DNA of 64,000 nt from positions 1-64,000 of the IMG/VR virus record IMGVR_UViG_3300048065_001264; one strand, written 5' to 3'. The notes beneath the pieces were generated by a model. The model was not told where the DNA came from. It saw only the letters and a program-made list of their open reading frames with translations, and did not search any database. The position numbers were made by a program, and so were the translations under genes. Source of the DNA: a virus. Positions 1 through 64,000 of the stretch are shown in pieces (the first letter of the stretch is position 1; each line of letters begins with the position of its first letter).

Positions 1-44
1 AACCATTACCTTATATTTTTTTTGTTAGTGAGTCAAATATTAAA

Positions 45-455
45 TCAAATTTTAACAATTTTAAAAAGTTTTGTATAAACAAACTTACATGATTCGTCTG
101 AGTTTGTCAATAAAATGCAATTCTTATAATCACTCCAATTTACTTTATAGAATGGATTATCTATTCCATTATTTAAAGTTCTAATTAATGAATTTAATGA
201 ATTTATAGTATACAATGTATTACTGTCTTTTTTTCTGTGAACGCTAATTGTATCCATATAAAAATTATTTATATTTATATTACTTTTATTTACATTGTAT
301 GTCAACATCAATGAATCTAGATTATCCATGTCGTGTAATACATATACTTTTCCAAACACTACTTCATAATGTGTCTGAATATTCTTGATATCAAGATCAT
401 ACCTTTTAATATTTGAAAAGGTGCATAATAATTGAGCATTAATTTTTGTAACCAT
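45..455 (-). CDS. Hypothetical protein (136 aa)
   Basis: A 136-aa protein that I do not recognise; Asn-rich and soluble, with hydrophobic strands near YEVVFGKVYVLHDMDNLDSL and a C-terminal NCILLTNSDESCKFVYTKLF. An ATATTTAT motif ends 11 nt before the ATG and there is no Shine-Dalgarno. It follows the polymerase-like gene by 31 bp. What lies further downstream is outside the window. Confidence 0.5.
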   Translation of the reverse strand: MVTKINAQLLCTFSNIKRYDLDIKNIQTHYEVVFGKVYVLHDMDNLDSLMLTYNVNKSNININNFYMDTISVHRKKDSNTLYTINSLNSLIRTLNNGIDNPFYKVNWSDYKNCILLTNSDESCKFVYTKLFKIVKI

Positions 456-466
456 TTATATTACAG

Positions 467-474
467 ATAAATAT
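467..474 (-). promoter_or_regulatory. ATATTTAT motif, 11 nt before gene 45-455
   Basis: Coding-strand GCATATTTATCTG. One of the recurrent intergenic octamers; the context 'TATTTATC' matches the commonest form. Confidence 0.4.
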
Positions 475-486
475 GCAAAAAAAAAC

Positions 487-1809
487 TCAAACATTAAATT
501 CTACCATGTCACCATAATTTGCTCCTACATAAGTTTTTACTGGAAACTTATCATCAGGATTCATAATTTTAACTAAATCTTTTAGTAAAAGAAACTCTTC
601 TTTAGGTAAATCAAATAAAAAAGCATCGTAAGTATATAATATACATTTTGTTTTTTTATTATCTAAGAAATTATTAAGACTCATTAAAATTTTACAATTT
701 CGTTCTGTCTCAGCAGCCTGTAATAGATAATTAAATACCACATATGGTTTTTCTTTTTCACGAAATAAGCATGAGTTAAGTCTTCGTTTATAGTACCAAG
801 TCTCGACATATTTATTTTTATTATATTTAGACCATGTAGTTTCCACAAAATCCGATACTTCCTTCATAAAAGGAACATTATTTTTTATGTCATCATCAAT
901 TCCACCGTATATTAAATTGAATGTAATTTTTTTTGATAGTGAGTATTCTTCTTCAGAAAGATTTGATTTTCCGTAGTATAACTGACCAAGATACTCATGC
1001 ACAGATGTATCTGGTAGTTTAAAATTTATATAATTTCCAAATAATCTAAGATGATAACTTTCGTAATCCATCATAATAATTGCTCCATCAGAATAACGAC
1101 TTGTAAAGCAATCTCTCTGACCTTCAGATTTATTTAAGGCTGCGTAATTGACATTCCCAAATCTATTGCTAGGTCTAGATGTAGGTGTGAACATATTGTA
1201 TTGCGAATGAACTAAATTATCTGCGTTGACCAATGATAAATCACCCAAATTAAATTCGTGTGTGTATAATCCATTTTTTTCAATTTCAAACAAAGCATCG
1301 GTAAAATCTTTTTCAAAATGAAATGTGGAATCTTCAATTTGAGTGGTTGTAATTTGGTATAAAATATTTTTCAAGGTATCGTTGAACTTTTTTAAAATCA
1401 TCATAATCGGAACTGATCTTATGTCACGACTTTTAAACTTATTATATGAAATTGTTGTAAGTGTATTTGAGTAAATGCACCAACCAATGTCTTTACAATT
1501 TTTAAAATTGACATGGTACAAACTACTTTTTCTATCAATTATGTATTTAATTGAATTTGTATCTTGAATCAATTTAAGTATCGAACAATCAATATTTACA
1601 CAATCAGGATGATTAAATGAAATTACAAATGTTTGTTTTGTTTCAATGTGATGTATGATAAGTACAACGGGTGAATCATTGGCTGAGTGTATTGTATCGT
1701 TATCAATAAATTGTATAAAGCAACTACCTGCTTGAAGTGTATTTATTGCATATTTGACGGAATCGGTTGACTCTAGGAAGATCATATCACCGATTTTAGA
1801 ATATAACAC
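487..1809 (-). CDS. Compact family-A DNA polymerase-like protein
   Basis: A 440-aa protein (GTG 1809; the first in-frame ATG is 1785). Family-A landmarks appear in order: TPTSRPSN (208-215, like TGRLSS), motif A MMDYESYHLRLF with D248, motif B SLSKKITFNLIYG with K293, F297 and Y301, NYLLQAAETE (360-369, like the N-x-x-Q-x-x-A-A-D helix), and motif C YTYDAFLFD with D395. Deviations are Ser for the O-helix Arg, and Y-D-A for H-D-E. No 3'-5' exonuclease motifs are seen in the first 200 residues. T4-like phages normally use a family-B polymerase, so this may be an accessory repair or gap-filling enzyme. It sits behind baseplate genes, 8 bp after the previous stop. Confidence 0.75.
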   Translation of the reverse strand: MLYSKIGDMIFLESTDSVKYAINTLQAGSCFIQFIDNDTIHSANDSPVVLIIHHIETKQTFVISFNHPDCVNIDCSILKLIQDTNSIKYIIDRKSSLYHVNFKNCKDIGWCIYSNTLTTISYNKFKSRDIRSVPIMMILKKFNDTLKNILYQITTTQIEDSTFHFEKDFTDALFEIEKNGLYTHEFNLGDLSLVNADNLVHSQYNMFTPTSRPSNRFGNVNYAALNKSEGQRDCFTSRYSDGAIIMMDYESYHLRLFGNYINFKLPDTSVHEYLGQLYYGKSNLSEEEYSLSKKITFNLIYGGIDDDIKNNVPFMKEVSDFVETTWSKYNKNKYVETWYYKRRLNSCLFREKEKPYVVFNYLLQAAETERNCKILMSLNNFLDNKKTKCILYTYDAFLFDLPKEEFLLLKDLVKIMNPDDKFPVKTYVGANYGDMVEFNV

Positions 1810-1817
1810 TTAGCACG

Positions 1818-2258
1818 TCAATCTTTTTTATAAAATTCCATTGGGTTTTTTATCCCAATTCTAAGATTTTTTTGTTCTTTTGCTAGTTCTAATTGCCTTT
1901 CATTGAATGGAATCACACCTTGGTATTGTAATATCCCCTCGTCATATTGGTCGTATAGGGAACCGGTAATTTTCCAAGCAATATATGTGCAAGTGTAAAA
2001 TGGTGACACATTAGCATTCTCAAAATACTCTTCTTTTGAAATTTCAATTGGTGTGGCATTTATATTATTAGACTTTCTTGTAAAATATCTAAAAAACATT
2101 CCTTTATTGTAATCATCTTCAATTAGATTTGGATAATATGCAGATGGAATATACTGGTAAATACTCTTAGAAAAATTTGCTTTAGAACCTGCCAGTAACT
2201 TATATGTTTGTTCTGTAACATACTTTTCTAATTTTCTATCAACCGAATCTTCCATCAT
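1818..2258 (-). CDS. Conserved small tail protein (146 aa)
   Basis: A 146-aa protein starting MM at an ATGATG overlapping the hub stop by 4 bp. The stretch DDYNKGMFFRYFTRKSNN, followed by IEISKEEY and YIAWKITGSLYDQYDEGILQ, is a family I recall following hub genes of marine T4-like phages ('kGyi-R-Y-F...i-E-i...y'). No known activity. Mixed alpha/beta and soluble. Probably part of the baseplate, by position. Confidence 0.6.
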   Translation of the reverse strand: MMEDSVDRKLEKYVTEQTYKLLAGSKANFSKSIYQYIPSAYYPNLIEDDYNKGMFFRYFTRKSNNINATPIEISKEEYFENANVSPFYTCTYIAWKITGSLYDQYDEGILQYQGVIPFNERQLELAKEQKNLRIGIKNPMEFYKKD

Positions 2259-5200
2259 TCATTCTCACGTGAATTAGTATCAACTGCATTTGGACAAAAT
2301 TGTGCTGTCAAACTTGTAGACCAATCATTATTAGATAAACTGTGTTTTATATTTGTAACTCTCCACAATCCATTCATATAATACTTAGTTGGTACACCTG
2401 TACAATTAAACATATCCCACAACCGTATTCCCTCAATTCCATCCAGTTCAAGTGATAATTCAATTGTATCAAGTGGCATATTGTATTTGATGCAATTTTT
2501 TGGATTTTTATCTTTAGTAGTTCTACGTTGTGCTCTACCCTGATTTGGTTCTACAAATTCTACGTCAACAACATATGTATCTGAAAATGTGTTTCTGTTA
2601 TCGTCAAAAACCGAAGCATTAAATTGATTCTCATCGTTAATTGAAACACCTTCCAAAGTTTTAACATTTTCATCGATGTCTACTTCAATCCCCACGATAA
2701 ATTTTGAAGCATCTGCAATTTCGGTTTCTTTTTTTTCTTTATCAGCTGATAAGGTACCTGCGTCTTTACTTGATATTCTCGCTCGTTTTAAAATTCTGTC
2801 ACTTTGACCACGTGCATAAAACGCAGAGTCAGGATCCGTGGGGTTACTGAATAATACTTGACCTGCAATGTCTCCAGTTATACTTACATCTGTGTTCATA
2901 CTTCTTACGATACTATTTTTTTTATGAGCATGAAATATAAATGCCTTTTTTTTCTTTTGAATGTCATATATGTTGTTTGAAGTGAATTTTCTGTCTATTA
3001 TTTTTGTGACACAATTTGATGAGTCGTTTGGGTCGTCACCCACTAAGTCAAAATCCCAAATTCCACCAGATGCGTTACTCATTTTTTGTAATATTGTTTT
3101 TAACATTGCGTGAGCTGTGAAATCTGATTTTACTGCATCTTTAATCACTTCATAGTTAACATATAAATCTTGTATTCTTCCAGAGTATCCTTCACTGCTT
3201 ATTCCATTATCCTCGTCTAAATCTTCATAATCTGGAAAAGGTCTTATTGGAAAATCTCGTTCATGTGACCAGTGACGGTGTAAGGTCATCAATCTATGTA
3301 GATCATCACGTGGAGACTTTTCAAGTGCTTCTTCTAGTGTTCTTATATTAGCAATGCCACTTTCTGATTTGACTGCTCCAATGAATGCATTTCTTGCCTG
3401 CGAATATTTTTTTTCTTTATCAGAGTCCGTAAACTTGTTATATATCACAGATTTATTTAATGGTTGACTTGAATCATCAAATCCGGCAATTCCAATAGTA
3501 GAATTTTTAAAGTTTTTAGTATTTGTTCTAGGTGACATTGCATTTGGTATAAGTAAAACGTTTCCATCTAATGATTTTATATTTGGATGAGCAACGCATC
3601 GTGAATTTGTTACATCAAATTTAAAAACCGTTGCATTTGTGTCCTCAGACTCACGTGCAAAATAAGCATTAAAAATATCTATTAACCACCCAAATGTTAT
3701 ATATTTACCATCATCGGTTGAATTTGCCATATATTGTTTATTATCATCTACATTGATATCCCACTTACCTGAATATCCAAAACTAAAATATCTACCGTTT
3801 CCTTTAAGTAAGCCAAACATATTATTTGTATATGTGTTATATGAACTTGTAAAATCCGCAAGTGGATTTCCGATTCCAAGAAAATGATCATCTGGATTCT
3901 CATCTTGTTCTTCGATAGTTTCAAGTAAATAGGTATCTACATACTTAAATAAGTCTATTATATTTTTATCATCGCTTACAACTTCACCCTCTGTCTCTTC
4001 ATCGGTACCTGCGGACGATGATGCGGAGTTTTCTAACTGACTCATTAGATAAGATACACTTGTAATTTCAACACTACAATCATATCCACCGTCGTCTCTT
4101 AAAGAATAATTAAAATTTGAAATCATCCCTAATACAAATGAATAATTACCACGACCTTTTTTAAGTTGTCGTTTTACAGCAAGTGAGTTATTCCATAAGT
4201 TTACAAGACCACTGCCCTCTTCGTACATATATTCTTGTTCATCATTAAAATTAGATATATTAGGCATAATATAATCAGGATCGGATTGTCTTATAGAATT
4301 TACTTTATTTTTTTCATCAGATGATAAATCCTTTCCTTTTTTAAATCTTGGAGGTCTTCCAACTTCATCTTGTGCCAATAATACATCTTTCGGAAAAAAA
4401 TTCCAACCCCATTCTACACAAATTGTATTACCTGGTTGAAAAAAATATGGATCGAGATAATCAACCTGACTTCTGCTCCAGGCAACAAACTTGATTGTAG
4501 TTTTTTTATGATTAGTTGCGACTCCCATGTCTTCGGATTCAATATCAGTAATACCCGGTGCAGGACGATGTTTGAAATCTGGTTCAATTAAATAATGTTG
4601 TTCTCCAAGTACGTCATAACCAAGAATATTTGGAGGAGTTGAGTGATTACCGGCACTTCCAAAACCATAATTTTCATTAAAATTATCAACACCATGCAAT
4701 ATGAAACCCTCTCTTTTTTTTCCATCTTGATTCAATGCAATACCGTTTGATGTAACACGACACCAGGATGATTTTGGACCACGATATGACTCACGAATTG
4801 TTTGTTCTTGACGAAAGAATTTTTCTATATGAAGTCCAGTTTCTTTTTGACCATTTTTCAAAACATAACTATTTAAAATATTTTGTGATGCTTCCTCACC
4901 AAAACTATCATTTGTATAATTTAATCCAACATTTCCTTCTCTTCTTATCAATTCGGCACGTACCCAATTTCTAATATGTGTCATTGTTGGATATGCATTA
5001 TGAGTTCTTTCATCGTATCCAATAGACTCAGGTTCGTCATCTACCAAAGGAGTTGGATTTATTGACATTAGCTCTGTATTTGCTTCTTCTTTTGTTGCAA
5101 ATAGTGGTTTGGCAACATTTTGAACCGCATCTACTGCATCACCCAGAAAATCTCCAACAGAAGACCCTATCTTATCAAATAAACCACCTTTTGCTGTATC

Positions 5201-5263
5201 AAACGCATTCTCAATATTCCCACTGTTCTTGAATGAATTTATTGCTGAATCTAAAAAACCCAT
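2255..5263 (-). CDS. Baseplate hub protein (gp27-like)
   Basis: A 1002-aa protein. Residues of about 155-330 contain FILHGVDNFNENYGFGSAGN, IKFVAWSRSQVDYLDPYFFQ and GNTICVEWGWNFFPKD, a conserved stretch in hub/structural proteins of marine T4-like phages. Later comes RGNYSFVLGMISNFNYSLRD. The C-terminus IELSLELDGIEGIRLWDMFN, CTGVPTKYY and VTNIKHSLSNNDWSTSLTAQ is the characteristic end of hub domains of the gp27/VgrG type. It is far longer than T4 gp27 (391 aa), probably with fused extra domains in the middle. No lysozyme motif is visible. It overlaps the next gene by 4 bp. Confidence 0.72.
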   Translation of the reverse strand: MGFLDSAINSFKNSGNIENAFDTAKGGLFDKIGSSVGDFLGDAVDAVQNVAKPLFATKEEANTELMSINPTPLVDDEPESIGYDERTHNAYPTMTHIRNWVRAELIRREGNVGLNYTNDSFGEEASQNILNSYVLKNGQKETGLHIEKFFRQEQTIRESYRGPKSSWCRVTSNGIALNQDGKKREGFILHGVDNFNENYGFGSAGNHSTPPNILGYDVLGEQHYLIEPDFKHRPAPGITDIESEDMGVATNHKKTTIKFVAWSRSQVDYLDPYFFQPGNTICVEWGWNFFPKDVLLAQDEVGRPPRFKKGKDLSSDEKNKVNSIRQSDPDYIMPNISNFNDEQEYMYEEGSGLVNLWNNSLAVKRQLKKGRGNYSFVLGMISNFNYSLRDDGGYDCSVEITSVSYLMSQLENSASSSAGTDEETEGEVVSDDKNIIDLFKYVDTYLLETIEEQDENPDDHFLGIGNPLADFTSSYNTYTNNMFGLLKGNGRYFSFGYSGKWDINVDDNKQYMANSTDDGKYITFGWLIDIFNAYFARESEDTNATVFKFDVTNSRCVAHPNIKSLDGNVLLIPNAMSPRTNTKNFKNSTIGIAGFDDSSQPLNKSVIYNKFTDSDKEKKYSQARNAFIGAVKSESGIANIRTLEEALEKSPRDDLHRLMTLHRHWSHERDFPIRPFPDYEDLDEDNGISSEGYSGRIQDLYVNYEVIKDAVKSDFTAHAMLKTILQKMSNASGGIWDFDLVGDDPNDSSNCVTKIIDRKFTSNNIYDIQKKKKAFIFHAHKKNSIVRSMNTDVSITGDIAGQVLFSNPTDPDSAFYARGQSDRILKRARISSKDAGTLSADKEKKETEIADASKFIVGIEVDIDENVKTLEGVSINDENQFNASVFDDNRNTFSDTYVVDVEFVEPNQGRAQRRTTKDKNPKNCIKYNMPLDTIELSLELDGIEGIRLWDMFNCTGVPTKYYMNGLWRVTNIKHSLSNNDWSTSLTAQFCPNAVDTNSRENE

Positions 5264-5264
5264 A

Positions 5265-5561
5265 TTAAGTCCTTGAATTTATTTTATTATGGTCGATTAA
5301 TATTTCACCATAATCTCTTGGTATTCTGATTTGTGTGCCTGGTTCTATATACATAGTACCCTTTACATTATTCGCAGCTGCGATTATCCACCAGTAAGTA
5401 GGATTTTCATAAAATTTATATGATAAATGATCAAGACGAGTTCTTTCTACTATAACCAAATATAAATCAGTTGATCTTTTTTTTATTCTTGGTAAAAGAG
5501 TCGTTTGGAGTGCTTTTTTACCTGAGTTTAAAGTATTAAGTTTTGTTGTTTTGTATCTCAT
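5265..5561 (-). CDS. LysM-containing baseplate wedge protein (gp53-like)
   Basis: A 98-aa protein that is mostly one LysM-like domain: LVIVERTRLDHLSYKFYENP, TYWWIIAAANNVKGTMYIEP and GTQIRIP. The 'W-W-x-I-A-x-x-N' helix and 'x-G-x-x-i-r-I-P' strand match the short LysM/gpX-type proteins in contractile tail baseplates, such as T4 gp53's C-terminal part. It would connect hub and wedge. The ATG overlaps the previous stop by 1 bp and the next gene begins 1 bp after its stop, so it is translated with its neighbours. Confidence 0.78.
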   Translation of the reverse strand: MRYKTTKLNTLNSGKKALQTTLLPRIKKRSTDLYLVIVERTRLDHLSYKFYENPTYWWIIAAANNVKGTMYIEPGTQIRIPRDYGEILIDHNKINSRT

Positions 5562-7429
5562 TATAGTTGTGGTGCTTCTCCTTTTGAATAGTCATTTAAA
5601 GAATGATTGAAGTCACCTATATCCGACTCACCAAATGATTCAGGTAATAGAGAGTCAACTCCAAGTGGAATTTCATTTGGTGAATCACCAAAGTGACGAT
5701 TGCTTGTTTGAGGTATTCTTTTTTCTAAAAATTTCATTGAAACACTTATTTCTGCCTGTGTTGGATATTGTGCAACTTTTAATTTCTCACCATTCGCATC
5801 ATTGTATGTTCTTTCAATTGTACTATTTAAATACTTATACGATCCTTTATCTTTGCTGTATTTATTGTTGCTCAGTTCCCACTGACCCTCGGTGGGAATA
5901 TTTACTTGCACATCGGTTATTAGTACAGGTTGATTTTTATATAAATCACCTAGATTAAATTTTACCATAGATGGTATTATGAACGAATCACTTGAATTCT
6001 GACCAAGTTTTGTGTAACCTGCTGGTTTTGTCAGTCCGATCATATAATTTATTCGTTGCCACATAGGATGAAGTTCCTCCACACTTAGTGCATATACCAT
6101 GAATTCAACCGATCCTGTTCTTGTAAATCCTGCATAAGTTGAAACTTCATCGGCACGACCTAAATATCTTAGACTATTCCACTCAGCAGATGCTTGATCG
6201 GATAATCCTGACAGATACGCACGAAACGGAATGTATTTTTTATTTACCAAATCTTCAAAATACAATGGAATGAAATCTCCCTTTTCTATTGTTTTTTTAT
6301 TATCTTCGTTTACATTCAAAACCTTTAGTGCGTTAAATTTATCGATTCTATCACTAGCAGATTCTCCATAATTCCATCTGCCTATACCCCGTTCGGTATT
6401 TCCATACTTAGGCATTTTTTTTAATGTACTCGAATGATTTATAGAATCCTTATTTTTTTCATACTTTTTTTCGTATTGTCTATCTTTTAAAAATTGGGAA
6501 GTGTTATTTTCGGAATTAAGGTCAGATGTCTGTTGTACTATTTTATCTATTTCTTCTTTTTGTTTTATATCCTGATATACACCAGGTATATGCGTATTTG
6601 TAATTTGAGTCATTACATTATTATATTTTTCGTTAAATTGTCTTAATTGCTCCTGAGCCTTACCTCTTTCTTTTAAATTGTGTCTAGGTGATGCTGAATT
6701 ATTTGAAGTTTCATAACCAATATAATCTGCTTGGTGACCCATGCTACTTTCTTTTGGGTATTCACCCCAGGTTGATCCGTTATGCTCAACCTCTCTAAAT
6801 ATATTTTTTGAGTAAGCATTATTTCCTCGTCTTTCTTCCAAGTTTTTAAAATTAGATGTTGCTTCTACCCGTGCATTAATACTTGGATTTCTTGTAGTTG
6901 GTGGTGGATCATTTGGGGTTGGAATTGGTTCGTAAACATTATTTAATTTTTGACGAAGTTCTTCATCACTATTTACTTCCATAGAATTGCCTCCCGTACT
7001 TAAATCAAGTCGGTCACGCATTTCTCGTATATCACCTCTAAACGCAGAATCAAATTCTCGAACTCCAGTATATTTATTATATATCGTACCGTTTCCTTTT
7101 ATATAAAAATTTCCATCGTCTGGATTATATTTTTCTGAATCAAAACCGGCATTTGGAGGTACAGGAACTCCGTTTCTCCCCCCCTTTCCAATTGTATTTA
7201 ATGAATAAACATTCTCAAGATATGATTTATTAGTATTAATGCGAAATGAAGGAACTATTCTTCCATTTGAAAATATATTAGGTCTATCCCCATAATCCTG
7301 AATTCTTACATTTTCTTGCAAAGATTTTCTATCTATGGGTTGGAGTCCAGCACTTTGATTACTCGATCCAAGCAAGTTTTTTGCTAATCTTGCTAATTGT
7401 TTTTGCAGTGTGTCTTCGATCCAGCTCAT
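5561..7429 (-). CDS. Baseplate tail-tube junction/initiator-like protein (gp48/gp54 type)
   Basis: A 622-aa protein. The N-terminal 330 residues are Asn/Arg/Ser-rich and low in recognisable structure. The conserved part starts near 390 with YIPFRAYLSGLSDQASAEWN, then SLRYLGRADEVSTYAGFTRT, and VEELHPMWQRINYMIGLTKP, and carries VLITDVQVNIPTEGQWEL. This block resembles the tube-like fold of tail-tube initiators in marine T4-like phages. It follows the tape measure by 34 bp, as expected for gp48/gp54-like baseplate genes. It shares 1 bp with the next gene. Whether it equals gp48 or gp54 is not resolvable here. Confidence 0.7.
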   Translation of the reverse strand: MSWIEDTLQKQLARLAKNLLGSSNQSAGLQPIDRKSLQENVRIQDYGDRPNIFSNGRIVPSFRINTNKSYLENVYSLNTIGKGGRNGVPVPPNAGFDSEKYNPDDGNFYIKGNGTIYNKYTGVREFDSAFRGDIREMRDRLDLSTGGNSMEVNSDEELRQKLNNVYEPIPTPNDPPPTTRNPSINARVEATSNFKNLEERRGNNAYSKNIFREVEHNGSTWGEYPKESSMGHQADYIGYETSNNSASPRHNLKERGKAQEQLRQFNEKYNNVMTQITNTHIPGVYQDIKQKEEIDKIVQQTSDLNSENNTSQFLKDRQYEKKYEKNKDSINHSSTLKKMPKYGNTERGIGRWNYGESASDRIDKFNALKVLNVNEDNKKTIEKGDFIPLYFEDLVNKKYIPFRAYLSGLSDQASAEWNSLRYLGRADEVSTYAGFTRTGSVEFMVYALSVEELHPMWQRINYMIGLTKPAGYTKLGQNSSDSFIIPSMVKFNLGDLYKNQPVLITDVQVNIPTEGQWELSNNKYSKDKGSYKYLNSTIERTYNDANGEKLKVAQYPTQAEISVSMKFLEKRIPQTSNRHFGDSPNEIPLGVDSLLPESFGESDIGDFNHSLNDYSKGEAPQL

Positions 7430-7462
7430 ATATTTGTAAATATGAAAGTATATATTTTTTCC

Positions 7463-10400
7463 TTACGAATTTGCTATTGATGCAAGTGTTTTACTCACCT
7501 TTTTACCATCAAGATGAACGGCAATTCCACCACTTTTCATCAATTGAATTAGTTCAATTAATCTAGTTTCAGTGCCGGATGTGTCTACGGTCGTTGAATT
7601 ATCTGTCTGATTATTGTTTGTAACCGAACTTATAGTTTCCACCACACTTGCGTTTGTGCCCGTTCCGATTGATCCCATTTCCTGTGTGGTAATTGGTGAA
7701 GCATTTGATTGTCTAAGTTGATTTTCAATTTCTCTCTCTTGAATCAATTCTAAATCAATCATTGATCTATTTAGTTTTGGATTAAATTGGTGATAATCAG
7801 AAGGTCTGGCAGAGCTCCCCAACCCTTTCATTCTATTTGCGAGCATTTCATGTCGCAATTCAGAGGTTGCATTTGATGTGCTAATCATTGTGGATTTAAG
7901 TTTTTCAAATTTATCATTAAGTTCGGAAGAAGAAAATTCTTTCACAAAATCAATACCAAACTCATCCTGATCCATTATTGCGTTTGCTTTGTTTTTATCA
8001 ATAAAATTATTATAGTTTTCGTGTGCTATATCCTTATTATCCTGTAAAGTTTGTAATTCTTTTAATTTATCCTCACCTCCAATTTTGCCAACAAAGCTTG
8101 AAAATGTATATCCCTTTTGTGCTGAGTCAGTTACATTCATTTTCTGCGATTGTTCTTTTTCAATTGATTGTTGAACAATTGTTTTATTAACAGTATTGTT
8201 ATCAGTAGATTTCTTTACAAGTTCGTCAGAAACACTTTCCGTTTTTCCTTTGAAAGCAAACACCATCTTTCCTAAAAACCCTAAATCACTCCATACTTTC
8301 CCAAAACGTATTACAGCCTCGGTAAGTGAGTCAAATCCTGATATTGCAGTTTCATACACCTCTGGATTTGAAATACACTCGATGAATGATTTTACAGGAC
8401 TTGTTCCTATTTGGTTCATCACTAGTAGATTTTGTGAAATAGACATTATCGCAGATGATAAATTTTTAAGGTTATCTACACTTTCGGATTTAATCAACGA
8501 TAGAGGTTCTAGTAGATTTTTTATTTTTACAGATATACCATCCACTTCACCTACCCCAAGACCACTTGCAAATTCTTTAATAGAATTTAATGCGTCAGGT
8601 ATTGATCTAAGATTTTCACCTATATTTCCTATATTTTGTAAAGATGATGTAAATTTTATAATTTCTTGCAATGGGTTTAAATTTGATTGATCTATTTTAT
8701 TTGTACCAAATGCAAAATCTGAAATTGCATTTATACCCGATGTACCAAACCCCACAACTGAATCTATGAATCCACCTCCACCTCCAGCTGCAATAGATAA
8801 TTCATTAAACGCACCTCCCATGTCACGAATTGCACTTGAAGCATCTCGTATGGCATCACTTTGCTTAGAAATTTTTAGCATATTTGTGATTACTGCTTCA
8901 AGACCTGTTCCAAGATTTTTTAATGGTTCTCCTGCATCTTTCGCCGCATCCCCAAGTTTTCCAATTGAATATGCCATAATCCCAACGGAAATTACACCTG
9001 CCGTTACGAGAGGTAAAGCAACACCAAGACCTGCCATTGCCACTCCAAGAAGACCTATCTTTCCGATATCCGAGAATGTAAGTTTTTGAAGTGATTCAAC
9101 CACTCCTGTGAAAACTTTAGACAACTCAGAGATTGCAGGAAGTATAGAACTTAAACCCATTCCAAATAATTGCAATGCAAGTCCTAATGCCCCAATTGCA
9201 ATTGAACCTGCAATAATTGGAAGTGCAAACATTCCCATCATACCAGCTACAACTGCAAAAGCACCTAGTGCTACAACCCCTGTTAACACACTTTTAAAAT
9301 CAATGTTTGCAAATTTAGTAAGTGAGTCAGCAAATGGATTCAAAGCAAGTCCTAGTGCTCCTATTGCAATTGACCCAAGTAAAATAGGCACAATGAATTT
9401 ACCAATAAGACTAGCAGCCACAGCAAGAACAGATAAAGCACCCAACCCATAAAATACATTTTCCCACGGTACATCTGCAAATTGTTTAAATCCATGTGCA
9501 AGTGGAATTAAAGATAAACTAAATATTCCCATTACAATTGCACCCATAATTAAACTTCCCTTTGCAGAGTCCAAAATTTTAGACACAATTAACATAGTAG
9601 TTGATACTCCAATCAACGCAGTAACTCCTTTTGCCATATCGTCCCACTCTACATTTGCAAATTGCTGAAATGCTTTAGCAGCTATAAACATTGATCCAGC
9701 AAGCACAACAAGTGCTAATCCTGCTTGTAATACACCTCTTGTTGATATTCTACCAATCTGTTGGACAAATGATTGTATACCACGTCCAATTCCACGTAAT
9801 AATCCTGCGATACCCTCTCCAATACCTTTAAACATTCCTGAAATACCTGTTCCAAGTGAAGTAACTGCTCGGCCAATCCCACTTGCAATATTACTCAACG
9901 CAGTCCCAATTCCTGATGCCAGATTGGATACTGATCTTCCAATGGAACTAAAAATGCTTTGTACAGAAGATCCAATACTTTCAAATAACTTAGAAACTGT
10001 ACCACCCAATCCACCGATTAAGTTTCTAATACCATTAACCAATCCACTGACTCCTTTACCTAAAAATCCAAATAAACTGCCACCGAGAGTAAACAATCCT
10101 TTGAAAATTCTGGGAATTAATAATCCAAAAAATAAAAAAGCAGCTGTTATTTTTGCTTGCCACTCAAACATAGTACTAAGTGGTTTTGTTAAATCTTTAA
10201 TTACATCTACAACTGGTGATAAAAATTCTTTAATTACTTTAATTGCATCTCCTATCAATTTAAATGGCCATAAAATATAACCAACTAAATCTAATATTGT
10301 ACCTAAAATTGGAACTAAAACTTCCATACCAACCTCGATTACGGGTAATAGTTTTTCACCAAGTTTTATCATTAATGAATTAAATTTATTTTTAAGTTGA

Positions 10401-12406
10401 TTCATTTTTTCTTGTTGAATTTGCTCTTCAAGTTGTGCTTTCATTCTGTCAGCTCCATCTTTAGCATCACCGTCTCTTAATTTTTTAAGTTCTTCTTGAA
10501 GAGCAATTGCCCTATCACCATATTTTGCTTCAAAAGCTGCTCTGTCTTTTTCAGTCGCAGCCATCTTCATTAGATTTTCAACGGATGTACCCATTGCTTC
10601 GGCAGCTGCACGTTTTTGAAAAACATTCATATTCTCCAAACCACCCATTTGTTGTAACAATCTTAATTGCTCTTTTGCTACCCCCTCTGCATCACCAGCA
10701 AATGAAAGTTGACGAAGTTTATGCATACTAATATGCCCACCCAACAAACTACTAAGTTTCATTTCTTTGTTAATAGAACTTTCAAAATCAAGCATAGTCT
10801 CCATTGTACTTGCAATATCATCAATTGTTGTTCCGAGTTTTCTTGCTTGAACCGCAGAAGCTGCCAACGCACCTGGTGTTTTTCCCATGAATATTAAAGT
10901 ATCTTCACTTGCAGATGCAACATCACTCATTACCTCATCTGCATTTACACCTGCTAAATCAGACGCACTTGCTACTGCCATCACTAAATTAGAAACAGTA
11001 GCATCCGAATCTGCTCCTAGCATTTTAAATTTTTTGGCTGCTCCTGCTAAATTTTCATTTGATATACCAAGTTGTGTACTAAGTAAAGTAACGGATTGCA
11101 ATGTCTTTGGCATCAGTTCCAATCCAAAGTTTCCAAATTGAGTGGCCAGTGCTTGTGCCGATGCACTTGCGTCCTCTAACGAGACCCCCATATGAGAAAA
11201 TTCTACATTCAGTCTTTGAACTTCATCAAAAATTGCGGAAGTGCTTTGTAGTGTTCCACCCAAATTTTTTCGCAACTCTCTTGCAGATTCTTCAAGTTCT
11301 GTGAATCGTTTAAATGCTAATGTAAGTAAAGCAGTTAGTGCGGCTATCAATAAAAATGGTCCACTTAATATTGATTTTAGTGCAGCCCCAATGCCTTGTA
11401 AATTACCCATGAAGTGACTTAAACCTGCTTGTATTCCACCCATTGCACTTCCTGTATCTTGTGCGTGTTTTAGTCCGACCTTCAATGCACCTGCAAATGC
11501 TTCTTTTGCAATATCCGATACTTCTTCTAAAGGTCCCGTTGCATATTTTGCTAACATACCACCTATCAATGGAATTGATTCCAACGAACCTAATATACTA
11601 TCTTTTATTCCATCAAACTTACCCATGACCTCATCACTAACACCACCATATGTCTTGATGAATTCTTCCATATTTTTACCATGCAATTGAAGTTCTTCGT
11701 TTAATTCTTTATTTAAACTTAATAGTTTATTGGTTTCTTGAAATACCGCACCTGTGGTGGTTCTTAAATCATCTTGATACTGAGTCATTGTGGACATATT
11801 ATTTATGCTTACTCGTTGACCTTCTATAAAATCGTCGTTGAATTTATTCAATGAACCCATTACTCCTAAGTTATTAGCAAGGCCTGCGTTTAAGTTAAGT
11901 AGTTCATTCTTTGATTGCTCTAATTTTTCTTTTTGCGTAGCATATGCAGAAGTTCCTTCGTTTAATAATGACAAGCGTGCAGCTTCTATTTCTACGAGTT
12001 TTGCAGCTTCTGGTATTTTTTCAGTTTCTAATGTGCTTATACTACCAGCAACATCTAATATTTTATGTTCAACTTCAAGTTTTTGTTGATCTAACATTGC
12101 CAAAGCTTCGGTTTGATCAGATGCAGTTGACATTTCAATTCTAAAGTCACGTGTCAAATCTTTAAATTTTTCTAAAGAACGTCCAGATGCAACTAAACTT
12201 TGTTGCATTTTTTCAATGTTGTCAATTCCTGTTATATCTAAATTTGATTCAGATTGAGCATTTTTTAAATTATCTACAAACTGAGAACTTAGATCACCCA
12301 CATCCTTTAAATCAGGTAACAAATCAGATGCAATTGATTTTTGTATATCTTGTGTAAAAGAACCAACGTCCTTTATTATATTTAAATCTTCGGGATCAAG
12401 TGCCAC
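7463..12406 (-). CDS. Tape measure protein
   Basis: A 1647-aa protein with the tape measure layout. The N-terminal 300 residues are helical. Residues of about 340-370 form a hydrophobic segment (LSGPFLLIAALTALLTLAFK). The next 300 residues (for example GVSLEDASASAQALATQFG, LSTQLGISNENLAGAAKKFK, and MGTSVENLMKMAAT) match marine tape measure proteins. The middle (about 660-1150) has many hydrophobic, Gly/Ile-rich repeats such as GIGRAVTSLGTGISGMFKG and repeated IAGSIAIGALGLAL, likely membrane-active. Length would give a tail of roughly 240 nm at 1.5 angstrom per residue. Takes the place of T4 gp29. Confidence 0.9.
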   Translation of the reverse strand: MALDPEDLNIIKDVGSFTQDIQKSIASDLLPDLKDVGDLSSQFVDNLKNAQSESNLDITGIDNIEKMQQSLVASGRSLEKFKDLTRDFRIEMSTASDQTEALAMLDQQKLEVEHKILDVAGSISTLETEKIPEAAKLVEIEAARLSLLNEGTSAYATQKEKLEQSKNELLNLNAGLANNLGVMGSLNKFNDDFIEGQRVSINNMSTMTQYQDDLRTTTGAVFQETNKLLSLNKELNEELQLHGKNMEEFIKTYGGVSDEVMGKFDGIKDSILGSLESIPLIGGMLAKYATGPLEEVSDIAKEAFAGALKVGLKHAQDTGSAMGGIQAGLSHFMGNLQGIGAALKSILSGPFLLIAALTALLTLAFKRFTELEESARELRKNLGGTLQSTSAIFDEVQRLNVEFSHMGVSLEDASASAQALATQFGNFGLELMPKTLQSVTLLSTQLGISNENLAGAAKKFKMLGADSDATVSNLVMAVASASDLAGVNADEVMSDVASASEDTLIFMGKTPGALAASAVQARKLGTTIDDIASTMETMLDFESSINKEMKLSSLLGGHISMHKLRQLSFAGDAEGVAKEQLRLLQQMGGLENMNVFQKRAAAEAMGTSVENLMKMAATEKDRAAFEAKYGDRAIALQEELKKLRDGDAKDGADRMKAQLEEQIQQEKMNQLKNKFNSLMIKLGEKLLPVIEVGMEVLVPILGTILDLVGYILWPFKLIGDAIKVIKEFLSPVVDVIKDLTKPLSTMFEWQAKITAAFLFFGLLIPRIFKGLFTLGGSLFGFLGKGVSGLVNGIRNLIGGLGGTVSKLFESIGSSVQSIFSSIGRSVSNLASGIGTALSNIASGIGRAVTSLGTGISGMFKGIGEGIAGLLRGIGRGIQSFVQQIGRISTRGVLQAGLALVVLAGSMFIAAKAFQQFANVEWDDMAKGVTALIGVSTTMLIVSKILDSAKGSLIMGAIVMGIFSLSLIPLAHGFKQFADVPWENVFYGLGALSVLAVAASLIGKFIVPILLGSIAIGALGLALNPFADSLTKFANIDFKSVLTGVVALGAFAVVAGMMGMFALPIIAGSIAIGALGLALQLFGMGLSSILPAISELSKVFTGVVESLQKLTFSDIGKIGLLGVAMAGLGVALPLVTAGVISVGIMAYSIGKLGDAAKDAGEPLKNLGTGLEAVITNMLKISKQSDAIRDASSAIRDMGGAFNELSIAAGGGGGFIDSVVGFGTSGINAISDFAFGTNKIDQSNLNPLQEIIKFTSSLQNIGNIGENLRSIPDALNSIKEFASGLGVGEVDGISVKIKNLLEPLSLIKSESVDNLKNLSSAIMSISQNLLVMNQIGTSPVKSFIECISNPEVYETAISGFDSLTEAVIRFGKVWSDLGFLGKMVFAFKGKTESVSDELVKKSTDNNTVNKTIVQQSIEKEQSQKMNVTDSAQKGYTFSSFVGKIGGEDKLKELQTLQDNKDIAHENYNNFIDKNKANAIMDQDEFGIDFVKEFSSSELNDKFEKLKSTMISTSNATSELRHEMLANRMKGLGSSARPSDYHQFNPKLNRSMIDLELIQEREIENQLRQSNASPITTQEMGSIGTGTNASVVETISSVTNNNQTDNSTTVDTSGTETRLIELIQLMKSGGIAVHLDGKKVSKTLASIANS

Positions 12407-12420
12407 TCAAAGATTCTCCT

Positions 12421-12678
12421 TTAGTGTATTAAATCTTCAAGACCTTTATCAGCAAATGATTTTTTTAAATCTTGTGTGCTAGTAATTCCTGCTTTCTTAA
12501 GTTTTGCTTTAAATTTCTTGGTGTCGTCAATGTAATTTTGAAATGCGGTGTGAAGCAATGGATCGGCAAATGCAGCCTTTCCAACAGCTTTTGCTTTTGT
12601 ATTAAATACTGCTTTTACAAGAGAACCTAAAAATTCAGATAATAGTTCCTGTTCATTTAATTTTTGTTTTCTTTTCAT
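12421..12678 (-). CDS. Small basic protein (85 aa) before tape measure
   Basis: An 85-aa Lys-rich helical protein (MKRKQKLNEQELLSEFLGSL, then KFKAKLKKAGITSTQDLKKS) without recognised domain. It has an ATATTTAT motif 22 nt upstream and no Shine-Dalgarno. It is encoded between the chaperone-like pair and the tape measure, separated from the latter by 14 bp. A small assembly factor for the tail core is possible; nothing proves it. Confidence 0.5.
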   Translation of the reverse strand: MKRKQKLNEQELLSEFLGSLVKAVFNTKAKAVGKAAFADPLLHTAFQNYIDDTKKFKAKLKKAGITSTQDLKKSFADKGLEDLIH

Positions 12679-12700
12679 ATAGGTGATTTATTATATACGT

Positions 12701-12708
12701 ATAAATAT
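12701..12708 (-). promoter_or_regulatory. ATATTTAT motif, 22 nt before small basic gene
   Basis: Coding-strand ACTATATATTTATACG; it reads ATAAATAT on the plus strand. It is the only strong signal in the gap between the gp51-like frame and the 85-aa gene. Confidence 0.4.
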
Positions 12709-12736
12709 ATAGTAAGTAACACTTTAATCATAAAAA

Positions 12737-13015
12737 CTATTTGTAAGAACGACCCCCCTTTGAAAAGGACCGGGTACTTGGTTTTGAAGCAGGTTTTGAA
12801 TTAGTTTTTGCTTTTGCTTGGGCTGCTTTGATTTCTTCGTTTTCTTTATTTTTGAGTTCCACCAATTTCTTGGCATAAAACCTTCTAAGATATATTGGAA
12901 GATTATATGCAATTGACTGATTAAAAGCACCTTGACTATGATAACAGAGATTAAAAATCTCTTCGTGGAGTTGTATTTTATACTCCTGTGGAAGGGTAAA
13001 AAAAGTCGACCCCAA
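12737..13015 (-). CDS. gp51-like tail assembly protein, probably expressed by frameshift or TTG start
   Basis: A 92-aa frame with no ATG; the first start-like codon is TTG at 13015, giving MGSTFFTLPQEYKIQLHEE. The stretch NLPIYLRRFYAKKLVELK is one I recall from the small protein that follows gp26 in marine T4-like phages. The C-terminus is a basic Lys/Ser tail. It overlaps gp26 by 38 bp in the +1 frame, and the T7 run lies in the overlap. It may be made as a gp26 fusion, as independent protein, or both. Located just before the tape measure cluster, fitting a chaperone partner. Confidence 0.65.
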   Translation of the reverse strand: MGSTFFTLPQEYKIQLHEEIFNLCYHSQGAFNQSIAYNLPIYLRRFYAKKLVELKNKENEEIKAAQAKAKTNSKPASKPSTRSFSKGGRSYK

Positions 13016-13940
13016 GTGGGATCGTCATCCTTTCAGTATATCCGGTCTCTTCGGACTCAAAGTTAAATGTCATATCAAGATCAGGTGTATTTTCTCTTAT
13101 GTGTTCTCTTAAAGCAAGAGAATCACGTGCAAGTAGTTCTTTATCAACAAAACTTTTAATTCTTGCACGATCTTCATTTCCGTCTAATGACTTAATTACA
13201 TATTTCAAACGAGTAGTAATTTCAGTAGTTTCATTTTTATTTTTTGAAAACTTCTTCATGCTTTTCATTTCCATATCAATTGCTTGTTCATCTCCATGAG
13301 TTAACAAACTATAATGTACGGTTCTTTTACTATTAGGAAGTTCAAATTGAAATAGATTCAACCCACGTTCGTACTGCTCAAAATTAAATTCTTTTGGTTC
13401 AAGTTTGGCCAAGTCGATTGTATCTTCCACATCTTCATTTGTTGAAGGGTCTTTAAACTTGATTCCATAATCTTTTCCATATGCTAAAATACGTGATGCG
13501 ATGAATATAGCATTCTTATCTCCAACCAAAATATCGTCCATCTTTACATTCGGTGTAATAATAAGTGCTTCAAGTAACTTATCTAACACAACACCCTTCT
13601 TGATAAGATTTTGACTTGTAAGTATATCTTCTTCTTTTGCAGTCATGTATTTTATATCAATCTTACCACGTGATAGTGGTGAATTTTGTGGATAAAACCA
13701 CCCCTGACTTGGTAGATCAATTACTTCACTTGGATATTCAAATGACTGAACTTGATCAGTTTGTGTTGAAAACTGAGCAGTTGGTGCAGGTGCAGGTGCA
13801 GTTTTTTCTGCCTGTGTAGTTTCTTGTGTAGTTTCTTGTGTAGTTGTTGACTGAGAAATCTTTCTTGCTTCAGCTGCATCTCTTTCAAGTTGTTCACGAA
13901 CTTGTTGTGGTATCTCTATATTATTATCTTCGTTTGCCAT
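12978..13940 (-). CDS. gp26: Baseplate hub assembly / tail chaperone-like protein (gp26 type)
   Basis: A 320-aa protein. The first 65 residues are a Gln/Thr/Ala-rich linker (TTTQETTQETTQ, then APAPAPT). The folded part matches the T4 gp26-type baseplate family: VIDLPSQGWFYP, IKYMTAKEEDILTSQNLIKK, LLEALI, and a C-terminal LDMTFNFESEE...PLGVDFFYPS. The 3' end contains seven consecutive T (12998-13004), where a +1 or -2 shift would join it to the overlapping downstream frame. It precedes the tape measure gene, the standard place for tail assembly chaperones. AAAAGG lies before the ATG. Confidence 0.82.
   Translation of the reverse strand: MANEDNNIEIPQQVREQLERDAAEARKISQSTTTQETTQETTQAEKTAPAPAPTAQFSTQTDQVQSFEYPSEVIDLPSQGWFYPQNSPLSRGKIDIKYMTAKEEDILTSQNLIKKGVVLDKLLEALIITPNVKMDDILVGDKNAIFIASRILAYGKDYGIKFKDPSTNEDVEDTIDLAKLEPKEFNFEQYERGLNLFQFELPNSKRTVHYSLLTHGDEQAIDMEMKSMKKFSKNKNETTEITTRLKYVIKSLDGNEDRARIKSFVDKELLARDSLALREHIRENTPDLDMTFNFESEETGYTERMTIPLGVDFFYPSTGV
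12998..13004 (-). promoter_or_regulatory. Candidate programmed frameshift site (T7)
   Basis: Seven consecutive T (coding strand GAC TTT TTT TAC) near the end of the gp26-like frame. A +1 (or -2) shift continues as TTT TTT ACC CTT into the overlapping 92-aa frame. No pseudoknot was assessed. Confidence 0.45.
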
Positions 13941-14037
13941 AATTGTAACCTTTTATTTTTAAATATCAGTATAATATATACCAATATATATACATATACA
14001 AGAATAAAAATTTTGAACAAAAAATCAAAATTTTTTA

Positions 14038-14397
14038 TTAAATATCAGCAAGGGCAAATTGTAAAATCTTTTTGTGATCTTTGTATGCAAAGAAATCACT
14101 TTTCTTTTTACCCTTCCACACTTTATTTAAAGTAACACCTAACTTCATATCGTTGAAAACAATTTTTTTACCACTTGCAGTTTGGAACATCATTCTACCA
14201 GTAGAGTTATCGATATCGTAGTTTTTTAAAAACTTACCAACTTGTACTTGTTTTAATAAGAACTTTGCAAGTTTTCCGTATGCATCACTTAATCCCTCTA
14301 ACTGCAATTCAGTTTGCTTTTCATTGAGCACTTCTTCGTATATTTTCAATATGCTTGATTTTAATTTATTTACTTCCACTCTGATAAATATATACAT
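14038..14397 (-). CDS. Hypothetical protein (119 aa) after the tube terminator
   Basis: A 119-aa basic protein that I do not recognise. The start is uncertain: ATG 14397 gives an N-terminal MYIFIR that coincides with an ATATTTAT octamer. The GTG at 14379 would place the octamer 4 nt upstream, as at several other genes here. Helical N-terminal half (NKLKSSILKIYEEVLNEKQ), a short strand region (MMFQTASGKKIVFNDMKLGV) and a Lys-rich C-terminus follow. It is separated by almost 100 bp from the gp26-like gene. It probably belongs to tail assembly, by position only. Confidence 0.5.
   Translation of the reverse strand: MYIFIRVEVNKLKSSILKIYEEVLNEKQTELQLEGLSDAYGKLAKFLLKQVQVGKFLKNYDIDNSTGRMMFQTASGKKIVFNDMKLGVTLNKVWKGKKKSDFFAYKDHKKILQFALADI
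14384..14391 (-). promoter_or_regulatory. ATATTTAT motif at the start of the 119-aa gene
   Basis: Coding-strand GTATATATTTATCAGAG just after the gp19 terminator. It lies inside the frame if ATG 14397 is used, or 4 nt before GTG 14379. Confidence 0.4.
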
Positions 14398-14401
14398 AAA
14401 C

Positions 14402-14433
14402 AAAAAAAAAAACTCCCATACGGGAGTTTTTTT
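14402..14433 (-). terminator. Rho-independent terminator after tube gene
   Basis: Minus strand: AACTCCC, loop GTAT, GGGAGTT, followed by a run of T. The A/T flanks extend the stem and make it symmetric, so it could act on both strands. It lies 25 bp past the gp19 stop and 5 bp before the next start. Confidence 0.92.
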
Positions 14434-14457
14434 AAAACTGGATATGATGTTTTGTTC

Positions 14458-14949
14458 TTAGTATTGAAGGATTGCGTAATCGTATGCAATATCTAAATCA
14501 ACAGTAGCAACATCACCTGTTGTCCAATCTAATGGAGAGAATGTTGTACCTGCAACGAACGCACCCTTAATTGTCCATTCTTCGACATAGTCACCGACCG
14601 GTCCAAGAACAACAATTGTTAAATCTTTTTTGTAGAAGTCTGCGTAACCATTTCTACCTGTTACAGACTCATGTGAAAGACGAACCCATTCCATAGCTGC
14701 TTGAGCCGCACTTGGAACGATTGGGTCATACATACCCATGCTGATGTTATTCCACTCTGCTTTACCTGCACGAACTTTACGTTTGATATTGATGTGGTCT
14801 AATGTGTTAACATCGATTGTAATGTTTGGTCTATCGACATTTTTAATTAAATATGCTGGAACACCGTCCATATACATAATAAAACGATTTGCTGTTTTAG
14901 GTTCAAATGCCGTAAAAAACATTTCTTGTGTTTCTACTACTTGTGCCAT
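14458..14949 (-). CDS. gp19: Tail tube protein
   Basis: A 163-aa T4-type tube protein. Conserved blocks are RFIMYMDGVPAYLIKNVDRP, INIKRKVRAGKAEWNNISM, GMYDPIVPSAAQAAMEWVR and WTIKGAFVAGTTFSPLDWT, ending DVATVDLDIAYDYAILQY. Length equals T4 gp19. It has a Shine-Dalgarno (TGGAG) and two ATATTTAT motifs 38 and 88 nt upstream, and is followed by a terminator 25 bp past the stop. As with the capsid gene, codon use is richer in GC than in the surrounding genes. It polymerises as hexamer rings inside the sheath. Confidence 0.96.
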   Translation of the reverse strand: MAQVVETQEMFFTAFEPKTANRFIMYMDGVPAYLIKNVDRPNITIDVNTLDHINIKRKVRAGKAEWNNISMGMYDPIVPSAAQAAMEWVRLSHESVTGRNGYADFYKKDLTIVVLGPVGDYVEEWTIKGAFVAGTTFSPLDWTTGDVATVDLDIAYDYAILQY

Positions 14950-14987
14950 ATTATTATTTCTCCAGTTTTAGTGTTTTTATATTAATG

Positions 14988-14995
14988 ATAAATAT
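14988..14995 (-). promoter_or_regulatory. ATATTTAT motif, 38 nt before gp19
   Basis: Coding-strand CTAATATTTATCATTAATATA. It is the nearer of a tandem pair upstream of the tail tube gene, which also has a Shine-Dalgarno. Confidence 0.5.
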
Positions 14996-15037
14996 TAGTC
15001 AGAAAACCGAAAATTACGTTTAATGACCTGTTATTGT

Positions 15038-15045
15038 ATAAATAT
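15038..15045 (-). promoter_or_regulatory. ATATTTAT motif, 88 nt before gp19
   Basis: Coding-strand TGAATATTTATACAATAA. Distal member of the tandem pair in front of the tail tube gene. Confidence 0.45.
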
Positions 15046-15068
15046 TCAGTTACTCAAAAAAAATATAT

Positions 15069-15773
15069 TTATTTATCCTTTCTTAATTTCTTTCCGACAA
15101 GTTTTGCCGATCCGTATAATACTGCTCCGATAAATTGAATGTGTTGCGGGCCTGGCCAAGGAAATGACAATCCCATTACACCAGTTGCGAACAGCATTAA
15201 CAATGCCATTCCTTCTGGTCCAGCAAATAAAGTTGATAATCTAAAACCACCACCCAGTGCACTTATCATATCTGCCATGTCGAAGTCATAATCTGCATTA
15301 CCTGTGAACGTCATATTTAACCAAATGTAAATTAACAATCCAGCTACAACTACACCAGCAATTTTTTTAGTACGAGGATGTTTCGCAAGAAAATCGTCAA
15401 GTGCTTTGAGTTTCTCCTCGGTCCACTTTCCAACTTTTGTACTTGCTACATATTCCCCAATTGCCTTGATAATATCTTTGTATGCTTTAAATCCTTTCTT
15501 AACAAGTTTAAACAAATAACTCATACTAAACTTTATTTTAGCAAAAAATTTAAAAACTACTTTGTCTAAAAACAGTTTAACCAAATCAACTAATTTTACA
15601 GATACTTTTTCTTTTAAGTCTTTTATGAATGACCATATTGATTTTAGTTTTGAAGGTATTACCAATTCATTAATTAAACTTGTATCACAATCTAGTTTAT
15701 GTTCTTTAACGAAACGAACAAATTCGTCATATTGAATATCCGTATAAATTGATTGTAAACTAGTTTCTTGCAT
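15069..15773 (-). CDS. Membrane-segment protein between sheath and tube genes
   Basis: A 234-aa protein from the ATG at 15773; the alternative ATG at 15779 lies within an ATATTTAT motif. The N-terminal 110 residues are amphipathic and Lys-rich. One clear hydrophobic segment (IAGVVVAGLLIYIWLNMTF, about 138-156) and a second (about 180-205, MALLMLFATGVMGLSFPW) are separated by FDMADMISALGGGFRLSTL. The latter is a conserved block in similar proteins of marine T4-like phages. No lysis motif is seen, and it is unlike typical holins in size. Its position between sheath and tube is unusual. Virion or membrane localisation is undecided. Confidence 0.5.
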   Translation of the reverse strand: MQETSLQSIYTDIQYDEFVRFVKEHKLDCDTSLINELVIPSKLKSIWSFIKDLKEKVSVKLVDLVKLFLDKVVFKFFAKIKFSMSYLFKLVKKGFKAYKDIIKAIGEYVASTKVGKWTEEKLKALDDFLAKHPRTKKIAGVVVAGLLIYIWLNMTFTGNADYDFDMADMISALGGGFRLSTLFAGPEGMALLMLFATGVMGLSFPWPGPQHIQFIGAVLYGSAKLVGKKLRKDK

Positions 15774-15777
15774 AAGC

Positions 15778-15785
15778 ATAAATAT
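15778..15785 (-). promoter_or_regulatory. ATATTTAT motif abutting the membrane-protein gene
   Basis: Coding-strand GATATATATTTATGCTTATG. It ends 4 nt before the ATG at 15773 and directly follows the gp18 terminator. There is no Shine-Dalgarno. Confidence 0.45.
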
Positions 15786-15794
15786 ATATCAAAT

Positions 15795-15830
15795 CAAAAA
15801 AAAACCCCCCACTTCTGAAGAAGTGAGGGG
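15795..15830 (-). terminator. Rho-independent terminator after sheath gene
   Basis: Minus strand: CCCCTCACTTCT / AGAAGTGGGGGG, a stem of up to 12 bp with one G-T wobble, then ten T. It lies 25 bp beyond the gp18 stop. Confidence 0.92.
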
Positions 15831-15855
15831 CTACACCTTTGCACCTATCTACAAA

Positions 15856-18534
15856 TTAACCTTCAAAACTTGCACCGGTCGATTGCAATGTGAAATCAAG
15901 AACGATGAATTCAACTGCACGGGCAGGTTGTAAGAAAATCTGTCCATAAAGAATGTTTCTGTCAATCAAGTCCGGAGTGTTGTTAGACTCATCCATAATT
16001 ACACGAAAAGCATATAGACCATGTCTTTGTTGGACATTTTCTAAGTATGGATTAACAATACTCAAGAATCTTTGACGTGTTGCAGTAACATTTTGTTCAA
16101 AAATTAAGTATCTTGCAGAACTTGCAATAAACTTCTTAACAGTAATAAGCAAACGACGTACATTAACTCTATCCAACGCACTTGAACGACGTTGAAGAGT
16201 TTTTTGACCGAATGCCACGATACCTTGACCAGGGAAAGCCGCAATAGGATTAACTTTACCTTCATACAATGTATCCCTTTCTGCAAATGTAAGACGATCC
16301 ATTACTGATACTGCTTGTTCAAGACCACCACGATTCAAACCCGCAGGTGCGAACCACTCTGCAGCCACCTTGTCATTAGCCGCATACACAGATGCCATCA
16401 ACGAACTTGGTGGGAATGGCATTAACTTGTTTGTCGCAGGATCAATAATTTTAACCCAAGGGTAATAAGTAGCTGCATAATTTGTATCAATTGTAGAAGC
16501 TTCGGCAACTGCATCGTCAACACGACCTGGTTGGTCTTTTGCACTTACGCAATCAAGAATGTAAAAGCAATCTTCTCGGTTTTCACAAAGATCAACACCA
16601 CGATTTACAACTGATCTATGAAGATCAAGACTTAAACCAGGTGTCACGATAAGGTTGATATCAAACTCGTCTTGGTTACTAAGAGCAGCGAATGCACTCA
16701 TATATGCGATTGTACCATTTGATGTTCGTTTAGAACAATCCATACCTTGAACATTTGTTGCAGTAATGTCTTTACCAAGATTAATTGGATGTGTTGGAGC
16801 ATGACCATCAAATCCACCTTGAAATCCTACCACAAATCTTCTAAGTTTTGCAATTTCTGTTTCTTGTGTTAAAGAAGGATTCGTATCGATAGCATCAACA
16901 TAAAATGTTTCACGTTCTCCGTCAACTTCTTCTACATAACTACCAGGACGATCCATATAATATCCTTCACCCGAATCATCAGAACTTCTTGGAAGTGGTG
17001 CGAATAACTCAACGGTATCTTTGGCAGACATAGGAAGTTCTAAAATCCCATCAGGAGAATCTTGATTAAAGACTGCACCGTTATAGTATCTTCCAGGATT
17101 TCTTCCATATTGAGAAGCATGACTATAAATTGGATTTGGAACTGAAACTCCTGCGATTGGAGCCATGTATGAACCATGACCATATGGCATTGCCTGTGAT
17201 GGGGCAACACTGTCTGGGTTCATCTCTACACGAATCCAATTACTTGAATTTGCGTAGTCACCGTGATCAGTAAGTTTTCCTTTGTTATCAATAGTTGTGA
17301 AACGATCACCACATACACGTGGTAAATAACGTGGTGAATTTGGATCAAGGGTTACATTATCATATGATTCAATAATATTTTGATTTTTATCGTTATCGGC
17401 AAATCCACGCACCAATAAATCAAATGTACCGTAATCAGAACCCTGCACGGAACCAGGAGTACGGATATTAGAAATCGCAATTTTTAATTCACGATTTGCA
17501 GATGTACCCATGTTACGAGTCCATACCTTAAAAAGATCATATCTACGACCACTTATTTCCTGTGACTGAATCCACGGTGTGTTTGCAGGACGACATGAAT
17601 ACGATCCAGTACCCATACCAAACGGAACTGCATCCCCTTTAAAATTTAATGAACCTTCTGTTTCATCGGCATCGATAATATCACCACCAATTTCTGTTGT
17701 GCATTCAATTCTATATTTTACACCTGCATACAAATTATTATAAACACGTGCCTGTGCATTCTCGAAGTAAGCATGAAAATATGCAGGTTCTATATTTTTC
17801 TTTGGTGCTCTTCCAAAAATATTTTGAAGACTATTTGGATCACGTGGGTCGATTGAAAATACATAATCACTTGCAATTAAATTTCCATTTATATCTGTTT
17901 TTACATATATAACTTCTTGATCCTCTAGTGTACCAGGATTTCCGTCTTCATCAACAGTAGTTCTAAGGTGAAGTGAAGTTTGAAAGTTAGACTCAGCATT
18001 TTCTTCTCCTGTATCAGGATCAATAGAAAGAACATCGTGATAAACTAAATTTGAACTTGGGTCTGTGAATGAACCTAAGAATCCACTATCATCTTCAACT
18101 GGTTCACTTGAATTTGATCTTTGGTATAGTGTGTTTGCCAAAATACCGATCACGGTTTCATCGCCTACGTTTACATCACACGAACCACTTCCATAAGTTT
18201 CTTCGTATTTTGCACAATCAACTTCTTCTACTTTTGCATAAATTACCAAACCGTTTTTCTGCTCGTATCCTCCGAGAGATCCTGTTCTCACAATAGTAAC
18301 AACTCCTTGGTGTTGTAAATACTCTCTTGCGGTAAATGGTTGATAATATGTTCCTTCTGGTGCACCAAATAAATCGACTAAGTCTCCTTGATTACGCACA
18401 ACGGTAGGTGCAAACGCAGGACCTCGTGTAAAAGGACCCACAACGGCTCCTCCTATTTGTTGAATTCCTTGCGTTAAAAAGGTCTGATCGATTTCGTTGG
18501 TGAATACTGCTGGACTTACAATTCTTTCTGCCAT
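15856..18534 (-). CDS. gp18: Tail sheath protein
   Basis: An 892-aa contractile sheath. The N-terminus PAVFTNEIDQTFLTQGIQQI and AVVGPFTRGPAFAPTVV is typical, with LVDLFGAPEG and AREYLQHQGVVTIVRTG. The C-terminal domain has VAFGQKTLQRRSSALDRVNV, RRLLITVKKFI and ARAVEFIVLDFTLQSTGASF, the conserved end that contacts neighbouring subunits. The central 480 or so residues are a large variable insertion exposed on the sheath surface; T4 gp18 is about 660 aa. It has a strong Shine-Dalgarno (TAGGAG), an ATATTTAT motif 59 nt upstream and a terminator downstream. Confidence 0.95.
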   Translation of the reverse strand: MAERIVSPAVFTNEIDQTFLTQGIQQIGGAVVGPFTRGPAFAPTVVRNQGDLVDLFGAPEGTYYQPFTAREYLQHQGVVTIVRTGSLGGYEQKNGLVIYAKVEEVDCAKYEETYGSGSCDVNVGDETVIGILANTLYQRSNSSEPVEDDSGFLGSFTDPSSNLVYHDVLSIDPDTGEENAESNFQTSLHLRTTVDEDGNPGTLEDQEVIYVKTDINGNLIASDYVFSIDPRDPNSLQNIFGRAPKKNIEPAYFHAYFENAQARVYNNLYAGVKYRIECTTEIGGDIIDADETEGSLNFKGDAVPFGMGTGSYSCRPANTPWIQSQEISGRRYDLFKVWTRNMGTSANRELKIAISNIRTPGSVQGSDYGTFDLLVRGFADNDKNQNIIESYDNVTLDPNSPRYLPRVCGDRFTTIDNKGKLTDHGDYANSSNWIRVEMNPDSVAPSQAMPYGHGSYMAPIAGVSVPNPIYSHASQYGRNPGRYYNGAVFNQDSPDGILELPMSAKDTVELFAPLPRSSDDSGEGYYMDRPGSYVEEVDGERETFYVDAIDTNPSLTQETEIAKLRRFVVGFQGGFDGHAPTHPINLGKDITATNVQGMDCSKRTSNGTIAYMSAFAALSNQDEFDINLIVTPGLSLDLHRSVVNRGVDLCENREDCFYILDCVSAKDQPGRVDDAVAEASTIDTNYAATYYPWVKIIDPATNKLMPFPPSSLMASVYAANDKVAAEWFAPAGLNRGGLEQAVSVMDRLTFAERDTLYEGKVNPIAAFPGQGIVAFGQKTLQRRSSALDRVNVRRLLITVKKFIASSARYLIFEQNVTATRQRFLSIVNPYLENVQQRHGLYAFRVIMDESNNTPDLIDRNILYGQIFLQPARAVEFIVLDFTLQSTGASFEG

Positions 18535-18593
18535 CTGAATGTTCTCCTATAAATGGGTTAATGTTGTTGGGAAAGTTTTTTTACTTTTTTGAT

Positions 18594-18601
18594 ATAAATA
18601 T
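18594..18601 (-). promoter_or_regulatory. ATATTTAT motif, 59 nt before gp18
   Basis: Coding-strand AGTATATTTATATC in the 104-bp gap before the sheath gene, which has its own strong Shine-Dalgarno. Confidence 0.5.
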
Positions 18602-18637
18602 ACTATAAAAATTTGAAACCTCTATATTTAATCATTT

Positions 18638-18916
18638 TTATTCTTTAATAAAAGACGAAGTTTCAAAGTCAACTTTACCTTTTCCGTATTTTTTATTCAT
18701 ACGAACTCTGAAATTGTATTCTTTTTTTTCTACTTCTGTATACGCAAGATTACATTCATCCTCAAGTTTTTCTAAATTCTTAATCTCTTCGGTATGATAA
18801 TATTTTTTTACGTGAACTTGACCTAAATCGATCAATACATTTTGAAAGTCAGTATTTATTTCTACTAACTCTGATTCTTCTTCGGATGTTAATTTTATGT
18901 CATTATTTTTTTCCAT
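18638..18916 (-). CDS. Small coiled-coil protein (92 aa)
   Basis: Counted from the ATG at 18916; an upstream TTG at 18952 only adds an Ile-rich run. The 92-aa protein is a single long helix: LTSEEESELVEINTDFQNVL, then KNLEKLEDECNLAYTEVEKK, ending GKGKVDFETSSFI. The last block ('k-Y-G-x-G-x-x-d...G.f') recurs in small coiled-coil proteins of marine T4-like phages. It sits between gp15-like and sheath genes. Function unknown; perhaps an assembly helper. Confidence 0.55.
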   Translation of the reverse strand: MEKNNDIKLTSEEESELVEINTDFQNVLIDLGQVHVKKYYHTEEIKNLEKLEDECNLAYTEVEKKEYNFRVRMNKKYGKGKVDFETSSFIKE

Positions 18917-18958
18917 AATAATAATGATAAACGATTTAACTACAATATTCAAGTATTA

Positions 18959-20224
18959 TTATTGTACTTTTAATGTAAACATATCAACATATTTTTTATG
19001 AGTTTTAAGTTGATATGTTTTATTTCCACTTACAAAATATATTTCTTCATTTTTTCGTAAATATACTTCACTTTCTTCATAGTCCCATATTAAATAAGGA
19101 TCATTTTCATTTTCTTCATTCAAACTTATTCTGTATGCTTCATTTGTAGTTTCTATTGTATAATATTCCTCGTCTTTTCTTAGTCTCACATCATACTCTA
19201 AAACAGAATCATCATCTACACTCAATGTATTATTTAAACGATCAAGAATTCTTATTTTTGCACCAACCTCAACCGATCTTCTTGAGTCAATAGAATTTAC
19301 TAAATTATTTGTAAGACGAGGATCATCACTCGCAACTGCTTCAGTTCCCCATAGCACTTTTCGTTTACTAACTTGACGAGTCGCAGTCATTCTATCATCA
19401 AAAACTTCAGGTATTAAATATGCATTGACATTCATTGAAAAGGTAGTAGATACATTTCTATCATCATCAGAAGATGATTCGACCGTGTTTGAAAAAGAAT
19501 CTATTGATGTTCTAAATTTTAGTTTTTTAGGATCACCCCAATAATCATCACTTGCAAAGTTTATTTTCTCTACAAGTTGATTCATTTGTTCCACATAATC
19601 TGTATTGATTGTAAAATCGTAGGTTAATATTACATGATCAGGAAATGTAATATTATGTACTTCATATACCGGTTGCATATCATTCAAAATACTGAACTTA
19701 TCGTACATATTTTTTGAATCAAACTTTTTGATAAAAGGAGCAGAAAGATATTTGTTAAAATGAATGAAATTGTCATCACGTGACATGGAAGTACGAGTAA
19801 AAATAATCATAGGTCTTTGTATCTGACCTTTTTTATCACGATAAACTCCATCGTTTCTTATTGCACTCCACTTTTCAGGTGAAGCATGACGAACAGGCAC
19901 ATTTATTATACTACCGTTTGTATCTAAAACTTGTGGTCTTATTACATTTATAAAATACTCGTATATTATATTATCTATATCAAGCAATGTAATAGCATAA
20001 CTTTCAAGTGAATTTGTGGTTTCACCCATTTTAAGTTTTTCTGCCCTTTCATCGGAATATAAACTATGATGAGACTTTTTAAGATTTGAACGATAAGAAT
20101 CGTTATCTACATTGGGTGGTAATGTATTTAATTCTGCTTTAAAGTTTTGAGAAGTTTCTGTCTTATTAGGAGATAACTTTTTTAAAGTAATAAATGGATT
20201 GGTAACTTTTTCGTAATTACTCAT
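18959..20224 (-). CDS. Tail completion / sheath stabiliser-like protein (gp15-like)
   Basis: A 421-aa protein. The region around residues 85-150 (INVIRPQVLDTNGSIINVPV, RHASPEKW, PMIIFTRTSMSRD) resembles the gp15/sheath-stabiliser pattern in which a 'v-r...d..G......V-P-v-y-sp..kw' strand pair precedes a 'lP-i...' segment. Further YEVHNITFPDHVILTYDFTI is typical of these tail terminators. The C-terminal 150 residues are an extra beta-rich extension with Asp/Glu/Asn-rich loops. Position between neck and sheath genes supports the call. Homology is suggested, not proven. Confidence 0.6.
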   Translation of the reverse strand: MSNYEKVTNPFITLKKLSPNKTETSQNFKAELNTLPPNVDNDSYRSNLKKSHHSLYSDERAEKLKMGETTNSLESYAITLLDIDNIIYEYFINVIRPQVLDTNGSIINVPVRHASPEKWSAIRNDGVYRDKKGQIQRPMIIFTRTSMSRDDNFIHFNKYLSAPFIKKFDSKNMYDKFSILNDMQPVYEVHNITFPDHVILTYDFTINTDYVEQMNQLVEKINFASDDYWGDPKKLKFRTSIDSFSNTVESSSDDDRNVSTTFSMNVNAYLIPEVFDDRMTATRQVSKRKVLWGTEAVASDDPRLTNNLVNSIDSRRSVEVGAKIRILDRLNNTLSVDDDSVLEYDVRLRKDEEYYTIETTNEAYRISLNEENENDPYLIWDYEESEVYLRKNEEIYFVSGNKTYQLKTHKKYVDMFTLKVQ

Positions 20225-20688
20225 AATTCTCTGTCTACTATATTCAATCTACTCAACCGACTTAAATGTGCATTGCACAATAAACTATAATTTTTTTCAG
20301 GTTGACCACCAAGAAACTGGTTTTCTGCCACTTGATCAATTTCAAAATAACTATTTTCCCAAAAAACAATATCACCAACTTCTGCATACATTCCCTTGAT
20401 CTCACACAATTTTTGATGAAACCTAAACAATGTACCTTTTTTGACATCAGGACCAAATCCTTCATATAATGTACTCCTTTGATCACTTTCTACTAAACAA
20501 GATGTCTCCACACCAGGATAGTAAAACTTATCAATTGATTCACCATATAAATTTGCAGAAGTTTCATTTGGATTTATTTTGTAAAGAATTACAGTTTGTT
20601 CAATGATGTCTTTTAATAATTCACCATTTATACTATTCATCATTCTCACATCTCTACGAGAAAAATATCTACCACGTGATCTTTCCAT
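20221..20688 (-). CDS. Neck/head completion protein (gp14-like by position)
   Basis: A 155-aa protein beginning MERSRGRYFSRRDVRMMN, which together with EVGDIVFWENSYFEID and ENQFLGGQPEKNYSLLCNAH is a conserved small neck family of marine T4-like phages. It is preceded by GGAT near the ATG and starts 1 bp after the previous stop. The stop overlaps the next gene by 4 bp. By order it takes the place of gp14, though it is shorter than the T4 protein. It probably joins the head to the tail. Confidence 0.68.
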   Translation of the reverse strand: MERSRGRYFSRRDVRMMNSINGELLKDIIEQTVILYKINPNETSANLYGESIDKFYYPGVETSCLVESDQRSTLYEGFGPDVKKGTLFRFHQKLCEIKGMYAEVGDIVFWENSYFEIDQVAENQFLGGQPEKNYSLLCNAHLSRLSRLNIVDREL

Positions 20689-20689
20689 A

Positions 20690-22075
20690 TTATCCTATGT
20701 ACAAAAAGTTAGGAACTTTTTTGAGGTTTTCTTGTAAATTATCTGCAACTTGATTTAACGACTCACTTGTTGTACTGCGACTTGTAACTTCCAAATCTTC
20801 ACGAAGTTCTGTGATTAATTGTTCTTTTTCTGTGGCTGCTTCACTTCTCAATGCATCACCATCCAATGAAGTTTCTCCACCTGGAATCGGAATACTTTGA
20901 TATTTTGCTCGTATTGAACCAAGTAATTCTTTACACAAAGCAAGATAATATTTCATTATCCATCGTTTTCCCACATCATTAATTGTTGCGAAGTTATGAA
21001 ATTGATAAGGAACATTACTAAAATCCGTAACACTTCCGTCTGGATATATATCACATGATTCATTTGTTATAGAATTTGTGTTGTGTGATGCGTGTGGGTT
21101 ACCATTATTATCAACTACGACCTGCTCTTTTGTTTCCTCACTAACTTGTGTTTGTGTTTTTGGAATTACATTAAAGTCATCTGCATCAACATAACCTTGA
21201 ACGGCTGCCATATCTCTTTCTCGTTTAAAAACATAATCAAACCACAATGTATAATCCTTTTCAGGTATTGGAAATAGTGTCAACTTGTTATTTATTAATT
21301 CAAAACTATATGCACTCCTACGAACACTTTCGTTAAATTCAATAGCTTGTAGTCTCATTATATCCTCATTTAAAGGTCTTAACAAAAATTGAGAACCTGC
21401 GATTGACATATTACCCCACCCAAATTCATTCATAACTGTTTGGTGAGTCATACCAGATGCAATAGGATCATATATTTTATTTAAACTAGGTGGTGCGTCA
21501 TGAAATATTCTTTTTACTTCTATTGGTTCTTTTCTAACTTGACCCGTCTTTGCATCTTTATAGCAATGCTCAAACAAACCTTGTAAGTCATATGTCTGAA
21601 CACCTTTTTTAACTTTTAAACTTGCTTTTCTCCAATCTACATTTCCACCAGCACCTACTTCTGCTCCATAAGCTTCCGATAATTTTAGATAAAATGGTAA
21701 AGGTTGTGTTTGTAAAACAGATGTCGTCAAATTTACATCGGTTGAAGTTCCACGCAAACTAAACAAATTCTGCTTTATAGAGAATTGATTAACTTGAGCA
21801 CTATATTCAGTAACTGCTTCTTCAAAACAAGCATAAAACTGAATGTCTATCATCTCAACATCAACTATAGGGTATCCTAGTCGTTTTGCAGCCCAATCCG
21901 CTGCTTTAGGTGCAAACGAAGTGAATTGTACATCTCCGTCAAAAAAACCAAATGGTGTTTTTCCTATTGGTGACGATGTTTTACCTTCCCATCTAATTCT
22001 CTCAAGTTCATAACCATTTGAAGTTTCTTCAGAATTATTACTTGTGTTCTCTTCAGTTTCGTTGTTGTCTTCCAT
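20690..22075 (-). CDS. Neck protein (gp13-like by position)
   Basis: A 461-aa protein of a family I recall in marine T4-like phages: TPFGFFDGDVQFTSFAPKAA, RLGYPIVDVEMIDIQFYACF and EEAVTEYSAQVNQFSIKQNL. Placement after gp23 and before other neck and tail-completion genes corresponds to gp13 in T4, but it is longer than T4 gp13 (309 aa) and I cannot align them by eye. The N-terminal 20 residues are acidic and Asn/Glu-rich. There is no Shine-Dalgarno: two overlapping ATATTTAT octamers end 1 nt before the ATG. A neck or head-completion role is inferred from synteny. Confidence 0.65.
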   Translation of the reverse strand: MEDNNETEENTSNNSEETSNGYELERIRWEGKTSSPIGKTPFGFFDGDVQFTSFAPKAADWAAKRLGYPIVDVEMIDIQFYACFEEAVTEYSAQVNQFSIKQNLFSLRGTSTDVNLTTSVLQTQPLPFYLKLSEAYGAEVGAGGNVDWRKASLKVKKGVQTYDLQGLFEHCYKDAKTGQVRKEPIEVKRIFHDAPPSLNKIYDPIASGMTHQTVMNEFGWGNMSIAGSQFLLRPLNEDIMRLQAIEFNESVRRSAYSFELINNKLTLFPIPEKDYTLWFDYVFKRERDMAAVQGYVDADDFNVIPKTQTQVSEETKEQVVVDNNGNPHASHNTNSITNESCDIYPDGSVTDFSNVPYQFHNFATINDVGKRWIMKYYLALCKELLGSIRAKYQSIPIPGGETSLDGDALRSEAATEKEQLITELREDLEVTSRSTTSESLNQVADNLQENLKKVPNFLYIG

Positions 22076-22076
22076 G

Positions 22077-22090
22077 ATAAATATAAATAT
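22077..22090 (-). promoter_or_regulatory. Two overlapping ATATTTAT motifs abutting the neck gene
   Basis: Coding-strand TAATATTTATATTTATC followed by the ATG at 22075. They directly follow the gp23 terminator. There is no Shine-Dalgarno. Confidence 0.45.
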
Positions 22091-22116
22091 TACTCACCAC
22101 CTATAATCGTTATAAA

Positions 22117-22147
22117 TAAAAGAGGGGTTCAAAAGAACCCCTCTTAA
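22117..22147 (-). terminator. Rho-independent terminator after major capsid gene
   Basis: Perfect 10-bp stem AGAGGGGTTC / GAACCCCTCT with loop TTTT (minus strand), followed by TTTTATT. It lies 26 bp beyond the gp23 stop. Confidence 0.92.
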
Positions 22148-22172
22148 ATTTTGTTTGGTTATACCGGATAAC

Positions 22173-23588
22173 TTACACTTGGTCGTAATTAATGACCGAT
22201 AGTTTTCCGTAGAACTCAGGACGAACCATCTTCTTAGCATAACGAGTCATTACTCCACGACGTGGTGTGAAGTTAACTGGATCGTACACCAATGGTGTTT
22301 GAATCAATGGAATGTATGGAGCATAAACCGCACCTGTTTCGAGGAAGTTTGTTCCACGGAATCCAACGAGAACCTCACCGGCTGTCATGTATGGATTCTT
22401 GTATACTTGGAAACGATTGTTTAATGCACCTACCTTGGTGACACCCATAGCAAACTGAGACTGATTTCCATCAGTATCAACAGAATAACCAGGAATACTT
22501 TCAAGGATTGTAGCAACTTGGGGGGAGCATACAAGGAAGTTTGCACCACCACGGAGAGTCAATTGGTGAATTTGGTTACTCACTTTTTGAATCTTTGTTC
22601 CGAGTTTTGCGAACATTGTGCCTTGTGTTTCACCACCGGTCAAGCCTTGAGCTGCGTCAAATGATCCACCGTCAACGTGTGCGTTAACCAAAAGCATATC
22701 AAGAATTTCCAAGTCAATTTCCATTGAAACGTACTCGGAAAGAAGAGAAGTCAATTCTGCTTCTGCGTCAATGCTATGATAAGCATTTAAGTCTTGTGCC
22801 AACTCTGGTGTCCAAACTGCTTTCAACTTACGTGTCTTTGCAACGATTGGTTCACTTTTGAGTTCCAAGTTGACTTCAGGAATTCCGATGTCTTTTTGGA
22901 GACCTGTGTCAGCTGCATCAGCAGATGCACCAAGATTGTCTTCAAAGTCACCACGTGTGATGTCAGTTGTAGCTGCGTGATAAGCAAGTTCACCTGCTTG
23001 TGTTGAGTTTCCGTCTGCATCAAGAACAAGAGCTGCTCCATCAACTGTAAATGCACGTACACCTTCTGCGTCTGCGTCTGATGGTAATGCATCACCAACT
23101 GCGATTGTAACAGTTTTATCGTTGATTGAGTATCCATGACGACCTGTGCCGTAAAGACCTCCTGTTGCTTCGTCAGTTGATCCAGGTTTTGAACCCGAAC
23201 CACCGAAAAGACTTCCGCCTTTTCCTTGTGCAGTTTGATCTGTTCCATACTTAAAGTCTAAGTAGAAGATCAATCCAGACGGAAGATTCATTGGTTGAAC
23301 CGAAACGAATTCTTTCGCTGCGATTTCTGCAAACACACGACGAACGAGAGGAAGTGCAACACCACTCCACTCTTCAGAACCTGAATCAGTTCCTGTACGT
23401 GAAGCCTCGTCAATCAATTGCTTTGCTTGGTTTTCAAGAAGAATGGACATACCACTCTTTTCGGTATCAGTAGAGATACCTTCCAAAAGACCTGTCTTTT
23501 CCCACTTAGAAACAAGACCACGGGTTTCTGCCATGAGACGTGCTTGTGGATTTTGACAATCTTTTAATAGTTTACTAATTTCACTCAT
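22173..23588 (-). CDS. gp23: Major capsid protein
   Basis: A 471-aa HK97-fold T4-type capsid protein. Diagnostic blocks are ALPLVRRVFAEIAAKEFVSV, QPMNLPSGLIFYLDFKYG, LKAVWTPELAQDLNAYHSID, and the C-terminal YAPYIPLIQTPLVYDPVNFT and RRGVMTRYAKK. Candidate maturation sites are LLE-G (34-36) and LLE-N (50-52), ahead of the conserved core. The insertion of about 130-190 (Gly/Asp/Ala-rich) corresponds to the variable insertion domain. The start has a strong AAGGA, and the gene is followed by a strong terminator. The gene uses noticeably more GC-rich codons than its neighbours, as usual for the most expressed phage gene. Confidence 0.97.
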   Translation of the reverse strand: MSEISKLLKDCQNPQARLMAETRGLVSKWEKTGLLEGISTDTEKSGMSILLENQAKQLIDEASRTGTDSGSEEWSGVALPLVRRVFAEIAAKEFVSVQPMNLPSGLIFYLDFKYGTDQTAQGKGGSLFGGSGSKPGSTDEATGGLYGTGRHGYSINDKTVTIAVGDALPSDADAEGVRAFTVDGAALVLDADGNSTQAGELAYHAATTDITRGDFEDNLGASADAADTGLQKDIGIPEVNLELKSEPIVAKTRKLKAVWTPELAQDLNAYHSIDAEAELTSLLSEYVSMEIDLEILDMLLVNAHVDGGSFDAAQGLTGGETQGTMFAKLGTKIQKVSNQIHQLTLRGGANFLVCSPQVATILESIPGYSVDTDGNQSQFAMGVTKVGALNNRFQVYKNPYMTAGEVLVGFRGTNFLETGAVYAPYIPLIQTPLVYDPVNFTPRRGVMTRYAKKMVRPEFYGKLSVINYDQV

Positions 23589-23621
23589 TTTATTATTTCC
23601 TTAATTTTTTTAACGGTTTAA

Positions 23622-24914
23622 TTAAACAATACCAGCAAGTTTCTTAAATCGGTCGGCAAGTTCATTGCCTTCTGATAAAATTTGCTTTGATGGTTTTGTT
23701 GATTTAATTGCCTTGGATGCAATTCCTTCTGATAATGTTTTTCTTGCTGATTTTGCTTTGCTTTCTGCAATCTTTGCAGGTTTTGCTTGCTTATCAACAG
23801 TAGAACGGAAGGATTCTCCAAGAGTTGCATAGATTAATTTTGCTTCACGAACATTTTTCGTTAAGTCAAAACTTTCTACGACTTTTAGTTTTTGATCTTC
23901 GTTTAAAACAAACTCTTTAAACAATTTATTTGTATAAAGCAATTTTGCGTTAAGAAGATTTACTTCGTTTAATTTACCGCGCAACAGTTTGTAAACCTTG
24001 CGATATTCGTCATTTTCCTTTTGAAGCTTGTCGTTTGTAGTTTTAAGTTCTGCAAGTTCCTCTGAAGATTCATCATCAGATTCTAATTCTGTTGAGTCGT
24101 CTTCCAATTCTTTAAGAATTTCTTCAAGATTGATTTCCTCATCTTCAGATTCTTCGGTTTCTTCCTCTGCGTCTTCAACTGACTCTTCAACTGCTTCTTC
24201 TTCGGTATCGTCCGATTCCTCGGACTCTTCTGATTCTTCAACAATCTCTAAATCAATTTCTTCGTCAATGTCAGCAACCTTTTCTTCTTCACCTTCTGTT
24301 CCTGGATCACCAGCAACGGTTTCGGTTTCTGGTGGAAGTTCTTCGTCGTCACTATCTGCGATATTGACGTGTTCGTCTCCACCTTTACCTAATTCAGATG
24401 AATCAGATTGCTCTTCTAATTCTTCTTCATCGTCTTCTGAACAAGATGCTTCTTCGATTTCATCTGAAGTATCTTCGTGTTCTCCTTCTTCCTCGGACAA
24501 CTCGTTTTCTAGTTCTGCGATAATTGAATCAAGATCAAATGATTCTTCTTCAACTGCGTCTTCGTCTTCCTCGGCATAATCATCCTCCGCAAAATCAGCT
24601 TCTTCAGTTGGTTCTTCTTCAGTTGTTTCTTCTTCGGCATCGGGTTCTTCAACCGGTGCTTCGTCAGCAACTTCTACTTCATCGTTGTCATCTGCAACTT
24701 CCTCGTCCTCTTCGGAATAAGAACCTTCTTCGACTTCATCAGAAATTTCACCTTCTAATTCTTCACCTTCTAATTCTTCTTCTTTAAGTTTCTTGGTAAG
24801 CATACTTTGCAAACGTGGTGCGAATGCTTCTTCAAGAGCAAGTCTTGCATTAGCAAGAGCTGTCTCACGAACTGCTTTCGCATCGGCAATAGCTTCTTTA
24901 AGTAATTTACTCAT
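23622..24914 (-). CDS. gp22: Prohead scaffold (core) protein
   Basis: A 430-aa protein. Residues of about 45-295 are extremely acidic (tracts such as EEEAVEESVEDAEEETEE). A charged coiled coil (about 295-345: TTNDKLQKENDEYRKVYKLL) and a basic C-terminus (LSEGIASKAIKSTKPSKQIL ... DRFKKLAGIV) follow. Charge-segregated scaffolds with a coiled-coil C-terminal part, located directly before gp23, are typical of T4-type gp22. The 'NVREAKLIYATLGESF' segment is the part I recognise from marine gp22 proteins. L/I-x-E sites for the protease are frequent. The ATG is preceded by AAGGA; an ATATTTAT motif lies 101 nt upstream in a 205-bp gap. Confidence 0.85.
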   Translation of the reverse strand: MSKLLKEAIADAKAVRETALANARLALEEAFAPRLQSMLTKKLKEEELEGEELEGEISDEVEEGSYSEEDEEVADDNDEVEVADEAPVEEPDAEEETTEEEPTEEADFAEDDYAEEDEDAVEEESFDLDSIIAELENELSEEEGEHEDTSDEIEEASCSEDDEEELEEQSDSSELGKGGDEHVNIADSDDEELPPETETVAGDPGTEGEEEKVADIDEEIDLEIVEESEESEESDDTEEEAVEESVEDAEEETEESEDEEINLEEILKELEDDSTELESDDESSEELAELKTTNDKLQKENDEYRKVYKLLRGKLNEVNLLNAKLLYTNKLFKEFVLNEDQKLKVVESFDLTKNVREAKLIYATLGESFRSTVDKQAKPAKIAESKAKSARKTLSEGIASKAIKSTKPSKQILSEGNELADRFKKLAGIV

Positions 24915-25015
24915 GTTTATTTTTTCCTTATTACATATCTAAAGTCATTAGGGACTTTAACAATATTAAAACCTTTTTTAGTCTTGTTTCCAATAAAGTG
25001 GAATCATTTTAATGA

Positions 25016-25023
25016 ATAAATAT
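25016..25023 (-). promoter_or_regulatory. ATATTTAT motif, 101 nt before gp22
   Basis: Coding-strand GATATATATTTATTC in the 205-bp gap after the 271-aa gene's terminator. The gap also holds AT-rich sequence and a weak inverted repeat (CATTAAAATGATT). Confidence 0.45.
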
Positions 25024-25062
25024 ATATCTAAATACAAAAATATTAAAAAAAAATTAAATTAT

Positions 25063-25094
25063 AAAAAAAAGAGGGAATAAATCCCTCTTTTTTT
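25063..25094 (-). terminator. Rho-independent terminator after the acidic repeat gene
   Basis: On the minus strand, AAAGAGGGA, a short ATTTA-type loop, TCCCTCTTT and then a run of T. The stem is about 9 bp. It lies 25 bp past the stop of the 271-aa gene. Confidence 0.85.
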
Positions 25095-25119
25095 ACGAAT
25101 CAATATAATTTAAATTCTA

Positions 25120-25935
25120 TTATATAATCTTACGATTTCCTAAAATGCGATCAAGTTTTTCAGCAAGAGTTACTTTTTTCCAATCCTCGGAGACTTTATA
25201 TGTTTTTCCGTCTACCTCAAATTCTGTGTCTCCATCTTCTTTTGCTTTAGTAACAGCTGCACCAAATGCATTTCCTTCTTCTACATCGTCTTCAACTTCT
25301 TCATTTGTAAGTTCACCTTCACCAGGGTCTTCACAATCTTTACAATCGGCTGCATCAACATGGTTTTCATTTTTACCAATGTCGGATGATTTTGATTGTT
25401 CTTTTACCTGATATGTTTTTCCATCTACTTCAAATTCAGAGTCACCGTCTTCTTTTGCTTTAGTAACAGCTGCTCCAAATGCGTTTCCTTCTTCTACATC
25501 GGAATCGTCACCTATAAACTCTTCGGTATCTTCACCTTCTTCAATAACTTTTTCTCTAAGTTGATATGTCTTGCCACCAACTTCAAATTCAGAGTCACCA
25601 TTTTCACGGGCTGCTTTGACAGCTGCACCAAATGCATTTCCTTCATCAATGGATTCTTCTTCAGAATCATCATCAGAGTCTTCTTGCTTTCCCTGTTTCT
25701 TAAGAATTGCTTTCTTTAATGGTTCTGGTAGTTTTTCTTGAGCAGCTGTTAACCCTTCTTCAACTGCTTCGTCTGAATCATCATCAGACTCTTCTTGCTT
25801 TCCCTGTTTCTTAAGAATTGCTTTCTTTAATGGTTCTGGTAGTTTTTCTTGAGCAGCTGTTAAACCTTCAAACAAACCAAGTTCTTCTGCTACTTCTTGA
25901 ATAATTTCTTTAAGTTCTGATTTTGTAATTTTCAT
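25120..25935 (-). CDS. Acidic repeat protein, probable second scaffold/core protein
   Basis: A 271-aa acidic protein built from repeats. It starts MKITKSELKEIIQEVAEELG, then has two copies (residues 24-54 and 61-91) of EGLTAAQEKLPEPLKKAI with an acidic tail. Three copies (98-126, 149-177, 220-248) of EGNAFGAAVTKAKEDGD with a FEVDGKTY strand follow. The last residues form a basic helix. Both units are familiar from marine T4-like head clusters. Position between protease and scaffold genes, acidity and repeated L/I-x-E sites suggest a core protein cleaved during maturation. A terminator follows directly at 25063-25094. A Shine-Dalgarno (AAGGA) precedes the ATG. Confidence 0.6.
   Translation of the reverse strand: MKITKSELKEIIQEVAEELGLFEGLTAAQEKLPEPLKKAILKKQGKQEESDDDSDEAVEEGLTAAQEKLPEPLKKAILKKQGKQEDSDDDSEEESIDEGNAFGAAVKAARENGDSEFEVGGKTYQLREKVIEEGEDTEEFIGDDSDVEEGNAFGAAVTKAKEDGDSEFEVDGKTYQVKEQSKSSDIGKNENHVDAADCKDCEDPGEGELTNEEVEDDVEEGNAFGAAVTKAKEDGDTEFEVDGKTYKVSEDWKKVTLAEKLDRILGNRKII
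25669..25757 (-). repeat. Direct repeat copy B (about 89 bp) in the acidic repeat gene
   Basis: Nearly identical (one or two mismatches seen) to 25780-25868, offset 111 bp (37 codons). It encodes the second EGLTAAQEKLPEPLKKAI unit. The nucleotide identity indicates a recent duplication. Confidence 0.85.
25780..25868 (-). repeat. Direct repeat copy A (about 89 bp) in the acidic repeat gene
   Basis: First copy of the near-identical direct repeat, offset 111 bp from 25669-25757. The third-position bases are almost all conserved. Confidence 0.85.
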
Positions 25936-25950
25936 GGTAAATTTATTTCC

Positions 25951-26676
25951 TTATAAAAACATTTGGTGTCCTGATACTATTCTTTGCATATTTTCAAATG
26001 CCGATCCTGTTTTAAATGATTTTTTTCCACATTTTGTTTCTGCCTCATTAACCGAATCTTGTGTAACTACTTTATTTTCAAAAAATCTTTGTGAAAGTAA
26101 TTTAGTTGTATACCCAAGTTCTGTCTCTGTCAAGTTTTCCATTTTCTTTTGACGACAGGCCTGTTTTACAAGATATTCAAACAATCTTGTAAATTGAGTT
26201 TTATCGTACATTTTATCTTGAATCTCATTTGTAATTTTTTCAAATATCATATTAGTTTTATCTCTACAAAAAGACTCATTTGTATAAATGAACTCAATTA
26301 AGTTTTCGGCATTTTCGGTATCCACCTCTGTGAGAACTTTATCGTTAGTTCCACATATACGTGAAAGTTGCTCTCTTGCCGACATATTAGTTTCCATCAA
26401 TTCTCCGTAAAATTCTGGATTAGGTTGAAATTCATACGATGTCCATTCATTTATATAATGTCCACCAAAGTGAGAAGTCTCCTCAAATTTAAATGATAAA
26501 TTGTTTTGAATTGCATATTCGTTTGCGTCTTGGATTGTCCCCTCACACACGCACTCTCGTTCAATTCCACGAAAACTTATATTTTTTTTAACAAGTTTAC
26601 CATGTACACTTGGTATAGTTTTTACTTTTTCAAGTAAAACTTTTGTAATAAAATTTTTAAGATTGCGTTTGTCCAT
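25951..26676 (-). CDS. Hypothetical head-cluster protein (241 aa)
   Basis: Counted from the ATG at 26676, which has GGAG about 9 nt upstream; the alternative ATG at 26691 has none. The 241-aa protein begins MDKRNLKNFITKVLLEKVK, again an amphipathic helix with an LLE site, and is otherwise unrecognised. It has several Cys residues (ECVCEG, QACRQ, TKCGKKS) and a mainly helical C-terminal half. It overlaps the previous gene by 20 bp and precedes the 271-aa repeat protein by 15 bp. Minor capsid or core component is the likely class. Confidence 0.5.
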   Translation of the reverse strand: MDKRNLKNFITKVLLEKVKTIPSVHGKLVKKNISFRGIERECVCEGTIQDANEYAIQNNLSFKFEETSHFGGHYINEWTSYEFQPNPEFYGELMETNMSAREQLSRICGTNDKVLTEVDTENAENLIEFIYTNESFCRDKTNMIFEKITNEIQDKMYDKTQFTRLFEYLVKQACRQKKMENLTETELGYTTKLLSQRFFENKVVTQDSVNEAETKCGKKSFKTGSAFENMQRIVSGHQMFL

Positions 26677-27121
26677 TTGTGATTTCTCCATTTATTTCAA
26701 AATATCTGTTTAATATATTTCCCATATCTTCGTATAAACTTTGCATTCTCTGTGTATATACTTGTCGTTCGTTTGCAGTTTTGTAAAACTCTTTGGCCAA
26801 TGTTTTAATTTCCTTTAAATTTCTTTTTACACTAATCGCATCAAACCAATCATCAGTTTCGTTTAATATATACTTTGATGCATTTTCAACGATATTACAA
26901 ATATCTTGTGCAACGTCCATATCCTTAGCCTCCAATGCAATAAACTTTTGATACTTTCCAAATTTAGAGATTTTTTCAGAAGCAATTTTCTTTTGTTCAG
27001 ATGTAAGACCTTCGTCTGAGAATCTATTAGTGTCTGCATTGAACTCATTTATTTGCTTTGCGTTTTCTTCTCGCAAAACTTCCAAAATTACTTTTTTAAT
27101 TTCTGTTTTACTAATACTCAT
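26657..27121 (-). CDS. Hypothetical head-cluster protein with candidate capsid-targeting N-terminus
   Basis: A 154-aa helical protein starting MSISKTEIKKVILEVLREEN. This helix resembles the starts of the 241-aa and 271-aa proteins downstream and contains a prohead-protease-type ILE site. The rest has no recognised domain. Its ATG overlaps the protease stop by 4 bp, so it is made with the protease. The combination suggests an internal head or core protein packaged into the prohead and trimmed, which is inference. Confidence 0.5.
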   Translation of the reverse strand: MSISKTEIKKVILEVLREENAKQINEFNADTNRFSDEGLTSEQKKIASEKISKFGKYQKFIALEAKDMDVAQDICNIVENASKYILNETDDWFDAISVKRNLKEIKTLAKEFYKTANERQVYTQRMQSLYEDMGNILNRYFEINGEITNGQTQS

Positions 27122-27750
27122 TTTCCGTCTCCGAATTCACCTAAGATTTCATGTATTATAGACTCCACCGCACAGAATTTTGTACAGACACGATTTTCTG
27201 ATGTGTTTATCTTAGATAAATCTACTGATTCATTTAAATTTACAGGTTCGAGAAATGCACCTCGTGTGGATGGGTTACTAACGAAATCAAATGCGACCAA
27301 TTCAAAGTCATCATTTACCAGTGTCGTTCCTTCATGTTCACGGGTTGTTCCCATTCCACGTGAACTTATTCCAAGTGTAATTCCACCCTTGAAAAGTTCT
27401 TTTAAAATATTACCAGCAGGAGTTCCAAGTATTTCTACATCACCCAAGAGATTATCACCTTCCCACCACATCTTTGTAACATTGTGACTTACATTTTGTA
27501 AATTGACTACACTACTCTCTGGATGATCTAACTCTCCCAATGCTCGTCTGTCGTTTATCATTTCTTGATATTTACCTGCCTCCCGTTCTAGCAAAGGACG
27601 AGAATACACTCTCCCATTTTGGTTCTGCTCGGTTGCTTTTTGCAAAATACCTCTTACCAATAGTTTACCTGAATTTTTTTCTATGCTTTCACTTATTTGT
27701 TCAGGACTAAACTCAAAGGGCATTGTAGATACTATTAATTTTTTTGCCAT
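27118..27750 (-). CDS. gp21: Prohead core protease
   Basis: A 210-aa protein matching the T4 gp21 type of serine protease. The catalytic His lies in LGELDHPE (H76) and the catalytic Ser in LGISSRGMG (S129 or S130). FVSNPSTRGAFLEP near residue 165 is the conserved 'dlV-nPs...af' strand. It cleaves scaffold, capsid and internal proteins after (L/I)-x-E once the prohead is complete. No Shine-Dalgarno is obvious before the ATG. The stop overlaps the next start by 4 bp (ATGA). Confidence is high from the paired catalytic motifs and location. Confidence 0.93.
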   Translation of the reverse strand: MAKKLIVSTMPFEFSPEQISESIEKNSGKLLVRGILQKATEQNQNGRVYSRPLLEREAGKYQEMINDRRALGELDHPESSVVNLQNVSHNVTKMWWEGDNLLGDVEILGTPAGNILKELFKGGITLGISSRGMGTTREHEGTTLVNDDFELVAFDFVSNPSTRGAFLEPVNLNESVDLSKINTSENRVCTKFCAVESIIHEILGEFGDGK

Positions 27751-27805
27751 ACTAATAGATAAGTATATATGTATCTGTATTTATTTCTATTTTTTCTATT
27801 ACAAG

Positions 27806-28723
27806 TTAAGTTAAACTTAATTTATAGTTTTTTATTAAATTTTCGTTTGAATTGTTAATCAAATTAACAAATCGTTCCACAACTTCATTCAAATCATGGA
27901 TACCTCCAAGTTCAAACACATAATTATCGGACTTTAAATAGAATTTCGTGTTCTCAAAAGTTAAATTGTAATTATCATTTTTAAAGTTCGAATTAAGTTC
28001 AAAACCAGTATCACTTATAATTGGTTTTTCTAAATTTAATAAATTGGTTTCATTTAACAATATTGTTAAATGGTTTACAATATCATTTATTTCGTCTGTT
28101 GGAACTTTTTCAGGTAAGTCGGTATGTTTTGTTTTAGCAAGTTTTTTTACATCTTTTTGTTTCATGTCACTTGCAATTTTTTTTATTTTATCAAACAACT
28201 CATCATCTATTTCAGATTTTTTTAAATCTCCGTTATTATAGGCATAAACCATACCAAATAATCTTTGTTGAGACTTGGACTGCGATTGTTCTTTTACAGA
28301 CTCGTTTGGTTCTTTTTTTGTATCAGTTTCTTCTTTTTCTGCTTCTTCCTTTTCTTTTTCTGCTTCTTCCTTTTCCTTTTCTGCTTCTTCCTTTTCTTCT
28401 TCTGCTTCGGCCTCTTTGTTATCAAGTTGCTGATCACCATCTCTGGTATCACCCATAGGAGTTATATTTAATTCAGAATCCGATACATTATCATCATCCA
28501 AGTCAATTCCCAGCTCAATCATTGCTATACCAAGTTTAGACTTTTTAAGCAACTCTTCAATTCCAATCCAATATGTTTCTGGAATTGTTTTTCCATCTTG
28601 GGTTTTTTTGAATTCAGCAACCGATGTTGCTAGATTTTTTAAATTTTTTTTAAAATTGATGAAAACAGGATTGTCTTCATCCAACTCTGTTATCGCATTT
28701 TCCTGTTTACAACTACACGTCAT
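27806..28723 (-). CDS. Acidic coiled-coil head-cluster protein
   Basis: Counted from the ATG at 28723 (305 aa), which has GGAG 8 nt upstream; a GTG at 28750 would overlap the previous gene by 38 bp and lacks a ribosome site. The N-terminus has MTCSC. Residues of about 105-140 are a tandem 7-residue repeat of the type EAEKEKE forming a highly charged helix. A middle basic segment contains SQQRLFGMVYAYNNG, a short motif I recall from marine phage head genes. It lies just upstream of the protease gene, where T4 has small core proteins, so a scaffold or core role is inferred. Confidence 0.55.
   Translation of the reverse strand: MTCSCKQENAITELDEDNPVFINFKKNLKNLATSVAEFKKTQDGKTIPETYWIGIEELLKKSKLGIAMIELGIDLDDDNVSDSELNITPMGDTRDGDQQLDNKEAEAEEEKEEAEKEKEEAEKEKEEAEKEETDTKKEPNESVKEQSQSKSQQRLFGMVYAYNNGDLKKSEIDDELFDKIKKIASDMKQKDVKKLAKTKHTDLPEKVPTDEINDIVNHLTILLNETNLLNLEKPIISDTGFELNSNFKNDNYNLTFENTKFYLKSDNYVFELGGIHDLNEVVERFVNLINNSNENLIKNYKLSLT
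28338..28407 (-). repeat. Tandem 21-bp coding repeat
   Basis: About three near-identical 21-bp units (plus-strand TCTGCTTCTTCCTTTTCTTTT) encode the heptad-like EAEKEKE tract of the acidic coiled-coil protein. Copy-number variation by slippage is likely. Confidence 0.75.
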
Positions 28724-29123
28724 TGCTAGACTCCAATAATTTACTAACACACCCTACATTCACACGCATAAGTGCTTGATTTAAACGCATAATTGACTTT
28801 TTGACTTCCATTATACATTCATTTAAACTTTCTAGTTCAACACTATTTAATAAATTTGATGTATTTAAGTTAAAATTAGCAGAATACTTACCCTCTATAT
28901 TCTTTTTTATTCTAAGAGTTACATCAACACTATTAATAGTTTGTTTCCACTCAGCACCCAATTTAGTTGCAACCCAACCACTCCCAAACAAATTAGCAAG
29001 TGCTTTGTTTTCAGTTAGACTCACATCTGAAATTTTTTTGGTTTTTGATTTTTTTCCTAAAAAATTAATTTTACTAAATAAACCAAAAGACGATTCAACT
29101 TCTTTTCTTTGGTAATTTTTCAT
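28713..29123 (-). CDS. Hypothetical head-cluster protein (136 aa)
   Basis: A 136-aa basic protein that I do not recognise. The N-terminal half is Lys/Ser-rich (KINFLGKKSKTKKISD). The C-terminal half alternates strands and helices (VDVTLRIKKNIEGKYSANFN, then a helix around IMEVKKSIMRLNQALMRV). The start context AAGGTAAAATG supplies a short-spaced Shine-Dalgarno just after the previous stop. It overlaps the following acidic protein by 11 bp. No function can be assigned beyond membership of the head gene group. Confidence 0.5.
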   Translation of the reverse strand: MKNYQRKEVESSFGLFSKINFLGKKSKTKKISDVSLTENKALANLFGSGWVATKLGAEWKQTINSVDVTLRIKKNIEGKYSANFNLNTSNLLNSVELESLNECIMEVKKSIMRLNQALMRVNVGCVSKLLESSNDV

Positions 29124-29124
29124 T

Positions 29125-29646
29125 TTACCTTATGTTTCTTAACTTTTCAGAAATCTTTTTCATTTTTAAATCTGCTTTATCCAAAAATCTGTTTGTAGTC
29201 CTCCAACAATTTTTGCTATTTATATTTGACTCTGTTTTAAATCTACCTGTAATACCCAATAATAAATTTATTTCATCAAGCATCTTATTTACTTTTCTTA
29301 CTGCCACACCGACTTTTTGAACATTTGACATATCAGGATGATCTCTGAATACATGGTATAAACTCTTTCCCTCTTTTATGGTGTTATTTTTAAAATTAGT
29401 TGTTGTTTTATAGTCGAACACTTCAGCGGTGTCTTTGATATTATCAGAATGTTCATCTTCATCATCATTTTTATTAAAAGCAAATGGTGTTTGATAACCA
29501 TCTATATTTGATGTTGTGTTTATTTCATCAACCTTTTCACAATCACATGGATCGTTTCCACAACTATCACAACACTCTTCTTCTAATATCTCTTCTAATT
29601 GCTTTCGTATTAAATTGCGTAACTTACTGAGATTATCGTTCTTCAT
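29125..29646 (-). CDS. Head-cluster protein with N-terminal Cys cluster
   Basis: A 173-aa protein from the ATG at 29646 (a TTG three codons earlier is less likely). The N-terminus LSKLRNLIRKQLEEILEEE is an amphipathic helix similar to those of neighbouring head-cluster proteins. It is followed by CCDSCGNDPCDC, a compact Cys cluster that may bind zinc. The C-terminal half is basic and helical. It overlaps the preceding gene by 14 bp and sits 1 bp before the next. Function is unknown; a minor head protein cleaved by the prohead protease is a possibility. Confidence 0.55.
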   Translation of the reverse strand: MKNDNLSKLRNLIRKQLEEILEEECCDSCGNDPCDCEKVDEINTTSNIDGYQTPFAFNKNDDEDEHSDNIKDTAEVFDYKTTTNFKNNTIKEGKSLYHVFRDHPDMSNVQKVGVAVRKVNKMLDEINLLLGITGRFKTESNINSKNCWRTTNRFLDKADLKMKKISEKLRNIR

Positions 29647-30493
29647 GCTTCTCAAGTTCCTTTATCAGTTCATAACTCATCAATAAAGTAGAAACTTGTG
29701 AATCTCTAACAACACGACCTTCTCTTATTTTGTCAAGTTGAGATATAACTTCATCTAATTTTATTTTTACAACTTCATCATCCACTACACTTGATGACAA
29801 TTTATTTATTTTTTCTTTTACAACTGGTATTTGATTATTAATATACTCTCTTAAACTATTTGTATTAGAAACATTGTTGATATAACTTTTAAGAAGTTTT
29901 TGTTGATCTTCATTTAAATCACTATACTTTTGATTGAATTTATCTACGAGTAATTTATATGTTATTAGTCTTAAATCTTCGGTGTGCTTTACGAAATTCT
30001 CAGTTTGCTCTTCTTTTGAAACTTTTTTATTGCATAGTCCTTCTATTACTGTGTTTTTTGAACTATGAATTTCTTTCGGATCACAATATGTATCTGCTTT
30101 TTCGTTTTCAAAGAGTTTGTATATACTTGCATAGGTCTTGTAATTACGAATTTTCGAACGCAAAAAGTCATTTATTGGATATGAATCTTTCATTTCTTTG
30201 ACTAACTCATATCTAAGTTTTGATAATTTTTTTGAATCAAGTTTACGGTGTGACTTGATAACAGCATCAATTAAACGTTCGGCATCAGGTAAATCACCAG
30301 CAGTTTCTTCAAGAAGTAATTGGTATAGTCTTTGCTCCTTTCCAAGTGAAGTATTTTCTGCGAAATATTTACGCATCAAATTATTTGCTTTTGATGTGGC
30401 ATTGTCGTCCAGAATATCAGCAGTAATCTGCCTTACAAGTAATTCGAAAAGAATTCCTGTATTCTTAAATTTGCTATGTTTTAGTTTTTTCAC
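29633..30493 (-). CDS. Conserved head-cluster protein (286 aa)
   Basis: A 286-aa, largely helical protein starting with GTG (MKKLKHSKFKNTGILFELLV). This N-terminus is a family I recall in marine T4-like phages, always beside portal and prohead genes and without known function. No catalytic or membrane motifs are visible. The C-terminal 90 residues resemble a coiled coil (VVKEKINKL, KIKLDEVISQLDKI). Two tandem ATATTTAT octamers lie 26 and 38 nt upstream of the GTG, and no Shine-Dalgarno is evident. Location suggests a role in prohead assembly or as an internal head protein. Confidence 0.6.
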   Translation of the reverse strand: MKKLKHSKFKNTGILFELLVRQITADILDDNATSKANNLMRKYFAENTSLGKEQRLYQLLLEETAGDLPDAERLIDAVIKSHRKLDSKKLSKLRYELVKEMKDSYPINDFLRSKIRNYKTYASIYKLFENEKADTYCDPKEIHSSKNTVIEGLCNKKVSKEEQTENFVKHTEDLRLITYKLLVDKFNQKYSDLNEDQQKLLKSYINNVSNTNSLREYINNQIPVVKEKINKLSSSVVDDEVVKIKLDEVISQLDKIREGRVVRDSQVSTLLMSYELIKELEKHEER

Positions 30494-30519
30494 GTGAATG
30501 TTAACAAATATATATGTTC

Positions 30520-30539
30520 ATAAATATAAGTATAAATAT
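30520..30539 (-). promoter_or_regulatory. Tandem ATATTTAT motifs before the 286-aa head gene
   Basis: Two copies, 30520-30527 and 30532-30539, spaced 12 bp apart, 26 and 38 nt before the GTG at 30493. There is no Shine-Dalgarno. Confidence 0.45.
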
Positions 30540-30567
30540 AATTTATCTTCTAATAATTCAAAAAAAT

Positions 30568-32457
30568 TTAAGAGTCTATCAAGTTATCCTCATTTAAAAA
30601 GTTTGATTCTGTATTATTTTTAGTTGAGTTTGCATCATTTTTGCTTTTATCTTTTACTACATTTTCAGTTTTCTCTACTAAAATTTTCTTTTCTTCACTA
30701 ATTTTTATTTGAGACTTCTTTGACTGCAAAAACTTGTTTAAGTTTTCAAAATCATGTTCTAGTTTCAATGGACTGTCTCCCCAATCACGACCACTCACTC
30801 GTCTTTCACCCGCACCAAGGGGGTCTCTTCCCATTGGTTTATTATCAGGATGGTCATACTTTTTATTAGCATTTTTTCGTTTCTTTTCTTCCTTTTTTCG
30901 TTTTTTTAATAACTCTTCTTTTTCTTGATCTGAAATATTATTATCAAACTCACCAAACCCCCACGAATCACCGTCAGACTCATCCCCATCAGGTTGTGCA
31001 TTAGGATCAGCGGGGTCAGCTCCCTCATTTTGAATAGTCTCAAGTCTGTAATATTCTTTTGCATCATTAACGAAATCTTCACGAACTCCTTTATATTCAT
31101 CTTCAGATAAACCAAATATTTTGTCATACACCCAATTTTTAGAAAACATTTTTGCATCAACCATATCACGAGCCGTGCTTAATTTTTCGGAAAGTATTCT
31201 TACTCGTTCCTCTTCAAATATTGTTGATGGATTTGTTAATTGCAATCCAAAATTAACTAAATTTGCATCGGTATAACCCTGTGAGTATAAATGTACAATT
31301 GCTATCTTAGTCAACTCACTTATTAAAATTCTTTGTACACGTTCAATTGTTCTTGCGAACCGTATATCTTCAGCTGCTAAAGTTGCCTTGCCTGTTATTC
31401 CTTCTTCGTATCCAAGAAATGCTTTTGGAATTTTAAGTGCAGCCATCATTTTATTTTTTACATACTCAATATCTTCTGTTCCGTCATATGTCATTGCACC
31501 TAAATTTTCAATACGAGTACCACTATCACCACCACGAACAGGCATAAAAAAGTCTTCTGTCATATTTTGTAGATTAAACTTCAAATTATAGTCACCTGTT
31601 TTTTCATCCACAAATGGAACTTTTTTCATTTTATTAATAACTTTTTGCATAAAGTTATCAACTTCATTTGGTGGAATATTACCAATATCAATATAAAACA
31701 TCCTTTTTTCAGGAGCCCTCATCACCCGATGAATTAGCATGGCATCTTCCATAAGTTGCAATTGCTTCCAAACTCTTCTTGCAGGTTCAATCATACTTTT
31801 ACCATAAGGTAAAAAATTACTATCCCCAAGCATTCTGAAGTGTGCTATTTCAAAGTTGTCGTAGTCTGCTCGTATTTCACCTTCCTGTTTAAAACATACA
31901 TACGAAGGATTTGTTGGGTCTAAATCTTCAACCCGTGTCATTTCATATGTAGAAATTGGTTTTACATTCATGATACCATAGTCTGGTTCAATCTCAAGAT
32001 GTAAATAAAAATCTCCATACTTGCACATATTACGAGTCCAACTCCACAAGTTAAACTCAATATTTAGAATGTCATAAAAAAGATTTTCCAATATACCTTT
32101 TATATTAGAATCTTCACTTGTTATTTTTAAAACTTCCCCAAATTCACTTCGTGTTGTGCACTCGTCTGAATAAATATCCAATGCACTTGCGATAATTGGA
32201 TCATTTTCCATGATGTCGTAATCACTAAATAACTCTAATCTATGCGTTTGATACCCAATGTTATTGTATTGACTTGTATAATCTGAATATAATGTATGCA
32301 TACGATTAAATCTATCACGCAATCTTGTATTTCGTTGAAAGTCATCGGTATCCGCAACTTTGAGTTTCCTACCCCCAACATTACGCACAATAACATTTGT
32401 GGAAAACATTTTACGTAAACCACTTACAAGTTTTTTATATTTGGAATCTTCAGCCAT
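30568..32457 (-). CDS. gp20: Portal vertex protein
   Basis: A 629-aa T4-type portal. Recognisable stretches are DYDIMENDPIIASALDIYSD (the conserved early portal motif), YGKSMIEPARRVWKQLQLME (stem/helix region), RMFYIDIGN, and GYEEGITGKATLAAEDIRFA near the clip-to-crown region. The C-terminal 130 residues are an acidic then basic, poorly conserved tail (about 480-629) longer than in T4 gp20 (524 aa). It forms the dodecameric ring for prohead initiation, packaging and neck attachment. The gene follows the lipoprotein gene by 47 bp. Confidence 0.93.
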   Translation of the reverse strand: MAEDSKYKKLVSGLRKMFSTNVIVRNVGGRKLKVADTDDFQRNTRLRDRFNRMHTLYSDYTSQYNNIGYQTHRLELFSDYDIMENDPIIASALDIYSDECTTRSEFGEVLKITSEDSNIKGILENLFYDILNIEFNLWSWTRNMCKYGDFYLHLEIEPDYGIMNVKPISTYEMTRVEDLDPTNPSYVCFKQEGEIRADYDNFEIAHFRMLGDSNFLPYGKSMIEPARRVWKQLQLMEDAMLIHRVMRAPEKRMFYIDIGNIPPNEVDNFMQKVINKMKKVPFVDEKTGDYNLKFNLQNMTEDFFMPVRGGDSGTRIENLGAMTYDGTEDIEYVKNKMMAALKIPKAFLGYEEGITGKATLAAEDIRFARTIERVQRILISELTKIAIVHLYSQGYTDANLVNFGLQLTNPSTIFEEERVRILSEKLSTARDMVDAKMFSKNWVYDKIFGLSEDEYKGVREDFVNDAKEYYRLETIQNEGADPADPNAQPDGDESDGDSWGFGEFDNNISDQEKEELLKKRKKEEKKRKNANKKYDHPDNKPMGRDPLGAGERRVSGRDWGDSPLKLEHDFENLNKFLQSKKSQIKISEEKKILVEKTENVVKDKSKNDANSTKNNTESNFLNEDNLIDS

Positions 32458-32504
32458 AACCCTTATACTATTTTATATATACATATATGTCAATCTAATA
32501 TATA

Positions 32505-33110
32505 TTACTTTAAATCACTCGCAGCTCCTATAATATCACCTCCGTCAAATCCTTGAAATGGGCCAAGTGGGTTGCGTTCTCTTTTTAATGTGTCAATATT
32601 TTTTTCTCCGGAATACAATACATATTCCACAGTATCATCCACTATTAATATTAATACACTTATTTTCCATCCAGTTGTGTGTACATTTTTTCTAAAGTTT
32701 AGTATATCTAAAATAACACTTCCTTCTCTTTGGTTTTTTATTCTTTCCAAATTTATTTCATATGCAAGTCCATTTTCTCTAGCCGCTAATGTTTTTAAAA
32801 CACCTGACGGAAGTTCTATTTTGTTAAATAATGTATATCTTGATGGACTATCTAATTTGAATTTACTCATTACATCAAGATAAGTAAGTCTTTTTACATT
32901 TGGAATATTTTCCAAGTCTAGTCCCATTTTTACTAAATCAGAATATTTAGTTTTTCCTACAATTATATTCTCAACTACCCCCTTAACTTGAGTATATGTT
33001 TCAAATGATGATTCGGTATATACCCCTTGGGTTGGTAATAATGATTGGGTTGCACAACCTCCGGTAAATAGTAATCCCATTGATATGAGTATATTTTGCG
33101 TTATCTTCAT
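32505..33110 (-). CDS. Predicted lipoprotein within the packaging/portal cluster
   Basis: A 201-aa protein with a type II signal peptide: short basic start, hydrophobic run ILISMGLLFTGG and Cys at residue 19. The -3 position is Thr, so the lipobox is non-ideal. The residue after Cys is Ala, which would favour outer-membrane sorting in Gram-negatives. The mature part contains IIVGKTKYSDLVKMG, weakly reminiscent of the 'i-x-G-x-T-x-x-e-v' helix of SmpA/BamE-like lipoproteins. A good Shine-Dalgarno (GGAG) precedes the ATG. It lies between terminase and portal genes. A membrane-associated role such as superinfection exclusion or envelope modification is possible but unproven. Confidence 0.65.
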   Translation of the reverse strand: MKITQNILISMGLLFTGGCATQSLLPTQGVYTESSFETYTQVKGVVENIIVGKTKYSDLVKMGLDLENIPNVKRLTYLDVMSKFKLDSPSRYTLFNKIELPSGVLKTLAARENGLAYEINLERIKNQREGSVILDILNFRKNVHTTGWKISVLILIVDDTVEYVLYSGEKNIDTLKRERNPLGPFQGFDGGDIIGAASDLK

Positions 33111-33131
33111 TTGTTTCTCCGTTTTATATTG

Positions 33132-34733
33132 TCATTTAAGTAACCAATCTAAACTTTCCGTTCCTCCGTATGGATTTTTCATTTCATACGGATTGCTTTT
33201 TAGTCCAGATTGTAAATATGCGTCACCCACATTCATGTTTGTAGTGCTTCCCATGTAGTCAAATAGATTTTTTTGAGTTTGTATGTTTTCTGATCTAAAT
33301 CTTAATGCGGTATCCCTAACCCAAAGTGCCATGCATAAACTCATAACCAAATCATCATTGTATCCTTGCATTGCTTCTGCACGTTGTCCATTCCACACAA
33401 ATGTAAAAAGTTCTTCTAAAGTTCTTTCTGATACTAGTTGTACTTCCTTCTCTCTTACATAACTTTCCATTTTACTTATAATTAGTGGTCGTGTTTTTAC
33501 GGATGTAGTAAAACCAGGAACCTGTTTTTTCTCCATTCGATTTAATTTATTTGTATGTTGTGAAAATTCGTCTATATATTGATAATCCCTTTGTGTATAG
33601 TATAAATTAGAATATCCTTTGTCTATAATTTGTTGTAATACTGCCCACCCAATGTTAGCATTTTCTACCACCAACAAAGCACCATTAAACTCACTTGCAA
33701 CTGCAACGAGTAGGTTACCGAAATCTTTTGTTTCAATTTCTCCTTTAAATTCAGCAACTTGCTTTACATTTTCTACATCAAAAACATGAAAAGCACTTTT
33801 ATCACGACCATCCCCTCTTGCAACATCGGCTGCTACTACATAATCTTTGTTATGATTTGGATATTCCCATAACCAGTATTCTTTGTTTGCTCCTCGTTTT
33901 TCAACAGGTTCTTGCATCGTACTTTCTTTGTACCACTCAATCAAACTTGCATCTACAACAGAACGACCACTACTGATAAAGTCACAATCACACTCTTGGG
34001 CTGCGTCTTTTTCTCCAAGAACCTTTGTTTGCAAGTCCCTCCACTCTTGGTCTCTTTCAGGATGCAATGACCAATGCAAATTAATTGGATTAAAGTCATT
34101 TGATCCATCCATAGTACCAACCCAAGTTTTGTGGAAAAAGTTACCGATACCATTCGGAGTTGATAACAGAATAGAACGACCACCAGTTGTAATTGTAGAT
34201 TGTGACGCAGTCCATATATCTTCCATGTTTGTAATAAACGCACACTCGTCCACGATAAGTAAACTCAATGATGACGAACGAGAAGCATCTACACTACTTG
34301 AGGCTGCACGAATATTACTTCCGTTTTTAAAACGCATACTAAGTTTGTTTTTTTCTGTACACTCACTTCGCAACCAACTCGGTAGATGTTCAGACATATG
34401 AGTTACTTTTGTAACAATGTTTTTTGCAGTTTCTTGATTGATAGCAATACAAAGAATACTTTTATCTGTAAAAAAGGTCATCAACCACAATGCGTATCCT
34501 GATACAAGGGTGGATATTCCCATTTGTCTTGCTTTTAAAACAATATTAAATTGTTCGTCCTTAAAACTCTCTAGTGTCTTTTCTTGGAATTCATATAAAT
34601 GAAAAGGAATTGTACCTAGTGTTGGGTGTTGAATTTTGCAATACTTTTTCATAAAGTATGCAGGTGATTTTAAACACTCACTATATTCCTGTTTTATTAA
34701 ATCTCTTAATGGTATTTTACTTTCGTCAGCCAT
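33132..34733 (-). CDS. gp17: Terminase large subunit (packaging ATPase/nuclease)
   Basis: A 533-aa protein with both terminase domains. The ATPase has an adenine-binding-type YEFQ, a Walker A-like KARQMGIST (67-75, the degenerate terminase form), Walker B LLIVDE (158-163) and the coupling motif LLSTPNG (about 189-195). The RNase H-like headful nuclease has AADVARGDGRDKSAF (acidic D303), LLVVENAN (about residue 357) and a C-terminal NDDLVMSL. It drives DNA into the prohead through the portal. No Shine-Dalgarno precedes the ATG; an ATATTTAT octamer ends 5 nt upstream. Confidence 0.95.
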   Translation of the reverse strand: MADESKIPLRDLIKQEYSECLKSPAYFMKKYCKIQHPTLGTIPFHLYEFQEKTLESFKDEQFNIVLKARQMGISTLVSGYALWLMTFFTDKSILCIAINQETAKNIVTKVTHMSEHLPSWLRSECTEKNKLSMRFKNGSNIRAASSSVDASRSSSLSLLIVDECAFITNMEDIWTASQSTITTGGRSILLSTPNGIGNFFHKTWVGTMDGSNDFNPINLHWSLHPERDQEWRDLQTKVLGEKDAAQECDCDFISSGRSVVDASLIEWYKESTMQEPVEKRGANKEYWLWEYPNHNKDYVVAADVARGDGRDKSAFHVFDVENVKQVAEFKGEIETKDFGNLLVAVASEFNGALLVVENANIGWAVLQQIIDKGYSNLYYTQRDYQYIDEFSQHTNKLNRMEKKQVPGFTTSVKTRPLIISKMESYVREKEVQLVSERTLEELFTFVWNGQRAEAMQGYNDDLVMSLCMALWVRDTALRFRSENIQTQKNLFDYMGSTTNMNVGDAYLQSGLKSNPYEMKNPYGGTESLDWLLK

Positions 34734-34738
34734 TAAGG

Positions 34739-34746
34739 ATAAATAT
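34739..34746 (-). promoter_or_regulatory. ATATTTAT motif abutting gp17
   Basis: Coding-strand ACATATATATTTATCCTTA then ATG. The gap is 5 nt and there is no Shine-Dalgarno. Confidence 0.45.
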
Positions 34747-34791
34747 ATATGTATTTAATTTTCTATAATATAAAAAGTTTCGAGGTATCGT

Positions 34792-35418
34792 CTAAAATTT
34801 TATATCGTCATACTCTAGTAAATTTTTTTCAACTTCTTGGAGTCTTTTTTCAAGTTCTTCTAAGTCGGACTCAAGGTCTTTCATAAGTTCACCTTTGTTT
34901 GGTAAACTCCATTTTTCAAGTGTTCCGTTTTCGTTCAAAAATTCTGGATCATTTGTGATATGTTCACGAGATTCTACAAGTTTTGTGCGAGTATCAAATA
35001 GAAAACTTCTTTCATTCTCAAGCATAGTTTTCTTTTCATATGCTTCATATTTTCCTTCTTTTTTTAACTTTTCTTCATGTTCCGCAACACAATCAAAGCA
35101 AATCCCTTTCATTGCAAGCATTCTTTTATCTAAATACTTTGTAGGATCGCAAGTACAAACTTCTTTTGGACAATTGGGTGCTTCTCGTAAAGACTTACGT
35201 ACTTTATCAAACATTGTTTCGGTTCGAACTTTTGTATTTGCACCAATCTGCTTCCATTCTTTTCCGTCTTTGTCTGTCCAGACTTCCCCAATAGCACGAA
35301 CTATTTGCTCTTCCAATTCTCCTTCATACCCATGTACTTTTGGTATTTCTTCACCTTTAAATAATTTACGTGATCGTTTAATCACGTGCTTTAAATCTTC
35401 TTTATCCATTTTAGCCAT
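34792..35418 (-). CDS. Cys-motif protein upstream of terminase; candidate small terminase subunit
   Basis: A 208-aa protein. The central part has a likely zinc site: CPKEVCTCDP, then about 20 residues later CFDC. The remainder is helical; the last 40 residues (LESDLEELEKRLQEVEKNLL) form a clear coiled coil. It sits directly upstream of the large terminase gene, where T4 has small terminase gp16, and T4-like gp16 is a coiled-coil oligomer. Assignment as small terminase is therefore positional, and the zinc site is not a usual gp16 trait. A general transcription or replication factor is an alternative. Confidence 0.45.
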   Translation of the reverse strand: MAKMDKEDLKHVIKRSRKLFKGEEIPKVHGYEGELEEQIVRAIGEVWTDKDGKEWKQIGANTKVRTETMFDKVRKSLREAPNCPKEVCTCDPTKYLDKRMLAMKGICFDCVAEHEEKLKKEGKYEAYEKKTMLENERSFLFDTRTKLVESREHITNDPEFLNENGTLEKWSLPNKGELMKDLESDLEELEKRLQEVEKNLLEYDDIKF

Positions 35419-35457
35419 AGTTTGTATTATGACACTTTAAATTAGTTTTGTCAAATA

Positions 35458-35859
35458 TTATGACAAACTTTCTAATTTTTTAATACACTCATCCAAAAAA
35501 ACATTTATCAAAAAATTTTCATATTGCTTTCTATATTTTTTTCGTTGATGGTCCGTTAAATCATATTGCATAAAAAATAGTTTTTCACAACACTCATCTT
35601 CGTTTCTAAATCTGTCATGTATTGCTTGTATTATTTTTTTTACAGGTACATGAATTTCGTTGTACCCATACAAGTATATAATAAACAATGATGTGTTTTT
35701 TGCTTCTTCGGATATTAAATCTACAAACTCTCTGTCTAAATAATTAATTTTTTGAGGTAATGTAGCACGGTGTGAAGTTCTAAATTTATTTTTAGTTTCA
35801 TCTATAAACTTTTCAACCTCTTCTACTTTTAAATAAACATTACCATTCAGCTTAATCAT
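35458..35859 (-). CDS. Hypothetical protein (133 aa)
   Basis: A 133-aa protein without recognised motifs. It is mostly helical, with a hydrophobic stretch (TSLFIIYLYGYNEIHV, about residues 56-71) and a charged C-terminal half (QRKKYRKQYENFLINVFLDE). Its ATG overlaps the stop of the preceding gene by 4 bp, indicating coupling. It is separated from the following zinc-motif gene by about 39 bp. Confidence 0.5.
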   Translation of the reverse strand: MIKLNGNVYLKVEEVEKFIDETKNKFRTSHRATLPQKINYLDREFVDLISEEAKNTSLFIIYLYGYNEIHVPVKKIIQAIHDRFRNEDECCEKLFFMQYDLTDHQRKKYRKQYENFLINVFLDECIKKLESLS

Positions 35860-36239
35860 ATTTTTAAATCCAAAATTTTAGTATTCGGACTATTTGCCAA
35901 CTCCCTACCTTTTGGGCCTAATGTCATAAGAACAATATTAAGTGTTGGTTTATTGTCACTTAAAATAAATTTAGATACAAAAACTATATCATACCTATAT
36001 CTTTTATCCCTCAGAATATATTTTTTTTCTGTGTTACCTGTTCGTACTAAATCTTTAATAGATGCAGATATTATTAAATTTTTTCCTCTTGCAAGTGTCG
36101 ATTTTATTTCATCGTTCCGTATAAACGAAAATCCATCTCGTTTTTTTCGCACAAAAGAATGAAATGTTGAATTGATACTTATATTAAAATCAATACATTT
36201 TTTAAAAATCTTATTTATTTCTTCGCATAAATTAATCAT
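35856..36239 (-). CDS. Hypothetical protein (127 aa)
   Basis: I do not recognise this product. A longer reading from 36335 would overlap the upstream gene by 104 bp. The ATG at 36239 overlaps it by only 8 bp (ATGATTAA) and is preceded by AAAAAAGG, so I choose 36239. The 127-aa protein is basic, with a hydrophobic beta-rich C-terminus (YRYDIVFVSKFIL, LNIVLMTLG). It overlaps the next gene by 4 bp (ATGA), so it is part of a translationally coupled string running toward the terminase gene. Confidence 0.5.
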   Translation of the reverse strand: MINLCEEINKIFKKCIDFNISINSTFHSFVRKKRDGFSFIRNDEIKSTLARGKNLIISASIKDLVRTGNTEKKYILRDKRYRYDIVFVSKFILSDNKPTLNIVLMTLGPKGRELANSPNTKILDLKI

Positions 36240-37113
36240 ATTTGCCTTTTTTAAAATCTCTACGATCATATGCTTTTTTGCTTTGCATGGGACGACTTTT
36301 AGGCATGGTTGATTTACGTATTTTTTTATATGCATCGAGTTTTGTAATCAACTTTTTCTTTTTTGCTTCTGTTAATTTTTGTATTTTATGAACAAGCATT
36401 TTTATATATTCTTTTTTACTACCACGGCCTTTAAAATAAGAACTTTTGTCACTTAGCATTTTCGCAACATCAAGAATTGCCTTTAAATCTTTTAAATTTT
36501 CCTCTTTTTCTTTATCTTCTTTCATATTGTTAGGCCCATCTATTTTTGTAAACTCTACATAAAACAATCCAGTCTTTGAAGATTCAAATGGTTTTCCTCC
36601 TACTTTTTTGCAATGTAGTTTTGCGTCATCTCTTGTTTTGAATGCATATGGTTTTAAGTCACCATTTACATATTTAGCAGATACTTCTGGGTACGATCCA
36701 TTAACACTTAATGTAAGCACACCATGTTTATTTTCCTGATCAACTTCGGTCATTTCACCTTTATCATTACCCTTTGCTCTTACTTTTTTTAATCGTTCAA
36801 GTTCTTTTTTCTTTACGACAGGTAAAAGTTTTTTTGCTATACGATTTATAACACCAGGTTTGGTTGCTAACTTTTTATCAATTTTTTCTTTAGCAGTAAT
36901 TGCAAGTGAACTATAACTTTGACCACCTGTCATTCTTTTTACTAAAATATTTTTTGCTTTTTTTTGTGCAATTGCTTTTAGTTGATCTGTACCTTTTCTT
37001 TTTTTCTCTTTGCGCTTTCTAGCACGTTCTCTTTTTTTCTGAGTTCGTTTTGCTCGAATTGCCATTTTCTTCCTAGCTGCCCGAGAAATTTGCTTTTCAT
37101 TTTGTTGTTCCAT
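36232..37113 (-). CDS. Highly basic protein, conserved in T4-like marine phages
   Basis: A 293-aa protein. The first 60 residues are extraordinarily Arg/Lys-rich (for example RTQKKRERARKRKEKKRKG), suggesting nucleic-acid contact. The middle (about 130-200) is a small mixed domain with GVLTLSVNGSYPEVSAKYV, and the C-terminal part is again Lys-rich and helical. I have seen this type of basic protein near terminase and portal genes in marine T4-like phages but know no function. A Shine-Dalgarno (GAGG) precedes the ATG at 37113, 1 bp after the NMNAT/ligase stop. DNA condensation or RNA binding is plausible only. Confidence 0.5.
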   Translation of the reverse strand: MEQQNEKQISRAARKKMAIRAKRTQKKRERARKRKEKKRKGTDQLKAIAQKKAKNILVKRMTGGQSYSSLAITAKEKIDKKLATKPGVINRIAKKLLPVVKKKELERLKKVRAKGNDKGEMTEVDQENKHGVLTLSVNGSYPEVSAKYVNGDLKPYAFKTRDDAKLHCKKVGGKPFESSKTGLFYVEFTKIDGPNNMKEDKEKEENLKDLKAILDVAKMLSDKSSYFKGRGSKKEYIKMLVHKIQKLTEAKKKKLITKLDAYKKIRKSTMPKSRPMQSKKAYDRRDFKKGKYD

Positions 37114-37114
37114 A

Positions 37115-39628
37115 TTAGAACCTCATTATACCCATAATTTGATTTATAGGAGCAAATGTTCCGGTTAGTTTATATGTTCCACCTTTATATTGAAATACAA
37201 CACCTTCTGTTGGTGCGATTGCGTTGCTTCCACCAATAGAATTAAGACGATTGAGATTTTTATTTAACTTCTCCATGTCTTTTTTAAACTTATCAGGTGA
37301 TTCAACAGAACCAATCTTTTTTGATTCTAATGTTTTAACATGAACATCAAGTGCCTTTGCTATATCATCACTTCCTCCGGCCGCAACGAATCCTTTTACA
37401 TTCTTTAATACTTCCGCACCCAATTTCAAAAAGATGAATTGAAATGGCCACATATTTTCTTCAAATTGTTTTGTAATATCTTCTTTTTCAAACTTAGTAA
37501 CCCACGCAAGTAACTTTGGGTGATCAGATAAGTCTTTTTTAATAGTGGTGATTTTGTTAGACTTATCATTATATGCCCAACGACCAATAAGTGCTTCGTA
37601 TACGTTTGATGGAAATATCTCTTTAGTTTTTGTTTGTTGTTTATTTAATAAATCTCTCCACCAAGAATCATGATACTTCATTACTTTGTCGTTGTCTTTT
37701 AATCTAAATTTGTTTTTAAGTTTATCTATTTTAGCAGAATACTTTGCATAAGAATCTCCAAATGTTTTGCTTTTAGGAAGTTCTACCACAATCGGTGCAT
37801 TTAAAGAATATCGTTTTTGAACATCTGCGTTAATTTGTTTCAACATACCTTTAAGCATTCTTGCAGAATCTTTAAGTTCACTTGTTATATCATTTCCTTC
37901 AGAATCTACACTTACTGCTTTTCCTGCGGAATCGTATGCTTGTGTTCCGTGAAATACTAACATATCTACATTTTGAGGAATCACATTTTGTGTTGCTGGT
38001 GTCATTACTTCTATATTCATAAAACGTTCACCTTCACGAAATACTTTATTCTTTTGTGCATCGGTAAGACCAGATATAGCAGTTTCCAAATCTTCAACTG
38101 CACTTACAAATGCATCACGAATATTATCAGGACGATCAGCAAATATACTTGAAAATTCTTTTACATTAGGTGCGGCTGCTCCTGCGTTTTTTAAATGACC
38201 TTGATTTCTTGCAGCCACCAACTGACCATCTTTCCAAGAAAACATTAAATTTTGTCCATCAAGTTTTTCAGTAACTTCTTTTTCAACATTTAATTCACCT
38301 GCGAGTGATCTACGAATCATTTCTTTTAAATCACCGAATGTTAACTCACGATCATCAAAAGGATGACTCATATGACCGGCCGCACCTCCCTCTGTAAGCA
38401 AGTTTTCATTTATTGACTGACCGTTTACACCTGTTTCTAATTTATTTTCATCTTCGTTATCTTTAACATCTAGTGTATTTCCGTCTACATTTTCGTCTCC
38501 TGATTTATCTATTTTTCGTATCGATGATTCAGAGCCTACAAAATCTACTAATTTAAATCCAGTTGTTTCTGCCACATTTTCTATAAAAGATACCCACTGT
38601 TGATGTGCCTGTGAAGATTTTTCAGTATCAATTTGGTTTGTAGGAGTTTGTGCATCAGATACTCCAGACGGATAAAAACTAACTGCCGATACGGGACCGG
38701 AATAATCTCCGTATTCACGATAATCTGAGTTTCTTCCTTTGTCGTTTTTATCCACCACATAATCAAGTAATTCATAACCAAGTTTTTTTGCTCTTTTAAG
38801 AGTATGTGTTTCATACGATTTGTTTGGAAAGAAAGAAGATGGACCGTCATCCACTATCTGCTTACCAAGTGATCCTATTGTACTTAATTCATTTAAAATA
38901 TTTGGAAATGTTTTAATAAATGGTAGTAATTTTGGATATTCACTTAAAAAGTTTTCAAATAATTCCTCGTTTTCAAACAATGTGCTAAACTTCTTGGTAA
39001 GGTATTTAAATATTTTTTCGTCATACCACCCAAATAATTCTTTAAATGCTTGAATTTTTGTCATTTTATCATGCTCAGGACTGCCTAGTAAATCACGGAT
39101 ACGAGTACCACTTACTTCCTTACCCAACACCTTAATACTTACATGAGGAGCAACGATGAAATATCCATGCTCACCGTATGGTTTCAAATCATTCTTATTT
39201 TTCTCATACGATTGATAATATGCAGGAGAACCATCTGCTTTAGTTGTTTTTAATCTACCTGCATCTTTTTCTCCGAAAATATAAACGACAGCAGTTGTAT
39301 TTGGGTCATACTTCTTTAAAATTTCTTCGCATACATATGGATTTTTCACTTTGACTACGTTTTTGACACCATGTTTTGTCCACACCATTTTCTTTTCTTT
39401 AAAATTAAGAGGACTTTTTGTGGCATCGGTTTTATTACTTGTAGCAACATATGCTTTATCAAACTTACCATCCAACCATTTGTATGTTTTGTGATGGTGA
39501 ACACCAGCTGGCTGAAATCTACCAGGATATATACCGATTACTTTGCGTATAGAATCTTCATTTAAAGCGTCACCCACTACATAGTCTGTGAGATTCTTCG
39601 TAAGTAACTCTTTTAAATCAACATTCAC
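37115..39628 (-). CDS. NMN-adenylyltransferase-like domain fused to RNA/DNA-ligase-like nucleotidyltransferase domain
   Basis: An 837-aa protein. The N-terminal domain (about 30-225) is a cytidylyltransferase/NMNAT-like Rossmann domain: IGIYPGRFQPAGVHHHK (a degenerate HxGH region), YIFGEKDAGRL and VSGTRIRDLL, the last matching the ISxTxIR motif. The second half (about 410-837) carries a set like covalent nucleotidyltransferases: TEKLDGQNL (motif I KxDG, K455), AARNQGH, FMNIEVM (about 535, like motif III), and near the C-terminus EGVVFQYKGGTYKLTG (E808 and K820, like motifs IV and V). Phage relatives are usually called cytidyltransferase or left as an unknown family. Combined NAD metabolism and ligation is inference. 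The start is a GTG overlapping the previous stop by 4 bp. Confidence 0.65.
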   Translation of the reverse strand: MNVDLKELLTKNLTDYVVGDALNEDSIRKVIGIYPGRFQPAGVHHHKTYKWLDGKFDKAYVATSNKTDATKSPLNFKEKKMVWTKHGVKNVVKVKNPYVCEEILKKYDPNTTAVVYIFGEKDAGRLKTTKADGSPAYYQSYEKNKNDLKPYGEHGYFIVAPHVSIKVLGKEVSGTRIRDLLGSPEHDKMTKIQAFKELFGWYDEKIFKYLTKKFSTLFENEELFENFLSEYPKLLPFIKTFPNILNELSTIGSLGKQIVDDGPSSFFPNKSYETHTLKRAKKLGYELLDYVVDKNDKGRNSDYREYGDYSGPVSAVSFYPSGVSDAQTPTNQIDTEKSSQAHQQWVSFIENVAETTGFKLVDFVGSESSIRKIDKSGDENVDGNTLDVKDNEDENKLETGVNGQSINENLLTEGGAAGHMSHPFDDRELTFGDLKEMIRRSLAGELNVEKEVTEKLDGQNLMFSWKDGQLVAARNQGHLKNAGAAAPNVKEFSSIFADRPDNIRDAFVSAVEDLETAISGLTDAQKNKVFREGERFMNIEVMTPATQNVIPQNVDMLVFHGTQAYDSAGKAVSVDSEGNDITSELKDSARMLKGMLKQINADVQKRYSLNAPIVVELPKSKTFGDSYAKYSAKIDKLKNKFRLKDNDKVMKYHDSWWRDLLNKQQTKTKEIFPSNVYEALIGRWAYNDKSNKITTIKKDLSDHPKLLAWVTKFEKEDITKQFEENMWPFQFIFLKLGAEVLKNVKGFVAAGGSDDIAKALDVHVKTLESKKIGSVESPDKFKKDMEKLNKNLNRLNSIGGSNAIAPTEGVVFQYKGGTYKLTGTFAPINQIMGIMRF

Positions 39629-40140
39629 TTATTTAAAATCTCGGAAAGAATTGTACGAATTTGTTTTCTGATTTTTTGCTCGTATACTCGTTTTTCAACA
39701 AATTTTTTGTATTCTACTTTAGACATAGGGGCAATTTCATCTGCCATTTCATCAAATCCTTTTCTTTTTAAGAATGCGATTACTTTATCTTTTGCCTTAA
39801 GAATACTTGAATGCATATCTGACATAAAATCAATTGCTTGTTTGTATTCTTTACTTGTTATTTTAATTTCATTCATAGTTTTTTCCTCATACATTGACAT
39901 ATAAAAATCTTCATCTTGTGCAGCTGCTTGAAAATCTCTCCATGCTTGCTCTGCCTCTTTTCCTACCATAATTACCTTTCCCTTTGGATAGTAAAGTATT
40001 TCGTCACCTTTTTTAAACTTTACACCACCCTTACGCAATCTGCGCTGGACTGGTAATCTTTGCTCGCCAGAAACTCCATCGTATTTTGATTTCATCCAAA
40101 AAGGATCATCTTTGTATTTTTTGTATTCTTTTATACTCAT
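39625..40140 (-). CDS. Hypothetical basic protein (171 aa)
   Basis: A 171-aa Lys-rich protein without recognised domain. The N-terminal region (PVQRRLRKGGVKFKKGDEIL) precedes KGKVIMVGKEAEQAW and is likely a small beta-rich domain. The C-terminal half is helical and ends in a short amphipathic helix (IRKQIRTILSEIL) resembling the N-terminal helices of several head-cluster proteins in this window. The stop overlaps the GTG start of the next gene (GTGA), implying translational coupling to the NMNAT/ligase fusion. Confidence 0.5.
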   Translation of the reverse strand: MSIKEYKKYKDDPFWMKSKYDGVSGEQRLPVQRRLRKGGVKFKKGDEILYYPKGKVIMVGKEAEQAWRDFQAAAQDEDFYMSMYEEKTMNEIKITSKEYKQAIDFMSDMHSSILKAKDKVIAFLKRKGFDEMADEIAPMSKVEYKKFVEKRVYEQKIRKQIRTILSEILNK

Positions 40141-40142
40141 AA

Positions 40143-40496
40143 TTAGTCCTCAAAGTATTCAATAATTTTTCCAGTTTTAATGTGTTGTTTACAGGCCTTC
40201 TTTTTATCACGATGCATATGGGGTGCTTTGTCTAAATATTCTTGTGTACAATGAAATATATACCCATCTACAATAGGTCCTTCATCAGTTTCTCCCTCAC
40301 TAAAAATTCCAATAAACTTGAAATCATCTTTTTCAGTTTTTAAAAGTTTCATTGCGAGTTTTTTTGCCCAATTCTCGTTTCCATGTTTTGATGATGAAAA
40401 ACTAAAACGAGCATGATTAGGAGCCATCTCAAGTCTCCACAACTCTCCTAGTTTTTCCTCGTTTATCAAATCATCTATAATACAATTAAAGTCCAT
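40143..40496 (-). CDS. Hypothetical protein (117 aa)
   Basis: I do not recognise this 117-aa protein. It is soluble, with Asp/Glu/Lys-rich ends, several His residues (FHC, HMH, KQH in the last 40 residues) that could bind metal, and no signal peptide or membrane segment. It starts 5 bp after the zeta-like kinase stop and ends 2 bp before the next start, so it is translated as part of the kinase-ligase run. A small partner or regulator is possible, but nothing in the sequence shows it. Confidence 0.5.
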   Translation of the reverse strand: MDFNCIIDDLINEEKLGELWRLEMAPNHARFSFSSSKHGNENWAKKLAMKLLKTEKDDFKFIGIFSEGETDEGPIVDGYIFHCTQEYLDKAPHMHRDKKKACKQHIKTGKIIEYFED

Positions 40497-40501
40497 TATT
40501 T

Positions 40502-41539
40502 TTACTCTTTAAAGTCTAAATTTCTAATATGATGAAAGTATTTATTAAGTTGATTTTTAGATAACTCAAGACTATCAACTATACGAGAAAGTACTGCTAA
40601 ATTTCTTTGTTCATTTAAATCAAACTTTTTAATCACATGAATTGAACGACTTAAATGTCTTTCCAAGTCCATTGGTAAAACAACATCTTGCATTGTATCA
40701 ATAGTATACTCTTCGTTTACACGACTTCTTTTGTCACCACTCTTGCTCATTTTATCATGTGCCATCATGATTTTAATCCATTTCTTTCCAATTGGATTTC
40801 TAATTGGTTTTGAAATAAATTTTGCTACCTCTTTCATAAGTCGTGGAACTAAATCTAATCTACCTGGTTTTGTTTTACTACGAGTATCTTCTGAATTATC
40901 TACTATAACAAAATTTGCTTTGAATAAACCTTGAAACTTACCAATATTTTTTTGAACATCTGTCCAAATATCTTTTACTATTTTTCTTGGAAGTTTTCTC
41001 TTACGCATTGCGTTTCTTTGTTGTGCCACATCTAATGTTGTATTTACAAACACCATATAGCAATCGTATCCAAGTTTTTCAAGTTCTTGTTTTTGCTTTG
41101 ATATTTTGCTATAATTATCACCTGTTCCGTCAACTATTACACCCAAACGGCCGTCTTTGAATAATTCAAATTGTTTAAGCATTATTTTCTTTGCACGTGA
41201 ACGAACACTATTTGGATCATCACTTGTTACTTTAGCAAATGTTTCGTCATCCATTTTAGATAGATTCAGATCATATCCTGCTTTTTTAAGTAATATCTCA
41301 AATGCAGGATCACTATTTACAATCTTTAATCCACTTGGAGATAAATTGGCTGCGTCAGGTGGAAAATTAAATAATGTATCAACAGTAGCAGATTTACCTG
41401 ATCCAGGACCTCCTGCTAGAAATACTGCTTTTAAAATACCAGGATCATATACACCCTCTACAAGTGTAAAGTATCCTTTACGCAACCCTGCTTTAATCAG
41501 GGTTTCTTGGACTTTTTGATTTTCTTCGGATTTTTCCAT
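40502..41539 (-). CDS. Zeta-toxin-like P-loop kinase
   Basis: A 345-aa protein with Walker A LAGGPGSGKSATVD (about residues 41-54), IVNSDPAFE (an acidic residue after the second strand, as in zeta/PNK kinases), VIVDGTGDN, and a lid-like basic segment QRNAMRKRKLPRKI. This order fits the zeta toxin/polynucleotide kinase group of P-loop kinases. The substrate cannot be read from sequence: nucleic acid 5' ends, UDP-sugar or protein are all possible. The C-terminal third is a basic helical region without motifs I know. It lies three genes upstream of the NMNAT/ligase-like fusion, so an end-healing kinase role analogous to T4 PseT is a reasonable but unproven inference. Confidence 0.7.
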   Translation of the reverse strand: MEKSEENQKVQETLIKAGLRKGYFTLVEGVYDPGILKAVFLAGGPGSGKSATVDTLFNFPPDAANLSPSGLKIVNSDPAFEILLKKAGYDLNLSKMDDETFAKVTSDDPNSVRSRAKKIMLKQFELFKDGRLGVIVDGTGDNYSKISKQKQELEKLGYDCYMVFVNTTLDVAQQRNAMRKRKLPRKIVKDIWTDVQKNIGKFQGLFKANFVIVDNSEDTRSKTKPGRLDLVPRLMKEVAKFISKPIRNPIGKKWIKIMMAHDKMSKSGDKRSRVNEEYTIDTMQDVVLPMDLERHLSRSIHVIKKFDLNEQRNLAVLSRIVDSLELSKNQLNKYFHHIRNLDFKE

Positions 41540-41559
41540 AAATACAATTCAGGTACATA

Positions 41560-41567
41560 ATAAATAT
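41560..41567 (-). promoter_or_regulatory. ATATTTAT motif, 20 nt before the zeta-like kinase gene
   Basis: Coding-strand AGATATATATTTATTATG, in the 43-bp gap after gp46. Confidence 0.4.
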
Positions 41568-41582
41568 ATATCTAAATATGTT

Positions 41583-44183
41583 TTATGCTCCGTATTTTAT
41601 CTTACTAAATGAACCTTCTTTTTGAATTTCTACAATTTCATCCACCATATCTCGCATAACATCCAAATGACTAATGACCACGATGAACTCAAACTGACCT
41701 TTTAGATAAGTAAATAGATTAAATACACTGCTAATATTGTCTCCGTCTAATGTACCCCAACCTTCGTCAATAACAAGGAAATTAGAACGAGGAAGACTGC
41801 TTACATTGATAAGTGCTACACGCATAGCAATACTGCTTATGAATCGTTCCATACCACTACACATCTCTAAAGGCCAATGACGGTCTTCGTAGGTTATCTT
41901 TGAGTAAATGTGTTTTCCATCCATTTCAAGATTCATACCGAAATCAACAATTTGAGAAAGAATATTATTAACTTCACTTTCAATACTTGGAATTGTTTTA
42001 GAAATTAACTCGTATGAAATACCATCTCGTTTTACCGCATCAAGATACAATTCGTACCCTCTCTTTTTTCTTTCATAACTTTTTGCTTCTTCTATTGATG
42101 CAAGAATATCTTCGTGTTCCTTTTCAGCAATTTTTACCTCACCAAAAAGAGTTTGAAGTTTTTCATTTTCTTCATTCGCTATATTGTTTACGGACAATAA
42201 CTTGCTTTGAAGATCATCTACCTCTAGTTGTAGTTTTTTATTAAATTCAATTATGTCCTTGCACTCATGATACGAATCGATATTTTTGTTATTAATTATA
42301 ATATCTTTTTCAAGTGACTCTATCATACTAGATAAAGCAAGAACTTTTGAATCGGCTTCGTTGATTTCAAATGAAGTTTGTGTCAAAGTATTATTTAAAT
42401 CTTTCAATTCCTCATATTCATTTTCTACATTTTCAAATTCACTTAATTGCTCTGTGTATACTGCCTTTTGCTTTACAAGTTCGTCTGCGGCTGCTTTGTC
42501 TTTGTCAAGTTCTTGTTTAGTTTGTTCTGCACTTTCAATTAAGTTTTTAGAATTGTTTACACAATACGAACAATTCGGATCATATTCGTGGTCATCATAA
42601 TGTTTTAATTTATCAAGTTTAGCATTAACTGAAGTTCTCAGAACTGCTAAGTCTTTATCGACAATCACTACATCTTCTCTTATTTTAAGAACCTTTACAT
42701 AATTTTCTTCTACACCATATAACTCGGAAATTCTTTTTGACAAATCTCCTCGTTTATTTACAAGTTCTTTTTTACGTGCAGATTCTTCACCTCTTTGTTT
42801 TTCTGCTTCTAAAAGCCTATCTTCCAAATTCTTTTTATTAAACTCCAAATTATCTATATCTGAACTATCGTTATCAAACGAACAATTTTTAAAATTTGAA
42901 CTTTTATCAGAAAGAATTTTATTTACTCTTTTTTGTTCAAGTAAAGCAATATTAGTTTTGCTCTCTTGTTCAGAATATTGTTCAGATATATTATCAAGTT
43001 TTTCTTTAATTTCTGCCAATGTTTCATCAAAATTTTCACGATTAAATCTTTTTAATAAAGCATTTATTTCTTTTATATCCTCAGATGCAGTAGAGTGTAA
43101 TTGATCAAATATATCAATTCCCATAAATTGAGCAAGCAGGTCTTTTCTTTCACTTTGACTTTTATCTATAAAAATTGCATTGTTGTTTTGTAAACTAAGA
43201 GTAGTTAAAACAAAATCTTCATAAGAACCCACATGATCACGGATAATGGCATTTGTTCCTGATCGTTGCTCTCCATTCAGTGAAATAGTTTGACCTTCTT
43301 CATCTAGTTTCCAAAAGTCCACAACAACAGTAACATCTCCATTCTTTTTTGTGGATGCAGTTCTCTCAATATAATAATTTACTCCACCTATTTCAAAATT
43401 AAGTTTACAATAAAAAGAATCTGTTTGTGTATTTAGTACGTGTGAAGCCTTGAATGCACGATCACATTTATCAAATAAGCAAAAACTTAATGCACTCATC
43501 ACACTGCTTTTTCCACTTGCATTAGAAGCAAACAATCCCATAACACTTTTCATATTAGAAAAGTCAATAACATTCCCGTCTCCGTAACTAAACATATTTC
43601 CAAATTCAAACTTCTTTGGTTTCCAAATACAATTTTTGAGTATTTCTTTTATTATCAGTTTTTCATTTACTTCTTTGTTTATATCAAGAGCAGTTTTTAT
43701 TTGTTCTTCATCAACTACAAAATTACGAGTTAGATAATCTTCAATAAGATCGTTTTGAATTTGGACAAGTGATATGTCTCCAAAATCAAATTTATTATCA
43801 CGATCAAACTTTTTTGCTTCAGAAATCGCATCACATCGTGTAACATTTAAATCAGTTATACTCGTTTGCTTCCGTATTTCTGCAATAATCTCTTTTGTCT
43901 CGGTTGCGGTTGTATTATACACCTTGACACGCAATCTTGCTTTATTTGGTAGTTTAGATAAATCACTAACACACTTTCCATCACGAACCGTAACAGTATA
44001 ATAACCATATTCATTATGTACATCATAATGTTGATGTGTTCTATTTTCCAAATCCCATAAAACATATCCATGTCCAGACGGAAGTTCTCCGTGGTTTTGT
44101 TGTATCATACTACCAGAATAAACAACAACTGGTTTATCAGGATTGTGTCTGATTACCTTTATATATTTTTCTTTATCTTCCAT
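41583..44183 (-). CDS. gp46: gp46/Rad50/SbcC-like ATPase carrying the missing gp47 cap segment
   Basis: An 866-aa SMC-like ATPase. Residues 1-60 or so do not belong to gp46: they carry VVVYSGSMIQQNHGE (20-33), the cap motif that follows the catalytic core in Mre11/gp47 proteins. The Rad50 part begins near residue 185 with FEFGNMFSYGDGNVIDF and Walker A GLFASNASGKSS (216-227). Long coiled coils flank a zinc hook (NCSYC, about residues 535-538). Near the C-terminus are the signature-like MCSGMERF and Walker B FLVIDEGWGTLD. It forms the end-resection complex with the gp47-like protein encoded two genes upstream. The start overlaps the glycosyltransferase gene by 11 bp. T4 gp46 is about 560 aa, so the extra length comes from the N-terminal extension and coiled coils. 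Confidence 0.88.
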   Translation of the reverse strand: MEDKEKYIKVIRHNPDKPVVVYSGSMIQQNHGELPSGHGYVLWDLENRTHQHYDVHNEYGYYTVTVRDGKCVSDLSKLPNKARLRVKVYNTTATETKEIIAEIRKQTSITDLNVTRCDAISEAKKFDRDNKFDFGDISLVQIQNDLIEDYLTRNFVVDEEQIKTALDINKEVNEKLIIKEILKNCIWKPKKFEFGNMFSYGDGNVIDFSNMKSVMGLFASNASGKSSVMSALSFCLFDKCDRAFKASHVLNTQTDSFYCKLNFEIGGVNYYIERTASTKKNGDVTVVVDFWKLDEEGQTISLNGEQRSGTNAIIRDHVGSYEDFVLTTLSLQNNNAIFIDKSQSERKDLLAQFMGIDIFDQLHSTASEDIKEINALLKRFNRENFDETLAEIKEKLDNISEQYSEQESKTNIALLEQKRVNKILSDKSSNFKNCSFDNDSSDIDNLEFNKKNLEDRLLEAEKQRGEESARKKELVNKRGDLSKRISELYGVEENYVKVLKIREDVVIVDKDLAVLRTSVNAKLDKLKHYDDHEYDPNCSYCVNNSKNLIESAEQTKQELDKDKAAADELVKQKAVYTEQLSEFENVENEYEELKDLNNTLTQTSFEINEADSKVLALSSMIESLEKDIIINNKNIDSYHECKDIIEFNKKLQLEVDDLQSKLLSVNNIANEENEKLQTLFGEVKIAEKEHEDILASIEEAKSYERKKRGYELYLDAVKRDGISYELISKTIPSIESEVNNILSQIVDFGMNLEMDGKHIYSKITYEDRHWPLEMCSGMERFISSIAMRVALINVSSLPRSNFLVIDEGWGTLDGDNISSVFNLFTYLKGQFEFIVVISHLDVMRDMVDEIVEIQKEGSFSKIKYGA

Positions 44184-45108
44184 TCGTTACAATTTCTAAA
44201 ATATGTTGTCCAACCTCATAATCATTTAAATATGGACTAAGATGAACATGACCTTGCTTTGGAAAATACATATTAGGTCCTAAAAAGGGTGTTCTTTTTT
44301 CCAAGTTCTTTAAGTCACCTCCTTGTTGTTGCCATAAAATTCCTTTAGGACCAAACATTTGGTGAATATAGTCTGTTGTAATAATTGTCTTCGTTCCAAT
44401 TGCAGATGAAATGTTTGTAATACAACCCTCCGACCCAATTACATAATCACAATTTTTAATTAAACTTGCAGTAAACGAGAATTTACTTGTGGAGTTAATT
44501 TCAGGAAAATTCTTAGAAATTTTTTCGTCTAACCCCAACGCAAATAAAAGAATATCAGAAGATAATTCTAAGCAATTTATAATATCAAAAATATTTCTAG
44601 AACCCGACCCATATCCATTGCCAGTTTTGCCACCGTCTGCTCTTTGATACTCCTCTTCTGTAAATAGGAAACTTTTTCGTGACCAGTCTACTTGATATCC
44701 GACTAGTTTTACATCTTCTTCAAGTTCACCTATATTTTTTAATTCATTTATACTTTTTCTAATAGAATAGTCGAGTGTTGGGTTTGTAAAAATTTCAAAG
44801 GAATCATCATAGTTTTTGATATTGCACATTTTTTGAAATTGAGATACTGCCGATTCGTATGGGTCTAATACTGACACATCTTCATCCATTATAGTATGTA
44901 CGATATCGTAATCTATATTTGCACTCTCTTTATAGAAAACTCCATCTATATATGGATTATTTAAAAGTAATTCAATTGGTTGTAAAAAAGAAATATCAAA
45001 ATGCACTAAGCTGTTAGGATTCATTTCTTTAATTTTCTTGGCAACACTACTTGCGAAAAGTGTATCACCTATGTGTATATTTCTACACCTAACAAGTATC
45101 TTAGTCAT
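44173..45108 (-). CDS. Glycosyltransferase family 9 / heptosyltransferase-like protein
   Basis: A 311-aa protein counted from the ATG at 45108. An upstream GTG at 45117 is possible, but the ATG gives the common start MTKILVRCRNIHIGD. This N-terminus matches the 'ii-r-n-iGDtl-a-p-v...lk...P' pattern of GT9 (ADP-heptose:LPS heptosyltransferase-like) enzymes. The C-terminal IGSEGCITNISSAIGTKTII matches the donor-site 'v-gneg...h-iAsalG-ptv' region. The acceptor is unknown; phage GT-like genes may modify host surface sugars or phage components. It is inserted exactly between the two halves of a gp47-type nuclease gene, overlapping the upstream half by 8 bp and the downstream half by 11 bp. GT9 assignment is moderate because the mid-region is divergent. 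Confidence 0.65.
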   Translation of the reverse strand: MTKILVRCRNIHIGDTLFASSVAKKIKEMNPNSLVHFDISFLQPIELLLNNPYIDGVFYKESANIDYDIVHTIMDEDVSVLDPYESAVSQFQKMCNIKNYDDSFEIFTNPTLDYSIRKSINELKNIGELEEDVKLVGYQVDWSRKSFLFTEEEYQRADGGKTGNGYGSGSRNIFDIINCLELSSDILLFALGLDEKISKNFPEINSTSKFSFTASLIKNCDYVIGSEGCITNISSAIGTKTIITTDYIHQMFGPKGILWQQQGGDLKNLEKRTPFLGPNMYFPKQGHVHLSPYLNDYEVGQHILEIVTNGR

Positions 45109-45805
45109 CACTAACACACCACCCTTCTAGTTTATATTCGTCTAGTTTACTATCAGGAATAAATCTATGCTCAGTTTGATACTCTTGTAAAACTTGATAC
45201 TTGTGTATATCCCCAAGCATAACAATATCATATCCGTTAAACATAGGTAAGTTAATATCCCCACCCATAACTACATATCCTATATCAGTTCTACTTCTTT
45301 TTACCGCACCATGATATACTGCTATCTTGGTTTTAATAGAATCATCTTTTATGTCAGACCCTTTGATATATTTTACCGGATCTTCAAATATTCCAAAGAC
45401 ACCGATGGCAACATCACCTAATTTATATACACCCGTATCTTTTAGATAAAACAAATTGTCGTCGTCCATCATATCAAGTATAGGTGATAATACATCAAGA
45501 CGATCAGGGTTATTTAAATTACAGTCGTGATTACCTGCAATTACAATTGTAGGATGAAGTTTGGAACACTCTCTTAAAAACGAAGATATTTGATGAATCA
45601 ACTCAGGACTCATCTCTGTCTTAGCATGAGCAATGTCCCCACCGATAAAAATGATTGCATTATCAAGATTATCATCTTTAACTTGTTTGTAAAAATTTTC
45701 AAATACAAGTGAATATTCATTGTGCCTTTTTACATTTCTAATATGAATGTCTGCAAGATGATATACTTTTTCAACATTATTTAAATTTGTTTTTAGTTCA
45801 TGCAT
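45101..45805 (-). CDS. gp47: gp47/Mre11/SbcD-like nuclease, catalytic part only
   Basis: A 234-aa calcineurin-like phosphoesterase with the expected metal motifs in order: LADIH (D19, H21), GGDIAH (D57), AGNHD (N92, H93), YHGAV (H165) and LGDIHKY (D199, H201). The protein stops soon after the last motif. The segment that normally follows in Mre11-family proteins (the 'Y-P/S-G-S ... N-x-G-E' cap region) is missing here and is found instead at the start of the gp46-like gene. A glycosyltransferase-like gene lies between the two. With gp46 this enzyme would resect DNA ends for recombination-dependent replication. The gene overlaps both neighbours (13 bp and 8 bp). Confidence 0.85.
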   Translation of the reverse strand: MHELKTNLNNVEKVYHLADIHIRNVKRHNEYSLVFENFYKQVKDDNLDNAIIFIGGDIAHAKTEMSPELIHQISSFLRECSKLHPTIVIAGNHDCNLNNPDRLDVLSPILDMMDDDNLFYLKDTGVYKLGDVAIGVFGIFEDPVKYIKGSDIKDDSIKTKIAVYHGAVKRSRTDIGYVVMGGDINLPMFNGYDIVMLGDIHKYQVLQEYQTEHRFIPDSKLDEYKLEGWCVSDD

Positions 45806-46722
45806 AGTTTTTGTTTCATCAATTCACTAAAATCAAGAAATTCTGCGTTTCTAATTTTGTGAATTATTTTGTTAAACCCAATGTCCGCTGCATCTTCGTT
45901 TCCCATTTTGACGAGTCTAACTTTTATGCTTTCACTCATCAATGTTTCGGAAATTTGTAATGCGTTTTTAAATGCATCGTTATCAAGAACGATACATACC
46001 TCAGAAACTCCGTGCTCAACTAATTTTGTTTTTAGTTTACTTGGAATATTCTTCCCCAATAATGGAATTGCGTTTCTACGAATTGCCATAGCATCAAATA
46101 CACCTTCGCAAAAAATAAGTGGTTCGGAGAAATCAATTTGATTTTCAAACACCACTACATCTTTACTAACCGGTGGATTTTTGTATCGTAAATACGCAGT
46201 TCCTGTAAAATCTCTTGCTATAAAATAATTTAAATTATTATCACAATCATATGATGGTATTATAATTCTATTTGCATAATCACCACTTTCACAATATCCA
46301 ATATTATATCTTTCTATATCATATGAAAATATATTTCGTTGTCTTAGGTAATTAAACGCAGACTTTGATGCTCTTGTTTTTTCATTATCATACTGCAATG
46401 ATGTAAATTCATATGGAAGGTGAATTTTAACTTGTTCTTCCTCGGTCTGTTGCGTACTTTTTGGTATCTTTACAATTCTTGATAATTCTGTAAGATATTG
46501 AGGAGCAACATTCATCTTCTTAAATAAACCATAAATTGATCTACCTTTTGAATTTGTATCAATCCAACTCTGCCATCTCTGCGTAGATAGATTAATAGCA
46601 AGTTTCGGTTTTCTATGGTGCGAAAATGGACACATAAACATAGCCTCGTCTTTAGAGACGATTTTTCCATTTCCTAATACTTTTTGTAAAAGATTAAGAA
46701 GTTTTTGTTCGGAAATACCCAC
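45793..46722 (-). CDS. DnaG-type DNA primase with degenerate zinc finger
   Basis: A 309-aa protein. The N-terminus has the start of a CHC2 zinc-binding domain (CPFSHHRKPKLAI, residues 31-43). The usual second Cys pair is replaced by a WQSW-type sequence at 50-53, so metal binding may be incomplete. A TOPRIM domain follows: FCEGVFDAMAIRR supplies the catalytic Glu and VLDNDAFKNA the DxD pair, with DAADIGF near the end. This is the DnaG/gp61 arrangement that makes RNA primers at the fork, though at 309 aa it lacks a clear helicase-binding domain. The GTG start at 46722 overlaps the upstream stop by 1 bp, and the 3' end overlaps the gp47-like gene by 13 bp. Confidence 0.8.
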   Translation of the reverse strand: MGISEQKLLNLLQKVLGNGKIVSKDEAMFMCPFSHHRKPKLAINLSTQRWQSWIDTNSKGRSIYGLFKKMNVAPQYLTELSRIVKIPKSTQQTEEEQVKIHLPYEFTSLQYDNEKTRASKSAFNYLRQRNIFSYDIERYNIGYCESGDYANRIIIPSYDCDNNLNYFIARDFTGTAYLRYKNPPVSKDVVVFENQIDFSEPLIFCEGVFDAMAIRRNAIPLLGKNIPSKLKTKLVEHGVSEVCIVLDNDAFKNALQISETLMSESIKVRLVKMGNEDAADIGFNKIIHKIRNAEFLDFSELMKQKLCMN

Positions 46723-47246
46723 TATTTTAAAGAATACCAGTGATACAACGATGCGACCACCGCATCAAGCATATCGTAGTTTTTTTTATCATAATTATTC
46801 TTAGAATTATAGTGAATAAATTCGGATAAATCAAGCATATTATCAATATTGCACTTTACAAATGTTTTACTATCTAATCCTTTTTCTCTACTTTTTCCGA
46901 ATACCACTTTACGTAAAGTTGATACATTTACATGATCAACCTGAACTTTGAATAGTTCTTCAATTACATAACTTACAATAGCATTACACTTTGCCAGTTT
47001 AACAATAGTTTGTTGACTTGTTCGGCCACCACCGAACCCACTTAAAGTGTCTTCCACTATTATTGTTGATACATTGTTTATTTCAATAGAAGATAATGTA
47101 TCCGAAACATAATGTGCTTTTTCACGAAAGTTTGTAAGTTTTTTTACATCAACAAAACCTGCATAATCTATATTTGATTTAGAAGATGAGTAGCAGTATC
47201 CAACTACACTTGTACTTATATCCAATCCTAAACAATATTTTGACAT
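46722..47246 (-). CDS. RuvC-like (RNase H fold) Holliday junction resolvase
   Basis: A 174-aa protein with the RuvC/RNase H-fold acidic pattern. LGLDIS supplies an Asp at residue 9, IIVEDTLSGFGGGR a Glu at 65, and YDMLDAVVAS Asp residues at 158 and 161. The sequence between (SQQTIVKLAKCNAIVSYVIE) matches the helix that follows the second acidic strand in this superfamily. T4 itself uses the unrelated endonuclease VII (gp49), so this would be a functional replacement that cleaves branched DNA before packaging. The stop codon shares a base with the GTG start of the primase gene, implying coupled translation. Assignment rests on fold-type motifs and length, not on a close known homologue. Confidence 0.7.
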   Translation of the reverse strand: MSKYCLGLDISTSVVGYCYSSSKSNIDYAGFVDVKKLTNFREKAHYVSDTLSSIEINNVSTIIVEDTLSGFGGGRTSQQTIVKLAKCNAIVSYVIEELFKVQVDHVNVSTLRKVVFGKSREKGLDSKTFVKCNIDNMLDLSEFIHYNSKNNYDKKNYDMLDAVVASLYHWYSLK

Positions 47247-47285
47247 ACATTATTGTATATCAAATATAAAACTTTATCAATATTT

Positions 47286-47717
47286 TTATGAATATGATGC
47301 CGAATCTCTAAGTCCTTGGGTAAGTCCATTTATAGCAGATGAATCACCATATTTAGATGCCTTCATATAATTTCTATAAATACTTTTATCAGCAGCTGTT
47401 GACTTACCATTTGCAGTCCCTTCATAGTCAGATTCACCCATTGATTGCTTTCCACAAACAAATCCACGATTGTTTATAAGCATTGATGCAGAAGCATTGA
47501 ATTGTCTAACAGATGATCCATAACCAAAATAGTCACCAGCAACACGGTCACTTTTTAAACCAGAGTTAGGAATTCCAGGTGCACCTTTACCTGTTGGTGA
47601 TGGTGCTGATTCTCTGAATACAGAATTAAATTTTTCAAGTCTGTCCAAGAGATTTAAATTCAAAGACTCTCTACTGTTTTCATTTTCAAATTGTTTTTTA
47701 GGTTGTGGTTTTGCCAT
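47286..47717 (-). CDS. Hypothetical protein, possibly virion-associated
   Basis: A 143-aa protein that I do not recognise. The N-terminus is charged and Asn-rich; the middle is Gly/Ser-rich (SGLKSDRVAGDYFGYGSSVR) and the C-terminus is Ser/Ala-rich without hydrophobic segments. It has one of the clearest Shine-Dalgarnos of the window (AAGGAG, 9 nt before the ATG at 47717) and its own ATATTTAT motif further upstream. Strong translation and its position directly after the giant tail genes suggest an abundant late or structural product, but no function can be assigned. Confidence 0.5.
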   Translation of the reverse strand: MAKPQPKKQFENENSRESLNLNLLDRLEKFNSVFRESAPSPTGKGAPGIPNSGLKSDRVAGDYFGYGSSVRQFNASASMLINNRGFVCGKQSMGESDYEGTANGKSTAADKSIYRNYMKASKYGDSSAINGLTQGLRDSASYS

Positions 47718-47749
47718 ATTATATTTCTCCTTGAAATCTTTCGTTTTCT

Positions 47750-47757
47750 ATAAATAT
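47750..47757 (-). promoter_or_regulatory. ATATTTAT motif, 32 nt before the 143-aa gene
   Basis: Coding-strand CTAATATTTATAGAAAA, followed by a strong AAGGAG Shine-Dalgarno nearer the ATG. Confidence 0.5.
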
Positions 47758-47770
47758 TAGATAAAAATTA

Positions 47771-50700
47771 TTAAGTGTCATATTTTACTAAAAAATTTAT
47801 AGGATAGTTTGGTACAATTTTGACGGGTCTACTTAACTTAGCTGTCATTACAAGTTCCAATCCACTATAAAGACCTATTGTGGTTACATATGGTGCTAAA
47901 TAACTACCAGTTTGATCTTTTGCGTCATTCTCCTTATAATTCACAAATTCATCTAAAATTTTAACCCCACGATTTTTACCTGTTCGTGTATCTAAGAAAT
48001 TGATTATATCAAAAGGTTTTGTTCTTGTTGCGTTGACCGTAAACCCATCAACCAATCCTTTTGTAAGATTTATACCAGTTCTTCCTATAAAATAACGAAC
48101 AAGTAACATTGCATCTCGCATTGTAACTTCTCCGTCACCATCTATATCTAGTAAACCATTATCATGTAAAGTTTTTATTTTTTCCTTGATTTCAATCATA
48201 TCAGTTGTAGTCACTCGGTCATCCAGTACAGACTTTACTAAATCAACAATCAAAGCATCTTCCGACTCTGTTAACAATATATCGTCGTTAGGCCAATTTG
48301 TGTTTTGCTCTTCTTGTAGTTTTAAAGTATTCTTGACTTCACCTCCGTTTGGTATTTTTAAAACTTGTCCAACATACAAAACCGAGTTATCTTTTATGTT
48401 ATTTTTACTAAGTATGCTATCAACAGAAGCACCTGTCATTTTAGATATTGATTCTAATGTTTGAACACTATTAACTTCGTATATAATTTTATTTGGTAAA
48501 AAAACTGAGTCTCCTGCTGTTATCTGATCATTGTATCGCATTTTATTTCCGATTGTACCCGAATTATATTTTCTAATTTCCAAAAAACCAAATGACTTTT
48601 CAACAGGCACTATATCTTTGTAACTTCCTACATTTTCAGTCTTTGAGTCAAAAATATCAATTTCCGATGGATATGGAATGTCATATTGTTTACATATTGT
48701 CTCAAGACTTTCTTTTCTAACAGTATATTCATCATAATCAAGTTGTAGGTTTTCATCCCTAAACGTTCCCTCTATGTATCTGTATATATATGCTAGATCA
48801 GTAATGTCAAATTTTAAGTCAGAATTTACATCGTAATCAATTTCTCCATAAACCACAGATGTTGGATTTGTACTAACATTGAATTCGTTAGGTTTTACTG
48901 TACACAAAATTTCGTTCTCGTAAATTGTATGAGTTCCTTTAAAGTTAAAAGAATATCCTGAGTTGCTTGAACCGGTGAACATTTTTTTAAAGTATTCTGA
49001 TTCGTTTGTAATAACTGCAACTCCGTTTTTGTAAAAAATATTACCAACGTAAATATATTTTCCCTCGGTATATGTAGAGACGTCATATGTTATCACTTTG
49101 CCAAATATATTTCTATTTTGATATCTACTTTGACGTCCCCAAATTATATTACCATAATTTTCATAAATGTGAGAACATTGGCCAAATAGACCGAACTCAA
49201 CTCCTTCAAATGATTCAATTTCATTTAAATTAAAATCTCCTGTAACAGGACTTCCCACATAAAGATTGCTTGCACTCAAGGAAACTGACCTGCCGAACTG
49301 ATGTCGGATGTTATTTTTTTGTTTATTTACCTTAATTTCTTTTAGTTTTTTTATATCATCTTCTTCTATATTGTAATAATGTACTTTTCCTTCATGTGCA
49401 TCTCTTAATTCGTAATACACCAAACCGATATTATCAATATAATTTTCTTTTTGACTAAAAATGCTGTTTGGCAAAAGATCTACATAAAAAATAATTTCGT
49501 CATCTGTTATTATCGTCTTGTCTCTATAAATCCCACGAGTTACATCACCCATAGAAATAACTTCATCCTGCATGAAACAAATTTCATTTTGTACTTCACC
49601 TTTATATATTTTATTATTTTCTACTTTCTTAAAATAAACTACATCATCAGTTGGTGTTCCGGTGTAAGTAATATGGCATATAAAATTTCTATCATTATCA
49701 AAAACATCAAATGAAAAAGGTACAGATGTATTTGATGTGGAACTTGGGGGCAAGTAAATTTCAAAATCCTTACTAAATGTTGATGACATAATTCCACTTT
49801 CGTGGTCGTCTATTCGTGTCTCGGATTTTATACTATAATGTAAATAATACAAAGGAATTTTTGTGTAATCTATTTTAATTTTAGTCTCATCAATATAAGG
49901 ATGACTTATTGTAAACTCACCTTTTAAATTTTCATTAACATCTATATTTTTTCTAGACACTTTAAAAATAGCATCGGCATTGTTACCACCCAACAAGTCA
50001 AACGAACCATCGGTAATTATATATTTCAGTTGACTATAATAATCATCACTTTGTGAATTTGCACCATATCTATAATTTTCAGATGCAAATGTCTCACCAT
50101 CATCAAGCACATATATTTCACTTTGCTCTAGTAAAGGTTCACCAACTGCAAAATTATTATCTTTAAGAGAAACCGAAATTCCATATTCACTTGAATATTT
50201 ATTTTCGGTCAACTCATCTGTATATGTTTTTTTAAAAAATAGAAAGTCATCGTCTTTTTGCTTAAATACATAAACACTACCATTACTATAAATTTTTTGT
50301 GAATTATATTCGTCAAAATATTCTCTATCAATTGAATCACCTATTACTAAGTAATTTTCGTTTGCATCAAATGATATTCCAAAATTATTGCTAGTTTTAT
50401 TGTATTTAAATTTATATTTTGAATTTGCATCTCTAACTACTTCATTATGTAAAATTGGGTTTTGTACAATTGATAATCTACTTTGCACTCCTACCAGTTG
50501 ATCATCGTTTGTTGTTCTACCTATATAAATTTCAAATTCTCCATTCTTTAATTCTATAAACACCTCGTCCGAATCTACATAAACTCCACCACTGATTACA
50601 TATTCATCCTCTTCTATTTTTTCATTAAGTGGTTTGTCAATTCTATAAGAAAATCCATACCTAGAATTTGAGAAATTATCATCAATTTTTACTTTAATAA

Positions 50701-53700
50701 AAACTCCAGTTTGCTCCTGTATAAAATCTATTGAATTGATACCACCTCCGATTGCAAGTTCTTCACTTTTATATTTAAATATACCCTCTGTATTTATGTC
50801 ATGTGTATGCTGAAAATAACTTAAACAATCATTTTTCTCATTAAGTCTTTTAAATATACTTACAATTTGCAGTTGTGACGATGGACTTGATGTGTATAAA
50901 AAAGAACTTTTTAGTTTTACATTTTCACCAAGTCTGTCTGAGTTTGGTATTTTAATAATCTCTTGTAATTCCCAGGTGTCATCTCCAACTGAGTAAGTTG
51001 GTGAATAATTTCCATCTTCATCTTCGTCGTATCTGTGGAGTGGATATCCCTCAATATTATCCTCCATAGCAACAACATCTCCATCAAATGTATTAATTTC
51101 ATGTGCGTCTTCTGCACACCAGTCTGTATCTTTTTGAGGTCTTTCTTTTTCAACCGAGGATAACTGACAAACATTGTCTGTAATATATCCAGAATAACAA
51201 ATGTCGTGACGATCTTTAAAAAATATTTTATCGGAAGTCGGTTTGCCTAAAAATAATACATGACCTACCAAGATTTTTTGTTCATCGTAAATGTCAACGA
51301 CCTTGGCTCCGTCACCATATGAAGTATCAACCATAGGAAGTGATATATAACCCTCGTATGACCAAGATGATACGATTATTCCAGACTCTTGATCATTTAC
51401 CAAGTTCCACGCAGATATGTAAAAAGTATTTGGATTTTCGTCACTACAACTATCGGTTGGTACTTTATATTCAATTTTATTTTTTATGTTAATAATTTGC
51501 AGTTCACACATATTATTTACAATAGTTCCAACATATCGTTCACCGTACTTATTAGTAAAATATATTGAATTAGACATTGGCAATCCAGTAAATGTAATAT
51601 GCCCAAGTAATTTACTATCTAAGATAATATCAACAGAGTGTGGTGTACTTGTAATTTTTTTATTTACATAAGGTAAAGACAATATACCATCTACACCCCA
51701 AACTGAAGAAGTGATGCCAACCTCGGTGTCAATTATTGATATTTCATTTGATATTTGATAATCATTAAATTTATCGGAAATTAGTTTTCCCTCAAGTTTT
51801 ATTTGTTTGTATAAATGACACTCGTTGTCATCAATAATACCTTCATAGCAAATTCCGTCTAAGGCCTTGAAGTATATTTTTTCATCATAGAATACTCCCG
51901 ATATTGTAATATGTCCTATTATTTGTTCGTTAATGTATACATCAATTGAATATGGAGTTTTTGATCCATTTAAATTTACAGATGGTATCGATAATATGCC
52001 TTCGTATTTCCAATATGACGAAACCACACCTTCATCCGAGTCTTTTATTTTATTCTTATTCCCAATTTTATACCTTTTATATGAAAATGAATCTACGCAA
52101 TCTTCTTCCTCATATCCAGAAAGAACTATTTCTGACTTAAATCTACACACATTATTTTCAATTTCCCCTACATAACAAGAATAGTATGATCCAGATGGTT
52201 TGTAATATATTCTATTAATTTTAGGTTTTCCATTAAATGTCAAATGACCTAAGTGTGTATCAGACGCATCATAAACATCAATAGGGTATGGTAATGATGA
52301 TTCGTTTGTGTCAGAAGGTGGAACTGAGATAACTCCACTTTGAATCCAATATGAGGAATAAATTCCTCTGTGTTGGTCTTGCACCGAGACAGTTCTGCTC
52401 ACAATATAACTTGTAAAACCAGGTTCGGTACATGACCAATTCTCAGATGACTCACTTTTAAAGAAAAAATTTAAAGAGTCTTCTTCGGGAATCATACTAG
52501 AAATCTTATATCTCGAACTCCATCTATTGTTTTTCTTTAATTTGTCTCCCTTGGGAAGTCCAGTAAATCTTTTTGTTTTTTCGTCATATTCGTAGTGGTC
52601 ATACACATCCGATGCTCTTTTGTAGAAGTGAGATGTAGTCCTTTTTTCTTTTTTAAAAATGTAGATAGCACCCTCACCCTTATTATGTCCAGGTGCACCT
52701 ACTGCCAAATAATCTCCATGTAGTGAAACTGATGTACCAAATTCAGTTTGTGGTTCACCTTCAATTATATTTAAAAGACCCCAGTTTTCATTTCCTCCTT
52801 TATTTTTTCCATATACGAATATATGGCCAGTAGTACCCGTTTCACTACAAACTCCCCTTATGTGTGATCGTGATGACCCAACAACGCAAAAGTCATTATT
52901 TAAGTCAATGGCATCACCGAAATTGTCATTAATAGAGTAATCTCCACTAACTAACAAGCCACCGAGTTCATTTTTAATAAATCCAGTATTATCTAAATGT
53001 ACTTCAGATGAAAATCCATTTTGCGTAAATGGGTTAAAAAATTCTCTTATCAGATCATAGGAATCGTTGTCTTTATTAAGTTTAAATAAAGAAGCTTTAC
53101 CTGTATTTATTTCAGTAGGAGCATCATGATCTACAGGTTGACCTGTTAAGAAGTAATCATTATTTGAAACAATGTGCTCTCCAAATGTTAAATTATTAAA
53201 ATCAAAAACATTATTTGACTTAGATACATCTATCATGGACGGGTTACTAGTTTCTTTTATATCATTAAAAGAAACCGAATCAATCATTAGGTTTGTGGCA
53301 CCGTCGTCTATTATTTCTATTGCACCATAAGGTGAACTATAATCAGATATTTTGAAATTATTTGGTTTAATTTTTTCACCAAATTGCCTAGAATCAAATT
53401 GAACAACAATTACACTATCACCGATGATTCTTCTTTCAAATTTTACAGAATCATCGGTTGATAAAAAGTTTAAAGAATTATTGTTATCGTCCTCTAAAAA
53501 GTTTCCTGTTTCAGTACCAAAAACCATCATTGGATTTTTTGTGACTGAATTTTTTAATACAGACATTCCATAGTCGTTGTAAAATAAATGTTTTACAGAA
53601 TTAAATACAATTCGCTGATAAGTTCCATCTGTATTTATTAATTCAGTAGTTGAGTCATGCATTCGGTGATTGGTTGGATAAAAAGTTTCATTTTCTTTAT

Positions 53701-53914
53701 ATTTCTTACCCTTACTTATTTTTACTAAATTACTTTGATCGTATTGCTCGGTTGATAATTTTACTGATTCATCTACAAATAAATCTATATTTTTTCCACC
53801 TGAAGTTTGTTCTAGTAAAATATTACTTAGATTAGTAATATTATTATAGTTCCAATTTTTATGCGTAACGAATCGTCTGACTGACTTATCAGATACTTTC
53901 AAAGGTTTTATCAT
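47771..53914 (-). CDS. 2047-aa multidomain tail adhesin-like protein (FG-GAP, novel repeats, dockerin-like, LysM)
   Basis: At least five FG-GAP-type beta-propeller blades are visible, for example FGTSVSLHGDYLAVGAPGHN, FGDAIDLNNDFCVVGSS, YGISVSLKDNNFAVGEP and FGRSVSLSASNLYVGSP. Five copies of a repeat of about 85 residues start near residues 511, 624, 727, 838 and 1368. Two dockerin/EF-hand-like loops occur near residues 1692 (DYDVNSDLKFD) and 1918 (DIDGDGEVTMRD). Between them, about 1809-1857, is a LysM domain (LESISKMTGASVDSILSKNN ... YVGQVLKIP). The last 45 residues resemble the end of the 506-aa protein. These domains suggest a calcium-dependent, glycan-facing virion protein such as a fibre or baseplate adhesin. 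There is no Shine-Dalgarno; an ATATTTAT motif ends 4 nt before the ATG. Confidence 0.7.
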   Translation of the reverse strand: MIKPLKVSDKSVRRFVTHKNWNYNNITNLSNILLEQTSGGKNIDLFVDESVKLSTEQYDQSNLVKISKGKKYKENETFYPTNHRMHDSTTELINTDGTYQRIVFNSVKHLFYNDYGMSVLKNSVTKNPMMVFGTETGNFLEDDNNNSLNFLSTDDSVKFERRIIGDSVIVVQFDSRQFGEKIKPNNFKISDYSSPYGAIEIIDDGATNLMIDSVSFNDIKETSNPSMIDVSKSNNVFDFNNLTFGEHIVSNNDYFLTGQPVDHDAPTEINTGKASLFKLNKDNDSYDLIREFFNPFTQNGFSSEVHLDNTGFIKNELGGLLVSGDYSINDNFGDAIDLNNDFCVVGSSRSHIRGVCSETGTTGHIFVYGKNKGGNENWGLLNIIEGEPQTEFGTSVSLHGDYLAVGAPGHNKGEGAIYIFKKEKRTTSHFYKRASDVYDHYEYDEKTKRFTGLPKGDKLKKNNRWSSRYKISSMIPEEDSLNFFFKSESSENWSCTEPGFTSYIVSRTVSVQDQHRGIYSSYWIQSGVISVPPSDTNESSLPYPIDVYDASDTHLGHLTFNGKPKINRIYYKPSGSYYSCYVGEIENNVCRFKSEIVLSGYEEEDCVDSFSYKRYKIGNKNKIKDSDEGVVSSYWKYEGILSIPSVNLNGSKTPYSIDVYINEQIIGHITISGVFYDEKIYFKALDGICYEGIIDDNECHLYKQIKLEGKLISDKFNDYQISNEISIIDTEVGITSSVWGVDGILSLPYVNKKITSTPHSVDIILDSKLLGHITFTGLPMSNSIYFTNKYGERYVGTIVNNMCELQIINIKNKIEYKVPTDSCSDENPNTFYISAWNLVNDQESGIIVSSWSYEGYISLPMVDTSYGDGAKVVDIYDEQKILVGHVLFLGKPTSDKIFFKDRHDICYSGYITDNVCQLSSVEKERPQKDTDWCAEDAHEINTFDGDVVAMEDNIEGYPLHRYDEDEDGNYSPTYSVGDDTWELQEIIKIPNSDRLGENVKLKSSFLYTSSPSSQLQIVSIFKRLNEKNDCLSYFQHTHDINTEGIFKYKSEELAIGGGINSIDFIQEQTGVFIKVKIDDNFSNSRYGFSYRIDKPLNEKIEEDEYVISGGVYVDSDEVFIELKNGEFEIYIGRTTNDDQLVGVQSRLSIVQNPILHNEVVRDANSKYKFKYNKTSNNFGISFDANENYLVIGDSIDREYFDEYNSQKIYSNGSVYVFKQKDDDFLFFKKTYTDELTENKYSSEYGISVSLKDNNFAVGEPLLEQSEIYVLDDGETFASENYRYGANSQSDDYYSQLKYIITDGSFDLLGGNNADAIFKVSRKNIDVNENLKGEFTISHPYIDETKIKIDYTKIPLYYLHYSIKSETRIDDHESGIMSSTFSKDFEIYLPPSSTSNTSVPFSFDVFDNDRNFICHITYTGTPTDDVVYFKKVENNKIYKGEVQNEICFMQDEVISMGDVTRGIYRDKTIITDDEIIFYVDLLPNSIFSQKENYIDNIGLVYYELRDAHEGKVHYYNIEEDDIKKLKEIKVNKQKNNIRHQFGRSVSLSASNLYVGSPVTGDFNLNEIESFEGVEFGLFGQCSHIYENYGNIIWGRQSRYQNRNIFGKVITYDVSTYTEGKYIYVGNIFYKNGVAVITNESEYFKKMFTGSSNSGYSFNFKGTHTIYENEILCTVKPNEFNVSTNPTSVVYGEIDYDVNSDLKFDITDLAYIYRYIEGTFRDENLQLDYDEYTVRKESLETICKQYDIPYPSEIDIFDSKTENVGSYKDIVPVEKSFGFLEIRKYNSGTIGNKMRYNDQITAGDSVFLPNKIIYEVNSVQTLESISKMTGASVDSILSKNNIKDNSVLYVGQVLKIPNGGEVKNTLKLQEEQNTNWPNDDILLTESEDALIVDLVKSVLDDRVTTTDMIEIKEKIKTLHDNGLLDIDGDGEVTMRDAMLLVRYFIGRTGINLTKGLVDGFTVNATRTKPFDIINFLDTRTGKNRGVKILDEFVNYKENDAKDQTGSYLAPYVTTIGLYSGLELVMTAKLSRPVKIVPNYPINFLVKYDT
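49565..49812 (-). repeat. Protein repeat copy 5 of 5
   Basis: Fifth copy, separated from the other four by some 450 residues of beta-propeller-like sequence: SGIMSSTFSKDFEIYLPP, then SFDVFD, CHITYTGTP, VVYFKK and YKGEVQNEICFM. Boundaries are approximate. Confidence 0.7.
51155..51403 (-). repeat. Protein repeat copy 4 of 5
   Basis: Fourth copy: SGIIVSSWSYEGYISLPMVD, then VVDIYD, GHVLFLGKP, KIFFKD and YSGYITDNVCQL. Boundaries are approximate. Confidence 0.7.
51480..51735 (-). repeat. Protein repeat copy 3 of 5
   Basis: Third copy: VGITSSVWGVDGILSLPYV, then SVDII, GHITFTGLP, SIYFTN and YVGTIVNNMCEL. Boundaries are approximate. Confidence 0.7.
51795..52045 (-). repeat. Protein repeat copy 2 of 5
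   Basis: Second copy: EGVVSSYWKYEGILSIP, then SIDVY, GHITISG, KIYFKA and YEGIIDDNECHLY. It has the same strand order as copy 1. Boundaries are approximate. Confidence 0.7.
52135..52385 (-). repeat. Protein repeat copy 1 of 5
   Basis: First copy of a repeat of about 85 residues in the 2047-aa protein. The order is 'G-I-x-S-S-x-W', 'G-x-I-S-x-P', 'P-x-(S/P)-I-D-V', 'G-H-x-T-F-x-G-x-P', 'I-Y-(Y/F)-K' and 'Y-x-G-x-I-x-N-N-x-C'. Boundaries are approximate. Confidence 0.7.
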
Positions 53915-53918
53915 GTAT

Positions 53919-53926
53919 ATAAATAT
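53919..53926 (-). promoter_or_regulatory. ATATTTAT motif abutting the 2047-aa gene
   Basis: Coding-strand GAAAATATATTTATATAC then ATG. The gap is 4 nt and there is no Shine-Dalgarno. Confidence 0.45.
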
Positions 53927-53944
53927 ATTTTCTAAAAATATTTA

Positions 53945-55465
53945 TTAAAAATCTAACTTAACCTTTATAAGAGTTTCTGTATCAAATGTTTTTAGTATTG
54001 GGACACTTAGCTTTGCAACAGCAACAAGTTCATTATTTTCATTATATAAGCCTACAGTCGTAATGTATGTTCTTGGATCATTTACAAAATCATTAAATCT
54101 AACTCTACCCAACCAATAATTTTTATCAGAATTTGTTTCAATTGATTTTCGTGTTGCTTCCTGATTTTGGTAAACAAATGTAGGATTATTGCTATAATTA
54201 AAATCAGTATTTCTAACTCTTATAAAATAATGCTTAGATGGAATAAACTCACTGCTTCTTGATTTAAAATTTGCACCGAGTTGTAAAGCCGTAAACAATT
54301 TTAAAAAGTTTTGATGATTTTTCTCAATACCATTTACTAAATCTGCACTTTGATTACTAAGTGGATCAACTACACCACACCATGATAACATCATGCCTAC
54401 ATTGTTTACTGCTCTTTCATACTTATCGTCTTCGAGACTATCAATCTGATCTTGTATGTTTCCACCAATTTCATTTGCAATTGCATCTGGATTGATCACC
54501 ACAATACCCAAATCAGGATAAAATAAACCAAATCCTTCTCCAAGTCCCACATTATTTGCATTTTGACTTATTGCGTATTTTTGATTATCGGTTAGTTCGG
54601 TGTCAGATATACTTCCTTTTACTAAATTAAAAACTCTACCTATTTTAGTCACACCTGTTTGCATTTGTGTTTGGGATTGGAATCTGCTATCATCTCTAAG
54701 TGTTAGTGACCATTCAACCGTTTCATCATTAGTTAAAGGAGTACCATCTACAACTTTTGATTTAATTGTCTGTGATAGTTTTAATGTAAACTCAAGATTT
54801 CCTTCATCAATTCTTTCTTTCAAAGCATTTGATGAAAAGTTTATAATATACACATGATCTTTGTCAACTCCTGATAGATTTCCACTTTTTGGAAATGTAA
54901 ATTTTTCGTCTCCGGGTCCTAATAAAATGTTTTTGTATTGATTATACACGGCCTTAGTGACATCAACCGACCTAACCCCCCCTCCTGATATTCTTGATCC
55001 AAAACCAAGACGATGACCATATGTAATAGACATCTCAGGTCGGGCATTTTCATTTAATACACCCCCAACATATACTGGATTATTATAGATATTTGCATAA
55101 TAATCTCCGTAAGATACACTTGTCCACAATTCTTCATGGTAATTATTTGTTGCAGTCAAGTTTAGTGTACCCTCACTCTGAGATTCGTTCCAGTAGTCTT
55201 CGTAACTAGAAAGATCAGAATTTCTTGATACTACCAAACCTCTTTGTTCAAGTTCTGATGTAGATAATTCGGTTATATCCTGTGATGATGATGAGGCATC
55301 CTCTACATTTACGATGTGCTTAGATAAAGGTGTATCAAGTTCTCCACCAACTGAGTCATCTATGTACATTACATCTAAATAGAACCCATCAGAAAAACTT
55401 CCACTTGACAATCTTTGCGTTCTTCCAAATACTTTATCGGTATCTTCTATTTCTCTATAAATCAT
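53945..55465 (-). CDS. Tail/baseplate structural protein with shared C-terminal module
   Basis: A 506-aa protein with no enzyme motifs. The N-terminal half contains a 'GHRLGFGSRISGG' loop and 'TKAVYNQYKNILLGPGDEKF', which I associate with conserved tail structural genes of T4-like phages. The last 45 residues read TYITTVGLYNENNELVAVAK and then a short basic-acidic strand. A similar ending is found on the 2047-aa protein encoded next, which suggests a common docking module. The gene starts at an ATG in a TAGTATTTATG context without a Shine-Dalgarno, 5 bp after the preceding gene. A baseplate wedge or fibre attachment role is inferred. Confidence 0.6.
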   Translation of the reverse strand: MIYREIEDTDKVFGRTQRLSSGSFSDGFYLDVMYIDDSVGGELDTPLSKHIVNVEDASSSSQDITELSTSELEQRGLVVSRNSDLSSYEDYWNESQSEGTLNLTATNNYHEELWTSVSYGDYYANIYNNPVYVGGVLNENARPEMSITYGHRLGFGSRISGGGVRSVDVTKAVYNQYKNILLGPGDEKFTFPKSGNLSGVDKDHVYIINFSSNALKERIDEGNLEFTLKLSQTIKSKVVDGTPLTNDETVEWSLTLRDDSRFQSQTQMQTGVTKIGRVFNLVKGSISDTELTDNQKYAISQNANNVGLGEGFGLFYPDLGIVVINPDAIANEIGGNIQDQIDSLEDDKYERAVNNVGMMLSWCGVVDPLSNQSADLVNGIEKNHQNFLKLFTALQLGANFKSRSSEFIPSKHYFIRVRNTDFNYSNNPTFVYQNQEATRKSIETNSDKNYWLGRVRFNDFVNDPRTYITTVGLYNENNELVAVAKLSVPILKTFDTETLIKVKLDF

Positions 55466-55470
55466 AAATA

Positions 55471-56139
55471 CTATCCGTTGTTAATAAGAGATGTCACATT
55501 AGATTCAGGTTCTTCTCCTAAATAAACTCTAACAGGAATTGTTCTTGACCCACCACTTTCATTTCCAATAACTGTTAATTGTGCGACTTCATCTTTTGTA
55601 ATCGATGGATTCGGACGAAAGGTGAATGTCAAACCAACTGCGGTTATTGCTCTTTCACTTGAGGTATCACCTAAAAATAATGATGCAGAAGAAGCTGCAC
55701 TTGCTGATACACCTTCACCCTCAAGTGTTCCAACTGAATTATTTGATAGTACCGCAGTATAACCTAATGTGGTATTATACACTGGTTCTGTTTTTGGTGA
55801 TATTGTTACAATTCCTTGGTAATTTTTACTTAAAACTATATCTTGTTGCCCCAACTCAATTGTTGGTATTTTTTGCGTACCGGTTGGTAAAGTAACTAAT
55901 TTATATTTTAAAGACTGAGTTTCGTCAGTCAGTGGTTCAAATACCGGCATACTTCGTAGAGCCGCATCATAGTATTGGGACCCATCTGGATGATTTGGAT
56001 CATACAAAGTATAATCTATTTCGTCATCAGCAAGTGCAAAACTTGTAATATTTAATCCGTTTTCAGAAGCAAGTAATTCTCTACCTCTTCTTGTTAAAAC
56101 CGCATGAACTGTAATTGTTTCGTTGTTTAAGTATCCCAT
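55471..56139 (-). CDS. Conserved tail/baseplate structural protein
   Basis: A 222-aa protein beginning MGYLNNETITVHAVLTRRGR, followed by SFALADDEIDYTLYDPNHPDG. This N-terminal block (a 'ltkkGRelLA' motif, then 'DDEiDYtLyn.nHP.GS') is familiar from T4-like tail structural genes, usually annotated only as virion structural. The C-terminal half (about 135-215) is rich in beta-strand-like sequence and resembles an immunoglobulin-type repeat with alternating Val/Thr. It is followed 5 bp later by the 506-aa gene, suggesting co-translation and physical association. The exact position in the tail is not determinable here. Confidence 0.65.
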   Translation of the reverse strand: MGYLNNETITVHAVLTRRGRELLASENGLNITSFALADDEIDYTLYDPNHPDGSQYYDAALRSMPVFEPLTDETQSLKYKLVTLPTGTQKIPTIELGQQDIVLSKNYQGIVTISPKTEPVYNTTLGYTAVLSNNSVGTLEGEGVSASAASSASLFLGDTSSERAITAVGLTFTFRPNPSITKDEVAQLTVIGNESGGSRTIPVRVYLGEEPESNVTSLINNG

Positions 56140-56180
56140 AACATTTTATATATATATTAAATAAAGTAGATTTACTATGA

Positions 56181-56188
56181 ATAAATAT
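56181..56188 (-). promoter_or_regulatory. ATATTTAT motif, 41 nt before the 222-aa gene
   Basis: Coding-strand TATATAAATATTTATTC, which also contains a forward TATAAATA. It lies within an 83-bp AT-rich gap. Confidence 0.4.
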
Positions 56189-56222
56189 TTATATATTTTA
56201 TTTTTTGTATTACTATTCGTAA

Positions 56223-57179
56223 TCATTCCGAAGTTATTTCACCAGGTAATGTTCTAAAATTTCCAGTTGCGAGTTTTTTCATGCCATCGTTTGGACCACC
56301 AATTATTGAATATTTTTGTGAATCTTGTATTTCTGTATCCTGTTCACTTATAATTTTATTTATATGCTCACCTTCTTCCATTGCAACTCTAATTGTGTTA
56401 TTAACATAAGATGTATGTGCTTTAACAAAATCATCACTCTGTTTATATTTTACTTTAAGTCCATCGTTTGAAATAATATAATTCTTATTTAATCTTTTTA
56501 TATATTCTGAATCTTCGGCTACTTTTATTTCAAATTCTGATTGAGATTCTTTGTATAGAAACAAGACATCATCGTGTGCATTCTCTTTTAACTTTACATT
56601 ACCAAAGTCTAGTGTATCCGAAAAGCATTTAACATTATCTATTAACCCACAAAACCTTCCTATTTCTATATTACTAAAAGATTCTTTTTTGCGGATAAAT
56701 CCTGTGTCATGTGTTGCCTCGTATGTTCCATTAACGAACAACCTAGATATTCCTGACCTATAAATAACTAAAACAATATGTGTCCACTTTTCCTTCTCAA
56801 GTGTAATACCAAAATCATAATCAGTTTCTTCTGTTGCCATTCCCCATACATAACCAACACCATTTTCATTTCCGTTTGGATTAACAATAAGTCCAAATTT
56901 TTGATCAGACTCATTTGTGTGTGTTACAATATCAGCCGAAGGCAAAGAAGTACCGAGCAATTTTATCCAACATGATATAGTCAAAGAATTTGTTTCAAAA
57001 TCATTACCCTCTACTTTTATATAATTATTATTATTATTTTCATTTTCAACTACATCGTTTGGCAGTCTTACAATGTTCTTATAGTTTCTTTCCTGACCAC
57101 CCGATTCAATTGTTCCGTTGTACAATATTGCATCTCTTTTATTTTGAGATTCATCTTTAATTTTGTATTTGTTATCCAT
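56223..57179 (-). CDS. LamG/concanavalin-like domain virion protein
   Basis: A 318-aa protein. Residues of roughly 55-200 resemble a LamG/concanavalin A-like jelly roll: SLTISCWIKL, then EKWTHIVLVIYRSGISRLFVNG, then NIEIGRFCGLIDNVKCFSDTL. This order (a 'sWik' strand, 'W-t-H-I' strand, 'l-f-v-N-G' strand, then 'G-x-I-D-n-V' strand) is typical of the fold. LamG-like domains in phages usually sit on tail fibre or adhesin proteins and bind glycans. The start ATG at 57179 has no Shine-Dalgarno; an ATATTTAT octamer ends 3 nt upstream. The gene lies between two other large virion genes, so a tail-surface carbohydrate-binding role is inferred. Confidence 0.7.
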   Translation of the reverse strand: MDNKYKIKDESQNKRDAILYNGTIESGGQERNYKNIVRLPNDVVENENNNNNYIKVEGNDFETNSLTISCWIKLLGTSLPSADIVTHTNESDQKFGLIVNPNGNENGVGYVWGMATEETDYDFGITLEKEKWTHIVLVIYRSGISRLFVNGTYEATHDTGFIRKKESFSNIEIGRFCGLIDNVKCFSDTLDFGNVKLKENAHDDVLFLYKESQSEFEIKVAEDSEYIKRLNKNYIISNDGLKVKYKQSDDFVKAHTSYVNNTIRVAMEEGEHINKIISEQDTEIQDSQKYSIIGGPNDGMKKLATGNFRTLPGEITSE

Positions 57180-57182
57180 TGT

Positions 57183-57190
57183 ATAAATAT
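57183..57190 (-). promoter_or_regulatory. ATATTTAT motif abutting the LamG gene
   Basis: Coding-strand TTAAATATTTATACA then ATG. The gap is 3 nt and there is no Shine-Dalgarno. Confidence 0.45.
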
Positions 57191-60100
57191 TTAAGAAGGA
57201 GACGGACTTGGAGTATTAAGATCATCGTTGTGGTGAGAAGTTGGTGTTGGTGTTGAATTATCACCTAATGTAGATGTAGGTGTTGGGTTTATCTCTAGTG
57301 AAGGTGTCGGAGTTGTGTTACCAGTTGATGAAGGTGTTGTGGTTGGTGTTGGGGAGGGTGTTGGTGTTGGGGTAATTGTTTCAAACGATTCAAATGTATA
57401 TGAGAATTCTAGTGTTTTTAATTTATCAGCTGATATAGGTATTACTTTTGCGTCTTCGGCCTTATTATTATCCGAGAAAATAATTGCAGGTACATCTTCA
57501 ATTGACCAAAAACTATCGTAAGAATCACTTTGACCCCGTGTAGTGTGAGTTCTTATTATCGGCGAGGTATAGTTTACATATCCACTGTTATCAATTGTAG
57601 TAAACATTGTATTTTTTCCAGTACCCTTTATATTTCTTCTAAATCTACTTTTATTGTAGTAATTTACTCCGTTTTCTATAATATTATTATGTTTTCCAAT
57701 TTTTATTAAATCACATATTGAATAAGGTCGTAAAGTTTCATATGTAAATGTACTTGGTGTATTATATTCAATTTCTAAATGATCAAGTGTAATATCCTTT
57801 GCACTATCGTAAAAGTCTATGAAATTGTAATTAAAGTATTTTGAAAATCTTTTTTTATGAACGTTTACAAACTCAACAACATTCTTTTGTTTTGCACTTA
57901 CTTCCAACCTAAGTGTATAATTTATACTATCAATTCCTATATCGTTTTCAAAGTCATCAATTAAATAGGTAAATCTTGTATTTGTTTTTTGCTCACTATT
58001 TATGGGAATTCTGATATCTTCGTTTGTAAGTTTACACTCTTCGTTACAATCTGGAAAATGTAAAGGTTCTAATTTTAGATTATCGTCACCCAATCCAGGA
58101 GCACTAAGTTGAATTTTTACTCCTGCTACTTCAACACCGTCTTCATAACAAGATTTTCCATTGTATGTTAAATTTATTCTTCCGTGTATATGTTCATTAA
58201 ATGCTTTATATAAATTTACATCGTGGGTAATGGATAATGGTAAATATGAATAATAGTTATTTGTCTGTTCAGACGAAATCGGAGTTATATTAAATTCATA
58301 AGAATTATTAATTGTCGATTTAATTATATCCTGTTCTACACCAGTAATTTTAGAAACATTAGGAACGAAATTAATATTTTGTGTTGAGGAATTACTTAAT
58401 TCGTAATTACACTCAATTTCATCATAATCAATATTTTCTGTTTTTAGATCATTTAGTTCAAAAATTTCGTTTTCAATCTCAGATTTAGTTCCTATATTAT
58501 TAAACTCACCTAGTCTTAGTTTATAATTAATCGTTAGATAGTCGGAATTATCTAAATTTACATAGTTTGTTAAAGCATCAACTGCCCTAGAACTAGAACT
58601 TAGTAACTGACTCTCATTCGCACCGGAAAATTCTTCATTTTCTGCTAAATTGTTTTTAAATCTGTAAAAAATTCCTAGAAATGAATCATAACTTGTAAGT
58701 TCATTGTTTCTATATCTTCTAATATTTTCAAATGTGTAATCCGACATTGTATCATGCTTGTCAGATAATATCCAACCCTCGGATTCACCACTTTTTATAT
58801 ATTTAAAAACCCAATTATTGGAGTTTGAAAATATCATAAAGTCATCATTATTATCTAGTGTACCAGAAGAAGTGTATGCACCATTTGCAGATTGAATACT
58901 GCAATTTTTGACCAATAAACTTGAAGAACTTATTATCTCTACAACGGCAACCTCACTCCAATCGTTACGCAGTCTATACTCACCAGGAAATGGTATATAC
59001 AATTGCCTAATAAACTTTTTTGATTTACCCAAAACTGATTTGTTAAGTGATCGGGCAGAAACAAATGTTTTAAGTGGACTTTTAGATTGACTTGTTTTTA
59101 GATCATCAATAGTCAACTCATAAGAATCATTTTCCTTTTTTTCCGAAACTAAATATATTTCAATTGTTTTGTTTTGTGATTTATTTGATATTTCAACTAT
59201 AAACTTATTTGGATCATCTATCTTTACAAATAGTTTATATTCTCTAAATGAAACTTGTCTATAATCACCAACGAATCTACTATTTATATCACTATTTGAA
59301 TTTATTGATAAAACAAGTTCGGTCCCAATTCCGTTCGTATAAGTTCCTTTATCAAGTATATTACAATAGGAAATTTGTCCATTTTTGTTTACACTATTAT
59401 TAATTATATTGTAATAACACTTTGGGTATAGTGATAGGTCATAACAATCATCAGATACATCTGAATCATAGAAATGTCCCCATCTTATATATTTTATCTC
59501 TTTGTTATTAGTATCAAAAATATTATTTTGTGTAAGAAATATATTTGGATAATTATGTTCGTTTTCATCTAGTTCAGCATAAAATACATTTCCAACACCT
59601 TCTTTTGTAAATATGTAATCTAAGTTTTGGTTATACTCATCACAATTAATTTTTTTATTTTCAGGATCTTCTAATGCACTCTTTTTTGCATACCCTAATT
59701 TAATTTGTATTGTCTCTACTTCTAAACTTGGTGATTTTGTGAAAAAATAAATATTTGGACTCGTTTTAAATTCAATTTTCCAAATTTTATTTTGAGTTTT
59801 GTTGTCCAGTGTTTCGTATATCTTATACCCGGTTTTTTCATTGTAAAAATAAATTTCTACATCACCATCTGCACTTGATTCATATTTTGTATAAATACCA
59901 AATGGTGATGGAATACTTGATATAAATTTTTTGTTATCAACTACCTCGGACACAGATAACTGATTGGTGTCATCCTGTGATATATTTATCTTCACCAAAA
60001 TGTCTGCATTTGTATTTAGTTCATACATTTTACCAGGTGGCATTTTTGGTCGTTTTCTAGATACTTTCACTACCCATGCCAATCTATCTATGTCCATAGC

Positions 60101-63100
60101 AGATATATCTGTTTCAAACCTATCAAAATGATTTTTATTAGGAATTATCACAAATTTATTACCAATTGCTTTTTGATTTTCTTGAGAAAACAAATCAACA
60201 AATACAGAATCGTTTAAATTACTTTTAAAATGTGAAACAGATGCTTTGTAAGTTAATTTACTTTTTGATTCTAAGTTTGGAATATAAGCATATCCACTCT
60301 GTCTGATTTGTGAAGATAAACTTGCACTTTTTTCATAATATTCTCCACCAACTTTAAACATAAAATTTGTATTTTGATTAGTTGTAAATGAATTATTTTC
60401 GTTTAAAGAAAAATCAAAAGAATTTGACATATTTATTATCCAATTGGTCGGACTATTTTCGTCTTCGTAATACTCTGTAAGGTTAAGTTTTGTATATTTT
60501 TCATTTAAATTTTTATTTAGAACAGAAATTAGATTATTTTGTTGCACAAGCATCCACGAAAAAAGTTTTTCATTATAGAATAAATGCCAACCACGTCCAT
60601 TGTAGTAAGCGGGTTTTTTTCCTGATGTAAGTCGGTTCTCTTGATATAAACCATTTGCATATATTAATTCACCAGAAAAACCAAATAATTTAATTTTATT
60701 TGTATCTCTAAAAATATATGTGTTTCCGAAATCTGTTGTATCAAAATCATTTTGGGATTTAGAATAAATTTTTAGATACTCGTCCTCATCGTATTGTACC
60801 AACTGTGAGGTATCGAGTGATGTGAGACTTTCTTGAACGTAAGCAAAGTCTCCTCCAATTTCAGTATTAAAAAATCTTACTTCACCATCTTCATTTCCAT
60901 AAATCCAAAAAATATCATGGTAGTTTTTTTCGTTATTTTTTACATAGACCGATTCTTCTTTATCGAAAATTATTCTATAATTGTTTGAATGTAATAGAAT
61001 CCATCTCTGGTTTATGTGACTCCAAAATATGTAATTTATTTTCCTACCAGTCCACAAAACATCAGTTGGTTGTTTAAATGATTTTATGTCAGAAAAAGTA
61101 TTTATTCTTAATTGTTTGTTTTCGTCATATTCATTTACATACAACGGTTTACCATTGAATTGCCCAAGTGTCACATAGTCCCCATTACAACGATCTAAAT
61201 TTCCGTCAAACCCAGATACTGTTATGGAGTCATATTCATTTTTAGGAATTACAGAAAAATAATTAGAAAAATTATTTGTTTGATTATATGTCAAGTCTTT
61301 GTTGAAAGTCAGAATATCTATTTGATATTCCATCATATCGTTCTCAGTCTTTATTTCAATTAAATCATTGATTGTATCATTTGTAAAAATTATTCTCTCC
61401 GTTTTATCTAGGTCATATGAGATTATACCAGAGTCATACATCGTTCTGTTGCTACCAACTATTGACTTGATTGTCAACTTATCAGTAGGTAAAAGACCCC
61501 CAAAACCACGAATCGGATTTACGGACCACTCTACTCTCTCGTCATCTCTTGTATAATAGTTTCTATTTGTTTTATCAAGAGGTGAACTTGATATTCTACA
61601 TTGTTGAGAGTTTTTTGAGTAATCTTCACTTAACCCCTCTAATCTAAATGTCTCTTTATTATCTAAATATGCAATCATTATTAATGTCTGAATACCATCT
61701 AGTGTGCTTATTATAAGACATTTTTTTCTGTTGTTATTATTTTTAAGTTTTTCTATCAATAGATCATTATACACTATTTCTTCATAGTTTTTTTCATAAA
61801 TTCCGTTTATAATATCATTATAGGTTAACGAATCAGTTGATTGAAAATTAGAAAATTTGTATATAGAATCTTGATCATCAATAGAGTCAACATCTCCATA
61901 ATACTGATAAATTTTATTCTCTTTAAAATTTAATCCCGACTCTAAAAGGTCTACCTCGTAATTATTGTTTAAATTTCTTTTAACCTGAAAACTTATGGAA
62001 TTATTCTTGGACTCGTTTGCATTGTAAACATAAGCCGAATAATAATCTAAGTTTGATTGAGTTGAACTACATAATATATCAAGTTCAAAGATTTTATTTG
62101 AAACTATATCCACATCAATAGAAATTTTGTAATTTAGTAAAGTTGGGTAATTAAATCTATCGATTGTTTTGTGGTGTAAGGAATATGAATACATTCCTGA
62201 TATATCGTATTGACCTTTATATGCAAGTTGTGAGGAATTTATCACACGGAACGAGTCATACGGTATTGTGTCTGTTCCGTATTTTACACTATCAAATGAC
62301 TTCTTTTTGATTTCAGTTGGTATTTTTACTAAATTATATGAAGAAAATTCTTTTGAAACAAGTTCTTTAGTATTATTAGATAATGAAGTAAAGTTAGTAT
62401 CATTATCAGATACAATCTCGTTTATATCCAATATTGTTTTATTATCTTCATCGAAAGGATTCCTCCAAGGATTTTTACAGTCATAAAACTTTTCACCATT
62501 TAGTGATCCTATTATTCTAAATTCATAGTCAGATGAACCAACTGTTCCGTTCTTTAAAACACCTGTAAACTTTCCATCCAAAAACAAATGTCTTTGTTTT
62601 TTTATTTTAGGAAAAACATAATCTTCCACTTCATAAAAACCCGAAGAGGGTTGTACTATTATATTGCCTTCAATTTCGGTATATTCTTTAAACTTACCAG
62701 AAAAACTTCCGTATATCTCACAATTTACCTTACCCACAACCCTACCTTCGTCATTTGGTGCACCGTAAGTATCTATAAACAACATTCTATCGTTACCAAT
62801 AATTGTTTTTGGTAATTGTCCAGAAGAGACTATTGAATCACTACCACGGGATCCTGCAAACTCATCGGGAAAATATGCAGTTTTTTGATTTTTATTTCCA
62901 GAGAATTCGCATGGGTATTTGGAATCACGACAATTAAAATTATTAGAGCATACCCAAAATAAATTATCAGTAGGAGTGAGTAGTCCAAGTTCTTCTTTAT
63001 ATAATAAAGGATTTTTATTTATTAACACCCACTTATTCTTTATATTACTAAAATATATAAACCAGGTAAAAGATTTATTTGTAAATGCTTGGTAAGAATT

Positions 63101-64000
63101 AACACTTCCGTATATATTGTATTGACCGTTTGCCAAGCAAAAGTAATTAACTAAAGTTTCACCGATTTTAAAGTCTGTTATTGAAATAATAATATCAAGG
63201 GCATATTTTTCATCGTCTGTGTCAAGATTTAAAAAAGTATTTTTGTAACTTAAATTTTGATTATATTCTTCTACTTTATATAAATTGCCATTATCATGGA
63301 AAACTCCATATTTTGAATAAACATAATAAAGTTTTTCGTCTAATATACTTCCTATACTATTACCAGTAAAGTTATATTTTTCTGTTAAGTTATTTTCTAA
63401 ATGAGTGTGTTGTATTCTTGGAATGATTGAGTTGAAACAAATAACCGAATCTGATTGATTTGCTTTTATTCCTCCTTGTAGATTAGAAAATTTAGCAATG
63501 TTTTTATTTCTATCCCACCCTTTGAAATTCAAACTTTCAAGTCTAACTATTTTATCATCTTCTACTTTATTTATTTCTGATAAACCCACTTCATCATTTG
63601 CAATTACAATTTCTTCATCTGTTTTCCTTTTTAGTTCAGATGTAAGTTTAGTATTTATTCGTATACTTTTAAGTTTATTTCTTTCGAGAAGAGATTGTTC
63701 TACAAGTAAACCAGAAATTAGTCTTGTTCTTGCCGGTACAATTTTCTCCACGTTTTCAAACAAAGAAGAATCTACATAAGATTTAATAAGATTTAAGTAA
63801 TAAGACCAGTCAATTTTACCAAAACCTTCTTTAAAAAATACTTTTCTAAAAGCTGTGAATCTTTTATATTCACTCTCATATAAATCAGAAGGGTCACCTA
63901 TATAATCTGCTAATTGGAAGTTTCCAAAAAATCTAATAATCTCCGTATTTATTAAATCCGTTGGACTAAAGTATACACCGAGTGTATTTGTATCAACTGC
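57191..64000 (-). CDS. Very large virion structural protein, 5' end outside window
   Basis: The reading frame is open to the window edge, giving at least 2269 residues; the TTG at 63763 is internal and not a credible start. Near the visible N-terminus lies IGDPSDLYESEYK followed by VPARTRLISGLLVEQSLLER. I recognise this block from very large tail or baseplate structural proteins of T4-like phages, but I can give no exact function. The middle carries several imperfect modules of the type 'NG-x-Y ... G-x-P-x-Y ... W-x-L', for example around 63150-62990, 61200-60960, 60680-60530 and 58890-58740. The last 60 or so residues are a Pro/Thr/Ser low-complexity tail. It heads the run of giant virion genes and ends 11 bp before the next start. 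A peripheral baseplate or fibre role is inferred. Confidence 0.75.
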   Translation of the reverse strand, partial: AVDTNTLGVYFSPTDLINTEIIRFFGNFQLADYIGDPSDLYESEYKRFTAFRKVFFKEGFGKIDWSYYLNLIKSYVDSSLFENVEKIVPARTRLISGLLVEQSLLERNKLKSIRINTKLTSELKRKTDEEIVIANDEVGLSEINKVEDDKIVRLESLNFKGWDRNKNIAKFSNLQGGIKANQSDSVICFNSIIPRIQHTHLENNLTEKYNFTGNSIGSILDEKLYYVYSKYGVFHDNGNLYKVEEYNQNLSYKNTFLNLDTDDEKYALDIIISITDFKIGETLVNYFCLANGQYNIYGSVNSYQAFTNKSFTWFIYFSNIKNKWVLINKNPLLYKEELGLLTPTDNLFWVCSNNFNCRDSKYPCEFSGNKNQKTAYFPDEFAGSRGSDSIVSSGQLPKTIIGNDRMLFIDTYGAPNDEGRVVGKVNCEIYGSFSGKFKEYTEIEGNIIVQPSSGFYEVEDYVFPKIKKQRHLFLDGKFTGVLKNGTVGSSDYEFRIIGSLNGEKFYDCKNPWRNPFDEDNKTILDINEIVSDNDTNFTSLSNNTKELVSKEFSSYNLVKIPTEIKKKSFDSVKYGTDTIPYDSFRVINSSQLAYKGQYDISGMYSYSLHHKTIDRFNYPTLLNYKISIDVDIVSNKIFELDILCSSTQSNLDYYSAYVYNANESKNNSISFQVKRNLNNNYEVDLLESGLNFKENKIYQYYGDVDSIDDQDSIYKFSNFQSTDSLTYNDIINGIYEKNYEEIVYNDLLIEKLKNNNNRKKCLIISTLDGIQTLIMIAYLDNKETFRLEGLSEDYSKNSQQCRISSSPLDKTNRNYYTRDDERVEWSVNPIRGFGGLLPTDKLTIKSIVGSNRTMYDSGIISYDLDKTERIIFTNDTINDLIEIKTENDMMEYQIDILTFNKDLTYNQTNNFSNYFSVIPKNEYDSITVSGFDGNLDRCNGDYVTLGQFNGKPLYVNEYDENKQLRINTFSDIKSFKQPTDVLWTGRKINYIFWSHINQRWILLHSNNYRIIFDKEESVYVKNNEKNYHDIFWIYGNEDGEVRFFNTEIGGDFAYVQESLTSLDTSQLVQYDEDEYLKIYSKSQNDFDTTDFGNTYIFRDTNKIKLFGFSGELIYANGLYQENRLTSGKKPAYYNGRGWHLFYNEKLFSWMLVQQNNLISVLNKNLNEKYTKLNLTEYYEDENSPTNWIINMSNSFDFSLNENNSFTTNQNTNFMFKVGGEYYEKSASLSSQIRQSGYAYIPNLESKSKLTYKASVSHFKSNLNDSVFVDLFSQENQKAIGNKFVIIPNKNHFDRFETDISAMDIDRLAWVVKVSRKRPKMPPGKMYELNTNADILVKINISQDDTNQLSVSEVVDNKKFISSIPSPFGIYTKYESSADGDVEIYFYNEKTGYKIYETLDNKTQNKIWKIEFKTSPNIYFFTKSPSLEVETIQIKLGYAKKSALEDPENKKINCDEYNQNLDYIFTKEGVGNVFYAELDENEHNYPNIFLTQNNIFDTNNKEIKYIRWGHFYDSDVSDDCYDLSLYPKCYYNIINNSVNKNGQISYCNILDKGTYTNGIGTELVLSINSNSDINSRFVGDYRQVSFREYKLFVKIDDPNKFIVEISNKSQNKTIEIYLVSEKKENDSYELTIDDLKTSQSKSPLKTFVSARSLNKSVLGKSKKFIRQLYIPFPGEYRLRNDWSEVAVVEIISSSSLLVKNCSIQSANGAYTSSGTLDNNDDFMIFSNSNNWVFKYIKSGESEGWILSDKHDTMSDYTFENIRRYRNNELTSYDSFLGIFYRFKNNLAENEEFSGANESQLLSSSSRAVDALTNYVNLDNSDYLTINYKLRLGEFNNIGTKSEIENEIFELNDLKTENIDYDEIECNYELSNSSTQNINFVPNVSKITGVEQDIIKSTINNSYEFNITPISSEQTNNYYSYLPLSITHDVNLYKAFNEHIHGRINLTYNGKSCYEDGVEVAGVKIQLSAPGLGDDNLKLEPLHFPDCNEECKLTNEDIRIPINSEQKTNTRFTYLIDDFENDIGIDSINYTLRLEVSAKQKNVVEFVNVHKKRFSKYFNYNFIDFYDSAKDITLDHLEIEYNTPSTFTYETLRPYSICDLIKIGKHNNIIENGVNYYNKSRFRRNIKGTGKNTMFTTIDNSGYVNYTSPIIRTHTTRGQSDSYDSFWSIEDVPAIIFSDNNKAEDAKVIPISADKLKTLEFSYTFESFETITPTPTPSPTPTTTPSSTGNTTPTPSLEINPTPTSTLGDNSTPTPTSHHNDDLNTPSPSPS
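57195..57380 (-). repeat. Pro-Thr-Ser low-complexity C-terminal tract
   Basis: The last 60 or so codons of the giant structural gene are dominated by repeats of the type TPTPSPTP and NPTPTST. At the DNA level this appears as GGTGTTGG-rich tandem iterations on the plus strand. Such tracts form extended linkers or glycosylation-type stalks in surface proteins; the role here is unknown. Confidence 0.8.

Follow-up and report, generated by a model that had tools for sequence, protein, structure and literature searches.

The window analysed here is a stretch of 64,000 nucleotides of viral DNA (positions 1 to 64,000 of IMG/VR record IMGVR_UViG_3300048065_001264). It comes from a T4-like (far-T4) myovirus with genes for a tail sheath, a major head protein, a portal, and a terminase; the portal is about 54% identical to the portals of Flavobacterium phage immuto and Microcystis phage Mel-JY01. 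Three open reading frames (ORFs) on the minus strand, in the order N half, glycosyltransferase-like (GT) gene, C half, occupy the place of one Mre11-Rad50 enzyme (gp47-gp46, SbcD-SbcC). An initial annotation had described the three ORFs as coupled by overlapping start and stop codons, with overlaps of 8 and 11 bp, and the coordinates bear this out (Table 1). The same gene order, with the overlaps preserved, is seen in 33 distinct IMG/VR contigs, which rules out chance or misassembly as its source.

Table 1. Features of the split Mre11-Rad50 locus and its upstream neighbours in the window.
Feature	Position	Strand	Length	Basis or remark
RuvC-like Holliday junction resolvase	46722..47246	-		phrog_159 (2e-9), phrog_827 (2e-7)
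DnaG-like primase	45793..46722	-		phrog_47 (4e-35); directly upstream of the N half, 13 bp overlap
N half	45805..45101	-	234 aa	
N half, residues 1-210: Mre11/SbcD phosphoesterase part	45176..45805	-		PF00149, phrog_100
Conserved N-half tail (TEHRFIPDSKLDEYKLEGWCVSDD, stop)	45101..45175	-		homologous tails; position from AlphaFold2 model of fused L185
GT-like gene	45117..44173	-	314 aa from GTG	ATG 45108 is the likely start; 8 bp overlap with N half (GT ATG 45108 to N stop 45101)
GT9-like (GT-B fold) glycosyltransferase gene	44173..45108 (alternative GTG 45117)	-		AlphaFold2 model and Foldseek
C half	44183..41583	-	866 aa	11 bp overlap with GT gene (C ATG 44183 to GT stop 44173)
N-terminal extension of C half (MEDKEKYIKVIRHNPDKP)	44130..44183	-		matches turn and strand 246-251 of fused L185
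C half, residues 19-190: last Mre11 core strands, cap, Rad50-binding helices	43614..44129	-		alignment with fused relatives
C half, residues 191-866: Rad50/SbcC ATPase with coiled coil	41583..43613	-		PF13476, phrog_77, TIGR00618

The locus is part of a replication operon that runs from the RuvC-like resolvase and the DnaG-like primase through the N half and the GT gene to the C half. A primase also precedes the Mre11-Rad50 gene in Mel-JY01 and in the huge phage LR756508 (484 kb). Directly downstream of the C half lies a gene for a Zeta-toxin-like P-loop kinase (window 40502-41539; Pfam Zeta_toxin, 1.7e-11), either a toxin or a nucleotide kinase. An 837-aa protein (window 37115-39628) has an N-terminus that by reading resembles a nucleotidyltransferase (YPGRFQPAGVHHH). 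There are also two very long ORFs of 2047 and 2190 aa (window 47771-53914 and 57191-63763); the first has repeated segments and, near its C-terminus, a LysM-like stretch, both found by reading, and is probably structural.

The N half matches the metallophosphatase family Metallophos (PF00149, 2.4e-8) and phage SbcD-like proteins (phrog_100, 2.2e-17). All of its metal motifs are present (ADIHI, GGDIAH, GNHD, YHG, and GDIHK), as the initial annotation had stated; the chain does not end right after LGDIHKY, as had also been proposed, but continues for 30 conserved residues (QVLQEYQ, then the tail listed in Table 1). The C half matches AAA_23 (PF13476, 2.8e-13), phage SbcC (phrog_77, 9e-45), and TIGR00618 (5e-20). 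Its extension holds the last strand of a small extra unit, then the Mre11 core strand VVVYSGS. Metal motifs, cap, Walker motifs, and coiled coil, as expected of Mre11/SbcD-Rad50/SbcC, are thus all found, spread over two chains. On its own, each half is an incomplete nuclease domain: the N half contributes the metal motifs, the C half the last core strands and the cap. Within the clade, dN/dS is 0.02-0.07 for the N half and 0.03-0.11 for the C half; both are under strong purifying selection, in line with the earlier impression that they are well preserved. A second copy of either half was not found in the record of the window, in related records of up to 170 kb, or in the 484-kb LR756508 genome.

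What does the middle gene encode? The AlphaFold2 model of its product (pLDDT 78) has the GT-B fold of the GT9 type, and the best Foldseek matches are the GT9 structure 3tov (4e-10) and the heptosyltransferases WaaF (1psw) and WaaC, with values ranging from 4e-10 to 4e-7. The GT9-like character assigned from the sequence alone is therefore upheld by the structural comparison. The protein is alike in fold to these heptosyltransferases but only 9-13% identical to the structures, and there is no Pfam GT9 match. An IGD motif near the N-terminus is invariant. With a dN/dS of 0.04-0.2, the GT gene is under purifying selection as well. Close relatives of the gene occur at this slot only; neither the phage records nor a genome scan contained any outside the Mre11 slot. 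No thymidylate synthase family gene (PF00303) was found in the 77.8-kb record, which speaks neither for nor against a role in DNA modification. The GT would be a cargo with a job of its own, the transfer of sugar, and not a subunit of the nuclease.

Was the enzyme once a single chain? When the two halves are aligned with intact relatives, a check proposed at the outset, the LGDIHKY segment and the cap segment (VVVYSGSMIQQNHGE) are contiguous in a single ORF in Mel-JY01 and in many viral contigs. The uninterrupted fused ORF of Mel-JY01 is 1066 aa long, and that of the 735-kb phage LR756501 is 1202 aa. A fused single ORF was found in about 120 locus entries in one search and in 74 of 80 in another, where entries of separate searches can be the same contig. 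The AlphaFold2 model of the fused protein from locus L185 (pLDDT 85.5) agrees along most of the chain with Mre11 structures, 3av0 and 6s6v among them, which identifies the N-terminus of the C half in the window as Mre11 core, cap, and Rad50-binding region. This agrees with the earlier placement of an Mre11 cap at the start of the gp46-like protein. As judged by comparison of these sequences, the ancestor is a one-chain Mre11-Rad50 fusion that was later split, which is also what the initial annotation had supposed. Across the window clade the halves are two ORFs in different frames, again as first described, and not one fused ORF.

The break site is found in three states. It holds the GT gene in 33 contigs, a nuclease gene in LR756508, and no gene in six contigs (L084, L088, and L118-L121). 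In LR756508 the Mre11 break contains an ORF of 305 aa for a Zn-finger/TnsA-like nuclease (L001:7040-7957), which has a TnsA-type PD-(D/E)xK core (PF08722, 5.8e-6 over residues 226-298, with a PDF...EVK pattern) and, by reading, three CxxC-type knuckles. It is weakly related to an endonuclease of Bacillus phage Moonbeam and to cyanophage gp4. Downstream of the split gene, the same genome encodes a 432-aa protein (L001:11291-12589) whose C-terminal part (CFPPHSEVLVNNEDQPIFARKIKEIEVGDSLLAF... FFVEGILFHN) resembles a Hint/intein-type domain by reading. Among the no-gene splits, the stop and start codons of the two halves overlap in five of the six. The sixth, L118, has a spacer of about 50 nt (L118:3950-4010), which may be what is left of a lost gene or may have come about secondarily.

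The six no-gene splits and the one nuclease split indicate that fission does not require the GT gene. That insertion of a foreign gene caused the split, as the initial annotation had supposed, is not established. That annotation had itself pointed out that a cap lying in gp46 of close relatives without any insertion would speak against its account; the six no-gene contigs have exactly this arrangement, but they belong to another lineage by the approximately unbiased (AU) test and do not settle the order of events in that of the window. The suggested search for related genomes without the GT gene yielded none among close relatives: at every locus that is 70-100% identical to the window, the GT gene is in the break.

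The break lies inside the loop after GDIHK, in a small unit that the initial annotation had overlooked and that is absent from most fused relatives. In most of these, the loop between the GDIH and IQQNHG motifs is 16-23 aa long (in the survey of 80 loci it was measured to a slightly earlier point). All broken N halves have a conserved tail, and all broken C halves have a strand-like extension at the start. In two fused lineages, L185 and L205/L206, the loop is instead 53-56 aa long and has its elements in the same order as the split forms. In the L185 model, where the unit is of moderate confidence (pLDDT 70-76), the loop consists of strands 210-212 and 215-219, helix 220-229, strand 235-240 (WEVVDD), a turn at 241-245, and strand 246-251 (KVRLRK). 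The unit appears to be exposed, as judged from secondary structure and alignment. The N-half tail corresponds to its first part (strand-helix-strand) and the C-half extension to its last strand. In the window the N half ends in GWCVSDD and the C half begins with MEDKE-KYIKVIRH; since one chain closes with a WCVSDD-type strand and the other opens with a KYIKVIRH-type strand, the break maps to the turn between the last two strands of L185.

How are the units of the different forms related? When 631 ORF ends were compared with the LR756508 tail, tails of the GT clade and of the no-gene splits ranked first, and it is through LR756508 that tail homology reaches the no-gene splits. The loop of fused L205 scores 51 against the tail of L119, and that of fused L185 scores 35 against the tail of L073, in each case the best pairwise score of the 631 ORF ends. 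That the unit of the fused proteins and that of the split ones share an origin is likely, though not proved: a profile built from the split forms alone finds L185 weakly (E 0.68) and L205 without significance; the link rests on pairwise scores and position. No related named Pfam domain was found. It bears some resemblance to DUF4177/DUF1737-like units, but a relationship to them is not claimed. Within the fetched loci it was found at this site only.

Did the enzyme break more than once? In a tree built on the shared parts with the loop left out, the GT forms make up one clade, the no-gene splits make up another that is nested among fused forms, and the fused forms that bear the unit fall in a third place. 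The AU test rejects a single clade of all breaks (dlnL 290, p=2e-6), a clade of GT and no-gene forms (p 1e-169), and a clade of nuclease and no-gene forms (1e-7); a clade of GT and nuclease forms, at p=0.037, is not clearly rejected, given the long branches. A single origin of all breaks is thereby ruled out for the no-gene group as against the GT and nuclease forms. It follows that either one and the same turn was broken two or more times or horizontal transfer spread a cassette.

The GT gene has a history of its own. Its divergence shows a Spearman correlation of 0.09 with that of the C half and 0.64 with that of the N half, and its dS departs from that of the flanking halves both upwards (1.38 against 0.48/0.59 in one pair) and downwards (0.20 against 0.48/0.69 in a second pair). 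This decoupling, together with dS values unlike those of the flanks in some pairs, indicates that recombination has moved alleles through the joint. The identities of the N and C parts are also less correlated in the split clade (Spearman 0.345) than in fused relatives (0.816). However, segments within the C half decouple in the split clade too (0.577 vs 0.894 in fused forms), which points to general recombination and provides no proof of a special effect of the split; the idea that splitting itself frees the halves for exchange was dropped on these grounds.

The reading that we favour, at a probability of roughly 0.6, is a recurrent and tolerated fission of Mre11-Rad50 in which the halves re-form the nuclease without splicing and the joint serves as an insertion slot. 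The sequences show that the ancestral single chain is severed in the loop that follows GDIHK, that every metal motif remains on the N chain, and that the C chain comprises the last core strands and the cap together with the Rad50-binding helices and the ATPase of Rad50. The two chains would associate non-covalently, held by the core sheet that they share, by the Rad50 complex, and by the hairpin of the small unit, which is divided between them, and would give a working nuclease for phage recombination and replication. The hairpin turn would be a break point that is tolerated again and again, and the stop/start junction a slot in which genes may settle: a nuclease in LR756508, a GT9 protein in the window, and none in the L088 group. 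By analogy with Aeh1 NrdA and phage 25 gp43, reassembly from two chains is the most likely outcome.

In its strongest form, the idea of the initial annotation would be that insertion caused the split. A mobile nuclease gene could have entered the fused gene, bringing the tail and a new start with it, in the way that mobE entered nrdA of phage Aeh1 (PMC2988022), and could later have been replaced by the GT gene in the window clade and lost in the L088 group. The nuclease ORF lies exactly at the break in LR756508; homologous tails in lineages for which a single origin is rejected would fit a cassette that moves between phages, and a GT gene whose divergence history is unlike that of its flanks fits insertion as well. 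Nevertheless, the predicted nuclease is present in one genome only, no remnant of it is seen in the GT or no-gene forms, and the small unit is also found unbroken in L185 and L205, so that this course of events is possible but rather unlikely. Still more tentative is the thought that the unit is itself a mobile, self-associating fastener: a cassette that enters the same Mre11 loop in unrelated phages, possibly with a nuclease or cargo gene lodged between the final two strands, and keeps the severed protein together without splicing, as a non-covalent counterpart of a split intein. We regard this as doubtful.

Could the chain be rejoined after all, by a group I or II intron that holds the GT gene or by a split intein? 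Introns and inteins are frequent in essential phage genes, which would favour such an arrangement. Split inteins associated with nucleases are also known from environmental phage genes (Dassa 2009, cited in PMC10448857 and PMC3653736). Against splicing, there is no Rfam match around the break up to E=1, nor any at gathering score in the window and the LR756508 locus. As the whole interval is taken up by the GT ORF, which also extends into both halves, there is no room for a ribozyme, and a group I or II intron is ruled out. The extensions that flank the break, of about 24 and 18 aa, are much too small, by usual intein lengths, to make up a split intein, and Pfam reported no intein family at the break, which rules out a split intein; rejoining by splicing is hardly credible. 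A programmed frameshift that yields a fused protein would mean that the no-gene splits are not true fissions, and in L088, L084, and L119-L121 the two frames do overlap at the stop and start codons. This is very unlikely given that the halves of L118 are about 50 nt apart and that the C frame of L119 has a stop directly before its ATG, which leaves a shift possible in the short overlap only; it is inapplicable to the window, whose halves lie 930 nt of GT coding sequence apart. Finally, a cut through the core of the nuclease domain might have killed the enzyme, in which case the halves would be leftovers in a phage that lives without Mre11. The low dN/dS of both halves (0.02-0.11), the complete set of metal motifs, and the same layout in 33 contigs make such decay highly improbable.

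Known counterparts are the 'genes in pieces' of T4-like phages, nrdA-a/mobE/nrdA-b of Aeh1 and gene 43A/43B of Aeromonas phages 25 and 44RR (PMC2988022). NrdA of Aeh1 and gp43 of Aeromonas phage 25 function as split proteins, and gene 43 is broken at one point in two phages, where the gap holds a homing endonuclease gene in one and nothing but a non-coding spacer in the other (PMC2988022). As in these systems, the Mre11-Rad50 gene is continuous in relatives and consists of two conserved ORFs in the window clade, with an extra gene or none in between. In contrast to them, the target is Mre11-Rad50, and the gene at the break in the window encodes a GT9-fold glycosyltransferase and not an endonuclease; a nuclease gene is present in LR756508 only. 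The Mre11 break also lies in a small unit that is found unbroken elsewhere, and it arose more than once at one site. In the 'fractured genes' with split inteins (Dassa 2009), a nuclease gene lies between the halves of an essential phage gene, as it does in LR756508; the Mre11 split differs in having no intein halves and, from what is seen, no covalent rejoining.

Fused Mre11/Rad50 proteins are known from Mimivirus (R555) and others (PMC3175470). The relatives of the window have exactly such a fusion with the same domain order, but in the window it is broken inside Mre11 and not at the Mre11/Rad50 border, which leaves the cap attached to Rad50. T4 gp47/gp46 and E. coli SbcD/SbcC share the enzyme family and the gene order with the window; they are two whole subunits, whereas here the border between the chains crosses the Mre11 nuclease domain.

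What is new is the splitting of LR756508 by a different gene, the six splits that contain no gene, and the position of the break inside a small extra unit. A recurrent break point in an extra hairpin unit, with cargo that differs or is absent, is a more interesting result than the insertion of a GT gene. The genes in pieces for NrdA, the gp43 polymerase, and topoisomerase are single cases, and how the pieces meet is still a question (PMC2988022). Here a single enzyme is seen plainly fused, fused with the loop unit, broken without a gene, and broken around either of two genes. All of this concerns one site, and the breaks have more than one origin; as all these states exist side by side, the order of the steps and the role of the unit can be tested. 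If the halves reassemble, this would be a natural split Mre11 nuclease with an active site that needs two chains, useful both for the study of Mre11-Rad50 and as a site for engineered splits. Breaks at one joint in several phage lineages suggest that this is a preferred place for the enzyme to come apart and still work.
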